A stretch of DNA of 64,000 nucleotides from assembly GCF_949628265.1 (NCBI RefSeq), contig NC_088789.1, forward strand, positions 34,775,883 to 34,839,882. The letters are read 5' to 3'. The notes beneath the pieces were generated by a model. The model ran no database searches, was not told the DNA's origin, and saw only the letters and a program-made list of their open reading frames with translations. The stretch's first letter is position 1. Every line of letters starts with the position of its first letter. The position numbers and the translations under genes are program-made. Below, in pieces: positions 1-64,000 of this stretch. Source of the stretch: Cloeon dipterum (Eukaryota; Arthropoda; Insecta; Ephemeroptera; Baetidae).

Positions 1-705
1 ATGATGTCAATCCCTTCAGATGTGGCCACGCCCTTACTCGAGCTGTCCAACTCTTGATCTTAAATTTAAATTAACTCAAAGATTATTAAAAGCAGTTATT
101 AAATCTGGTTAAATCTCCTTTCAAATTTAGAAATATCATCTATAGCATTCCTATATCGCGATACATTCTTGAGAAATGCATCAAACATATATTGACAGAG
201 AATTTAATAAAATATACTTGTCATGTCAACGTTGGGTTCCGTGAACGTTGGCGCAACATTGGCGTCATCAGAGCTTCCTGTCGAAGCGACTGTATTGTTC
301 AACGATGCTGGCAGGCTGGTGAGCTAGGGACATAAAATTTTTTGCTGACCATTTTTTGAAATGAAATATTTGAACTCACTTCGATATTTTCCCTAATTGT
401 CGTTTGGGGCCTCTTGGCGCTGGACTTCGGCAGACATCTTTTGATGCCACAGCACTTGATAATTGTCATCCTCCGCGAGGTTTTTGTCTTAGCAGCTTTT
501 AAATTTGTTACGTAACAATTTTTTTGAAGTACTGAAAACGTACCAGCAATTCCTTTAACACGTCTTAGCCTTTTCCCATTCTGTGAATAAGCATAGCGGA
601 AGAAGCATATGAATTTCTTCACGAGTTTAAACTTACGAGAAAGATAGCTTCTCCAAAAATGATCAGCAATGTGGAAAATACGACGCTCATGAATAGAAAA
701 TTCAT
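1..705 (-). CDS. LO-Z: 5' part of a CTLD-OBP gene, cut by the left window edge
   Basis: This is the first part of a fourth copy of the large lectin/OBP gene, read leftward. Exons are 705-637 (signal/anchor, starting M-N-F-L-F), 580-544, 495-380 (basic segment with KCCGIKRCLP), 323-218 and 58-1 (start of the Ser/Thr-rich exon). Lengths 69, 37, 116 and 106 and phases 0-1-0-1 match the homologous exons of LO-C, its closest relative. Nothing in the visible part is broken, but everything from the mucin-like exon onward, including all CTLDs and the OBP domain, lies outside the window. It is divergent from LO-A. LO-C mirrors it across the palindrome, so the outer end of the left arm lies at or beyond base 1. 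Confidence 0.75.
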
Positions 706-1353
706 ATTTTCCCAGTCGGCTCTGCAGCTGGACTGCGATGTACTGATGGAAAAATCACAACTCGTGATCGGCAGCTCACGTTTTTAATCATGAGAACAGA
801 TACATACGTACATCCTGTTTTCCTCGCTGCCGCTTGCGCTCTTTCCATGACGGCCGATGCGGCCTATATATTTTCTAGTTTATCGTTGATGAGATGAGGA
901 CTGCTTTTTGCTATATACAATGTTGTGCGCAATTTAAAGATTTTAAAATTAAAAAATTATCCTAAATGTTTTACCATCTGTTAATCATTAAATAGAATAT
1001 AATATAATTATTTTATTTTTTAGTTCCGGCATGATTATCACAGCAAAAAACAAAAATTTCACATAATTTATTGCAGGATTTGAAATTTTGCAATGGAAAC
1101 AACTATTTGATACTGTTCAATAAAAGGGATGACAAGATCCGATTGGTATTTTCACGGCTGCGCAGTTCTCTCATCAACGATTTTATCTCGAAAATTTAGG
1201 CCAGCGGCCATCATGGAAAAAGCACTCAAGCGGCAGCAAAACAGGATGCATGTTCGTTCACACCATTAAAACGTGTGACGGAGCTGCCGAAAAATGAAAA
1301 CGCGATTCACCATTAGTTCGACGCAGTCCAGCTGCGGAGTCGGCTCGGAAAAC
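706..1353. promoter_or_regulatory. Shared promoter region between divergent LO-Z and LO-A
   Basis: This 648-bp AT-rich gap separates the two start codons. Both ends hold the same core in opposite orientation: a CTCATCAACGAT motif, about 10 bp later GAAAAT followed by a TAGGCC-type motif, and then GGCC(G/A)TCATGGAAA. The left copy is at about 853-905 on the minus strand and the right copy at about 1171-1220 on the plus strand. The mirrored arrangement suggests the divergent pair arose by inverted duplication that included the promoter. The ATG at about 1213 that follows the right core runs into a stop after about 19 codons in LO-A, so I do not use it as the start. Confidence 0.5.
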
Positions 1354-4300
1354 ATGAATTTTCTCTTCATGAGCGTCGTATTCGCCTCATTACTGATCAT
1401 TTTCGGAGAAGCCATCTCCCTCGTGAGTTTTAAATTCACGAAGAAGATAATTTTATTCTTTTATTATTATGCTCATTCACAGAAAAGGAAAAAACATAAT
1501 TCAAGACGTGTTAAAGAAATTTCTGGTAGGCTCAAAAAAGGGTTTTCAGTATTGTATAAATAATGTTACGTAACAATTTCGGAAGCTGTTTATCATCCGA
1601 AATCATCGCGGAGGGTCGCAATTATCAAGTGCTGCGGCATCAAAAGATGTCTGCCGAAATCCAAGAAAGCCCGAACGACGTCGAGCAAAGTGAGTAAAAA
1701 TCATCCATTTATTTCGAAAAATCCGGCTGAAATATTGCTCTCCTAGCTTGGCAGCCTGCCAGCATCGTTGAACGAAACAGTCCTTTCGACAGGAAGCTCT
1801 GATGACGTCAATAGCGTTGCAACATCATTTACGGACCCAAGCGTTCACACGACGGGTATATTTTATTTTGCAAAATGTTCTGACAACGTTTGCTGCAGCT
1901 CTCAGCGTTATTTCCAAATATGAAACGAGTATTAACAGATATTTATATGACAAAAAATGCTTTGAATAATTTGATATATCATTTTAAACATATATCTCTA
2001 ACCAAATTTTAATAAAAAATTCGATCTTAATGATATAAATCGTAATATTTTGCTCACTTTCATTTAAAAAGTGATCGGTATCTTTAAAGATGAAGAGTTG
2101 GACAGCTCGAGTAAAGGTTCGGACACATCTGATGGGACTGAGTCAACTGACATCATAGAAATCCCTACAACCGAAAGAATTATCGTCTCGGCCGTCACAA
2201 AATCGCCCACCCCCGTTGTTGGATCAAATTTTCCACCAGTTTTTAAGAGCACTAGTGGCACATCTGCATCTGCCATTCCAACTTCGAAACAGACAACTGC
2301 AATATCTCCAACGGCGACTGATGCAGCCAAAACCGTGGTTCCAACAATCACTACGACCTCCAAAGCTCTACTAACAACTACGAGTACAACAACCACCACA
2401 ATGGCAGTAGGATAAAAAGCCGAAAAATCGACGCATATTATAGAAAACAATTGGTTTTTCAGCCCAAATCCTGTTCCATGATGTGCACAGACTTTGATCA
2501 ATTTCTTTTGGTATTTAAAAACCCTAAATATGACTTTAAGATCAAAATTTGTTAATTACGCAGGGAAAACCAACATCTAAGCCTTCATCGGGTAAAAGAT
2601 AGAACTTATAACTTAGCAAACTATATAAATAAAAATACATTTTAACTTTCAGCGGAGGGCTCAGTGCTAACCGCAACCTTGTGCAAGAAGAAATACTTCG
2701 TTTCTAGCGTTAATGTGAGATAAAACAAACTAAAAACTTTTAAAATCCACTAATCCCTTGAAGGTGGCGAGAAACGAAGCGGGATTGCGGTGCAAGGCGA
2801 TGGACATGTCGCTCTTGGCTGTCACTTCCCTCGAGGAACTGAATTGTCTTGCCAGTTTGAAAGAAGGTAAAATTCAACCGAATACTTTAATTTAAATCGA
2901 TTAAACTAAATACAGTTGTTGGTTCGTTCTGGACGGGTGGCTCGAATGTCGACGAGAAATGCGAATCTGGAAAAAAGTACGGGTGGTGTTCGACTGGCCA
3001 CAACATGTCCTCGGCGCTGGTGTCTTTGTCCAACTTCTGGATGCCATCAGACGTCCCTCCTTCCAATCTCGAAAGCTGTCTGGCTGTTTTGATTTCATCC
3101 CCTGAGAAGAAGGGGATGGAGCATAGGAATTGCGACGATCTTCTGCCCTACATCTGCCAGTTCGCAGTGAACTGTCCTAAGACGTGCACCAAAAACGTAA
3201 TCTTCTTTAATTATTTAAATGATTATTTACACTTTTGTAAATAATAATGCTTTCAGAAATCCTTGTTTGACACGGCTGGCAACTTGATGAGTAAAAGAAA
3301 ACTTTGATAAGTTACTCCATCAATAATTTTTAATTCTATAAGACAAAACATCGTACGGAATTTGGATTGATATAGGAAAATACACGTATCTCTTGGGAAA
3401 CAAACCAGTAATTATTATTAATAAGATGAAACAAAATTAAAAATCTTTTGGAAAAAGATGAGTTGGGAGGCGAGCTGGCGTCAGTGTTGTGCTTTGGGAA
3501 TGCGGACTCTCAAAATTGACGATGCTGAGGAGCAAGCGGGCCTTACAAATATGACAGTCGTTTTTAAAGGTAAACTCTTTTGATCTTAAAATAATCATCG
3601 CGATAAATACTATTATAATCTTGCATTAATGATTAATAATATTATGAATTCAGACGAATGGAAAGCAAATTTTAACTACTGGACCAGCGGCACGTGGAAA
3701 GGGGCTCCAGTGGGCGAGTGGTCGTGGTGCGAGCCCAACGGGCCCACCATCCTCGTCCCGGGTCTAGCGTGGGAAAGCGGCCAACCTGACAACAAGAACG
3801 GAACCGAAAGCTGCATCCACTTCCGCTTTGTTTTAAACTCGACGGGTACTATCCTGACAGACCGGAATTGCGCAAGCAAATACATCTACGCCTGCAAGGT
3901 ACATAGTTTGAACTTGCACATCAAATTAGAATGGAAAAACTGATCTATTCGATTTTTATTAATTTATGAAAATTATGTAGATGCCGATTTTAACGACTCC
4001 AAAACCGTGTGTTGCGTTGTGCCCGAAAAAGCCGTGTCAGCGAAACGTAAAAATACAAACTTAAAATTATAATGCAAAAAATTAAAACAATAAACACCGC
4101 AATCAGCTCACCCTGTTTGGCCCTGAAAATCAACTCCTCAGTATGATATATATATACCCTTTTACTTATCAAGATGAAGTCATTTAAATTAATATTTTCC
4201 AGATTACCCTTTTTACGGTGATTGGTTTACCGGATGCGGACGCAATTTCTTGTTCTACAATATAACTAGAGTATAGATTTAACTAAAATAAATAAAATAA

Positions 4301-6229
4301 ACACAACATAAATATGCAGTTGGACTGGGGCAGTGCCTGGGACCTTTGCTGCAGTTTGGGTTTGACCCTGACCTCCTTGGAGTCCAAAGATAAAACAAAA
4401 TGCTTTTCTAAACTTGTCACGAGTAAGATTTTTCTTGCTTTTATTTTAAAAAACCAATTAAAAAACGATCAATATAGGATACGCCCGGTTCACTGTAGGC
4501 GACTATTGGCTCTCTGGAACCGACCTAGGTTGCGATTCAAACTTTCGGTGGTGCTCTCTGGGCCGCGATTTCGTCGACCCTGAGCTCAGGTGGAAGCAGG
4601 GACACCCGAAAGCAGGACTGGACTGCGTTTACGTCGAGGCAAGAAACGGATCGGTGGTGTTGGCCACCGCGAATTGCGATGAGCAGAAGTGGTCCGTATG
4701 TGAAGTGCGCAAAAAGGGCACCAGCCAGGTTGCTTTGCAGAACGAATGCCTGGAAACCTGGCAAATCACTAATGGTATAATTAATTTGTAAATTTATTGA
4801 AGGTTTTTTGTATTTTTATTTAGCTCAACTTGCCTTGCTTACTAACGCCGCCGCATTTCTTACTGCGAACATCTCTCTCGAACTGAAGGTTATTCACTAA
4901 TTTTTGAATTTTGAATTTTAAAGGTGAATTTTTAATATTTCAGTGCTTTTTGAAATGCATTGGATTCAACTTTGGATTGGTAAGTTAACATAATTTAAAG
5001 CCATAAAAATAGTTGGCGCATTTTAAAGAAATTTTAAAACCATAGCTAATCACAGGTGCGGATGATTTATTGATTTTTAAATCTTAGTTTGGTGTTGGAG
5101 AATTGAATTCCATCTCAATGTTGCGTCAAGTGGAGCTCGTGTCCATGGAGGAGCCTGAGAAAATGGAGAAGGGATTTGTTGCATTCGACGAGTGCAGTGG
5201 CAAAAGTTGACTTTTTTCAAAACCAAACAAATTTTGTTATTAAATATTTAAAGATGCGGACGATGAGTGCGTGACTGCGTACGAAACTTACAAATGCGGC
5301 CTGGAGAAGACTCCAGACCTGGTTGCGAACATAATTACGAATAACCTTGGCAGCGGTCCTGTGGTCAGGATTTAATTAATTTAACGCAATAAAACTAAAA
5401 AATAAACACGTAGATGTACCCTCCAACTCCGTGCATTCCGATTCGCAGGACTTGTTGGCTCTCAAGTAATTTACCTTGCGTTAGAAATGTAAACTACTAT
5501 TTCCTGAGATTAAAATCATAATATTAAATTCGCATAAAATTTCCGCAGCAAGCAGCTATCGATTTACTGAACAGCCAAGGCAATGGTGAGTAGACCTGAC
5601 GATTTATTAATTTATCTGGATACAAAGTATTTCAATTGATTTTGTAAGATGACATGGGGGTCAAGAAAACCGTTGCAGACAAGATTTATTACCATGGAAA
5701 TTACGACGTGACTAAAGGAGACGCCGTAAGATAGTTTGCGATGAAATTTTGTATTTATTATGAAAATTTTGCAGAGCCCTGTGACGGCATTCCAACGTTG
5801 CTGTGAACTCGGCATGAGGCTTTACGAACCTCAGACTGCAGCAGATTATATTAACGCTAGGGACAACATAGTCGGTAAACATCAAGAAAATATAGCGACA
5901 GTTTCAGATTATTCCCTTTTAATTCTTCTGTTCGATGGTTTTCAGGGAATTTCGGCCCACCCCTGCTGATACTTGGAGAGACGGAGTTCATCAACAGGAC
6001 GCACGAGGTGTGGTGTCGCAGCCGCACCCTGCTCACCGACGACATGCTCAGCCCTGATCCGGCCCGCAGGTATCCCTGCGCCGAGTCGATGCCCAGCGTG
6101 GTCGGACCTGACGGAACGGTCTATATGCATGCTAGAATGGACCTTGACGTTCACGACTACTTCATCAATCCGCAAAAGTATCCGACTAAGGATTATCAGT
6201 TTCAGAGCTTTATTTGTGAGCCACTGTAA
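1354..6229 (+). CDS. LO-A: secreted or membrane-anchored CTLD x3 - OBP - CTLD chimeric protein
   Basis: Twenty-eight exons: 1354-1422, 1483-1525, 1586-1689, 1747-1855, 2072-2406, 2463-2510, 2564-2591, 2653-2714, 2764-2866, 2916-3196, 3257-3290, 3343-3407, 3458-3569, 3654-3898, 3981-4046, 4107-4140, 4203-4270, 4320-4422, 4478-4774, 4824-4888, 4944-4979, 5088-5205, 5254-5363, 5414-5488, 5549-5585, 5649-5725, 5775-5874, 5946-6229. They sum to 3108 nt in frame (1035 aa). Layout: hydrophobic start 1-23, basic 24-72, Ser/Thr/Pro-rich 73-220, CTLD1 ~246-385, CTLD2 ~405-546 with a QPD sugar-binding motif, CTLD3 ~580-715, OBP ~727-823, Cys linker, CTLD4 ~885-1035. Short linkers C-P-K-x-C separate the first domains. 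The OBP part has CFLKC and a C-x8-C pair. An upstream in-frame ATG at 1294 would add 20 residues. The ligand is unknown. Confidence 0.85.
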
Positions 6230-6416
6230 AAATATCAGAGTGAAATTTGCACTACCAATTCAGGTTGTTTTGCACTCTTTAAAATACTGAATAATTAGAT
6301 TTTATCTGAGTATTTTTAAAGAAATGTTTTAATTAAAAATAAATTAAAATCCATATATTCAAAGTGTGCAGTGTAAAAATCTTTATTTCAATTTTCACAC
6401 AAAATTGGAGTCTGGC
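6230..6416. other. Tail-to-tail intergenic gap of LO-A and L1
   Basis: This AT-rich gap is shared by two convergent genes. An AATAAA-type signal for LO-A lies near 6340-6350. The reverse-strand AATAAAGATT of L1 lies near 6378-6388. The mirror copy is 13086-13261. Confidence 0.5.
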
Positions 6417-7167
6417 TTAGCATCCGTCGTTGGCCTGGCAGACGGCAAAATTGGTGCCCCTGCAACCTTCGTCCCACAGGTGTTTGGCGTAAAACGTGGA
6501 AAAGACCACGCAAGTCTTCTTGCCTGGGCCGAAAGAGTTGGGCTGATTCTCCTCCTTGAACCAGAGCGAGCTGTTGAGGGGCAGCTCCTGTCCGTTGCCC
6601 CACCGGAACTGTCCGGGCTCCCGTCCTACGTCGGACGCGTCCACCCACCACGCAACTAAAATAATAAAATTAAAATTCCAAAATCAGTAAGTCGAGTTTT
6701 TAAATAAATAAATTTTTTCATTAAAATCAAAGGGATTCTCACCTCCAGAGATGTTTAAGGCTTTGGCGTGCACCACGTCCAGCTCCTCACGCGTGTCCAG
6801 GATTGGAAGACGCATGTTGTTTCTCTTGCAAAAACGCTTTGCGTCCTCATGGTCCACCTGAAGACAAAATTATGAAGAAACGCGGCTTTTTCAAAAGATT
6901 ATACACCTACCCATTTCTTATGGAAGTAATATTTCTTGCCGTTCGAGAGCAAATGCGTTTCGATGCCTAAAAATAGGTTATTTTTTAAAACTTAAATAAA
7001 GATAATTAAATATACTTGACGGCGGGCATTGCGGCTGGGCAGTAGTAGTCTAGAAAAAAGTCAGAAATTAATAAATGAGTTAAATAATTTAGACTTCTTA
7101 CATCCTCGGCTGGAGCGGCGAGGGCAGCAGAAATTCCAACGAGCAAAATGAGGTAAAGAGATTGCAT
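6417..7167 (-). CDS. L1: small secreted single-domain C-type lectin
   Basis: Five exons: 7167-7102 (signal peptide M-Q-S-L-Y-L-I-L-L-V-G...AAPAED), 7049-7016 (short linker ending QCPPS), 6966-6911 (IETHLLSNGKKYYFHKKW), 6857-6743 (first half of the fold with FCKRNN) and 6655-6417 (WWVDASD, then QPN, and the C-terminal cysteines). The total is 510 nt, 169 aa. The sugar-site triplet is QPN, between the textbook EPN (mannose) and QPD (galactose) forms. The second site reads LWDEGC instead of W-N-D, so calcium/sugar binding is plausible but unproven. The last residue is a cysteine that may pair with the one in QCPPS. L4 is its mirror partner, and the last 75 residues of the two are identical. Confidence 0.85.
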
Positions 7168-7233
7168 TTCGTCTGAGTGAGAGGTCCTTTTTCTGTGCGT
7201 TCGCAGCTGGCCACAGAGTGATGAAGGAGCAGC

Positions 7234-7262
7234 ACTCGCGACTTTTTATATCCGATCGAGAG
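7234..7262 (-). promoter_or_regulatory. TATA-box core promoter of L1
   Basis: On the minus strand CGATCGGATATAAAAAG lies about 75-90 nt before the L1 ATG. The same 17-mer or a close variant precedes L2, L3, L4, L5 and L7 at a similar distance. A GGTCTCGTCGCACTC-type block sits directly upstream of it in most copies. Confidence 0.65.
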
Positions 7263-7828
7263 TGCGACGAGACCGAAAGTCACCTTGGTCTGATGATCTC
7301 TGGCCCAAAAACAAACCTTGTCCCTCTTTGAAACTCCAAAAATACCAACAAAATTCGGCATAGATTTAATAATCAAAGTACGTGAGGTCAAAGTTTCCGG
7401 CCTTAAAGATATAAATCGCATCCGTGACCCATTCTGGCCAGGGTCAGTAGAGGTCACTGAAATAGGATTTATAAAATGCGTATCTAGATCTAGAGTTCAT
7501 TATTGATATGATGTTTTTTTATTTAGATCCTCACTAGCTATTTTTTCTGTATGAAAAGGGGAAAACGGGACAGCTTCTGGAGTCGCTATGAAGACGGAGT
7601 GCGAAGAAATCTGGTTAAAACTATGAGCGACAATTTCCCAAGTGCAATAATTTTATTTCAGCATCATCAGCGCACGTTCGCATCGAGAAAATAGAAAATC
7701 GTGTGACCTAGTTTCTGTTAATTTTAATTGCGACCCGCCTGAGTACCAGGTTTCTATTCCAAATATATTCAAAGTTTAATTATTGTAAAAATCTTTATTT
7801 AAATTTTTACACAAGGATTGAGAGTGGT
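7263..7828. other. L1/L2 intergenic region
   Basis: No gene is visible. It holds the upstream region of L1 (including a GGGCCAGAGATCATCAGACC-like block conserved before other small lectins) and the 3' flank of L2, with a reverse-strand AATAAAGATT near 7790. The mirror image is 11659-12240. Confidence 0.5.
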
Positions 7829-8637
7829 TTAGCACCCAGCGTTGGCCTGGCAGACGACATATTTAGAATCCCCGCAACTTTTGTCCCAAAGCAAATCTCC
7901 GTACCACGTGGATAAGACCACGCAAGTCTTCTTGCCTGGGCCGAAAGAGTTGGGCTGATTCTCCTGCTTGAACCAGAGTGAACTGTTGAGTGGCAGCTCC
8001 TGTCCGTTGCCCCACTTATACTGTCCAGGCTCCTGTCCTACGTCGGACGCGTCCACCCACCACGCAACTAAAAGGATTAAATAAAAATGTTCTTAGCGGA
8101 CAGAGAAATTGCGTTTTGTATCATAGAAAAGTATAAAAACAAACATTTTTCACTAGCGATAAGCGCCTCCGTAGCGACTCCAAGGTCAAGATTATCTCAC
8201 CTCCAGCGATGTCTCCGGCCTTTGCGCGCACCACGTCCAGATCCTCACGCGTGTCGAGGATTGGAACACGGCCGTGATTTCTCTTGCAAAAACTCTTTGC
8301 GCCGTCAAAGTCCAACTGCAGGAAAAATTATAAATACGTGCAGCTCTTTAAAAAAAAATTAGCACACCTACCCACTTCTCATGGAAGAAGTATTTCTTGC
8401 CGTTCGAGAGCAAATGCGTTTCGATGCCTACAAATTAGGATATTAAAAAAATAAATGAAGAAATAAGTTAAAATTTACTTGATGGTGGGCATTTCGGCTT
8501 GGCAGTAGTCTAGAAAAAATTCAGAAATTGATAAATAAAAAGTTAAAGAATTTAGAGCTTCTTACCTCCTCGGCAGGAGCGGCGAGCACAGCAGAAATTC
8601 CAACGAGCAGAAAGAGGTAGAGGGTAAGAGATTGCAT
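7829..8637 (-). CDS. L2: small secreted single-domain C-type lectin
   Basis: Five exons: 8637-8566 (signal peptide M-Q-S-L-T-L-Y-L-F-L-L-V-G...), 8509-8479 (TTAKPKCPPS), 8427-8372, 8315-8201 (FCKRNHGRVPILDTRED) and 8067-7829. The total is 513 nt, 170 aa. It has the WWVDASD core, the ENQPNSF sugar-site loop and LLWDKSC at the second calcium site. It ends A-N-A-G-C, where the other small lectins have A-N-D-G-C or A-D-Q-G-C. It is the inner left-arm partner of L3 across the palindrome. Exon lengths after the signal exon (31, 56, 115, 239) and phases equal those of each CTLD cassette in the LO genes. Confidence 0.85.
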
Positions 8638-8689
8638 TTCGTCCTTTCTGTGCGTTCAGCTGGCCACAGAGTGATGAGCGAGCAGCGCT

Positions 8690-8714
8690 TTCCGACTTTT
8701 ATATCCGATCGAGA
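8690..8714 (-). promoter_or_regulatory. TATA-box core promoter of L2
   Basis: Minus strand GATCGGATATAAAAGTCGG lies about 60-75 nt upstream of the L2 ATG. It has one A fewer in the TATA run than L1 or L3. The conserved GTCTCGTCACACTC-like block precedes it. Confidence 0.6.
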
Positions 8715-9338
8715 GTGTGACGAGACCGAGAATCACCTCGGTCTGATGAACTCTGGCCCAAATACAATCCTAGCGTCCCATTGAAGCTCCAAAAATATCA
8801 ACAAAAGTCGTCATAATTTCATTAATCAAATGCGTGAGGTCAAGGATTCCGACCTCAAAGAGATAATTCATATCCGTGATCCCGTCAGACCATTGACCGA
8901 GTATAGGCTTGCTTACGTCACTGTGAAATAGAGATTTCTAAAATGCACATTGTTCAGTGCTTTTATTTAAGTCCAGCGCGCATTTATTACGAAAGTTGAG
9001 GGAGAAATGGGAACCAATGGCGGGACAAAATGGTGGCCAAATGTATCGTCACGAGAAGGGAAAATTTATATTTATTCGCTCCTATATATTCCTGATAAAT
9101 AAATATCCACCTGAACGCTCGCAGCCGCCGCCGGTTTTTTATTTATCGGTCAATTAATTGCGGCTCAATATGGTCATTCTCAGGGACGTAATTGTTAAAT
9201 ATACGTACTTCTTGATTTGTTTTGAACTGGTTAATTTAATAAATGATTTTTCCCTTAAACTAATTTAATCTTTTTATTGAGATGAAAGGATATATACATA
9301 TATCAAACATAGTGAAACATACAAAATACAAATAAATG
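8715..9338. other. Inner non-coding end of the left palindrome arm
   Basis: No gene is visible. It has the distal upstream block of L2 (a GCTTTTATTTAA motif also found upstream of L3 and L5) followed by AT-rich DNA with a TATATACATATATC run near 9290. The last ~280 bp are repeated in inverse orientation at 10136-10400. Confidence 0.5.
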
Positions 9339-10135
9339 GATGTACAAGCCAGATCACCTGAACCTGAATGGAAGGTTGCAGGTCGCTAGTTGATGGAAGC
9401 GCCGCTCCCAGGTAGAAAAATGCATTAATAATGGCGATTAAATTTGAATAAACAGTCGTTTCATTTATATTGGAAACCAGAAAACCCCTTTTATTTTTTT
9501 AATTTTATTTCGTTTATTTTATTGAAATTCTTTTTATAAAATATGTTTTTTGTTTCTCTCTTCTGTTGGCGACAGTTACGCAAACTTGCGGTTGCCTTTC
9601 ATTTTTCAAAACAAAAATAGAAATGAAAACACATTTTGATTCTGCGTACACGGGAACCATGAAATGGCAAGAATGTTCAAATGCAATGATTGTGATCACA
9701 AAGCAATGCAAAAATCTAGTTTGGAAAAGCACATAGCTTGCAATAAGCACTTGCCAAAATTCATTGCGTGCGAATTGTGTAGAAAAATGTACCCGATTGA
9801 ATGCAGTCTAAGAGGAGACATGTTTATCAAGTCCACAATTTCAAGGTTTGTGCGAATTGCAAATTTGATGTCTGCTGGGTCTGCTCTATCAATGGTATGA
9901 AAAGTTTTCACCTGAATTTTAAAAAGTGCCGCCACTGCAAGAGCGAATTCCAATGTCGTGGTTTATACAAATTGCACTTGAATTCATGCATTAAGAGTAA
10001 ATTTAAATGTGAACAAGTGCTCGAAATCATACAATTTTAAACATAACCTTAGCCGTCACATGAGAACAAAACACAAACGCTAAGATGTACAGGATCGACT
10101 GAAGAACTCAATTTGAATTGCAAATGCTTGAACAA
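9339..10135. other. Palindrome spacer
   Basis: This ~797-bp stretch is the only part of 1-19.7 kb without a mirror copy. Its right half is filled by a decayed zinc-finger coding sequence. The left ~320 bp are AT-rich without a recognisable feature. Confidence 0.7.
9664..10083 (+). pseudogene. C2H2 zinc-finger pseudogene in the palindrome spacer
   Basis: Frame 1 from 9664 starts with a clear C2H2 finger (FKCNDCDHKAMQKSS... with paired histidines) and runs to about 9815. A one-base shift then gives RRHVYQVH and several C-x2-C pairs (CANCKFD, CRHCKSEFQC) to about 10018. A second shift near 10016-10020 gives KCSKSYNFKHNLSRHM and ends at a stop, 10081-10083. So at least two frameshifts break a protein with several C2H2-like fingers. 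The final finger is typical of insect BTB/zinc-finger transcription factor C-termini. It has no introns, so a retro-copied or single-exon fragment is possible. Without a start region I cannot name the parent gene. Function is unlikely. Confidence 0.65.
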
Positions 10136-10240
10136 CCATTTATTTGTATTTTGTATGTTTCACTATGTTTGATATATATATGTATATATATATCCTTTCA
10201 TCTCAATAAAAAGATTAAATTAGTTTAAGGGAAAAATCAC

Positions 10241-10770
10241 TAATTAAATTAACCAGTTCAAAACAAATCAAGAAATACATATATTTAACAATTACGTCCG
10301 TGAGAATGACCCTTGAGCCGAAATTAATTGACTGATAAATAGAAAACCGGTGGCGGCTGCGAGCGATCAGGTGGATATTTATTTATCAGGAATATATAGG
10401 AGCGAATAAATATAAATTTTCACTGCTTGTGACGATACATTTGGCCACCATTTTGTCCCCATTGGTTCCCATTTCTCCCTCAACTTTCGTAATAAATGCG
10501 CGCTAGATTTAAATAAAAGCACTGCATAACGAGCATTTTAGAAATCTCTATTTCACAGTGACGTAAGCCTACTCGTCAATGGTCTGAAGGGATCACGGAT
10601 ATGAATTATCTCTTTAAGGTCAGAATCCTTGACCTCGCGCATTTGATTAATGAATTTACGACGAATTTTGTTGATATTTTTGGAGCCTCAAAGAAGAGGG
10701 ACAAGGTTTGTTTTTGGGCCAGAGTTCATCAGACCGAGGTGATTCTCGGTCTCGTCGCGTCGTCGCACTC
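10241..10770. other. Upstream region of L3
   Basis: No gene is visible. It mirrors 8715-9230. It contains the GCTTTTATTTAA-type distal block near 10510 and a conserved TTTGGGCCAGAGTTCATCAG block near 10715 that precedes several small lectins. Confidence 0.5.
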
Positions 10771-10789
10771 TCGATCGGATATAAAAAGT
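10771..10789 (+). promoter_or_regulatory. TATA-box core promoter of L3
   Basis: TCGATCGGATATAAAAAGT ends 57 nt before the L3 ATG at 10846. It is identical in core to the promoters of L1 and L5. Confidence 0.7.
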
Positions 10790-10845
10790 CGTGAAAGCTG
10801 CTCGTTCATCACTCTGTGGCCAGCTGAACGCACAGAAAGGACAAA

Positions 10846-11658
10846 ATGCATTCTTTAAGCCTTTACCTCTTTCTGCTCTTTGGAATTTCTGCTGTGCTCG
10901 CCGCTCCTGCCGAGGAGGTAAGAAGCTCTAAATTCTTTAACTTTTTATTTATCAATTTCTGAATTTTTTCTAGACTACTGCCAAGCCGAAATGCCCACCA
11001 TCAAGTAAATTTTAACTTATTTCTTCATTAAATTTTTTAATATCCTAATTTGTAGGCATCCAAACGCATTTGCTCTCGAACGGCAAGAAATACTTCTTCC
11101 ATGAGAAGTGGGTAGGTGTGCTAATTTTTTTTTAAAGAGCTGCACGTATTTATAATTTTTCCTGCAGTTGGACTTTGACGGCGCAAAGAGTTTTTGCAAG
11201 AGAAATCACGGCCGTGTTCCAATCCTCGACACGCGTGAGGATCTGGACGTGGTGCGCGCAAAGGCCGGAGACATCGCTGGAGGTGAGATAATCTCTTGAC
11301 CTCTTGTAACTTATTTTCACTCTTGACCTTGGAGTCGAAACAGTGGCGCCTCGTAATTTTTTTTATCATACAAAACGTATTTTCTCTGTTGTGCGCATAC
11401 TTTTATTTAATTCTTTTAGTTGCCTGGTGGGTGGACGCGTCCGACGTAGGACAGGAGCCTGGACAGTTCAAGTGGAGCAACGGACAGGAGCTGCCCCTCA
11501 ACAGTTCGCTCTGGTTCAAGCAGGAGAATCAGCCCAACTCTTTCGGCCCAGGCAAGAAGACTTGCGTGGTCTTATCCACGTGGTACGGAGATTTGCTTTG
11601 GGACAAAAGTTGCGGGGATTCTAAATATGTCGTCTGCCAGGCCAACGATGGGTGCTAA
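10846..11658 (+). CDS. L3: small secreted single-domain C-type lectin, mosaic of L5-like and L2-like sequence
   Basis: Five exons: 10846-10917 (signal peptide M-H-S-L-S-L-Y-L-F-L-L...AAPAEE), 10974-11004, 11056-11111, 11168-11282 and 11420-11658. The total is 513 nt, 170 aa. It has the WWVDASD core, an ENQPNSF loop and LLWDKSC. Exon 1, intron 4 and the start of exon 5 (QFKWSNGQEL) match L5 better than its mirror partner L2. The end of exon 5 and the 3' flank match L2. Exon 3 reads IQTHLLSNG instead of the usual IETHLLSNG. AATAAAGATT lies just downstream, near 11690. Confidence 0.85.
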
Positions 11659-12229
11659 ACCACACTCAATCCTTGTGTAAAAATTTAAATAAAGATTTTT
11701 ACAATAATTAAACTTTGAATATATTTGGAATAGAAACCTAGTGGTACTCAGGCGGGTCGCAATTAAAATTAACAGAAACTAGGTCACACGATTTTCTATT
11801 TTCTCGATGCGAACGTGCGCTGATAATGCTGAAATAAAATTATTGCACTTGGGAAATTGTCGCTCATAGTTTTAACCAGATTTCTTCGCACTCCGTCTTC
11901 ATAGCGACTCCAGAAGCTGTCCCGTTTTCCCCTTTTCATACAGAAAAAATAGCTAGTGAGGATCTAAATAAAAAAACATCATATCAGTAATGAACTCTAG
12001 ATCTAGATACGCATTTTATAAATCCCTATTTCAGTGATCTCTGTTGACCCTGGCCAGAATGGGTCACGGAAGCGATTTATATCTTTAAGGCCGGAAACTT
12101 TGACCTCGCGTACTTGATTATTAAATTTGTGCCGAATTTTGTTGGTATTTTTGGAGTTTCAAAGAGGGACAAGGTTTGTTTTTGGGCCAGAGATCATCAG
12201 ACCAAGGTGACTTTCGGTCTCGTCGCACT
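11659..12229. other. L3/L4 intergenic region
   Basis: It holds the L3 polyadenylation signal near 11690 and the upstream region of L4. It is the reverse-complement copy of 7251-7828. No gene is visible. Confidence 0.5.
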
Positions 12230-12249
12230 CTCGATCGGATATAAATAGT
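12230..12249 (+). promoter_or_regulatory. TATA-box core promoter of L4
   Basis: CTCGATCGGATATAAATAG ends 70 nt upstream of the L4 ATG. It differs from the L1 promoter by A-to-T inside the TATA run. Confidence 0.65.
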
Positions 12250-12318
12250 TGCAAGCGCTGCTCGTTCATCACTCTGTGGCCAGCTGAACGCACAGAAAGG
12301 ACCTCACATTCAGACGAA

Positions 12319-13085
12319 ATGCAATCTCTAAAAACCCTTTGCCTCCTTCTGCTCGTGGGAATTTCTGCTGCCCTCGCCGCTCCAGCCGAGGATGTAAGAA
12401 GCTCGAAATTATTTAACTTGAAATCATTTATTAATTTCTGACTTTTTTTCTAGACTACTACTGCCCAGCCGCAATGCCCGCCGTCAAGTATATTTAATTA
12501 TCTTTATTTAAGTTTTAAAAAAAACCTATTTTTAGGCATTGAAACGCATTTGCTCTCGAACGGCAAGAAATATTACTTCCATAAGAAATGGGTAGGTGTA
12601 TAACCTTTAGAAAGAGCTGCACGTATTTATAATTTAATCTGCAGGTGGACCACGAGGACGCAAAGCGTTTTTGCAAGAGAAACAACATGCGTCTTCCAAT
12701 CCTGGACACGCGTGAGGAGTTGGACGTGGTGCACGCCAAAGCCTTAAACATCTCTGGAGGTGAGAATCCCTTTGATTTTAATGAAAAAATTTATTTATTT
12801 AAAAACTCGACTTACTGATTTTGGAATTTTAATTTTATTATTTTAGTTGCGTGGTGGGTGGACGCGTCCGACGTAGGACGGGAGCCCGGACAGTTCCGGT
12901 GGGGCAACGGACAGGAGCTGCCCCTCAACAGCTCGCTCTGGTTCAAGGAGGAGAATCAGCCCAACTCTTTCGGCCCAGGCAAGAAGACTTGCGTGGTTTT
13001 TTCCACGTTTTACGCCAAACACCTGTGGGACGAAGGTTGCAGGGGCACGAATTTTGCCGTCTGCCAGGCCAACGACGGATGCTAA
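12319..13085 (+). CDS. L4: small secreted single-domain C-type lectin
   Basis: Five exons: 12319-12393 (signal peptide M-Q-S-L-K-T-L-C-L-L-L-L-V-G...), 12454-12487 (TTTAQPQCPPS), 12536-12591, 12645-12759 (FCKRNNMRLPILDTREEL) and 12847-13085. The total is 519 nt, 172 aa. The terminal exon encodes the same 75 residues as L1 (QPN loop, LWDEGC, final ANDGC), so the two arms have been homogenised recently or duplicated recently. Its signal peptide has a K-T-L-C stretch not seen in L1. It is convergent with LO-B, with the polyadenylation signals of both in the 176-bp gap. Confidence 0.85.
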
Positions 13086-13261
13086 ACCAGACTCCAATTT
13101 TGTGTGAAAATTGAAATAAAGATTTTCATACTGCACACTTTGAATAGATGGATTTTAATTAAAACTTTTCTTTAAAAATACTCAGATAAAATCTAATTAT
13201 TCAGTATTTTAAAGAGTGCAAAACAACCTGAATTGGTAGTGCAAATTTCACTCTGATATTT

Positions 13262-16200
13262 TTACAGTGGCTCACAAATAAAGCTCTGAAACTGATAATC
13301 CTTAGTCGGATACTTTTGCGGATTGATGAAGTAGTCGTGAACGTCAAGGTCCATCCTAGCATGCATATAGACCGTTCCGTCAGGTCCGACCACGCTGGGC
13401 ATCGACTCGGCGCAGGGATACCTGCGGGCCGGATCAGGGCTGAGCATGTCGTCGGTGAGCAGGGTGCGGCTGCGACACCACACCTCGTGCGTCCTGTTGA
13501 TGAACTCCGTCTCTCCAAGTATCAGCAGGGCTGGGCCAAAATTCCCTGAAAACCATCGAACACAATTAAAAGGGAATAATCTGAAACTGCGTCGCTATAT
13601 TTTCTTGATGTTTACCGACTATGTTGTCCCTAGCGTTAATATAATCTGCTACATTCTGAGGCTCGTAAAGCCTCATGCCGAGTTCACAGCAACGTTGGAA
13701 TGCCGTCACAGGGCTCTGCAAATTTTTCATATTAAATTAAAAAAGTTCAAAGCAAAATTATCTTACGGCGTCTCCTATACGAACGTCGTAATTTCCATGG
13801 TAATAAATCTTTTCTGCAACGGTTTTCTTGATCCCCATGTCATCTTACAAAATCAATTGAAATACTTTGTATCCTGATAAATTTAATAAATCATCAAGTG
13901 TACTCACCATTGCCTTGGCTGTTCAGTAAATCGATAGCTGCTTGCTGCGGAAATTATGTATGATTTTAATATTGTGATATTTACTCTCAGGAAATAGTAG
14001 TTTACATTTCTAACGCAAGGTAAATTACTTGAGAGCCAACAAGTCCTGCGAATCGGAATGCACGGAGTAGGAGGGTACATCTATGCGTGTTTATTTTTTA
14101 GTTTTATTACGTTTTAAATTAATTAAATTCTGACCACAGGACCGCTGCCAAGGTTATTCGTAATTATGTTCGCAACCAAGTCTGGAGACTTCTCCAGGCC
14201 GCATTTGTAAGTTTCGTACGCAGTCACGCACTCATCGTCCGCATCTTTCAATATTTTAGCAAATATTTGGTCGTTTTAGAAAATTAATGTCAACTTTTTC
14301 CACTGCACTCGTCGAATGCAACAAATCCCTTCTCCATTTTCTCAGGCTCCTCCATGGACACGAGCTCCACTTGACGTAACATTGCGATGGAATTCAATTC
14401 TCCAACACCAAACTAAGATTTAAAAATCAATAAATCGCATCTGCACCAGTGATTAGCTATGGTTTTGAAAATTTCTTTAAAATGCGCCAACTATTTTTAT
14501 GGCTTTAAATTATGTTAACTTACCAATCCAAAGTTGAATCCAATGCATTTCAAAAAGCACTGAAATATTAAAAAATCATCTACAAAATTCGAATTAAAAA
14601 CATTAGTGAATAACCTTCAGTTCAAGAGAGATGTTCGCAGTAAGAAATTCAGCGGGGTTGGTAAGCAAGGCAAGTTGAGCTAAATGAAAATAATAATAAG
14701 CAATTAATAAATAAACTAATTAAATATACCATTAGTGATTTGCCAGGTTTCCAGGCATTCGTTCTGCAAAGCGACCTGGCTGGTGCCCTTTTTGCGCACT
14801 TCACATACGGACCACTTCTGCTCATCGCAATTCGCGGTGGCCAACACCACCGATCCGTTTCTTGCCTCGACGTAGACGCAGTCCAGTCCTGCTTTCGGGT
14901 GTCCCTGCTTCCACCTGAGCTCAGGGTCGACGAAATCACGGCCCAGAGAGCACCACCGAAAGTTTGAATCGCAACCTAGGTCGGTTCCAGAAAGCCAGAA
15001 ATCGCCAATAGTGAATCGGGCATATCCTTTATTGATCGTAATATTTTATTAAATTTATAAGGCGGGATTGAAAAATCTCACTCTTGACAAGTTTAGAAAA
15101 GCATTTTGTTTTATCTTTGGACTCCAAGGAGGTCAGGGTCAAACCCAAACTGCAGCAAAGGTCCGAGGCACTGCCCCAGTCCAACTGTAGATATATATTG
15201 TGTTTATTTTATTTATTTTAGTAAATTCAATACTCTAGTTATATTGTAGAACAAGAAATTGCGTCCACATCCGGTAAACCAATCACCGTAATAGGGATAG
15301 TCTGAAATTATTAATTTTAAGGGCTTCTTCTTGATAAATAAAAGGGTATATATATCCTACTGATAAGTTGATTTTCAGGGCCAAACAGGGTGAGCTAATT
15401 GAAGTGTTTATTGTTTTAATTTTTGCATTATAATTTTAAGTTTGTATTTTTACGTTTCGCTGACAGGGTTTTTTTGGGCACGAAGCTACACACGGTTTCG
15501 GAGTAGTTAAAATTGGCATCTAGGATTTTCACAAATTATTAAATGTAAGTTTTTCCATCCTTATATGATCCCGTACCTTGCAGGCGTAGATGTATTTGCT
15601 GGCGCAATTTCGGTCCGTCAGGATAGTACCTGTAGAATTCAAAACAAAGCGGAAGTGGAGACAGCTCTCGTTTCCGTTTTTGTTGTCAGGTTGGCCGCTT
15701 TCCCACGTTAGACCCTGGTCGAGGATGGTGGGCCCGTTGGGCTCGCACCAAGACCACTCGCCCACCGGAGCCCCTTTCCACGTGCCGCTGGTCCAGTAGT
15801 TGAAATTCGCTTTCCATTCGTCTGAATTCATAATATTATTAATCATTAATGCAAGATTATGATATGTATCGCGATGATTTTTTTAAGATCAAAAGAGTAA
15901 ACCTTTAAAAACGACGGTCAGGTTTGTGAGGCCCGCTTGTTCCTCTGCGTCGTCGATTTTGAGAGTCTGCATTCCCAAAGCGCAGCACTGCCGCCAGCTC
16001 GCCTCCCAACTCATCTTTATTCAAATTATTTTTATTTTATTAGAACTTATGATATATAATTACTGGTTTGTTTCCCAAGAGATACGTGTATTTTCCAATA
16101 TTAATCCAAATTCCATACGATGTTTTGTCTAACATTTAAATTAAGATATTGAATGAGTAACTTATCAAAGTTTTCTTTTACTCATCAAGTTGCCAGCCGT

Positions 16201-18100
16201 GTCAAATAATGACGGCTGAAAGCATTTATATTATTTAATAGCGTAAATTACTATTTATAAATTAAGATATTCACGTTTTTTGTGCACGTCTTAGGACAGT
16301 CTACTGCGAACTGGCAGATGTAGGGCAGAAGATCGTCGCAATTCCTATGCACCATCCCCTTCTTCTCAGGGGACGATATCAAAACAGCCAGACAGCTTTC
16401 TATACTGGAAGGAGGGACGTCCGATGGCATCCAGAAGTTGGACAGAGAGACCAGCGCCGAGGACATGTTGTGGCCGGTCGAACACCATCCGTACTTTTTT
16501 CCAGATTCGCATTTCTCGTCGACATTCGAGCCACTCGTCCAGAAAGAACCAACAACTGTATTTAGTTTAATCGATTTCAATTTTAAGACTTCGGTTGAAT
16601 TTACCTGTTTTCAAACCGGCAAGACAGTTCAGTTCCTCGAGGGAAGTGACAGCCAAGAGCGACATGTCCATCGCCTTGCAACGCAATCCGGCTTCGTTTC
16701 TCGCCACCTTCAAAAGGGATTAGTGGACTTGAAGATTTTTTAGTTTGTTTTTCTCACATTAACACTAGAAACGAAGTATTGTTTCTTGCACAAGGTCGCG
16801 GTTAGCACTGAGCCATCCGCTGAAAGTTAAAATGTATTTATATATAGTTTGCTTAGTTATAAGTTCTATCTTTTACCTGATGAAGGCTTAGATGTTGGTT
16901 TTCCCTGCGTAATTATCAAATTTTGATCTTAAAGTCATATTTAGGGATTTTAATTACCAAAAGAAATAGATCAAAGTCTGTGCACATCATGGAACAGGAT
17001 TTGGGCTGCAAAAACAATTATTTTCTATAATATGCGTCGATTTTTCGGCTTTTTATCCTACTGCCATTGTGGTGGTTGTTGTACTCGTAGTTGTTAGAAG
17101 AGCTTTGGAGGTTGTAGTGGTTGTTGGAACCACGGTTTTGGCTGCATCAGTCGCCGTTGGAGATATTGCATCTGTCTGTTTCGAAGTTGGAATTGCAGAT
17201 GCAGATGTGCCACTAGTGCTTTTAAAAACGGGTGGAAAATTTGATCCAACAACGGGGGTGGGCGAGTTTGTGATGGCCGACACGAAAATTCTTTCGGTTG
17301 TAGGGATTTCTATGATGTCAGTTGACTCAGTCCCATCAGATGTGTCCGAACCTTTACTCGAGCTGTCCAACTCTTGATCTTTAAAGATACCGAGCACTTT
17401 TTAAATGAAAGTGAGCAAAACATTACTATTTATTTCATTAGGATCGAATTTTTTAAAAATTTGGTTATAGATATATGTTTAAAATGATACATCAAATTAT
17501 TCAAAGCAATTTTTGTCAGATAAATATCTGTTAATACTCGTTTCATATTTCGAAATAACGCTGAGAGCTGCAGCAAACGTTGTCAGAACATTTTGCAAAA
17601 TAATATACCCGTCGTGAGAACACTTGGGTCCGTAAATGATGTTGCAACGCTATTGACGTCATCAGAGCTTCCTGTCGAAACGACTGTTTTGTTCACCGAT
17701 GCTGGCAGGCTACTGGCAAGCTTGGAGAACAACATTTTTGCTAGATTGTTCGAAATAAATGGGTGATTTTAACTCACTTTGCTCGATGTTGTTCGGGCTT
17801 TCTTGGACTTCGGCAGACATCTTTTGATGCCGCAGCACTTGATAATTGCGACTCTCCTCGATGATTTCGGATAATGAACAGCTTCCAAATTTAAAATTAT
17901 TTATAAAATACTGAAAACTATTTGAGCCTACCAGAAATTTCTTTAACACGTTTTGAATTATGTTTTTTCCTATTCTGTGAGTGAGCGTAATAATAAAATA
18001 ATATAAACGTCTTCATGAATTTAAAACTTACGAGGGAGATGGCTTCTCCGAAAATGATCAGTAATGAGGAAAATACGACGCACATGAAAAGAAAATTCAT
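13262..18100 (-). CDS. LO-B: CTLD x3 - OBP - CTLD chimeric protein, inverted copy of LO-A
   Basis: The exons checked one by one on the minus strand keep the LO-A phases: exon 1 18100-18032, exon 19 (end of CTLD3 plus first OBP cysteine) 15026-14730, OBP exons 14679-14615, 14559-14524, 14412-14295 and 14244-14135, and the final exon 13545-13262. No stop or frameshift was found. Length is about 1036 aa. It keeps the CTLD2 motif W-E-S-G-Q-P-D-N, linkers CPKTC and CPKKPC, CFLKC and the C-x8-C pair. Its CTLD1 reads FWTSG where LO-A has FWTGG. Unlike LO-A, frame 1 is open upstream of M-N-F-L-F to ATGs at 18232 and 18343, so a longer N-terminus is possible, making the hydrophobic segment a type II anchor rather than a cleaved signal. 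Confidence 0.85.
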
Positions 18101-19020
18101 GTTTTCCGAGCCGACTCCGCAGCTGGACTGCGTCGAACTAATGGGGAATCGCACGTTTTCATTTTTCGGCAGCTCCGTCACACGTTTTAATGGTTTCATC
18201 CTGTTTTGCTGCCGCTTGAGTGCTTTTTCCATGATGGCCACTGGCCTAAATTTTCGAGATAAAATCGTTGATGAGAGGACTACGCAACTATAGCGACTGC
18301 AGGTTTTGTTTGATACAATTTTGTGTGCAGTTAAAAGATCCACTGGTGTTACAGCAACACTTTCCCGCCAGGCGCTAAAATTAAAATCTGTAAGCTTAAT
18401 GTAAGGTTTTCATTACTTGAGCCTATATTGTATGAATATTCTTGCACAATACAAATGCAAGATAGGAGCACAAATTGATTTTCTACACGTCAATTTTTAT
18501 TCAGGAGAGTTTGCCTCATACTCGTTCACGAATACTTTTTTTTAACGATGAAACAAGGGCCGTAAAAATCATACCATTCGGATCTTGTCATCCATTTTAT
18601 TGAACAGCATCAATAAAGAGTTATTTCCATTGCAAAATTGCAAATCCTGCAATAAATTACGTGAAATATCTCTTTTGCTGTGATAATCATGCCGGTACTA
18701 AACAAATAAAATAATGATTTATTCTAACTATCGATTTTAATTTAATTATTAACAGATGGTAAAACATTAAGGATAATTTTTAAATTTTAAAATCTTTAAA
18801 TTGCTTAAAACATTGTATATAACAAAAAGCAGTCCTCATCAACGATAAACTAGAAAATATAGGCCGCATCGGCCGTCATGGAAAGTGCGCAAGCGGCAAC
18901 TAGGAAAACAGGATGTACGTATGTATCTGTTCTCATGATTAAAAACGTGAGCTGCCGATCACGAGTTGTGATTTTTCCATCAGTACATCGCAGTCCAGCT
19001 GCAGAGCCGACAGGGAAAAA
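18101..19020. promoter_or_regulatory. Shared promoter region between divergent LO-B and LO-C
   Basis: Head-to-head gap homologous to 706-1353. The same core (CTCATCAACGAT, then GAAAAT, TAGGCC and GGCCATCATGGAAA forms) lies at about 18,230-18,275 toward LO-B and 18,835-18,885 toward LO-C. About 260 bp between 18,300 and 18,560 have no counterpart in the LO-Z/LO-A gap, so this is either an insertion here or a deletion there. Confidence 0.5.
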
Positions 19021-22000
19021 ATGAATTTTCTATTCATGAGCGTCGTATTTTCCACAATGCTGATCATTTTTGGAGAAGCAATCTTTCTCGTAAGTTTAAA
19101 CTCGTGAAGAAATATTCATATTCATCTTCGTTATGCTTATTCACAGAATGGGAAAAGGCTAAGACGTGTTAAGGGAATTGCTGGTACGTTTTCAGTACTT
19201 CACAAAAATTGTTACGTAACACATTTCAAAGCTGCTCATGCGAAAACATCGCGGAGGGTCGCAATCATCAAGTGCTGCGGCATCAAAAGATGTCTGCCGA
19301 CGTCCAAGAGGGCCCGAACGACAATGAGGGAAATCAGCAAAGTGAGTTGAAATATTTCATTTCAAAAATTGCCAGCAAAAATTTTGTTTCCCAAGCACAC
19401 CAGCTCGCAAGCATCGTTGAACAGAACAGTCGCTTCGACAGGAAGCTCTGATGACGTCAATGTGGCGCCAACATTCACGGAACCCAACGTTGACACGACA
19501 AGTATATATATTTTTTCAAAATCTCTGTCAATTCGTTTGATGCATTTCTCAAGAATGTATAGCTATACATGATATTTCGAAATTTGAAACGAGATTTAAC
19601 CAGATTTAATTACTACTTTTAATAATCTTTGAGTTAATTAATATTGAAGATCAAGAGTTGGACAGCCCGAGTATGGGCGTTGCCACATCTGAAGGGACCG
19701 AACCGATTGAAATCATAGAAAAGACTACAATCCAAAGAATTATCGTCTCCTCCATCAAAAACTCGCCAACCCCCGCAGTTGCACCCACTTTTCGACCAGT
19801 TTTTGAAAGCAAAAGTGGCGCTATGACGACTGGAATCAGTGTCGCTACCACTTCTTCATCATCTGCAATTCCAACTACGACGGAAGTGATAACTACAACA
19901 TCTCCAACGACAACTGGTTTAGCCAAAACCGAGGCACCAACAACAATTACGACCTCCAAAGCAGTAACAACAACTACGAGTACATCAACCACCACAATAG
20001 CAGTAGAATACAAAACTGAAAAGGCGACGCAAATGATTGAAAATGATTGGATTTTCAGCCCAAATCCTGTTCCATGATGTGCACAGACTTTGATCAATTT
20101 CTTTTGGTAATTAAAATCACTAAATATGACTTTAAGATCAAAATTGGTTAATTACCCAGGGAAAACCAACATCTAAGCCTTCATCAGGTAAAAGATAGAA
20201 CTTAAAGCAAACAATGTATAAATAAAAAAATCGATATTAACTTTCAGCGGAGGGTTCAGTGCTAACCACAACCTTGTGCAAGAAAAAATACTTCGTTTCT
20301 AGTGTTAATGTGAGAAAAACAAACTAAAAAATCTTCAAGTCCACTAATCCCTTGAAGGTGTCGAGAAACGAAGCCGGATTGCGTTGCAAGGCGATGGACA
20401 TGTCGCTCTTGGCTGTAACTTCCGTTGAGGAACTGAAATGTCTTGCCAGTTTGAAAGAAGGTAAAATTCAACCGAATACTTAAATTTAAATCGATTAAAC
20501 TAAAAACAGTTGTTGGTTCGTTCTGGACGGGTGGCTCGAATGTTGACGAGAAATGCGAATCTGGAAAAAGGTACGGATGGTGTTCGACTGGCCACATCAT
20601 GTCTTCGGCGCTGGTCTCTTTGTCCAACTTCTGGATGCCATCGGACGTGCCTCCTTCCAGTCTAGAAAGCTGTCTGGCTGTTTTGATATCGTCCCCTGAA
20701 AAGAAGGGAGTGGTGCATAGGAATTGCCACGATCTTCTGCCCTACATCTGCCAGTTCACAGTAAATTGTCCTAAGACGTGCACCAAAAACGTGATCTTCT
20801 TTAATTATTTAAGTGATTATTTACACTTGTAAATACTAATGCTTTCAGACATCCTTATTTGACACGGCTGGCAACTTGATGAGTAAAAGAAAACTTTGAT
20901 AAGTTACTCCATCAATAAATTTTAATTCTATAAGACAAAACATCGTACGGAATTTGGATTGATATAGGAAAATACACGTATCTCTTGGGAAACAAACCAG
21001 TAATTTTATTAATAAGATGAAACAAAATTAAAAATCTTTTGGAAAAAGATGAGTTGGGAGGCGAGCTGGCGTCAATGCTGCGCTTTGGGAATGCAGACTC
21101 TCAAAATCGACGATGCTGAGGAGCAAGCGGGCCTTACAAATATGACAGTCGTTTTTAAAGGTAAACTCCTGATTTAAAATATTTAATTTGATAAATATAA
21201 TAAAAATAACAAATTCAGACGACTGGAAAGTGAATTTCAACTACTGGACTAGCGGCACGTGGAAAGGGGCTCCGGTGGGCGAGTGGTCGTGGTGCGAGCC
21301 CAACGGTCCCACCATCCTAGACCAGAGTCTAACGTGGGAAAGCGGCCAACCTGACAACAAAAACGGAAACGAGAGCTGTCTCCACTTCCGCTTTGTTTTG
21401 AATTCCACAGGTACTATCCTCACAGACCGGAATTGCGCAAGCAAATACATCTACGCCTGCAAGGTACGGAATATTTTCCCACAGCCATTAGAATGCGTCA
21501 TGTTCATCCACAACATTAATTTCTTGATTTGTGAAATTAGATGCCGATTTCGACCACGCGAAAGCCTTGTGTATCTTCGTGCCCAAAAAAGCCGTGTCAG
21601 CGAAACGTAAAAATAGAAGATAGTTTAATTAACAAAAAGTTTAAAATAAACACCGCAATCAGGTCACCCTGTTTGGCCCTGAAAATGTTCTCCTCGGTAC
21701 GATATATATATAACCTTTTTTATTTATCGAAGAGTCCTTAAAATTAATAATTTCCAGACTATCCCATTTACGGTGAATGGTATTCTGGATGCGGACGAAA
21801 TTTCTTGTTCTACAATATAACTAGAGTATAGACTTAACTGAAACATTTAAATTAAAAGCATGACAAATATAAATCTTTAGTTGGACTGGGGCAGTGCCTG
21901 GGACCTTTGCTGCAGTTTGGGTTTGACCCTGACCTCTTTAGAGTCCGCGGATAAAACCAAATGCGTTTCGAAAATTATCAAGAGTAAGTTTTTTCTCTCT

Positions 22001-23833
22001 TTTTAGTGAATATTATCAGAATTACACCACATCAAAGGATATGCTCCGGTGACCTACGGAGACTTCTGGCTCTCTGGAACCGAACTAGGTTGCGATTCAA
22101 ACTTTCGGTGGTGCTCTCTGGGCCGCAATTTCGTCAACCCTGAGCTCAGGTGGAAGCAGGGACACCCGAAAGCAGGACTGGACTGCGTTTACGTCGAGGC
22201 AAGAAACGGATCGGTGATGCTGGCGTCCGCGAATTGCGATGATCAGAAGTTGTTCGTTTGTGAAGTGCGCAAAAAGGGCACCAGCCAGGTCGCTTTGCAG
22301 AACGAATGCATGGAAATTTGGCAAATCACTAGTGGTATATTTAATTGGACTAATATATTACATTCTTTAAATTCAAATTTTCAATTAGCTGAACTTGATT
22401 TGCTTAGTAACACCGCAGCATTTCTTACTGCGAACATTTCTCTCGAATTGAAGGTTCACTTCTTGTTTTATTCATTTTGAAATTTATAGGTCAATTTGAA
22501 ATGTTGCAGTGCTTTTTGAAATGCATTGGAGTCAAATTAGGAATGGTAAAAATGCTTCTTTTAAAGCCCCAATTAGTGTTGTGGGGCGAACAATTCTCAG
22601 ATTTATCTAGAATTTTATCTGCCCCTGATTTATTAATCCTTGCTATTGATCACTGTAGATTTAATGAATTAAATCTTAGTTTGGGGTCGGAGGATTGAAT
22701 TCCATTGCAATTTTGCGACAAGCGGAACTCGCGTCTATGGAGGAGCCTGAGAAAATGGAGCAGGGATTCGTTGCTTTCGACGAGTGCAGCGGCAAAAGTC
22801 GACTTTTATTTTCGAAACCGACCAATATATAACTACTTCTCTATTTTAAAGATGCTGATGATGAGTGCGTGACGGCGTACGAAACTTACAAATGCGGCTT
22901 GGAGAAGACTCCAGACTTGGTTTCGAACATGGTTTCGAATAACCTAGGCAGCGGTCCTGCGGTCAGAATTATAAACTATGAAACTAATTCATTAATAATT
23001 AAAAATAAAATAGATTGAACCTCCTACTCCTTGCATTCCGAAACGCAGGACTTGTTGGCTTTCGAATAATTTTCCTTGCGTTTCAAAAGTATGCTTTGCT
23101 AAATTTTCCTTTAAATCAATTTAAAATCGTAAAAATTTTCTGCAGCAATCAGCTATCGATTTACTGAACAGCCAGGGCAATGGTGATTTAAAAATTTAGC
23201 AATTATACGTATTATTTTCCTTGATTATTGTCATTTTAAGACGACATGGGTGCCAAGGTGACCTTTCAAAGCAAGACTTATTACGTTGGCAACTACGACG
23301 GGGATACTGGAAACTCCGTAAGATAATATTATGACGAAATTTTGGTTATTCATTGTTACGTTTTTGCAGAACCCTGTGACGGCATTCCAACGTTGCTGTG
23401 AACTCGGCATGAGGCTTTACGAGCCTCAGACGCTTGCAGATTTTCTCTACGCTAGGGACAATATAACCGGTAAATTAACCTTGAATACCAAAGATATGCG
23501 ACGACCACTTTCAGATTATTCCCTTTTACATATTTGTTGTAATGATTTTTAGGGGCTTTCTATCCCTTTTTGATACTTGGTGAGACGGAGTTCATCAACA
23601 GGACGCACGAGGTGTGGTGTCGCAGCCGCACCCTGCTCACCGACGACATGCTCGACCCTGATCCGGCCCGCAGGTATCCCTGCGACGAGTCGATCGCCAG
23701 CGTTGGCGGCGATGGAGGAACAATCCTAATGTTTTCAAGATCGGACCTGGACATTCACGACTACTACATTAATCCTCATAAATATCCGACCAGGGACTAT
23801 CAGTTTCAGAGCTTTATTTGCGAACCAATGTAG
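19021..23833 (+). CDS. LO-C: CTLD x3 - OBP - CTLD chimeric protein (most divergent complete copy)
   Basis: Exons: 19021-19089, 19147-19183, 19232-19341, 19396-19501, 19650-20002, 20059-20106, 20160-20187, 20248-20309, 20358-20460, 20510-20790, 20849-20882, 20935-20999, 21049-21160, 21219-21463, 21541-21606, 21663-21696, 21758-21825, 21881-21983, 22038-22334, 22389-22453, 22510-22545, 22680-22797, 22852-22961, 23014-23088, 23146-23182, 23241-23317, 23370-23469, 23553-23833. They sum to 3120 nt (1039 aa), all phases consistent. Domains are as in LO-A, with a longer Thr-rich stretch. OBP cysteines: NEC in exon 19, CFLKC in exon 21, DEC in exon 22 and C-x8-C in exon 23. The frame upstream of the ATG is closed, so this copy starts with a plain signal peptide. 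CTLD4 differs most from LO-A/B. It lies upstream of L5 in convergent orientation. Confidence 0.88.
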
Positions 23834-24344
23834 AAAAATAAAGGAAAACGTCAGGGTGAAATTGGCATAAATGTTGAAATTATTTTAATAAATTTGGCCT
23901 AAAGAACTGTGTTTCTTTAAAATGTCTAATCATTACAAAATGAAATTTTATCCATAAATTACAAGATAGGGCTAAAATTGAAGCTGCCGTCACCCTGATT
24001 ACGTGACTCTGGTCACAATCGAGTGAGTTCAGATTTTTTGCGTGGCACGAACGATTTGCAACTCGCTAGACAATAAAGCAACGCCGGTTGCATACTTCCA
24101 CCTGCTGCAGGCACTTAATAAATTATTTATTAAATATTAAGATATCAGAAGGGGCTCTTGCATTAGTTGGTTTTTTGTGATTATAAAATTTTAAATAATA
24201 CATCACGTGCATTTTATAAATATTAATATTTTTTAAATCAATTTGCCGGGATTTTCAATGTTATTTAAAAATTAAAAACTGTATTTTTTCAAAGTGCAAT
24301 GTAAAAATCTTTATTTAAATTTTCACACAAGGATTGAGGCTGGT
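23834..24344. other. Convergent gap between LO-C and L5
   Basis: It holds the LO-C AATAAA signals near 23,837 and 23,888, the L5 reverse AATAAAGATT near 24,308, and at 24,050-24,110 a GCAACGCCGGTTGC palindromic motif block that recurs near 34,345 and 60,190. Confidence 0.45.
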
Positions 24345-25155
24345 TTAGCACCCATCGTTGGCCTGGCAGACGACGAATTTTGTATCCCCGCAACTTTCGT
24401 CCCACAGACTCCTGCCGTACCACGTGGAAAAGACCACGCAAGTCTTCTTGCCTTGACCAAACGAATCGGGCTGATTCTCCTGCTTGAACCAGAGCGAACT
24501 GTTGAGGGGCAGCTCCTGTCCGTTGCTCCACTTGAACTGTCCAGGCTCCTGTCCTACGTCGGACGCGTCCACCCACCAGGCAACTAAAAGAATTAAATAA
24601 AAGTATTCGCACAACAGAGAAAATACGTTTTGTATGATAAAAAAAAATTACGAGGCGCCACTGTTTCGACTCCAAGGTCAAGAGTGAAAAGCTACAAGAG
24701 GTCAAGAGATTATCTCACCTCCAGCGATGTCTCCGGCCTTTGCGCGCACCACGTCCAGATCCTCACGCGTGTCTAGGATTGGAACACGGCCGTGGTTTGT
24801 CTTGCAAAAACTCTTCGCGTCGTCAAAGTCCAACTACAGGAAAAATTATAAAAACGTGCAGCTCTTTCTAAGGATTATGCACCTACCCACTTCTTGTGGA
24901 AGAAGTATTTCTTGCCGTTCGAGAGCAAATGCGTTTCGATGCCTACAAATTAGGATATTAAAAAATTTAATGAAGAAATAAGTTAAAATTTACTTGATGG
25001 TGGGCATTTCGGCTTGGCAGTAGTCTAGAAAAAATTCAGAAATTAATAAATGATTTCAAATTAAAGAATTCAGAGCTTCTTACCTCCTCGGCAGGAGCGG
25101 CGAGCACAGCAGAAATTCCAACGAGCAGAAAGAGGTAAAGGCTTAAAGAATGCAT
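24345..25155 (-). CDS. L5: small secreted C-type lectin with a QPD sugar-site motif
   Basis: Five exons: 25155-25084 (signal peptide M-H-S-L-S-L-Y-L-F-L-L-V-G...), 25024-24994, 24942-24887, 24833-24719 and 24583-24345. The total is 513 nt, 170 aa. It differs from all six other small lectins in having ENQPDSF instead of QPN in the sugar-site loop. QPD is the galactose-type triplet in classical CTLDs, so a ligand shift is possible. It also has SLWDESC at the second site. It sits outside the palindrome, in the same orientation relative to LO-C as L1 has to LO-A. Confidence 0.85.
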
Positions 25156-25210
25156 TTCGTTCTTTCTGTGCGTTCAGCTGGCGACAGAGTGATGAACGAG
25201 CAGCACTCGC

Positions 25211-25232
25211 GACTTTTTATATCCGATCGAGA
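25211..25232 (-). promoter_or_regulatory. TATA-box core promoter of L5
   Basis: Minus strand GATCGGATATAAAAAGTCGC lies about 60-75 nt upstream of the L5 ATG, identical in core to L1 and L3. Confidence 0.65.
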
Positions 25233-25439
25233 GCGCGACGAGACCGAAAGTCACCTCGGTCTGATGAACTCTGACCCAAAAACAATCCTAGCGTCCCATT
25301 GAAGCTCCAAAAATATCAAGAAAATTCGTCGTAAATTTAATAATCAAATGCGCGAGGTCAAGGTTTCCGACCCCAAAGAGATAATTCATATCCGTGATCC
25401 CGGTCAGACCACGGCACTGAAATAGAGATTTCTAAAATG

Positions 25440-25995
25440 CTCGATGTGCAGTGCTTTTATTTAAATCCAGCGCGCATTTTTATAATAGAGATTGCTCTGA
25501 TAATAATACATACGCTGTCTCTTTTGTTCTGCCGTGGTCCGCGAATATCAACGCGGAAATAATGTTGGCAACAATTCTATATCAAGAGCGAACTTCAAAT
25601 TTTCATGACGTGAGAACGAAACATAAAAAGAATGATAAAGAAAAAAGAACGAATTTATTATCTTCTGAAATGCACAATAAAACTTTTACGGAGGAAAATG
25701 AGAATAAGACACGCAATTTATATCAGGAAGGAAAAAGGATGAAAAGTGTCTGCGCGAGATAAAAAAGTTAAACGCTTCTTCATCATTGCTCTGGCTGCTT
25801 TAAAAACAGGAGGACCGTGAACGCCAAGACCGCAGCCGCGAAGACCGCGTATATTCAAAGTAAAATGTGATTACGCACATATCCTGTGTTTGTTTTTTCC
25901 CATGCGACTAATGAGCACCTCCGGTCTGCTGTGGTTTTCCTTTCCTTACATTTATCTTCGCTCTAGGCTCATTTCCAAGTGTCCAGTCTCGCCAG
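25440..25995. promoter_or_regulatory. Upstream region of CPP1, partly shared with D1
   Basis: The first ~50 bp match the distal upstream block of L2/L3 (GCTTTTATTTAAATCCAGCG). About 25,677-25,810 then matches 29,247-29,386 upstream of D1: GACACGCAATTT, GAAGGAAAAAGGAT and AAAAGTGTCTGCGCGAGAT occur in the same order and end at a GGCTGCTTTA(A/T)AAAC TATA-like site near 25,795. The start codon is about 195 nt beyond that site, so an untranslated first exon is possible. Confidence 0.5.
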
Positions 25996-26202
25996 ATGAA
26001 GCTCCTCCGGCTTGGACTGCTCATTTGTCTGCTCTGCTCGGCAATGCTGATGGCTGATTGTCAGGTGCCGAAGAAAAAGGTGGCCGACGCCCCGAGCCGA
26101 GCGCTGAAGCCGCGCTGCCCTCCTCATCACGTTTTCTCCGTCTTGCACCAGAAATGCAGAAGAATTTATAAAGTGAGCGCTAAGAAATCACACACTGAAT
26201 AG
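25996..26202 (+). CDS. CPP1: short secreted peptide with a two-cysteine C-P-P loop
   Basis: Single open exon of 68 codons. Residues 1-22 are a strong signal peptide (MKLLRLGLLICLLCSAMLMA). The mature part is basic and ends with CPPHHVFSVLHQKCRR, two cysteines enclosing exactly 12 residues. CPP2 and CPP3 at the far right end have the same spacing and C-P-P-x2-V-F-S start. The size and single disulfide resemble small secreted or antimicrobial-type peptides, but I do not recognise a named family. A GTGAGC directly after RRIYK could be a splice donor, in which case the last residues would change. AATAAA lies near 26,232. Confidence 0.6.
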   Translation: MKLLRLGLLICLLCSAMLMADCQVPKKKVADAPSRALKPRCPPHHVFSVLHQKCRRIYKVSAKKSHTE

Positions 26203-26447
26203 TTTTGGATGTATTGCATTTTAAATTTTCAAATAAAATAATTATCTTCAACATCATCTGATCTATTTTAATTCAACAGCAATTCCTTTAAATTGAAAAC
26301 GACGTGAAAATTCTGTATTCTATGATTTTTTGTCTTTTAATGCCGAGAAAACCAGTTCATAGTTAAAAACAATTAAGAAATTTGTCAAAATGGAGCAAAA
26401 TTTTTTATTAAATTTCACACACAGAGTTCGGGTCAGGCTTCTACTTT

Positions 26448-27173
26448 CTAGCAGCCTTGGTCGGCCTGGCAGACTGCCCAGTAGATGTCGTCGCAGATTG
26501 TGTCGAACAGGTGCTTTCCGAAAAACGAGGAGTAGAAAACGCACGTCTTCTTTCCAGGGCCGAACGAATTGGGCTGCTCCTCCTGCCAGAGCGAGCTGTT
26601 GCGGGGCAGCTCCTGTCCGTTGCCCCACCTGAAGTGTCCAGGCTCCTGTCCAATGTCGGACGCGTCCACCCACCACGAAACTAAAATAAATATAATCGAT
26701 TCCAATGTGGAACTAAAGAGGCGCCACTGTTTCTCACCTCCGACGGTGGTATTGGCCCTGGCTAGCACCACGTCCAGTTCGTCAATCGTTTCGATGATTG
26801 GAAGCCGCATGTTGTTGCTCTCGCAAAATCCTTTTGCTTCATCGTAGGTCACCTGGCGACAAAATTATAAAAATGCGAGATGGGGTTAAATCATTAAATT
26901 AGTACCCATGGCGTGTGAAAGTAGTATTTCTTGCCGTTCGACAGCAGGTGCAATTCGATGCCTGGACAAAATTGTGTTATTTTACAGTAATAATGAGAAA
27001 AAAATGGGCGTTACTTGAAGGGGGGCATTTCGGCTTGGCAATCTAGATAAAAAGACCAAAAATAAATGACAATAGTTTCAAACTTAAAATTTAGGACGCA
27101 TTACCTCGGGAGGAGCAGCGAGGACAGCAGAAAGTCCAACAAGCAGAAAGAGGTAAAGGGTTGGAGATTGCAT
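26448..27173 (-). CDS. L6: small secreted C-type lectin, divergent member
   Basis: Five exons: 27173-27105 (signal peptide M-Q-S-P-T-L-Y-L-F-L-L-V-G...), 27042-27015 (IAKPKCPPS), 26961-26906 (IELHLLSNGKKYYFHTPW), 26852-26738 (FCESNNMRLPIIETIDEL) and 26680-26448. The total is 501 nt, 166 aa. It has EEQPNSF but LFDTIC at the second site, so the tryptophan of the usual L-W-D is lost, and ends ADQGC. It is the most diverged small lectin and has a weaker promoter (TTATACT instead of the GATCGGATATAAAAAG core). The 57-bp intron between the last two exons has no stop and is a multiple of three, so an unspliced product with 19 extra residues is readable. Confidence 0.82.
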
Positions 27174-27598
27174 TTTAGCGTTTCGTCCTGAATGAGAGGT
27201 TCTTTTCTGTGCATTCAGCTGGCTACAGAGAGTGACGAACGGTCAGCGCTTGCCAACTTTTATACTGGAGCACACATCGGGCTGATACACTTTGGCCTAA
27301 AACCTTGTCCCCAAAACCCCAAAAAAGCAATTTAAATATCGAGATAAAGTGACGTCAATTTGATAAATAAATCTGAGGCCGAGGTTTCTGATCTCAAACA
27401 CAAATAAAGCGCAAGTGGAGCATTTACGGACTTTGAATATACGCAGGATAAAGATCAAATGGATGGTTTCTTTTACTATCGAGTGAAGTTTGCAATCAAT
27501 CAACTGGATTTTCTGATTTTATTAAAAAATTAAAAGCCAAATAATTTCAGTGTTTCTAAAATTTTTATTCAAATTTTCACACAAGGATTGAGTGTGGT

Positions 27599-28397
27599 TT
27601 AGCACCCATCGTTGGCCTGGCACACGACAAATTGAGATTTCCCGCAACTTTCGTCCCAGAGCAAATCTCCGTACCAAGTGGAAAAGGTCACGCAAGTCCT
27701 CTGGCCAGGGCCAAACGAATTGGGCTGCTTCGCTTGCTTGAACCAGAGCGAACTGTTGAGGGGCAGCTCCTTTCCGTTGGCCCACCTGTACTGTCCAGGC
27801 TCCCGTCCTTCGTCGGACGCGTCCACCCACCACGCAACTATAATAATATAATTAAAATTTTCTCAGGAAAAATTATCAAAATTTTTTGTAAGGCACTGTT
27901 TCGACTCCAGGGTCAAGTGTGAGGCCACAAATTAAATATTAACTCACCTCCAGAGATTTTTCCGGCCTTTGCGCGCACCACGTCCAGATCTTCACGCGTG
28001 TCGAGGATCGGAAGACGGCCGTTGTTTCTCTGGCAAAAATTCTTTGCTTTGTCGAAGTTTGACTGTAGACAAAATTATAAAGACACGCGGCTCTTTCAAA
28101 AGACTATACACCTACCCACTCCTTGTGGAAGAAGTACTTCTTGCCGTTCGAGAGCAAATGCGTTTCGATGCCTAAAAAATTAGAGGTTATTTAGCAAAAA
28201 TTATAATTCAAGAAAATTATATAGATCTACTTGATGGCGGGCATTTCGGCTGGGCAGTGGTTGTCTAGAAAAAAGGGTAGAAATTAATAAATGGTCCAAG
28301 ATACAGAATTTATAGAGCTTCTTACCTCCTCGGCTGGAGCGGCGAGCACAGCAGAAATTCCAACGAGCAGAAAGAGGTAAAGGCTTAAAGAATGCAT
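27599..28397 (-). CDS. L7: small secreted single-domain C-type lectin
   Basis: Five exons: 28397-28326 (signal peptide M-H-S-L-S-L-Y-L-F-L-L-V-G...), 28264-28231 (TTTAQPKCPPS), 28171-28116, 28062-27948 (FCQRNNGRLPILDTRED) and 27837-27599. The total is 516 nt, 171 aa. The sugar-site loop is AKQPNSF and the second site LLWDESC. It has DEGREPGQYRWANGKEL where the others have D-V-G. It is the last small lectin of the cluster in this window. Confidence 0.84.
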
Positions 28398-28454
28398 TTC
28401 GTCCTTTCTGTGCGTTCAGCTGACCACAGATAATGATGAACGAGCAGCGCTTGC

Positions 28455-28476
28455 CCCTTTTTATATCCGATCGAGT
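28455..28476 (-). promoter_or_regulatory. TATA-box core promoter of L7
   Basis: Minus strand CTCGATCGGATATAAAAAGG lies about 60-75 nt upstream of the L7 ATG. Confidence 0.62.
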
Positions 28477-28699
28477 GTGCGACGCGACCCAGAATCACCT
28501 CGGTCTGATGAACTCTGGCCCAAAAACAAACCTTGTCCCTCTTTGAGACTCCAAAAATATCAACAAAATTCGTCGTAAATTTAACAATCAAATGCGTGAG
28601 GTCAAGGATTCTGACCTGAAAGAGATAATTCATATCCGACCGTGAGGGTCAAGGGTGAAGCTTACAATAAGGTCACTGAAATAGAGCTTTCTAAAGTGT

Positions 28700-29246
28700 T
28701 TATCTGCATTGGGAAATGTAAAAGGTATTTGGATTCCCAGTGGATGTACATAATATTATTTAATTGAAGAGATACGCCATTCGATTGATTAAAACGAAAG
28801 CAGATGATTTTCATGTTTATTGAAGTTGAAAGGATTTGGAAGGAATTGGAACTGGATTATCAGACATAAATTGATGTTATACGGATTTGAGTATGCCGCC
28901 CTGTCATTTTTAGAATCTATTTGCACTGTTTTAATTTTGATGTTTACCCCTAGTCGGGTTCGATTGAGGAAGATATATTCTCCGGTTGCTCGAGCACATG
29001 AAGCGTACGCTGTTTGTACGTTTCTAGAAAGGTCAAGGAACTCAAAGATGAGGGCGTGGTCAAATATGCTAGTTGAGCTTGAGATGTTGTGGCGCTGCAG
29101 TGCAGAGCGTGAGTCCTCATATAGATTCTTTTATTTAGATTTTACGCAGTATATGATTTTCACTTTTCACACGGTATTTAGAATGATAAGCGATATGGCA
29201 GAACAAAGAAGGCGCCAATCTAAACGCGTTTTCCTCATAAATGCAT
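28700..29246. other. Intergenic DNA between L7 and D1
   Basis: No supported gene. A 142-codon reading frame at 28820-29248 exists but has no recognisable domain, no matching copy elsewhere and overlaps the CPP1-like upstream block of D1. Confidence 0.4.
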
Positions 29247-29390
29247 AATCAAACTTTTTAATTGAGGAAAATGAGAGAGACACGCAATTTGTATCAAGAA
29301 GGAAAAAGGATAAAAAGTGTCTGCGCGAGATAATAAAAAATATAACGCGTCTTCCTCATATTGTTCAGGCTGCTTTATAAACTGGAGGAA
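29247..29390 (+). promoter_or_regulatory. D1 promoter, homologous to the CPP1 upstream block
   Basis: The block shares motifs with 25,677-25,810 in the same order and ends in GCTTTATAAACTGG, a good TATA box (TTTATAAA at 29374-29381) 38-45 nt upstream of the D1 ATG. Confidence 0.6.
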
Positions 29391-29418
29391 AGGAAACTTA
29401 CTGTCAGGGTACATCAAA

Positions 29419-30481
29419 ATGCCGTGCTTGAAGGTTCTTCTCGCTGTCAGCGTGCTCGTCTGCTGCACATTTTTAGGTTCGTATATATCCTTTGAAATAA
29501 GAATTTTATACCTTATATGTTTGATGGTTTGTTTGTTGTTTTGCAGCGGCTGAGAGTCAAAATAACATCTCGGTAGTGGATCCGTCCGTCTATCCCTATT
29601 TGGTATATAATTTATCATTATTCCTCAACCCGATCTGTTTATTTAACCCCTGTAAAAAGGTGAAGTTGGATTTACTGATTAATGTGGAATTGGATTATAT
29701 TGACTCTGAGGTGGGCTTGTTGGTCAGCAGCCAGTATATTCTTACTTCAAGTCGCGTAAAGGGGATGAAGTCAGTATTTTCCATTCTTTATCTTTTCTTC
29801 AAAAGAGTTCTCATGCATTTTTCGTTGTCCTAGGCCATCGGAGATCACGGTTATAGACCAGCTGAGCAACCCACATCGCGTAGCAAAAGTAGCCGGGATT
29901 GTAAACGACAATTTTTTCTACTTGAAAGTTTGTAAAAAGATGAGTGGAGAAAAATATTCATTTCAAGAGTCGAAATTCTACGATCTCTCCGCCGACACTC
30001 CAAACGCAGAGCTGCTTTTTTTCGATTACTCGTCGACAGTGAGTTGACTTTCATATTGTTGATTTCATTTCTGTTCTAATTTAACTGTCTCGTCGCAGGG
30101 CGGTGTATTGAATAAATTCGCCGATGTTACGGTGATGAGCAAAGACAACTGCTCCGCCTCCTTCAACCAGTCGATCAGCGAAACCGATGTTTGCATCTAC
30201 AATCTAGAATGCTTATTCCCAGAATTTTGCTTGGTTCGTAAATTATTTTATATTTGTGCTAAACAAACTTTCGCTTTTGTTTTCAGTCTTTTAGTGATGA
30301 GTTCGTTGGTTATATTAATCGAAATCCGTTTATCGCAATCAATGGACAGATGCATGGCTTTCTCAGTATTTATAGCTGCGATCCTTGGAGATTCGTGAGC
30401 GACAGTGACTGGACGTTCACAAATATCGCCCACTTCCGCTCAAACATCATTGCTGAGCTCCCAGAGGTGGATAATGTTTGA
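29419..30481 (+). CDS. D1: secreted chymotrypsin-fold (S1) pseudoprotease
   Basis: Six exons: 29419-29476 (signal peptide MPCLKVLLAVSVLVCCTFL), 29547-29602, 29660-29769, 29834-30038, 30099-30233, 30287-30481. The total is 759 nt, 252 aa, in frame. The order of landmarks follows an S1 domain. YPYL takes the place of the P-W-Q-V start. SSQYILTSSRV stands where L-T-A-A-H-C should be. AELLFF stands at the D-I-A-L-L position. A double-cysteine segment (VCIYNLECL) precedes NRNPFIAINGQMHGF, where G-D-S-G-G-P is expected. INIAHFRSN-like sequence stands at the C-terminal helix. His, Asp and Ser of the triad are all gone and no activation site is seen. I infer a non-catalytic binding or regulatory protein. 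D2 and D3 share the intron positions. Confidence 0.72.
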
Positions 30482-30590
30482 TATCTAGTTTGTATTAATG
30501 GAAATTAAATGCAAACACAGAATGTAATATAAGGATATAATTTGTTTTCCCTGCTCAAAAATTAACGATTTAATTTTTTTAATTACACTC
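30482..30590. other. 3' flank of D1
   Basis: AT-rich. It is homologous to 35,640-35,750, the 3' flank of the D4 fragment, which shows that the D last exon and the following repeat module were duplicated together. Confidence 0.45.
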
Positions 30591-33500
30591 ACTGATATAA
30601 AAAATTGCTCGAAGTGCTTTGAAAAATTTGTCAGAGGTGGCGGTGCGGTGTAAAAACACGCATGGCCGCCGCACAAGCTGATAGCCAGACAAAAAGAGAT
30701 AGCATTTTGTTGTCGCACACGCAAAGTCGTGCAGACCAGTGCATTTTACAGCAGAATATAAAAAGATAGACTTTCTTGAGATGTTCAAATTTTTATCTTC
30801 AGCATGTTCCTCTGCGTGAAACTCCTCTCACGTAGTAAATCGGTTATTCTGGCGCCTTAAAACATCAATTCGAGCAAAATTTCGCAAGCATTTTAAAACT
30901 ATTTGACATTTTCCAAATAATTTTTGCAATAAACGTCATTTTTACTAATGTTTCCCTTTCCTTCTTGCTCATTTCACACTCTTATTAATTTCCTGAAGGC
31001 TATTTTTGAGAAAAAAAACTTCTTTTATATTTAAAACCCTTGGAGAGTGCAGCAATAATTTTTTTTAAGAATATTTACTCGAGAAAAAAAATTAATTTGC
31101 TATTTTAAATCCCTAATTAATTATAAATGTAAAATAAGCGGCTTGACAAAGGTTTCTTAGACACTGATCCGGCGATTGTGGTGAGCAAAAAATATGTTCT
31201 GCGTTCAATGGACGCTCCAAATCTGCGGGGAAATCGGTTCTCGCATTTAAATCCACCAATTTGCTTCTATAATATATTTAATGTGTCGGACAGGGTCAAG
31301 CTCACAGCACAAAAGCGACGCCTTTTATCAGTTTTATCGCAGCAAGCAGCTCGCTGGCGCGGTCCCTGTGGCGCCAATGAAAAATATAAAGTGAGCATTC
31401 AAGCGCTTATTGTTTTTTTTTTTCATTTAAGAATTAACCCTTTCCTTTGCAAAGTATTTTTCAATATTTTAGGGTGTGTAAAACATTCTTGTGATCATTT
31501 TTGATAATTAACTCCTTTTTTGCTGAGTTCATGTCCAATTTTTTGCGTGTCAAAAATATTCTCGCGATTTTTTAATAACCTTTATTTGTGAATCTGTTGA
31601 TAAACTAGCGCTGTGCTATCATAAAACCAATTAGATAATTAAAAGAGAGCATTTAATTTTTTTAATGCAACGCAACTGGCCAGAAGAGGAAACCGACACA
31701 CCGACCGACCGACACTCGCTGCTGTGTTTTTTTTATCAACGGCCAGCGGCAGTTAACGCTGCACACACAAATAATGGCTATGTGAGGAAGGTGGTGCTGT
31801 GACCATAAAAAATATTGGAAATATTGAAAACAAATTAATTTGCGACAGGAGAAAAAGCCGATGAAGCGGTGCATCCCGTCCGAGTACTCGTTGCAGCTCT
31901 CCGCGGGGGCAAAATAAACAAAGATAAAAATTGGAGATGAACAGCACCGGCAAAACCGCAAAGAAAAAAACAGTTTTAATTTTTCTATGGATAGATTTGA
32001 AGCCCTTTTCTTCTTCGCTGCGTGTGTGCAGAAAATCTAAAAGCAAAGAAAATATTCGCGGAACGGCCGTGTTCTTGCACGACACGGCGGAGCATTTCGC
32101 GGGTCCAGCAAAGAGCAAAAAATCGAAGCAGGAGTTGGGCCGCATAATTGCGGTTCTGAAGAAATCAAGGAAATTTGAAAAAGGTGCCGCGAATGCCAAA
32201 TCCGCAAAAGCCGAAAAGAGGCAGAGGCGCCGGTTAGCTGGAAACTGCAGAAAAAAACCATTAAAATTCGGCCTCGAATAGGATATCAGGGTGGAATACT
32301 CTGAAAAAAGGTTTTAAGGTAAAAGTCGATAAAAAGATTTATCCAATGAAGGGTCGTGGTCGGCGATCGGATGAGCGGCCGAATTTTAACAAAAATAAAA
32401 CCAATTTTGCAACACTTCCGCGAGTGCAAAACACAGAATAGAATTTTTTTTCAGCAAAGTCGCTATGGTTAAACTCGAGAATTGAGTTTCTTTCTACTCC
32501 CCCGGTGTGAATCAATCGCCGAAATAGGAAGAAATGGCCCAGGGGGTCGGCCGCGCCCATGCAGTGCCGCCGTTTGCGCCGATTGTCATTGCATGCGCGA
32601 CGAAAGTGCAAAAGCAGAACGCTGACTTTTTAAAAATCCGCCGTAATTCGCCTATGGGCCGGAAAATTTTCAAACTCAGTTTCCCGTCATTGTTCGTCGA
32701 TTAGAAGAGGATAGGCTAATAATCGTGGCCGAATTCAATTTATAACTAATTAAATCCCAAAATTATCAGTTGCCATGTTATGCTTACGGGAAACGAAAAA
32801 AAATCATGTTTTTCAAGGCTCGAAATTTATTTCCTCCTAGGTTTTTCATCCTATCACCTCCCATTTGGTCTTAAAACGACCCCGGATAAATTGCGCATCG
32901 ATTGAAATGGCCCTTATTTTTTATTTTGGCCCAGGGCTGACACAATACCTGACGAAAGGTAGTCAGGGCGAAAATTGGCAACCATTTCCCAGTAAATAAC
33001 TTCAGCGCTATCGTTTCGATTTTGGATTTCCGCACACCGTTAGCTTTGTCTCGGCGAGCACTAACCGAATCTAGAGTTTTAATCCCCCGGGACCCATAGG
33101 GCCCCCACGCGGGGGTCATGAGTACCGAAAATGGGCAGGCTTGAGCTTTAAAAAAATCGCCCTGAGACCTGAAGAGGTTACACGGCTAAAAAACTCCCCT
33201 AGAGAAGTCTTAGAATTAAAAACTTAATTGAGTCAAAGAGAGGAGGGCGGAACTTGGGTAGTTTTGATTTTTACACATTTTTACCCTTTCACCCTGATTA
33301 TGTCACGCGCTTTTTACGCTAAAAATTGAATCTAAAAATGCAGATGTAGAATATTGAATGCTGTTTCATTTGAGAGTATTTGGCGCGTCATCGGGCCCAT
33401 AGGGCCCCGCGCGGGGGCCGCGAAAAAAAATAATTAGTGTTCAATCCACGTTTATCGGCCTTTAAAAAATCAAAGCTCTGCTCCCATGGGTCGAACAGCG

Positions 33501-34611
33501 AAAAATCAATGTTGGCTAATCTTGCCATCAAATTCTGCGTATTTTAGGCATCATTGCAGCCCCCGCCACCCCCAATCCGCCAAAAAAGCTAATTTTTGTT
33601 TTTATTTATTTTTATTATCCTGTGCTTTGAATTGAGATTTTGACTGTTGGACACACCATTCCTCACCACCTCGCGTCGAATGGCCGGTTTTCAGGCCGAA
33701 ATTAACATTTTTCGCGATATTTTTACACTGAAAGATAGAAAAGAAAGCGTTTGACATTTGGGAGCCCTTTAAAAAAACCCTGGGACGTCGAATTAATTTA
33801 GGGGAAGGAAGAGGACGCCGCTAGCGTCGTTCCTTAGCTTCGCAAAAGTTTGAATCTTATTAAATATTTGTTGGAGGCAAGACACGATTGGAGGTCGGCG
33901 GAGTAACGAATCGCTCGTTCTCTCTGAATAAACTTTTATTTTGATAAAACCTAGAGACTATGCAACCGGTTTGATTTCTTCAAAGCGCAGGTTGCGTAAA
34001 GTTTCTTTTTCCCGGCGCATTTTATACACGCGGTGTCTCGTCGAGGAGCAGGTTGTCGCGAGAATAAAACAAAACAATCCGTTCGAGTTTTTCATTTGCT
34101 AGTTCGTCCTTCGCGCTTCGGATGGAAACTCGAAATTCAATCCTCCCTCCGACCAATCAGAGTCGGAAGTGAAGTTCATTTTCCCCAAATTTGAACGGTA
34201 ACCTGGGAAGTTGACCAAGCGCCGCGGCTGCCGAGGGAATTGCGAACTCACTATTCGCTTCCCACCAATCTGTTCACCTTCGCTCGCTGCAAATATTTTC
34301 TGCAACAATACGACTGTGATATCTGATACCATGTGTGAGAATATGCAACTCGCTAAGCGAAAACTCAACGCCGGTTGCGTAATTCCACTTGCTGCAGGCG
34401 CACGTTTTCAAAGGAAACACGCGCCGCCCTAATCGTGCCCATTGGCGCTGCTCGTTTGTGCCGAAAGAGCGAAATACAATTTTTAAAAAATCGCCATAAT
34501 TCGCCAATGGGCCGGAAAATTCTCAAACTCGGTTTCGCATCATTATCCGTCAATTAGAAGAGGATAGGCTAGTAATCATGGCCGAATTAAAATTATAACT
34601 AAAAAAAACAG

Positions 34612-35640
34612 TTTTTTATTGATGGCATCCTCGGGGCTAATTTCGGATATCCAGTATAGTGCGTTCTTCGGGAGCAAATTTTTCTCCCTGGGAGTCCCGC
34701 TCCCGAAAAAATGTTTCCTGTTACCGGAATTTCCTGGTGCCCTTACCAAATATTTTTCCCGGGAATTCCCGCTCCCGACTCTTATTTCCCGATTCTTCCC
34801 GCTCCCGATTTCCCGCCAAAAATTTTAAAATTGAAAGTAGACACCATGTGCGTTGATAACTTTATTCTTAGCTCGCATATTTACAAATACAAACTCACTA
34901 TATTATGCTCTTTTATTTTTCCTTGTTGAAGTTATAAATAATACTTTGGGTTGAAAGTATAAAAACTCAAGGAGGCAATTTTTACTGGGCCACGTTAAAT
35001 AAATACTACGTTCCAAATAAAATTCAATTTTTGTAGAAATGCAGAGATTACTAAAACAAACCCTAAAAAATGCATTTTATTTAGATCAAAAACTATTCTC
35101 CCGACTTTTTTTAATTGCGAGAATCATCACATGTCAATGAAAGAAAATTATGTAACATTTTTAGTAATAGTGAATGACAAAAAAGAAATATTACTGCTTG
35201 AACTCCGCAAATTGAAATTAGGACAGGTAATAAAGTTATCAAACCGTGAAAAATATCTAATATAAAAAACATTCCTAACAATTTTTTTAATCATTCTATG
35301 AAAATTAAAAGCGAGTTGTGAATTTGAATTTTGACTAGGTTCCCGGGAATTTCCGCTCCCGGCAAAACTTTCCCGCTCCCGTCCCGACCGTGACTCCCTT
35401 CTAAAAATTTGGCTCCTGGCGCCGGGAATTCCCGGGAGATTCCGGGAGTCCTGAGACATTCCCGTCCCGGCGAACGCACTAATCCAGTAATCGCTATCAA
35501 TGGACAGGACTTTCTCCATTTATTTAGCTGCGATTATGATCAGAGCTTCGTGAGAGCAACAGTGACTGGACGTTAAAAAATATCGCCCACTTCCGCTCAA
35601 AAAACATTGCTGAGCTCGCAGTGTTTGTTATGAAGTCTGT
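34612..35640 (+). pseudogene. D4: last-exon fragment of an S1 pseudoprotease gene, split by a transposable element
   Basis: 34,612-34,656 continues across the insertion at 35,490-35,640. The joined region matches the last exon of D1: FIDGILGANFGYPVIAING, then HLFSCDYDQSF, where D1 has FSDEFVGYINRN...AING and LSIYSCDPWRF. After that a one-base shift leads to a stop (GGACGTTAA). The upstream exons are absent and replaced by array repeat DNA. So it was a truncated copy, and the frameshift and the element insertion disabled it further. Confidence 0.75.
34657..35481. mobile_element. Non-autonomous hAT-like DNA transposon, 825 bp
   Basis: Terminal inverted repeats TAGTGCGTTCTTCGGGAG (left) and TAGTGCGTTCGCCGGGAC (right, reverse complement) match at 15 of 18 positions. 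They are flanked by a perfect 8-bp duplication, ATCCAGTA, at 34649-34656 and 35482-35489. An 8-bp duplication with a short TAGTG terminus is typical of the hAT superfamily. The subterminal 150 bp on both sides are full of CCCGCTCCCG and GGGAATTCCCG motifs, while the centre is AT-rich. No transposase is encoded. Only this copy is visible in the window. Confidence 0.8.
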
Positions 35641-37189
35641 ATTAATGGAAATTAAAAAGAAACACACAATATAAGAGCATATTTTTATTTTCCTGCTCAA
35701 CATTTACCCTGATTTAATTTTTTAAATTAAAATATTGTTCTCTCCGATGCCCTGATATAAAAAAAACGAGCGTAGTGCTTTGAAAAAATCGTCAGAGGTG
35801 GCGGTGCGGTGTAAAAACACGCATGGCCGCCGCACAAGCTGATAGCCAGACAAAAAGAGATAGCATTTTGTCGTCACACACGCAAAGTCGTGCAGACCAG
35901 AGGATTTTAATGCAGAATATAAAATGACAGATTGCCACGGTCCATGATTTCTTGAGATGTTCAGATTCGCGTGGCCAAAATTATCCTCAGCGTGTTCCTT
36001 TGCGTCCAACTGCTCACGCGTAATAATTGATAATATTGATTGGTGATTTATAAATCATTTTAATTACATAGCAAAGCGTTGTGAGCATTTTGGCATACTT
36101 TTCGACGTTTTCCAAATTATTTTTCCGAGAACTAATTTTTTTTAATGATATTCCTTGCTTTTTGGCTCATTTCACACCTTTTTTTAAGACCATTCGAGAA
36201 AAATAAAATAATTTTCCTATTTAAATTCCACATAAAACTACATTTTACAAATGTCTCAAGGATAAAACTCGAGATTTGAGTTTCTGTCTGTCAACTTGTC
36301 AATTTCCCCGGTGAGATCACTCTCTGAAGTGGAACGAAATTTAGCAGGCGGTCGGCACGGCAGCCTTTCTACGCTGCTCGTTGGTGCGGACGAGAGTGAA
36401 ATAAAGCATATTTAAAAAATCTCAAACTCGGTTTCGCATTATTGTTCGTCAATTAGAAGAGAAATGGCTGGAAATCGCTATCGGGAATTCAAATTATAAC
36501 AAATAATTATTATTTCCCATGTGATTAAGGGTCCGAGGGGGCCGATAACGAGATGAAAATAATTATATTAGAAGCTTTTAGACGAGTTTTGCCCTGTTGT
36601 TGCGGCTGCGGTGTTTTTGACGGACGAATTTTTGCTTTCGCCGCGAGTGAGTGAGTGTGTGAATTGAACAGCGACACGCACGCCTTATCGAAATTACAGC
36701 GAGGCGCATCGCACACTTCGTCCACACACCAGACGCGCATTTTCTTGGCCTTCCGGAGAGAATTAATTTTGCTGAGCGCCGCAATGAGCACTCGAGCAGC
36801 CAGCCAGATATTTACTTATAAAACCTTAATCCTTTAAAGAGACGTTTGATTTTATTATTTTATAATTAATAACGAGGTGATTACCAACGATTGGAAAATT
36901 GTCCAACGATTGGAAATTTATCGACTATTTTAAGTATTCGGCTCACGCAGAATAAAAAGAAGATGTCTATTTCGAAATTAACGAATCCTAATCCAACGGT
37001 TCTAACGAAATTGTGCGTGAATGATTTTACGAGAAATAAAAATTATTACGTTCGTTTTACAGCGCATTTAGAACAAGAATTAATAAGTATTTTATTTCAG
37101 GGTGAAAAACAGCAAATAAACCTCGGATTTAAAAAAGTGTAAGCTTTGTATTATTAAAAACACACAAATAACACATTTTTACAGCTTGA

Positions 37190-38680
37190 ATACTATCCCT
37201 AAATTATGTTATTTATTATTAAAATGCTCCTGTCAGCTGGAATTATAAATAAATGCTCATAGCGTCTCTACGAAATTGTCGGCGGAGGTGGAGGGAAAAA
37301 GACGCACGGCCGCCGCCGCCGCCGCCGCCGCCGCACAACCTGCTAGCGTGTGTGTCACATACGCAAATTGGCTGCTTTTTGTCGCGTAGACCGACTGGCT
37401 TTTTTACAGCAGAATAAATAAATAGATTTTCGCGGTCCATTTAATCTTGGAATTTGTTTTTCGCCAGCTCTCGTCAAATTTACGCATCTAAAGCGTGATC
37501 CTCTGCTTCAAACTCCGCACACAATTTTTTCTGGTGACTTAAAAAATTAATTATTTAGAATAATTTTCTGAGGTTCAGATATAAGAGAACAAATTGGAGA
37601 GTGCAGAAGCCACGAGATTTCCGACCTTGGCCCATCGCGATTTCTCTATTTTATTCTATTTAACAATCTTTTTAATTATAAATCAAACCAGATGCGTTTC
37701 ATGCGCGGTTGGTGGTCGGCGGCAACAAAAATGTTCTGGCTTCAGTGGATGCTTCAATTTCCGCGGGAAAATCGAATCTGCGGCCATTAAAACCAATTTT
37801 ATTATTAAAGCGTGAAATGTGTGTCAGAGGGTCAAGCGCGCAGCACAAAAGCGACACGCCTTTTATCGCGGCGAACAGCTCGCGGTCGCTGGCGGTAGCA
37901 ATAAAAAAATGTTGAGTGAGCATTCAAGCGCTATTTAAGAGCATGCCGTCCGAACAAAAATTATTTATTCAGAATGAACCCCTGCTTGGCAGAGTGAATG
38001 TCCCGTTGTATAGAATATTCGGGGTTTCGAAAAACCATTTTTTAATGCATATTTATTTCCCTACCCAATTGGACTTTATTTAACTGGGTTTTCAGGGTTT
38101 TTCAGATTTTCTGCACTTCCTCATGAACGATGACGCAACTCATTCCCTATGCCCCAGGGCTCGTTAATTATATGTAATGTGCAAAAAATAGCACATGCCA
38201 ACCAATTTAGTAATTTATTAGCGCTGCTTCTTGGCGAGTATAAATCGGGAAATATTAACTCTCGTGATATTATAGTTATTGAATGAAGATAATTGAGGAT
38301 GATTCGAGGATTTTAAACAACATTTTCTCCACTGCAGCACCTGCAGTGTGTTTTGATCGACAAATTTTGCTGCCGCCGCGAGTGTGTGAGTTTAGAAGCG
38401 ACACACGAGAGGTCTTATCGAAATAAAAGCGAGGCGCACGCACACACCAGAGACTCGCAGACCCGTTTTTTCCTGGCTTTCAGGAGCAAATTAATTTGGC
38501 TGCGCGCCACGGTGAGCCCTCGAGCAAGAGCAGCCAGCCGCAGTTAATTAATTAAATGACAAAAAAAGCAATTAAACCTCTGATTTAATCATCTCAAACA
38601 TTTGCTAAATAGATTTTTTTCTTCTTGCCTCACAACCCGATTAAATTTTTATTAAATTTTTCCTGTCGGAAGGACTAATA
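37190..38680. repeat. Array unit II (short)
   Basis: It contains F1 (37,200-37,520, with about eight GCC repeats), F2 (37,700-37,930) and F5 (38,330-38,550) but neither F3 nor F4. No gene is visible. Confidence 0.55.
37309..37333. repeat. (GCC)n microsatellite in F1, about 8 repeats
   Basis: Perfect GCC run inside the F1 module. Other F1 copies hold fewer repeats at the same place: about 6 at 44,298 and 47,231, 4-5 at 55,928, and 2 at 30,665, 35,825, 38,740 and 51,590. Confidence 0.8.
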
Positions 38681-40350
38681 ACAAGTATATGTTGGAAGTG
38701 CTTTTAAAACATTGTCAGAGGTGGTGGAGGAAAAACTCGCATGGCCGCCGCGCAACCTGATTGGCTGTCAAAAAGATAGCGCATTCCGTCCACTTTGTCA
38801 CGCCTTTTACAGCAGAATTAAAGGTGGATTTATGGGAATTATGTTTTCCTATTGGTCGTGTCGATAGCGAGCTCTCGATTAATTCAAAATGGTCTGCAGT
38901 GTGTTATTCTCGCATTTGACATAACCCCGATTAACTTATCAAACACGCACTCAGAAATCAATCCATGAAAATTAGACGCACGGGGAGGGAAATTTCGACG
39001 CATTGGCAGGTCGTTCCAGGGTTGGCAGACCCTGAATCGAAAGGCGCTTCGGCCGAAAGCGGGAAAAAATCGTCGATAATTCTCGCTCTCACGTTGAATT
39101 AATCTGTGTGTCCGCTTCGGAAAAAGACGCGAGTTGTCCGGGTGTGTCGAATGGCAGCACATTTTCCACAATTTTTCCAGGGCTCTCTCTTTTGGTTTTG
39201 CACGCTGCCAAACCTGGCTTTACCCTGGCTCAGGTCGGCGCCGCCAAACTCTCGCTCGCTCGATTTCTGTGTGCCGAGGTCGCGCGCCCATGTGCACGCC
39301 GCGAGCAGCCGATTTTCCTTCTGCGATTTTTCCAAGCTCGCCGCATGACTGATTCCTGGCTGGCTGTTGACCAAAACGATTTAGTTAAACAGTTTCCTGC
39401 CTTTAGCGGTTTTATTGGAGCTTTTATTCAGCATGAGCGGTCATTTGGAACATTTTTGTTAAATTTTTGCGAATAAAATTCGGGCATTATTGAAATTCTT
39501 TGCTCCTGAATTGCACGCCCACGTTGGATCAGCTCCAAAATCAGCGGAAAATCGATTCGTGCCATTAAAACAACCAATTCGTTAACATAAAGCGTTAAAT
39601 TGTGTCACAAGGTCAAGTGCAAAGCACAAAAAGCGACGCCTTATCGCAGCAAACAGCGGTCGCTGCGCGGTGGCAATGAAAAATGTAGAGTGTGTATTCA
39701 AGAGCAAAAGCAGGCCGTCCGCAATTAATTTTGAATCCTCTGCAGAGTTAATTTCCCACATTTTAGCGTATTTAAAACGTCCTCACGATCTCAACTTCTT
39801 TTGTTACATTCTTTCGTTAAACTAACGCTGTGCCGTCATGATAATTATTGGGAAAGCAGGAAAAGGAATTTAATTTTTTTTAATGCCATGCAAATGACCA
39901 GAAGAGGAAATCGACCGACCACACCGACTCTCACTGCGGTGTTTTTTTATCAAAGGCGAGCAGCAGACCTCCGCCAGGGTTTTATAGCAGCATCGCCCCT
40001 TGAGTTTGGTAGACGTCGAAAATCAGGGTCTGCTCGACGACCAGCTTCTTCAGGTCCGCCAGGGTGAAGCAGCTGTCGATAGCAGAATCATCTGTCTCTC
40101 GTCGCTTTTAGTCCACGCAGCGTCAAAAACCATTTTTTTATCTCGAGGGTTTGTCAGTCAGCAGATAGTCAAGGTTTTCCATTTAATCCAAGCAAAATTA
40201 GATTTTATTCGCCAAAAAACTAAATTTTAATAAAAAAATTCATCTTTGAATGGAATTTGTAGATATATGTTTCAGCTGAAATGAAAGACGAGTCACACAA
40301 GGTTGAGGATTTCTTTATTACACGAAATTCCACAGAGTTTTCGCCAGAAA

Positions 40351-41482
40351 TCATTTTATGTCAACCTCGGGAATTGCAGCAATGATGTATGAGTAGTAGA
40401 AGCCGAGGTTTAAAAACAGCCATATTCCATCCATATCGCCAGTCGCGGTATTACAATTATAATCGTACAAACCTCCTTGAGCCTGAGTTCCAAAGGCAAT
40501 TGTCGGTTTATTGTAATAGGTAGGCGTTGCATCCGTAAGAAACTGCAGATGACGGAAATAAATTATTCAGTCTTGCGTAGAGATGTAAGAGAACTCACTG
40601 AGCAAAATCCAGGAGTGGAATCCTGGTACATGCAAATATATGCACCTCCCGAAGATTCAGGGCAGCTTGCAGTGCTCTTCGCGGAGGCAGGCAGTTTTCT
40701 TAAGACGTGCTTCAAGAAGAAAAACACGAGTCAAAAGGAGATTTCAATGCAAAAGGTGAAACTAACCGATGACGCATTGTAGAAGAGCAGAACGCCGGTC
40801 GTATTGACGTCAGCAGTCAGGTTGTTGAAGCTGGAGGCCGTCATCGGCAGGGTTGGCCCTCGAAATTTCTCGCACACTTTCAGATAAACTGCAGAACCTC
40901 CCAAAATTGATTCAATCCTTGCTACGGGCCGAACCTTTCCAGATTGATCCGTGACATTCACTCTTGAGGGTCTGCAAAAAAATCCTTAATAATATCGAGC
41001 GATTGCTTGTAAAATTATTTACTCACGAGGCGTAAATTAAGTCTGCTGAGGCTAGAATATATTTCTTGCTGAGAAATCCTGCAGCTTCGGTGTAAGGGTA
41101 AGGTGCACTTTGATCAGTAACCTTGACCTGAAATTAAAGCTTGTGTGTGCAAGTGTGATAGAGAATTGAGTCAAGGACACTCACGACGTAGGGGAATTCA
41201 TTGGGGTTAGCGTCCGTGATAACCGCCGACTGGCCCCAAACAACTGAAACAATATTCGATAACCTTCATTTTACTAGAATTTGAAGCTTTACGAGGTCTA
41301 AGGATTTTTAAACATATCAACCCGTTAAGACCCTAGTGATTTGTGGTTCGTGCTCATTGCTGAGAGAGTAAATCGGGGAAAAAGCGAGAGTCCAACCTCG
41401 AGTGAGTATTATTCATACCTGCGACGATGAGCAGCTGACAGAGCAGAAGGCAAGAGCCAAGGATGACCGTTTTCGATGCCAT
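40351..41482 (-). CDS. D2: secreted chymotrypsin-fold (S1) pseudoprotease
   Basis: Six exons: 41482-41419 (signal peptide MASKTVILGSCLLLCQLLIV), 41243-41185, 41127-41027, 40971-40767, 40709-40599, 40542-40351. The total is 732 nt, 243 aa. Landmarks: NEFPYVVKV at the start of the domain, KKYILASADL in place of L-T-A-A-H-C, TGVLLFYN in place of D-I-A-L-L, and AYICMYQDSTPGFCS, which matches the M-I-C-A-G...C segment before the active-site loop. After it come YYNKPTIAFGTQAQGG instead of G-D-S-G-G-P and a C-terminal LNLGFYYSYIIAAI helix. All triad residues are missing and there is no zymogen cleavage site. Intron phases equal those of D1 and D3. The role is unknown. Confidence 0.75.
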
Positions 41483-41516
41483 TGTGGTAGTGACTATGCC
41501 ACTCGACGCTTTGCCG

Positions 41517-41530
41517 CCCTTTTTATACCC
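41517..41530 (-). promoter_or_regulatory. TATA box of D2
   Basis: Minus strand GGGTATAAAAAGGG, about 35-48 nt upstream of the D2 start codon. Confidence 0.65.
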
Positions 41531-42349
41531 ACAGATAAGGCACTGCATAGGTAGGAAGAAAATCGTGGACGAATCAGGTTCGTCCGCGTTTGAATTTCTT
41601 GCATTGATAAAACTATACGGACGCGTGATTCCATTAGAAAAATTATATTTTTTATCACGGCCTGTTTCCGTCTTCGGCCTCGTATTTTATGTTAAAATGC
41701 GAGGGTAGTTATCAAAAAGCAGATAGGAAAAAAGGCTACTGCACTGCGTCGTGGAAATTTGAACGCACGTGCGAAGGCCATATCGATAAAAAAAAGCACA
41801 AGTCAGTGCTGCTTTTTGCTGTTCAAATAAGTCCGTGAAAATTTGCAAGGATTTAATAATATTATATTGCCACTCTGTTTGGCTTTCAACTCAATTATTT
41901 TAACCCCAGCTCGGCTCTTGCCGTGGACTCTGAGCTCAACCAAGAACACGAGGCCGAGTGGCCGCGGAGGAGCTCTGGCCAAGATGCGTCCACATTTTCC
42001 GGGACGTACATTTGCTACTTTTCATCGTCTCTCTCGGCTCTCGTTTTTCTTTATCAAATAATTTTCAGCTGCTTTCACGAGGCAATTATTTCAACTGTCC
42101 TCATTTTTCGTGGAGTGGCCGAGGCGCATTCACGGTAAAAACCTTTTTATCGCTTCCACCAAGAAAGCAATTAAATGCAAATGTTCGAGAAGCAATGACC
42201 TCGTGTCAGATAGCAGCACGAGTTTTTCTTCGACACGTGCGGTTTCTTTTGAACAGGCGGCAGCTTTTGTGCCACATGCATAAAAACTGATTTTGGTTCG
42301 AAATGTGGATCGGATTTTTCGTTTGGTCCCACGACCTAACCGCTTTCCT

Positions 42350-42780
42350 CCCTCCCCGGGTTGAAAAAAATACCTCGGGGGCGGGGGCCAACTCGGATTC
42401 GCCCCCAACCCCGGTCGCGGGCGCAGGCGCCTGCGGCCCGGAAACGCCGAGAAGGCCGGCTCGCTGAGAGATTTCGGGGCGAAACCCACCCTGAGAAAGG
42501 TCGCCGCGGTGGTTGGGGTGTGCGCGCGCCGGCGAGACGCTTCCGGGGAGGGTTCGCGCGCGAAAATCGCTCCGCCGGTCCGGTTGTCGGGCGGCGACGA
42601 CCGTGGCGCTCCGTTCGAGGGTGTCAGGTCGGGGGACCCTGAGAAAGGTCGGCCGGTCGCGGCGGGTTAAAGCGCTCGGCGGGCACTTTCGAATGAGGGC
42701 CCTGCGGTCGACGCTGCGGCGGATAAATAAAACTATTTCACTCGGTGCCGCACCGCACGCTCCTTCTGCCGGGCACGCGT
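42350..42780. other. GC/CpG-rich block
   Basis: About 430 bp of strongly GC- and CpG-rich DNA (repeated CCTGAGAAAGGTCG and GGCGGCG-type words) in otherwise AT-rich surroundings. The paralogous place in unit VI (near 54,840) lacks it, so it is an insertion here or a deletion there. Long open frames on both strands reflect base composition and I do not call them genes. Confidence 0.5.
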
Positions 42781-44229
42781 TTTGCACACCAAAAACCGAA
42801 AATCGCCTATTAAATAAATTTGGGCAGAGCTAGACCGCTCAAAATTCGGTTTCAGACCCCCGAGCACTCAGTCGTTCGTGTCCGATGGTCAAGTTCGAGA
42901 TTAAATGCCCAGCGGCTCCGCGGCGCCTATGCGCGTTTTTTCAGCCTGTTCATTTCCATGCTGGGCAAATCGCGGATTTTCGATGCTCCGCCGTAATTCG
43001 CCTATGGGCCGGATTTCCGCCAAAACCGGTTTGCGGACTGTTGGCCGGGCGGAAGAGTATAATACAGCAGTCGCGGCCGAAAAGAATTTTTTGCTGCCCG
43101 AAATCGGAATTCGAAATTCCCATGTTGAGCTTATGCGAGGCGAAAAACCGTTCCGCGCCGCGCGCCAAACCTATCTCCTCCAAGGTTTTTCATCCGATCA
43201 GGTCGAATTTGGTCTTAAAATGCTCGCAGATAAATTGCGCATCGATGATCACGCCATTTTTTTCATTTTTTCCCAGGTCCGGAATGGAAAATGGGCAAAA
43301 TTTGCCCGTTTAATAACTTTTTCGCTATGGGGTGGAAAAATGTTTTCCGCACACCGTTGGCTTTTTCCACTCGTTGCCTGTTCGAATCTCGAGTTTGGGG
43401 ACGCTGGGGCCCATAGGGACCCCACGGGGGAGCCGCGAGTACCGAAAAATCGCGTTTTTCAACTTTGAAGGGTCACCGTTGACCTTGAGGAGGTCACCCG
43501 GATTTCATACTCGCTGTGCCTTAGTTTTTTGGGCAAACTTAAAGATTGGCTATCTTGGAATTTTGATCCCAAACAAAGTGGGCTCCCGTGTCAATCTTAT
43601 GGGGATTTCGACTTTTGCCTGTTTTTAACCCTTTCGGCCCTTCCACCTCCGGCGCCGTTCGAGCAGGATGGCAGTGCTACCCGTCAAAATGAAGCTATCT
43701 GCAGCCTCTTTCGAATGAGTGTTAGCGGCGGGCCGTCGGGCCTCGTGGGCCTTCGCGGGGGCTCCTCAAAAAAATAATTAATGTCCAAACCACGTTTTTC
43801 GGCCTTCCGAATTTTATATCTCGGCCGCTATGGGACTTGTGGGCTAAAACCGGTGTTGGCTGAACTCGCCGTTAAAGTCTGCGGGCGACGGCACCGGTTT
43901 CAACCCCCCATCCCCCATCGCACCACCAGCTGCCCCGGAGAGACCCTCCAAAAGGCCCATTTGGGTTATATTTTTTTAAATTCGCCTATGGGAGGAATCT
44001 TGGGTTTCTCTTCGCTAAACGCGTTCGTGGGCGACCCTCGGTCGACCACCCGGGTTTCGCCCCGATCAGCCCCGTTTTGGCGATTTTTTTACACAGGAGC
44101 ATAGGGAGGCCGCTTGAAAAGAGGGGGCTCCCCGGGCCCCTATTGGGCGGTGCCAAAAAACCTCTAGGGCCCGATCCCCCCTCGGCCCCCCGACCCTGCC
44201 CCTTAAATTCGCCCCCCATGTCGATGGGT

Positions 44230-47160
44230 ACTTTATATTTAGGTCCCATAGCGTCTCTACAAAATTGTCGGCGGAGGTGGAGGGAAAAAGACGCACGGCC
44301 GCCGCCGCCGCCGCCGCACAACCTGCTAGCGTGTGTGTCACACACGCAAATTCGCTGCTTTTTGTCACGCAGACCGCACTGGCTTTTTTACAGCAGAATA
44401 AAGAAAAATATTTGCGGGGTTTATTTCATCTTTGGATGTGCTGTTAACGAGCTCTCAATTCACGCGGCCTAAATGATTTGCAGCGTGTGTTCCTCTGCTT
44501 CAAACTCCGCAATCAATTTTTTTTCTGCGGGTGACTCAAATAATTAATTATTTGAAATAATTAAGCATTTGAAGTAGCACTTTTTGTCAATTTTCTATGT
44601 AGTTTTTACGTTTTCCTTGCATTTCACACCTTTGATAATTTTCTGAGGATTTTTTACTCTAGAAAAATTAATTATCCCTTGGAGAACGCAGCAAGGCTTA
44701 GATCCACGAGATTTCCGACCTTGACTCATCGCAATTTCCCTATTTTGAGTTATATTTAATTATAAGTCTTTTTAATTATAAATAAAACCAAGCGGCTGGA
44801 TAAAAAGGTTTCATAGACGCATGGAACCGGCGATTGTGGTGAGCAACAAATATGTTCTGCGTTCAAAGAATGCTCCATAATCCAGGGAAAAATCGTTTTT
44901 CGTCAATTAATCAGTCAATTTGCTTCTATAATATATTTAATGTGTCTGACATGGTCAAGCGCGCAGCACAAAAGCGACGCCTTTTATCGCAGCAAACAGC
45001 TCGCTCTCGCGGTCGCTCTGCGGCGGCAATGAAAAATACAAAGTGAGCATTCAAGCGCTGAGAGCAGGCCATGTAAACCAGATTTTTTTATTTAAGAACT
45101 ACCTCTTCCTCTTGCGGAGTGTATTTCCTGTATTTTAGCGCTTGACGATTTGATCTTTTTTGATCAATTTTTTTCTTTTAAGCTAACGCATGCGCAACTT
45201 TAAAGCGAGACAAAAAGAAAGAATTGTCACACACGTACGCATATTCCGTGCACAATTTAATAATTTAGAACGAGGTAAATTTATTAACTCCTCATTTGCT
45301 GACTTTCCGTTCCGTATTAATGTGTGAGAAAAATATTCTCACGATTTTAGATTAATATTTTTGAGAACCTGTATCTAAACTAAAGCTGATTCCATCATAA
45401 AACTATAATTAATTAGATATCAAAAGAGAGCATTAATTTTTTTAATGCAACGCAACTGGCCAGAAGAAGAAACCGACACACCGACCGACCGACAGACACT
45501 CGCTGCTGTGCTTTTTTTATCAACGGCCAGCGGCAGATAACGCTGCACACTCAAATAATGGCTATGTGAGGAAGGTGCTTCTGCGACCATAAAAATATTG
45601 GAAATATTGAAAATTTTAATTTGCGAGAGAAGAAAAAAGCCGATGGAGCACCGCACTTGCGTCCGTGTGCTCATTGCAGCTCTCCGCGGGGGCAAAATCG
45701 CCATAAGATGAGAATGGCAAACTCGATAGCACCAGAAAAAAACGCAAAAAACTGTGGTTCGACCTGAGGAAGGTCGGTGATGCTGAAAGTATACGTCAAA
45801 TAAGCTCGAAACTGCAGAAAAAAACATTAAAATTCGGGCTGAGAAAGGATCTCAGGTCGGAATACCCTGAAAAAAGGTTGTTAGAGCATCCCAAGTAAAA
45901 GTTGATAAAAATACCTATCCAATGAGAGGTCGTGGTCGACGATCGGATGAGCGGCTGAATTTTGACAAAAATAAAACCATTTTTGCAACACCTCCGCGCG
46001 TGCAAATATGGAAAAAACGCTTAAAATTAATTTTTAGCTCAGTCTCAATGATTAAACTCGAGATCTGAGTCTGCTTCAACGCCGGGGGGTGAGAATCAAT
46101 CGTCGAAATGGGAAGAAATGGCCCAGGGGGTCGGCCGCGCCCATGCAGTGCCGCCATTCGCGCCGCCGTCATTGTGTGCGCGACGAAAGTGTAGAAGCAA
46201 AAGCCGACTTTTTTAAAAAAATCGCCATAATTCGCCTTTGGGCCGGAAAAATCTCAAACTCGGTCTCCTGTAATTTTCCTTCAATTGAAAGAGGATGGGG
46301 TAGTAATCGTGGCCGAATAACATTTCTAACTAATTAAATCCCAAAATTATCAGTTGCCAAGTTATGTGCTTACGGGAAGGGCAAAATGCATTCCAGGCCG
46401 CGCGTCAACTCTCTCTCTCTCTCCTGCTAGGACTTTGATCCTAACGAGTCCAATTTGGTCTTAAAATGTTCTCAGATAAATTACACATCGATTAACGAGG
46501 CTCCTGTTTTTAATTAAAAATTTAGGCCGCCGCCGCCGCCGCGAGTGAGTGTGTGAGTCGAACAGCGACCCAGCAGAGGTCTTATCAAAATTACAGCGAG
46601 CCGCATCGCACCCACATGGACACCAGTCCCGCTTTTTCCTGGCTTTCTCGTTCGGCAGAGAATTATTTTCACTTGCAGCAAACAGACAGTTATTTTTTTA
46701 TAAATCCTTCATCATTTAAACAGATCATGGATCATTTTATTTGTTACAGCTTGCAGAATTAACATAACCGAGTGATTAAAAATTTATCAATTATTTTAAG
46801 CATTCGACACTTTGACAGACAAAAAAAAATAAAGAAGATGAGTGTATTTTAAAAAGTCTCGATTGCTAATCCATCGGTGCTAACGAAACTGCGCTTGATG
46901 GAGGAATTTTGACTGATTGTATGAGAAAAGAAAAATTATCACGTTCGGTATGCAGCGCACTTGGAACAAAAATTATTGTAGTTTTTATTTTAGGGCGAAA
47001 AACAGCAAAACAAACATCGGATTATAAAATTTGCATGGATTTGAAAATTAAAAGCACACGTAAGACAAGAGGATTTTTATTTTCACCGCTTAAATAGTGT
47101 CTCTAAATTATTGAATACGATTTTTCGCTTCACCATCCGATTTAATTAATTATTACAATT
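44230..47160. repeat. Array unit IV
   Basis: F1 (44,240-44,520), F2 (44,810-45,060), F3 (45,415-46,440) and F5 (46,510-46,700), without F4. No gene is visible. Confidence 0.55.
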
Positions 47161-50100
47161 TTCCTGTCAAAAATGCTGGAATCAGTGCTTTAACAAAATT
47201 GTCAGCGGCAGTGGAGAAAAAACACGCACGGCCGCCGCCGCCGCCGCCGCACAGCCTGCTAGCGCGTGTGTCAGACACACACGCAAATTGGCTGCTTTTT
47301 GTCACGTACACCGCACTGGCTTTTTTACAGCAGAATAAAATATAGATTTTCGTGGTCCATTTAATCTTTGGATGGGTTGTTAACGAGCGCTCGTCAAATT
47401 CACGCATCTGGGACCGTGTTCCTCTGCCTCAAACTCCTCAATCAACTTATTTTATGGCGACTTTAATAAATTTAATCATTTAAAATATTTTAACCATTTG
47501 AATTAGCACTGTTTTGCCATTTTCTAAGTAGTTTTAAACGTCACACACCCTTATTAATTATCTGAGGACTATAAATTAATTTTCCTATTTAAAAACCTCG
47601 GAGAATGCAGCTAGGCTTTGAGCCAACAGATTTCCGCCCGTTGCCCATCGCAATTTCCCTAATTTATTTCATTTAATTGTAAATCTTTTTAATTAATAAA
47701 TAAAACCAATTGGTAGGATAAAAAGGTTTCTTAGACAAGGAACCGGCGATTGTGGTGAGCAACATTATGTTCTGCGTTCAATGGACGCTTCAAAATCTGC
47801 GGGAAAATCGGTTCTCTCCATTAAATCCGCAAATTTGCTTAAATATTATTTAAATTGAAGCGATAAATATGTGTCTGACATGGTCAAGCGCGCAGCACAA
47901 AAGCGACGCCTTTTATCGCAGCAAGCAGCTCGCTGGCGCGGTGGCAATGGAAAATTATAAAGTGCTGAGCATTCAAGCGCTGAGAGCAGGCAATCCACAC
48001 CAGATTTTTTTATTTAAGAACTACCTCTTCCTCTTGCGGAGTGTATTTCCTGTATTTTAGCGCTTGACGATTTGATCTTTTTTGATCAATTTTTTTCTTT
48101 TAAGCTAACGCATGCGCAACTTTAAAGCGAGACAAAAAGAAAGAATTGTCACACACGTACGCATATTCCGTGCACAATTTAATAATTTAGAACGAGGTAA
48201 ATTTATTAACTCCTCGTTTGCACAGTTTCTATCCCGTATTTTTGCATTCGTAGCATATTCTCACAATTTTAGATTAATTTATTTGTGAACCTGTATCTAA
48301 ACTAAAGCTGATTCCATCATAAAACTATAATTAGATATCAAAAGAGAGCATTAAATTTTTTTAATGCAACGCAACTGGCCAGAAGAAGGAACCGACCGAC
48401 ACTCGCTGCTGTGTGTTTTTTTATCAACGGCCAGCGGCAGATAACGCTGCACACTCAAATAATGGCTATGTGAGCAAGGTGCTTCGGCGACCATAAAAAT
48501 ATTGGAAATATTGAAAATTTTAATTTGCGATACGAGAAAAAAGCCGATGGAGCACCGCACCCCGTCCGTGTGCTCATTGCAGCTCTCCGCGGGGGCAAAA
48601 TCGCCACAAGATGAGAATGGCAATCCGATGGCACCGGCAAAAACCGCAAAAAACTGCAGCGCGACCTGAGGAAGGTCGGTGACGCTGAGAGAACGTTAAA
48701 AAAGCTCCAAGCTGCAGAAAAAAAACATTAAAATTCGGGCTGAGAAAGGATCTCAGGTCGGAATACCCTGAAAAAAAGGATGTTAGGTCATCCCAGGTAA
48801 AAGGTGATAAAAAGACCTGTCCGATGAGAGGTCGTGGTCGACGATCGGATGAGCGGCCCAATTTTAACAAAAATAAAACCATTTTTGCAACACCTCCGCG
48901 CGTGCAACACCAGAAAATTGGATAAAATTAATTTTAGCAGAGTCACATGAATTAAACTCGAGATTTGAGTTTGTTTAAACGCCCCCGGTGTGAAGAAATC
49001 GGCGAAATGGGAAGAAATGGCCCAGGGGGTCGGCCGCGCCCATGCAGTGCCGCCGTTCGCGCCGCCGTCATTGTGTGCGCGACGAAAGTGTAGAAGCAAA
49101 TGCCGACTTTTTTAAAAAATCGCCTTAATTCGCCTATGGGCCGGAAAAATCTCAAACTCGGTTTCCCGTCATTTTTCGTCAATTGCAAGAGGATGGGGTA
49201 GTAATCGTTGCCTAATTAAATTTATAACTAATTAAATCCCAAAATTATCAGTTGCCATGTTATGCTTACGGGAAAACAAAATAATCACGTTTTCCAAGTT
49301 TAAAAATTTATTTCCTGCTAGGATTTCGATCCTATCGCCTCGAATTTGGTCTCAAAATGTTCCCAGATAAACTGCGCATTGATTAACAAGGCTCACTTTG
49401 TACATTTTTGCCCAGGGCCGATGCCAAACCTGATGAATGGTACTCAGGGTGGAGCATGCGCAAACTTTCCCAATTAATAACTCCGTCTCTATGGGATCAA
49501 ATTTAATTTTCCGCACACCGTTAGCTTTGTCTCAACATGTAGTAACCGAATCTCGAGTTTCAAGGCCCCAGAACTCACACATCCCTCGCGCGGGGGCCGT
49601 GAGTACCGAAAATGGACAAATCTGAACTTTAAAAAATCACCCTGAGCCCTGAGGAGGTCGCATGGTTATAAACAACTCCCTGGGAAGTGGGAAAAATAGG
49701 AAAATTTAATTTATGGCTCTCTTGGAATTTTCGGAGGACGGCGCGCGTGTTATTCTCATTGGAGTTTTGATTTTTTTCACATATTTACCATTTGACCCTG
49801 ATCAACTCGGGCGCTTTTTACGCTACAAATTTCTATCAACAATGCAATTTTTTGTAGGACATTGGATGCTCTTTCATTTTCATTGGAGGTGCATCATCGG
49901 GCCCATAGGGGCCCGCGCGGGGGCCGCGAAAAAAATAATTAATATGCTCAATCCATGGTGGTCTTCGGCCTTTAAAAATAAAATCATAGCTCTGCTTCTA
50001 TGGGATTAAAAGGGAAAATTCAATGCTGGATAAGCTCGCCATCAAATTGTGCTAGTGTTAGGCACCATTGCCACCCTGGTGCTGTCGGATTACCCCCCTA

Positions 50101-51520
50101 AATATCCGGTAAAAAGCCAATTTTTTGTTTTATTTTTGTCTTAATTCTCCCATGGGTAGGATCGAGATTTCGACTGCTGGACACGCCCTTCGGCACCACC
50201 TCGCGTCCACTGGCAGCGTTTTGGACCGAAATTCACGTTTTTGGCGATTATTTTTATCCGGTGCGTTTTATTTAGGGGAACCCTATAAAAAACCGCTGGG
50301 ACGTCGACTTAATTTAGGGGAAGGAAGGGAAAAGGTTCCTTAGCTGCGCAAAAGTGTGAATTTTATTAAATATTTGTTGGAGGCACGACACGATAGGAGG
50401 TCGGCGGAGTAACGAACCGCACGTTCACTCTGAATAAACTTTTATTTCGATAAAACCGTGAGAATACGCAACCGGTTCGACTTCTTCGCAGCACAGGTTG
50501 CGTAAATTTTCTTTTTCCCGGCGCATTTTACACACGCGTTGTCTCGTCGAGGAGTAGGTTATCCCGAGAATAATAATAAAAAAAATGCAGTATGAATGCG
50601 TGTGTCACAGGCCAATAAAAGTAGTTTTCTTTTGCGCGAGCCAACCGCGTGACAACGCTCGTGCACGACCGAAAAACCGCAGAAAATCAATTTTAGCAAA
50701 GTCCCAATGATAAAACTCGAGATTTGAGTTTCTTTTAACTTCGCCGGTGTGATGGAATTGCCAAAAAGGGAAAGGAATTGGCCAGGAGGGTGGAGTCGCC
50801 CTTATCGTGCCCATTTACGCGTTGGTGCCGCCGACACTGCAAAAGCGTTTTTTTAAAAAAAAAATCCGCCGTAATTCGCGTAATGGGCCGGAACCATTTT
50901 AAACTCGTTTTCCTCTCATTTTCCGTCAATTAAAAGTGGACAGAGCATTAATCAGGGCCAACTTAAAATTATGACTAAAAAAAGGAATAATAATTGGTTC
51001 CGCGATATGTTTTGCCGGCGGTGTATTTTGGTCAAGTTCGCCGCCTCGACGGAGCAGAGCTCAAAGCCCCGTCTGGAGGCCCAAAGGGTCCGAGATAAAG
51101 AGATAAAAATAATTATATTTGACGATTTCAGGCAATTTTTCCCTGTTCATTTTTGCGGCTGCGGTGTTTTCGATCGACAAATTTTTGCTTGCGCCGCGAG
51201 TGAGTGAGTGTGTGAATTGAACAGCGGCACGCACGCCTTATCGAAATAAAAGCGAGGCGCACGCACACACCAGAGACTGGCAGACCCGATTTTTCCTGGC
51301 TTTCAGGAGGGAATTAATTTGACTGCGCGCCACGGTGAGCCCTCGAGCGAGAGCAGCCAGCCGCAGTTAGAAAATTAAATGACAAAAAAAGCAATTAAAC
51401 CTATGATTCAAACATTTGCACGAATTTGTATTTATTGTCTCAAACTTTTGTTTAATAAAATTTTCCTTGTTGTTTCACAACCCGATTAAATTTTTATTAA
51501 ATTTTTCCTGTCTGACGGAC
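47160..51520. repeat. Array unit V
   Basis: F1 (47,170-47,450), F2 (47,750-48,000), F3 (48,345-49,330), F4 (49,330-50,580) and F5 (51,110-51,370): a full set. Bases 47,730-48,060 are nearly identical to 56,435-56,760 in unit VII. No gene is visible. Confidence 0.58.
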
Positions 51521-52876
51521 TAATAACAAGTATGTTGGAAGTGCTTTTAAAACATTGTCGTAGGTGGTGGAGGAAAAACTCGCATGACCGCCGCGCAACC
51601 TGATTCGCTGTCAAAAAGATAGCGCATTCCGTCCACTTGGTCACGCCTTTTACAGCAGAATTAAAGGTGGATTTATGGGAATTATGTTTTCCTATTGGTC
51701 GTGTCGATAGCGAGCTCTCGATTAATTCAAAATGGTGTGCAGCGTGTTATTCTCGCATTTGACAAACCTCCGATTAATTTTTATTAAACACGCACTCGGA
51801 AATAAATCCATAAAAATTACTCGCACGGGGAGGAAAAGTTCGACGCGTCGGCAGGTCGTTCCAGGGTTGGCAGACCCTGAATCAAAAGGCACTTCGGCCG
51901 AAAGCGGGAAAATATCCTCGATAATTCTCGCTCTCACGTCGAAATTAATCTGTGTGTGTCCGCTTCGGAAAAAGACGCGAGTTGTCCGGGTGTGTCGAAT
52001 GGCAGCACATTTTCCACAATTTTTCCAAGGCTCTCTCTTTTGGTTTTGCACGCTGCTAAACCTGGCTTTTTTCTGGTCAGGTAGGCGCCGCCAAACTATC
52101 ACTCGATTTCTGTGTGCCGAGGTCGCGCGCGCTCCCATGTGCAAAGCACAAAAAGCGACGCCTTATCGCGGCAAGCAGCGGTCGCTGCGCGGTGGCAATG
52201 AAAAATGTAGAGTGTGTATTCAAGAGCAAAAGCAGGCCGTCCGCAATTAATTTTCAATCCTCTGCAGAGTTAATTTCCCACATTTTAGCGTATTTAAAAC
52301 GTCCTCACGATCTCAACTTCTTTTGTTACATTCTTTCGTTAAACTAACGCTGTGCCGTCATTCTAATTATTGGGATAGCAGAAGAGGGAATTTAATTTTT
52401 TTTAATTCCACGCAAATGACCAGAAGAGGAAATCGACCGACCACACCGACTCTCACTACAGTGTTTTTTTTATCAACGGCGTGCAGCAGACCTCCGCCAG
52501 GGTTTTATAGCAGCATCTCCGCTTGTGTTTGGCAGACGTCGATAATCAGGGTCTGCTCGACGACCAGCTTCTTCAGGTCCGCCAGGGTGAAGCAGCTGTC
52601 GATAGCAGAATCATCGGTCTCTCGTCGCTTTTGGTCCACGCAGCGTCAGAACCATTTTTTTTATCTCGAGGGTTCGTCAGTCAGCAGATAGTCAAGTTTT
52701 TCCATTTAATCCAAGCAAAATTATATTTTATTCGCCGGAAAATTAAATTTTATTAAAAAAAAATCATCTTTGAATGGAATTTGTAAATATGTATGTTTCA
52801 ACTAAAATGAAAGACGAGTCTGACAAGGTTGAGAATTTCTTTATTACACGAAATTCCACAGAGTTTTCGTTAGAAA

Positions 52877-53975
52877 TTATTTTATGTCAACCTCGGGAAT
52901 TGCAGCAATGATGTATGAGTAGTAGTAGCCGAGGTTTAAAAATAGCCACATTCCATCCATACCGCCAGTTGCGCTATCACAATTATAATCGTACACAGCT
53001 CCTTGAGCCTGAGTTCCAAAGGCAATTATCGGTAGATTGTAATAGGTAGGCGTTGCATCCTTCAGAAACTGCAGATAACGGACATAAATCATTGTGTTAC
53101 GTAGAGATATACGAGAACTCACTGAGCAAAATCCAGGAGTGGAGTCCTGGTACATGCAAATATATGCACCTCCCGAAGATTCAGGGCAGCTTGCAGTGCT
53201 CTTCGCGGAGGCAGGCAGTTTTCTTAAGACGTGCTTCAAGAAGAAAAACACGAGTCAAAAGGAGGTTTCAATGTAAAAAGGTGAAACTAACCGATGACGC
53301 ATTGTAGAAGAGCAGAACGCCGGTCGTATTGACGTCAGCAGTCAGGTTGTTGAAGCTGGAGGCCGTCATCGGCAGGGTTGGCCCTCGAAATTTCTCGCAC
53401 ACTTTCAGATAAACTGCAGAACCTCCCAAAATTGATTCAATCCTCACTACGGGCCGAACCTTTCCAGATTGATCCGTGACTTTCACATCTGATGGTCTGC
53501 AAAAAATTCCTTAATAATATCAAGCGATTGCTTGTAAAATTATGTACTCACAAGCTTTCAGAGAAGCTGTTTGAGGCTAGAATATATTTCTTGCTGAGAA
53601 ATCCTGCAGCTTCGGTATTATCAGGGATAAACGAACCTTGATCAGTAACCTTGACCTGAAATTAAAGCTTGTGTGTGCAAGTGTGATGGAGAATTTAGTC
53701 GAGGACACTCACGACGTAGGGGAATTCATTGGGGTTAGCGTCCGTGATAACCGCCGACTGGCCCCAAACAACTGAAACAATATTCGATAACCTTAGTTTT
53801 ACTAGAATTTGAAGCTTTAAGAGGTCTAAGGATTTTTAAACATATCAACCCGTTAAGGCCCTAGTGGTTTGTGGTTATAACTCATTCGGGGAAAAAGGCG
53901 AGAGTCCATACCTGCGACGATGAGCAGCTGACAGAGCAGAAGGCCAGAGAGAAGGATGACCGTTTTCGATGCCAT
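52877..53975 (-). CDS. D3: secreted chymotrypsin-fold (S1) pseudoprotease, close paralog of D2
   Basis: Six exons: 53975-53912 (signal peptide MASKTVILLSGLLLCQLLIV), 53771-53713, 53655-53552, 53496-53292, 53233-53123, 53068-52877. The total is 735 nt, 244 aa. It is almost identical to D2 in exons 4 and 5. Differences cluster in exon 3, where D2 has APYPYTEAAG and IYAS while D3 has SFIPDNTEAAG and SFSES, so the segment around the lost catalytic His is the variable part. The 54-bp intron 5 is a multiple of three and open, so it can be read through in frame. As in D1 and D2, no catalytic triad remains. Confidence 0.75.
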
Positions 53976-54009
53976 TGTGGTAGTGACTATGCCACTCAAC
54001 GCTTTGCCG

Positions 54010-54024
54010 CCCTTTTTATACCCA
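54010..54024 (-). promoter_or_regulatory. TATA box of D3
   Basis: Minus strand GGGTATAAAAAGGG at the same distance from the start codon as in D2. Confidence 0.63.
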
Positions 54025-55859
54025 CAGATAAGGCACTGCATAGGTAGGAAGAAAATCGTGGACGAATCACGTTCGTCCGCGTTTGAATTTCTTGCATTGA
54101 TAAAACTATACGAACACGCGATTCCACAGGAAAAACGAAATTTTTTATCACACCGTTTCCGTCGTAAAAAGTGAAACGCAGTTCGGCCTCGTATTTTGTT
54201 CAAAATGCGAGGGTCGTTATCAAAAAACAGATAGGAAAAAAGGCTACTGCGTCGTGGAAATTTGAACGCGCGTGCGAAGGCCATCGATAAAAAAGCACAA
54301 GTCAGTGCTGCTTTTTGCTGTTCAAATAAGTCCGAAAAATTTGCAAGGATTTAATAATATTATATTGCCACTGTTTGGCTTTGAACTCAATTATTTTAAC
54401 CCCAGCTCGGCTCTTGCCGTGGAATCTGAGCTCAACCAAGAACACGAGGCCGAGTGGCCGCGGAGGAGCTCTGGCCAAGACGTGGCCACATTTTCCGGGA
54501 CGTACATTTGCTACTTTTCATCGTCTCTCTCGGCTCTCCTTTTTCTGTATCAAATAATTTTCACCTGCTGCTGACGTCAATTCACGAGGCAATTATTTCG
54601 ACTGTCCTCATTTTTCGTGGAGTGGCCGAGGCGCATTCACGATAAAAACCTTTTTATCGCTTCCACCAAGAAAGCAATTAAATGCAAATGTTCGAGAAGC
54701 AATGACCTCGTGTCAGATAGCAGCACGAGTTTTTCTTCGACACGTGTGGTTGCTTTTGAAGAGGCGGAAAGTGGCACTTTTTGTGCCACATGCATGAAAA
54801 AACTGAATTTTCGTTTCGTCCCGCGACCTCACCGCTTCCCTATCTTCCCGGGTTGAAAATAATCGCCAAATCCGCCAATTTTGACTGGAAATCCGGTCGG
54901 TGCGAAACAAAGATTCTTCAATTGAAATTAATTGAATTAAAAAAAATATATATACAGAAATTGCGTCTCTTTGCGTTGATTTCGGGGACCGCGGGGGTGG
55001 GCGGGGGTGGCTCTTAGTCATAAAATACGCGAAATTCGCCAGTTATTTGTTTTTTCGTGAGGACTGTACTTGCCCGCTGGGTTAGCGATTTCGAGCACAT
55101 TTTTTTGCAATGCGCTTTTCAAATTTTGTTTCCACGATTTCGTCAGGCTCAGGGTGCAACGCGTGCGGCGAGATCGTTTCGACGGTCATTTTCCCGAATG
55201 ACCGAAGGCACGAGGCCGCGGGCAGCCGACAGCGCGCGCCGCGCTAACCGCTTTTGTTAAATTAATTTTGCCTGTTTTTAACCCTTTCGGCCCTTCCAGC
55301 TCCGGCGCCGTTCGAGCAGGATGGCGGTACTACCCGTCAAAATTAAGCTAATTGCTGCCTCTTTCGAATGAGTGGTCGCGGCGGGCCGTCGGGTCTCGCG
55401 GGCCTTCGCAGGGGCTCCTCAAAAAAAAAAAAATTATTGTCCAAACCACGTTTTTCGGCCTTCCGAATTTTATATCTCGGCCGCTATGGGACTTGCGGGC
55501 TAAAACCGGTGTTGGCTGAACTCGCCGTTAAATTCTGCGGGCGACGGCACCGGTTTCAACCCCCCATCCCCATCGCACCCCCCGCTGCCTCGGAGAGACC
55601 CTCCAAAAGGCCTCTTTTTGTTTTATTTTTTTTAAATTCGCCAATGGGAGGAATCGCGGGTTTCTCCACGCTAATCGCGTTCGTGGGCGACCCTCCGTGG
55701 ACTACCCGGGTTTCGGCCCGATCCGCCCCGTTTTGGCGATTTTTTTACACAGGAGCATAGGGAGGCCGCTTGCAAAGAGGGGGCTCCCCGGGCCCCTATG
55801 GCACCCTCTTGGGCCCCTCTCGGCACCCCTTAACTGCGCCCCCGTCCCTGTCGATGGGT

Positions 55860-58800
55860 CCTGTATAAGTAGGTCCCATAGCGTCTCTGCGAAATTGTCG
55901 GCGGAGGTGGAGGGAAAAAGACGCACGGCCGCCGCCGCCGCACAACCTGCTAGCGTGTAGTGTGGCGTCACTCACGCAAAATCGCTGCTTTTTGTCACGT
56001 AGACCGCACTGGCTCTTACAGCAGAATAAAGAAAAATATTTTCGGCGTTTATTTCATCTTTGGATGTGCTACTGTTAACGAACTCTTAATTCACGCGGCC
56101 TAAATGATCTGCAGCGTGTGTTCATCTGCTTCAAACTCCGCAATCAATTTTTTTCTGATGACTAGAATAATTAATTATTTAAAATGAATGAAGCATTTGA
56201 AGAAGCACTTTTTTGTCATTTTTTCTATGTAGTTTTTACGTTTTCCTTGCATTTCACACCTTTGATAATTTTCTGAGGATTTTTTCCTGTAGAAAAATTA
56301 ATTAACCCTTGGAGAACGCAGCTAGGCTTAGATCCACGAGATTTCCGACTTTGACCCATCGCAATTTCCCCATTTTATTATATTTAACAATCTTTTTAAT
56401 TAATAAATAAAACCAATTGGTAGGATAAAAAGGTTTCTTAGACAAGGAACCGGCGATTGTGGTGAGCAACATTATGTTCTGCGTTCAATGGACGCTTCAA
56501 AATCTGCGGGAAAATCGGTTCTCTCCATTAAATCCGCAAATTTGCTTAAATATTATTTAAATTGAAGCGATAAATATGTGTCTGACATGGTCAAGCGCGC
56601 AGCACAAAAGCGACGCCTTTTATCGCACCAAGCAGCTCGCTGGCGCGGTGGCAATGGAAAATTATAAAGTGCTGAGCATTCAAGCGCTGAGAGCAGGCAA
56701 TCCACACCAGATTTTTTTATTTAAGAACTACCCCTTCCTCTTGCGGAGTATATTTCCGTTATATTTAAGCGTGTGTAAATCATTTTCACGATTTGATCTT
56801 TTTTCTTTCTTTTAAGCTAACGCATGCACATCTTTAAAGCGAGACAAAAAGAAAGAATTGTCACACACGCACGCATATTCGGTGCACAATTTAATAATTT
56901 AGAACGAGGTAAATTTATTAACTCCTCGTTGGCATAGTTTCTATCCCGTATTTTTGCATGCGTAACATATTCTAACGATTTTTTATTAATTTATTTGTGA
57001 ACCTGTAATTTAACTAACACTGATTCCATCATAAAACCATATAGATAATTAAAAGAGAGCAATTAATTTTTTTAATGCAACGCAACTGGCCAGAAGAAGG
57101 AAGCGACCAACACACCGACCGACCGACACTCGCTGCTGTGCTTTTTTATCAACGGCCAGCGGCAATTAACGCGGCACACACAAATAATGGCTATATATGA
57201 GCAAGGTGGTTCTGCGAACATAAAAAATATTGGAAATATTGAAAAAATAAATTTGCGACAGGAGAAAAAAGCCGATGGAGCACCGCACCCCGTCCGTGTG
57301 CTCGTTGCAGCTCTGCGCGGGGGCAAAATCGCCATAAGATGAGAATGGCAATCCGGCAGCACCGGCAAAAAACGAAAAAAACTGTGGTGCGACCTGAGGA
57401 AGGTCGGTGACGCTGAGAGAACGTCAAATAAGCTCCAAGCTGCAGAAAAAAACATTGAAATTCGACCTGATAAAGGATCTCAGGTCGGAATACCCTGAAA
57501 AAAGGCTGTTAGGTCATCCCAGGTAAAAGGTGATAAAAAGATCTATCCAATGAGGGGTCGTGGTCGACGATCGGATGAGCGGTTCAATTTTAACAAAAAT
57601 AAATCAAGTTTTGCGAGTGTGCGAATTTGCAATCATTCGCGAGGGCAAAACCGGAAAAAACGCTTAAAATTAATTTTTAGCACGGTCGCAATGATTAAAC
57701 TCGAGATCTGAGTTTGTTTCAACGCCGGGGGTTTGAATAAATCGCCGAAATGGGAAGAAATGGCCCAGGGGGTCGGCCGCGCCCATGCAGTGCCGCGCCG
57801 GTTGTCGTCGACACTGCAAAAGTAAAAATCGATTTTTTAAAAATGCGCCGTAATTCGCCTTTGGGCCGGAAAAATCTCAAACTCGGTCTCCTGTCATTTT
57901 TCGTCAATTTCAAGAGGATGGGGTAGTAATCGTTGCCTAATTAAATTTATAACTAATTAAATCCCAAAATTATCAGTTGTCATGTTATGCTTACGGGAAA
58001 ACGAAAAAATCACGTTTTTCAAGGTTCGAAATTTATTTCCTGCTAGGATTTCGATCCTATCGCATCGAATTTGGTCTTAAAATGTTCCCAGATAAACTGC
58101 GCATTGATTAGCAAGGCTCTCTTTTTACATTTTTGCCCAGGGCCGACGCCAAACCTGAGGAATGGTACTCAGGGTGGAGCATGGAGTATGGACAACCCTT
58201 TCCCAATTAATAACTCCGTCCCTATGGGCTCGATTTTGGATTTCCGCACGCCGTTAGCTTTGTCTCGGCGAGCACTAACAGAATATCGAGTTTCAAGCCC
58301 CCAGGGCCCACTGAGCCCCCGCGCGGCGGCCGCGAGTACCGAAAATGGGAAAATTTTATCTTTGAAAAATCGCCCTGATCCCTGAGGAAGTGGCACGGCT
58401 CAAGAAATCGCTGGGGAGTCTGTAAATAGGCAAAATTAATTTTTGGCTCTCTCGGAATTTCCGTCAGTCAAAGAGAGGAGGGCGGACGTGCTATTTTTAC
58501 GGGAGTTTGGACTTTTCTTCATATTTTTATCCTTTGACCCTGATTATCTGAGGCGCTTTTGACGCTAAAAATTCTAACCAAAAATCCAGTTGTAGGATAT
58601 TGGATGTTCTTTCATTTGAGAGTAAGCGGCGCATCGACGGGCCAATAGGGCCCCGCGCGGGGGCCGCGAAAAAAATAATTAGTGTCCAATCCACGTTTTT
58701 CGGCATTTCAAAAAATCATAGCTCTGCTCCCAAGGTTTGTACAGCGAAAAATCAATGTTGGATAAGCTCGCCATTTAATTTTGCGTTTTTTAAGCACCAT

Positions 58801-60200
58801 TTGCACTCCCCAGCCACCCCAAAAAAACGCAAAAAATGATTTTAGTTAAAAAAAATATTTATATTCTCCCATGAGCCGGAAACGATTTCGACTGCTGGAC
58901 ACACCCCGCGTCGAGTGGCCAGTGTGTTTCTGGCCGAAATTAACTTTTTTTGGCGATTTTTTCACATTTGGAAGATAGAAAAGAGTGTGTTTGACTTATA
59001 ATTAGGGGAACCCTATAAAAAACCCTGGGACGTCGACTTTCTTTCGGGGAAGGAAGGGAAAAGGTTCGTTAGCTGCGCAAAAGTGAGAACCGTAATTTAT
59101 TTTTTTGGAGGCCGGCGGAGGAATGAGCGAGAGGAAGTAACGAACCCGCACGTTCACTTTGAATAAACTTTTATTTTGATAAAACCTTGAGAATATGCAG
59201 CCGGTTTGACTTCTTGGAAGCGCAGGTGGCCCACATTTTCTTTTTCCCGGCGCGTTATAGGGGCATTACATTCGTCGAGGAGCAGGCCAAAATAAAATTA
59301 GAAATAAAAAAATTAATACTTCCCGTGTGATCCTTATGGCAAAACGAACAAAGTCACGTTTTTTTTAGTTCAAAATCCATTTTCTGCTACGATTTTGATC
59401 CGATTGGCTCGTTTTTGGTCTTAAAACGATGCCAAATCAATTCCGCACTGTTGTTCTTGATTCTTTTATATTTTTTGCCAAGGGCCAGAGCAAGCCCTGA
59501 CGAAAAGTAGTTGGGGTTAAAAAAAAGAGCAACGCCTCTGAGCTAATAACTCCGGCCCAACCCATTTTTCCCGCACGGGGGCCCAAAAAGGGTTCCCAAA
59601 CATCCCTTCATACGTGCTGGTCGAACGCCGGTCTGGAAACTGATTTTGAGATTTTTTTAGCTCGTAGAAACATTTTAATTAATTTTTTCTGATTTTTCTC
59701 TTCGCGCGAAAGGCGAAAATGGTTTTGTTTTTATTAAAATTCGGCTGTTCGTCGGATCGTCGACCACGACCCCTCATCAGAAAGGTATTTGATTGGGCTT
59801 TTACTTGGGACATCTGAACGACCTTTTTCAGGGTCCCCCGACCTGAGATCTGTTCCCAAGCAGGCTTTTAATGCTTTATTTTCAGGCACATTTAGCGATT
59901 CTCGGTGATTTTTCGTCCTTGTCTGTCTCCAACCTTCCTCAGGTCACGCGACCTGAGGACTATTAATTGCGGAATGTGCAGCGCTGACCCTTATTTTTGA
60001 GTCTTTCGGTCGCAATAATGATAATTTAGGACGATTTAAAGATTTCAAACCATTTTTGCGCTGTATTTGCTGCCGCCGCGAGTGACTGTTTCAGTTTCAC
60101 AGCGACACACGCGCCTTATCAAAATAAAAAACTCGCTTTTTGCTGGCTTCCCGCAGAGAACAAATTTCGGTGCGCGCCGCGGCGAGCAGTATGCAACTCG
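55860..60200. repeat. Array unit VII, last unit of the array
   Basis: F1 (55,870-56,150), F2 (56,450-56,700), F3 (57,050-58,060), F4 (58,060-59,300) and F5 (60,050-60,190): a full set. Between F4 and F5 (59,330-60,050) I see no recognisable feature. No gene is visible. Confidence 0.57.
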
Positions 60201-61034
60201 CAAAGCTGCAAATGTACGCCGGTTGCGTATTTCCACTTTCCGCAGGCGCACGTTTTCAAAGGAATATAATATATACCACGTATTTTATAAAATAACATCT
60301 TAAAAAAATTAAGAAATAATAATAAGCAAACGGACATGCTTGTGACGAAAAAAGCGTCGTTTTTATTCTCTTTGCATTAAAAATTAAAACTGTGGAAAAT
60401 ATTGTACTAGCGAAGCCAAATGATGCACTTCATCTACAGATTTTCGTGCTCCTTTCGAAGGTCCCGCAACAATTGGAGGCTCAGAAAAAAAGCAATCGAA
60501 TTTAAAATCTATTAAATTGTTCGATTGGAAAAAATTGAGTGAGAAATTCTTCAAGTGCAGACGGTTGTGAAGGTGCCCAGCGAAAAAAGAGCAAAATAAT
60601 TGCACAGAAGAAACGATCCGAGTCGCGCCTCCTTCATCTTGAATTCGTTAAAGAGAATTAATATCAACTCCATCAGTCTGTTATTTAAAATTTCATATCA
60701 AATCGGTTAAAATTAACAGAGCGAATCCTTCATTATCTCATTACTCGCGTTCTCATCACCGTTTCCTCTTTTTATTTTTTGCTCTCTTTACCACAACCCA
60801 CAAGGTTGTTTACTTCAAGGCGAAACGTGCTGTCGGGATTTCGCTGCAAGTCCTTTAAATTGTCGCTTTTTGCGGTTGGCACTAACTTTAACTAGGTGAT
60901 TTCTCTGTGGCGTGTTTGGCTCGCTCTTTTTATAGGGTAAAATGAATAAAAATTCCATTGTCATTCAAGTTCTGCATTTTTAATCTTTATTAAAGCAGTT
61001 TTTAGTTCAAATACAAAGTTAACAATAAATCATG
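60200..61034. other. Intergenic DNA 3' of CPP2
   Basis: No gene is supported. 60,770-60,960 is repeated at 63,440-63,590 downstream of CPP3 (CCTCTTTTTATTT, CTCTTTACCACAA and GGTTGTTTACTT in order), so the peptide gene and its 3' flank were duplicated in tandem. A reverse-strand AATAAAGATT for CPP2 lies near 60,980. Confidence 0.45.
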
Positions 61035-61244
61035 TCAGCGACCAGCAATTTTTCTGCACTCTTTGAGGTGGGAGGAAAACACGAAGCCAGGCGGGCACGG
61101 ATCATGTCTGAGTTGGAAATTGGTAATGGAAGTTCCTGCTCCATTAAATTTCCATGGTGACCATGATCTTGGTTGGGCGGCGACAGAATCGATGAGAACT
61201 GTCGCGGAGAGCAAGAAGAGAAGAAATCCGAGCTGGCGTGACAT
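61035..61244 (-). CDS. CPP2: short secreted peptide with a two-cysteine C-P-P loop
   Basis: Single open exon of 69 codons from 61244 to 61035. The signal peptide is MSRQLGFLLFLLSATVLIDS, followed by a linker rich in Trp/Ser/Asn and the C-terminal CPPGFVFSSHLKECRK with exactly 12 residues between the cysteines. CPP3 lies 2.6 kb to the right on the same strand and shares signal peptide, motif and both flanks, whereas the linker between them is unrelated in sequence. That contrast fits fast change in the mature N-terminal part. No named family is recognised. Confidence 0.65.
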   Translation of the reverse strand: MSRQLGFLLFLLSATVLIDSVAAQPRSWSPWKFNGAGTSITNFQLRHDPCPPGFVFSSHLKECRKIAGR

Positions 61245-63673
61245 TTTCAGAAGACTTCTTTCCGTCGAATGAAAGCGCGTTGAAGAGGAAATTTCGATTT
61301 AACACCACACGCGCAGCTGTGACAAAGTCGAAGGCTCCTTCCTGTCCCTCCCACTTGCGGTTGCTTTACAAACAGGATGACAATTAACCGCTGAAAAAGA
61401 GGAAGCACAGTTTATTAGCAATTTTTTAGTTCTTTCCTTTGCAGACGATTTTCAGAAAAATTTGAACAAAAAACTTCAGAATGATGCTATTTTTAGATTT
61501 GAAAAAATAAATTTTTGTGACTTTTTAGGGTTTTTGTACCTCCATATCTCGGGTTTTAAACATCACAAGTGCTAAACCTACACACCGATTGACTCGTCTG
61601 GACCTCCCCTGACCAGCTAAAGGGTTTAGAGGGTGCCTATTCTCCACCAGTAGTAGGGAAAACATTTTTAAAACAGAGAAAAATGATTTCGAATGCGTTT
61701 TCACCATATATAGAATACATATCAGCAGGGGTTGAAAGGGGTGAACGGTAGAAGCACCCCTAAACCCTTCAACTGATCAGGGTACAGGGTAGGTTAAGAC
61801 GAGTCTAACAGTGTTCAGTTTTTGCAATTCTGATGCTTAGAACCTGAGATTTAGAGTTAACAAAATACAAAAAAAAAATCGAAAAATTCGTGATTACATG
61901 TTTTGCAATTTTTTTCACATCAAATCTCGGGTACTTACCATGAGAATTGCAAAAACTAGCTACCGTTAGACTCGTCTCGACCTCCACTAACCGCAGATAA
62001 TGTGTTTAGGCCAAGCTGTGTTGGCCGCGGCTCTGCTGGCGCGCCTCCAGCCTTTTTTGACAACAAACAAGATAAAAAATAAAATTACAATAATTTCACT
62101 GTTTAAATGCAACAAATCGCATCGCTTATATTATCGAGAAAACTTTGGCGCTTTCTCAATTGGACCTAAAAGAATTAAATAAAAATAATAGATGGGAATG
62201 GTTCAAAAGCCTTGTTACAAGCCTGAGAAATTGACGGTGGTTAGTAAAACGCAGCTTTGAGATTATTAGGAGAGTTGCTGACGAACGGTCATCGGCAGGA
62301 AATTCTCGCGGTCTTCACGGTACCACCTGAGAGGTCGGAAATTAATTATTTTAAGCTAAAATACAGTGCCCTGAAAGATTGCAACCTGGTAATAATTTTA
62401 CTGGTTCTCAAAATTTGTCTTTAAAAAAGAGATAAATTATATTATTTTAAAATTAATTAGATAAAATTGAATTTTAAAATAATTTTCCTATTCTAAACGC
62501 AATGCTGCTAATGAACCATCACGCATTTTGCAATGCGTAAAAATGCACCACTGGTTTTTGGCGCAAAAAACGCATTTTTCCAAATTTAACCCGAAAATAG
62601 TCATTTTTTCCCTAAAAGAGTCTGAAATATCTGATAATTGCGTTGAGAGTTAAAATTGTCAGTTTCTTGGTGGATCCAGTGGCTCTAATACTGATTTTGG
62701 TGATCATCCATCAAGAGAATTTTTTAATTTCCATAAGAATGCATGTGTTTCGGAAAAATGCGCTTTTACCGCAGCTTGCCGAGCATGGCCTTGTCCGGCG
62801 CGGCGCCGACAGCGGCGCCGACGAGTGCAACAGCCGCTGCATCATCCCCGATAAACTGTGCCAAATCGCGAGATGAACAAACACGGCCGCGGCGCTGCTT
62901 GTGCTTGACTGCGAAGAAGAAACGCAGCGGGTCGGCGGTTGGCGTGAGAGGTGCTGCCCTCGCGTGGCAACGGCGAGAGTTATCTGCAGCCAGCAAGAAT
63001 TGTGACGTCATGCAATTCGATCACTTTAGGCGCGAACACCACGTTTTTATTTTCAATGGAAGAGCTAGAACGCATCATTTTATTCAAAGGCCAGAAGAAT
63101 TAAGCGAGGAGCTGTTTAAAAAAATTAAATAGAAATGCCATCGAGAAGATAACACCATTCCGCATTTTTAATGTTATGGAAATTTAAAAATTTGGGTGTT
63201 GATAAGAATAAAATTGAGTGTCAAGGCCGATTTTGCGTTGAGGAGCAGAGAAAAGCTTGTAAATTATAGTGACACAATTTTTTGGCACTTTTTAATCTCC
63301 TTGTCCAATCGGAAATTAATTACATATTAAAATTACTCTAATGCGCAGCTCCTCTCTTCCAGCCGCAAAAACATATAAACTAATTATTGTAACATCTAGG
63401 CCATAAATATTTAATAATCATTTCTTGCGTCCTTATCAGCGTTTCCTCTTTTTATTTCCTCTCTTTACCACAATCCACGAGGTTGTTTACTTTAAATTGT
63501 CGCTGTTTGCGGTTGGCACTAACTTTAACTGCAGATAATTTATCTGAAAAAATTGTGGTGGTGTGTTTCTTTTTATAGGGTATAATTAATAAAAATCCCT
63601 GTGTCTTTTGCTACAATTTCAAACTTTATTAAAGCAGTTTTTAGGTCAAATACAAAGTTAACATTAAATCATG
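61245..63673. other. Intergenic DNA between CPP2 and CPP3
   Basis: The CPP2 upstream sequence (61,245-61,400) is repeated upstream of CPP3 at the window end. A foldback lies at 61,798-61,980. A GC-richer patch at 62,770-63,000 has overlapping open frames on both strands, none with a recognisable domain. I see no other feature. Confidence 0.4.
61798..61980. repeat. Foldback element (imperfect inverted repeat)
   Basis: The left arm starts GACGAGTCTAAC and includes TTTTTGCAATTCT. The right arm carries AGAATTGCAAAAA and ends GTTAGACTCGTC. The arms are about 55 bp and enclose an A-rich loop. A related direct copy of the right arm (ATCTCGGG...GACTCGTCT) is at about 61,540-61,610. It may be a small MITE-like or hairpin element. 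No clear target duplication was found. Confidence 0.5.
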
Positions 63674-63868
63674 TCAGCGAACAAACATTTTTCTGCACGT
63701 CTTGGTGGCGAAGGAAAACACGAAGCCAGGCGGGCACGCAAAAAGATGTCTGCTTTGGGCAGCAGCAATTCCTTGGATCGGAGGTAAGTTTGGTGTTTGG
63801 GACCAGACGAAATCGATGAAAACTGTCGCGGAGAGCAAGAAGAGAACAAGTGCGAGCTGGCGTGACAT
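63674..63868 (-). CDS. CPP3: short secreted peptide with a two-cysteine C-P-P loop
   Basis: Single open exon of 65 codons. The start at 63868 is chosen because it gives the same signal peptide as CPP2 (MSRQLALVLFLLSATVFIDF). The frame stays open 20 codons further upstream to an ATG at 63928, which would bury the signal peptide. The mature part has a Pro/Gln/Ala-rich linker and CPPGFVFSFATKTCRK with the fixed 12-residue loop. A reverse-strand AATAAAG lies near 63,625. The promoter may extend past the window edge. Confidence 0.63.
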   Translation of the reverse strand: MSRQLALVLFLLSATVFIDFVWSQTPNLPPIQGIAAAQSRHLFACPPGFVFSFATKTCRKMFVR

Positions 63869-64000
63869 TTTCACAAGACTTCTTTCCGTCGAATGGAAGC
63901 GAGTGAAGAGGAAATTTCGATTTGACACCGCACGCGCAGCTGTGACAAAGTCGAAGGCTCCTTCCTGCCCCTCGCACTTCGCGCGGTTGCTACAAACTGA

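Follow-up and report, generated by a model that had tools for sequence, protein, structure and literature searches.

A baetid mayfly gene family that embeds an odorant-binding domain among C-type lectin domains

A classic odorant-binding protein (OBP) is small and secreted, and consists of a single domain preceded by its own signal peptide. To our knowledge, the OBP fusions described so far join one OBP to another, and none has an unrelated domain family as partner; likewise, no CTLD-OBP protein is described among the matches listed in open-licence literature, queried mostly for OBP plus lectin. A 64,000-nucleotide stretch of the genome of the mayfly Cloeon dipterum (contig NC_088789.1; hereafter the window) raises the question of whether a complete OBP domain can form part of a chain of C-type lectin domains (CTLDs) within a single protein. 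For one gene of the window, LO-A, the first-pass annotation claimed three CTLDs, a complete OBP, and a fourth CTLD, and this architecture is borne out by the exon-chain model, by Pfam, and, for CTLD4, by profile similarity and predicted fold (Table 1).

LO-A exons were derived by an exon-chain search on an alignment with two further copies, LO-B and LO-C, and all three share AG and GT at the aligned positions of their inner splice sites. The exons were recovered unchanged when the predicted proteins were threaded back onto the DNA, which for the three copies is a consistency check derived from the same models and not independent. Independent support comes from two database proteins: P0065 is identical to LO-A across 256 residues, corresponding to exons 22–28, and P0002 threads LO-C in 28 exons, giving 1039 aa. 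The claim that LO-B and LO-C retain 28 exons in frame is upheld by the exon-chain model and threading, and by P0002 independently for LO-C, while the length first predicted for LO-A, 1035 residues, becomes 1029 aa. The three proteins are apparently secreted, judging from a putative signal peptide; past residue 35 of LO-A no 19-residue Kyte-Doolittle window exceeds 1.4, leaving no membrane-like segment and no transmembrane anchor. The N-terminal IIKCCG motif is found in LO-A, LO-B, and LO-C and in P0002, P0005, P0063, P0074, and P0080, among others.

Table 1. Genes, exons, and domains of the lectin-OBP family in the window
Feature	Position	Strand	Description and evidence
LO-A	1354..6229	+	28-exon gene, 1029 aa, CTLD1-CTLD2-CTLD3-OBP-CTLD4; exon-chain search, Pfam, P0065 identity
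LO-B	13262..18100	-	same 28-exon gene, 1030 aa; exon-chain search, threading
LO-C	19021..23833	+	same 28-exon gene, 1039 aa; exon-chain search, threading with P0002
L035, first exons of a further copy	6..705	-	head to head with LO-A, exits left edge; one frameshift in alignment
Exon 1	1354..1422	+	hydrophobic N-terminus, putative signal peptide; Kyte-Doolittle 10-residue peak 3.2 at residue 8
Exon 3	1586..1689	+	conserved N-terminal IIKCCG motif; frame agrees with P0002
Exon 5	2090..2406	+	mucin-like stretch; Thr/Ser/Pro make up 50% of residues 105-215
CTLD1	2653..3196	+	exons 8-10; Lectin_C 28.4 bits excised
CTLD2	3257..3898	+	exons 11-14; QPD motif GQPDNKNGTESC; Lectin_C 26.6 bits excised
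CTLD3	4107..4701	+	exons 16-19, to last cysteine; Lectin_C 22.9 bits excised; fold of paralogue P0001
Exon 19 (junction exon)	4478..4774	+	CTLD3 end (last cysteine 4699-4701) and OBP C1 (4747-4749), one open frame
OBP domain	4732..5363	+	exons 19-23, six classic cysteines; PF01395, PDB OBP matches, fold of relative P0033
CTLD4, degenerate	5649..6229	+	exons 26-28, terminates at stop codon; CTLD3 similarity, predicted fold

The domain search that had been proposed as a check returns PBP_GOBP and three Lectin_C stretches in LO-A (Pfam); CTLD1–3 were each scored singly as excised domains against a Lectin_C cut-off of 22.6 bits. CTLD4 gave no Lectin_C match in any of the five sequences tried. Its profile aligns with that of CTLD3 (hhalign, 97.3%, E 1.7e-11, 79 columns) in the N-terminal half only, and its PDB profile matches are lectins, weak, with a best E of 0.0042; on profile similarity and predicted fold, CTLD4 is a degenerate CTLD homologous to CTLD3. 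CTLD2 carries a QPD motif, which we take to be galactose-type, in all 32 proteins of our first set, and the pattern had no match in P0062, P0063, P0071, and P0074, which are divergent. The WND position of CTLD2 reads LTD in LO-A, a full WND being absent, and by eye CTLD1, CTLD3, and CTLD4 show no QPD or EPN motif. A 615-residue structural model of P0001 is of modest confidence (mean pLDDT 67.3, pTM 0.49, the CTLD2 part mostly below 60). Its best 50 Foldseek rows are C-type-lectin-fold proteins, with OBPs only in the VIA list, and for this reason we modelled the OBP separately, using P0033, a shorter relative.

The union of the two domain types lies within exon 19 where, as claimed, neither a stop nor a new signal peptide intervenes between the end of CTLD3 and the first OBP cysteine. 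The six OBP cysteines of LO-A (residues 721, 752, 756, 799, 808, and 817) give the expected spacing, C-X30-C-X3-C-X42-C-X8-C-X8-C, in keeping with the classic formula. PBP_GOBP (PF01395) scores 39.3 bits at residues 716–820 of whole LO-A (cut-off 22) and 44.0 bits on the excised domain. PDB OBPs match at E about 1e-5; 26 of 32 relatives match PBP_GOBP at E<=0.001. The structure prediction suggested for LO-A residues ~720–830 was obtained on P0033 instead: the predicted fold is OBP-like and all-helical, matching ligand-binding OBPs over at least 100 residues at 2–3 Å. Spanning residues about 716–839 of 1029, the domain is internal, so that LO-A is not a stand-alone OBP of the classic type; nor is it a double-domain OBP, Pfam finding one PBP_GOBP stretch only and no second OBP domain in LO-A.

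The same arrangement recurs throughout the Cloeon dipterum genome, where 97 CTLD3-exon loci fall into 31 groups on four contigs. An OBP exon lies downstream on the same strand at 96 of the 97, CTLD4 too at 91, and one divergent additional locus shows the same domain order. All 24 closely read loci possess the six OBP cysteines and run from CTLD3 to OBP without stop or frameshift, and 23 of 23 LO-type loci retain the OBP cysteines and, to either side of the junction, the exon lengths. The junction exon is single in each of these 23 (297 nt in 22; 295 nt as aligned in L044). At locus L052 an intron falls on the border between the domains. Spliced alignments needed one or two frameshifts somewhere in 6 of 22 loci. 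With a median dN/dS of 0.145 for CTLD3 and 0.144 for OBP, the two parts experience purifying selection of similar strength. The multi-CTLD genes form arrays beside small single-CTLD-like genes.

A genome-wide search of Cloeon dipterum for the PBP_GOBP family gave one match, locus L001, because short exons conceal OBPs from such a search. By eye, L001 is an ordinary OBP exon on the minus strand, its plus-strand translation containing no OBP; as a query it matched itself and, weakly, two other places only. A search for OBP-only proteins returned one, P0033, a short model with 16 of 17 sampled words in common with the fusion locus L044.

Beyond Cloeon, five proteins of Neocloeon triangulifer carry the OBP domain and interleave with Cloeon proteins in a tree, which places the CTLD-OBP fusion before the Neocloeon-Cloeon split. 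The architecture check across arthropods that had been called for, a protein search with word and length limits, found the same order in this second genus, and the family has so far been seen only in baetid mayflies.

Could the fusion exist more in DNA than in mature RNA, with a CTLD1–3 transcript ending near introns 20–21 and a separate downstream one beginning within the OBP or beyond it? The database model of LO-A, P0065, spans exons 22–28 only and starts inside the OBP, and of 80 database proteins, 10 (including one from Neocloeon) terminate within the OBP and 4 begin there. (P0072 begins in CTLD3 and hence lies outside these 4.) The exon 20 donor is weak, at the 24th percentile of 538 donors, and that of exon 23 equally so, at the 23rd; together with the broken models, the exon 20 donor makes alternative or truncated transcripts possible. 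Two separate transcripts, however, would each yield half an OBP, the downstream product without a signal peptide, and 33 of the 80 models run through the OBP, including P0001, which has 59 of 59 sampled 30-residue words in common with locus L032. Given also that OBP cysteines are retained, as are exon lengths to either side of the junction, and that another genus has the same domain order, we hold such a split to be very improbable. The region is highly repetitive, as an assembly or alignment artefact would have it, but this explanation is effectively refuted by the number of loci, groups, and contigs involved, by relatives on other contigs and in another species, and by negative controls: CTLD3-OBP alignment scores of 23 loci lie in the range 769–1282, while the antisense strand reaches 99 at most and the same stretches letter-shuffled 73 at most. 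These controls, with selection on both parts and the second genus, rule out a chance or artefact fusion, as the first-pass annotation had argued.

The sequences show that the junction frame is uninterrupted, that about 100 copies exist in Cloeon, that Neocloeon has the family too, and that purifying selection acts to a similar degree on both parts. Our favored reading, to which we give a probability of about 0.5, is that LO-A, LO-B, and LO-C encode apparently secreted CTLD chains with a complete OBP embedded in one polypeptide, acting as glycan-anchored ligand traps or presenters. We infer that the protein is exported from the cell; its Thr-rich region and CTLDs would then tether it to glycans, either microbial or belonging to mucus, cuticle, gill, or sensillum surfaces, and a Ca2+/galactose-type site would most likely reside in CTLD2. 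At the tethered surface the OBP pocket may hold small hydrophobic molecules, making the protein a glycan-anchored trap or presenter, not a freely diffusing carrier, and as copies multiplied and diverged the aquatic nymph would gain a wider range of ligands and surfaces served. A link from this surface trap to the published gill OBPs is assumed.

The same chimera might instead be an immune or haemolymph recognition molecule, whose CTLDs bind microbial sugars and whose OBP binds microbial lipids or lipid cargo, the expansion reflecting host-microbe conflict and not chemosensation. Immune roles are widespread among arthropod C-type lectins, and both the arrays beside single-CTLD-like genes and the invariant QPD motif of CTLD2 in the first set would suit such a role, which we nonetheless consider unlikely: both parts are constrained (median dN/dS about 0.145) rather than evidently changing fast, and OBP expression in Cloeon dipterum is published for heads and gills (PMC7250882), if these are the same genes. 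It is more doubtful still that the OBP module is a rigid disulphide-linked spacer, binding no ligand, in a structural or mucus/cuticle protein. The OBP does sit mid-way in a long chain, and the other CTLDs lack sugar motifs by eye, from which it follows that domains can persist here as scaffolds. Against a mere spacer stand a constraint on the OBP equal to that on CTLD3 and a predicted fold that fits ligand-binding OBPs, neither of which itself shows binding.

The family may bear on how the OBPs of this species are counted. Cloeon dipterum is credited with 191 OBP genes, the largest repertoire described up to that study, assembled with Pfam-based profiles, BLASTP, and TBLASTN, expressed in heads and gills, and used to propose an olfactory role for mayfly gills (PMC7250882); its main text treats the set as OBPs and uses the word 'lectin' 0 times. 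The LO OBP domains would be expected to pass the profile and BLAST criteria of that set, and the published 191 'OBPs' probably include many LO-type chimeras; the 97 loci would make up 51% of them if all were counted. More tentatively, and at somewhat less than even odds, at least half of the 191 may be lectin-OBP chimeras, glycan-anchored ligand traps representing a new chemosensory or immune surface design that arose once in baetids or their ancestors and then multiplied. If many are chimeras, both the gill-olfaction argument, which draws on OBP expression, and the label 'largest OBP repertoire' need re-reading, and a mayfly with aquatic nymphs would allow a direct test of the view that OBPs are simply soluble carriers of odours. 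Since the OBP and CTLD modules lend themselves to expression singly or in combination, the coupling of sugar and hydrophobic-ligand binding in one chain is accessible to ordinary biochemistry.

An OBP joined to an unrelated domain, in two genera and at 97 loci of one genome, invites comparison with several known systems. Membrane receptors of the mannose-receptor type combine CysR and FN2 domains with several CTLDs in a row, the last a feature of LO-A as well; the best or near-best fold and profile matches of CTLD3 are CTLDs of the mannose receptor, DEC-205, and Endo180. LO-A differs in having no membrane-like segment, no CysR or FN2 domain (Pfam), and an inserted OBP. With classic insect OBPs (PBP/GOBP, PF01395) it has in common the six-cysteine pattern, a helical predicted fold, and significant profile and structure matches, but those proteins stand alone, whereas its OBP domain lies inside a protein some 1000 residues long. 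The heptageniid mayfly Parafronurus youi has 10 OBP genes (predicted 15.0–27.5 kDa), nine of the ten with the classic six cysteines seen in LO-A, and the reported set includes no ~110 kDa chimera (PMC13205551). The double-domain or dimer OBPs of Nasonia, mosquitoes, and Drosophila, which join two OBP domains, offer a parallel in history, a lineage-specific fusion followed by clustered expansion (PMC3428353); in the LO family, by contrast, the partner of the OBP is an unrelated C-type lectin domain.

The lectin and odorant-binding parts of LO-A, one of three long lectin-OBP genes, are joined inside a single exon, as the first-pass annotation had claimed: exon 19 carries both the end of the third C-type lectin domain (CTLD3) and the first of the six cysteines of the odorant-binding domain (OBP C1). 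The same single-exon junction is present in all 23 LO-type loci, and the next three exons there measure 65, 36 and 118 nt. The set comprises LO-A, LO-B, LO-C and 20 further loci with the highest scores among 94 that lie beyond the window; these 20 therefore represent nearer relatives rather than a random draw. All six OBP cysteines occur in 24/24 loci when the divergent copy L052 (C4:1557000-1559400) is included, and no stop or frameshift was found in the CTLD3-OBP part of any of the 24. Over their full length, the spliced alignments of the 20 fetched loci, LO-B and LO-C contain no stops (0/22), and six of them need one or two frameshifts. L052 keeps the domain order, but has a 49-nt intron at the CTLD3/OBP border (L052:654-702); its alignment bears one frameshift mark, past the OBP. 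This border intron is a clue to the origin of the fusion: it may be ancestral and have been lost in the expanded branch, or have been gained by L052.

Exon chains were picked via common splice sites and codon conservation in an alignment of the three genes, yielding 28 exons and 1029 residues for LO-A, where 1035 residues had been predicted, and proteins of 1030 (LO-B) and 1039 (LO-C) residues. Threading these proteins back onto the DNA returned identical exons, a consistency check rather than independent evidence. Independent support for the LO-type models comes from database proteins: P0065, the model of LO-A, covers exons 22-28 only and agrees there without mismatch, P0002 threads LO-C in 28 exons, and P0001 has 59/59 sampled 30-residue words in common with the model of a paralogous locus (L032). 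The originally proposed coordinates proved exact to the base. The encoded LO-A chain has a hydrophobic N-terminus, 12 N-glycosylation sequons, a region (residues 105-215) that is 50% Thr/Ser/Pro, and no membrane-like segment. Past the putative signal peptide, long members of Cloeon and Neocloeon have the N-terminal motif IIKCCG in common (1586-1689 and relatives).

The architecture recurs across the 190-Mb assembly (10 contigs; window at C4:34775883-34839882). The CTLD3 exon has at least 97 matches at 80 bits or more, the next match scoring 68 bits (150 of 348 candidates scored); for OBP exon 22 there are 98 matches, and for CTLD4 96 with an E of 1 or less. When matches were paired by strand and distance, an OBP exon lay downstream of the CTLD3 exon in 96 of the 97, with CTLD4 as well in 91; the remaining CTLD3 match is partial and has neither. 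Two of the 98 OBP-exon matches are unpaired, one at a locus already paired via a different, partial match and the other at L052, as are 5/96 CTLD4 matches. The loci form 31 groups on four contigs, many of them single-gene; locus counts are lower bounds and include any copies broken elsewhere. Pairwise dN/dS over 22 loci (L044 and L052 excluded) had a median of 0.145 for the CTLD3 part (range 0.046-0.681; 230/231 pairs kept; median dS 1.1) and 0.144 for the OBP part (range 0.074-0.44; 222/231 pairs; median dS 1.3). Both parts are constrained, and to a similar degree, by estimates that are rough because of high dS and possible gene conversion.

Relatives were sought among 5.8 billion proteins. 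An initial search returned 32, all named, like P0065, Cloeon dipterum, a baetid mayfly; the widest returned 79, 72 named Cloeon and seven Neocloeon triangulifer, and no other species, in a search that requires shared five-residue words and may therefore miss distant relatives. PF01395 is present in five of the seven Neocloeon proteins. Three of these five also match Lectin_C at E<=0.001, whereas the CTLDs of the other two, P0044 and P0074, are visible by alignment only. A 26-row tree of CTLD3 plus OBP has three groups in which Cloeon and Neocloeon sequences are intermixed (supports 91, 90 and 87); the third depends on P0046, a model that is truncated within the OBP. The Cloeon/Neocloeon split is thus younger than several of the chimeric lineages.

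Some database models are cut at the OBP. The six-cysteine OBP is present in 45 of 80 proteins; a CTLD pattern precedes it in 42 of the 45, and in 33 it has a CTLD upstream and is also followed by 100 residues or more. Of the 80, 10 end within the OBP, four start within it, and 20 lie outside all these classes. The 10 truncated models, one from Neocloeon, by eye mostly continue into the introns after exons 20 and 21. Exon 21 is just 36 nt long, and exon 20 has a weak donor, albeit one no weaker than that of exon 23; such features could have misled gene predictors or could mark real alternative ends. Alternative transcript ends, going beyond mere annotation error, are possible. In our judgement prediction error is favoured, since the complete OBP is conserved and a half-domain would serve little purpose.

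As to function, CTLD2 has QPD in all 32 proteins of the first relative set; the search pattern used did not find it in P0062, P0063, P0071 and P0074. CTLD2 may bind galactose-type glycans with Ca2+ and the OBP pocket small hydrophobic molecules, so that together they would keep ligands at a surface. Expression of C. dipterum OBPs in gills and heads, reported in PMC7250882, fits a surface role if the same genes are concerned. The main rivals to surface retention of ligands are an immune role and a purely structural one for the chimera.

Seven small single-CTLD-like genes (162-170 aa, five exons each) are interspersed among the long genes; three of their seven alignments need frameshifts, and Pfam support is weak (two single exons tried, E 0.013 and none). 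The window's right half holds duplicated GC-richer stretches (39614-40562 and 52136-53088; 92-96% identity). Long genes also form inverted pairs whose ends are near-identical, 613-872 matching 18854-19113 (97% over 260 nt) and 5926-6338 matching 13153-13565 (99% over 413 nt), which suggests recent duplication or gene conversion.

Coordinates of junction features in LO-A and of small lectin-like genes in the window
Feature	Position	Strand	Remark
Exon 19, junction exon	4478-4774		contains final CTLD3 cysteine and OBP C1
Final CTLD3 cysteine	4699-4701		
OBP C1	4747-4749		15 codons past final CTLD3 cysteine
Intron after exon 20	4889-4943		
Intron after exon 21	4980-5087		
Small single-CTLD-like genes	6420-7167, 7832-8625, 24348-25143, 26451-27161, 27602-28385	-	
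Small single-CTLD-like genes	10858-11655, 12328-13082	+	

Both domain types are already known, and Cloeon proteins annotated with PF00059 together with PF01395 can be seen among precomputed annotations. Among the papers listed in searches of an open-licence library, none was found to describe a CTLD-OBP chimera, and the Cloeon genome paper's main text does not use the word 'lectin' (PMC7250882). For Parafronurus youi, from another mayfly family, 10 OBPs are reported, all small (PMC13205551). The OBP domain itself is ordinary, but its setting is not.
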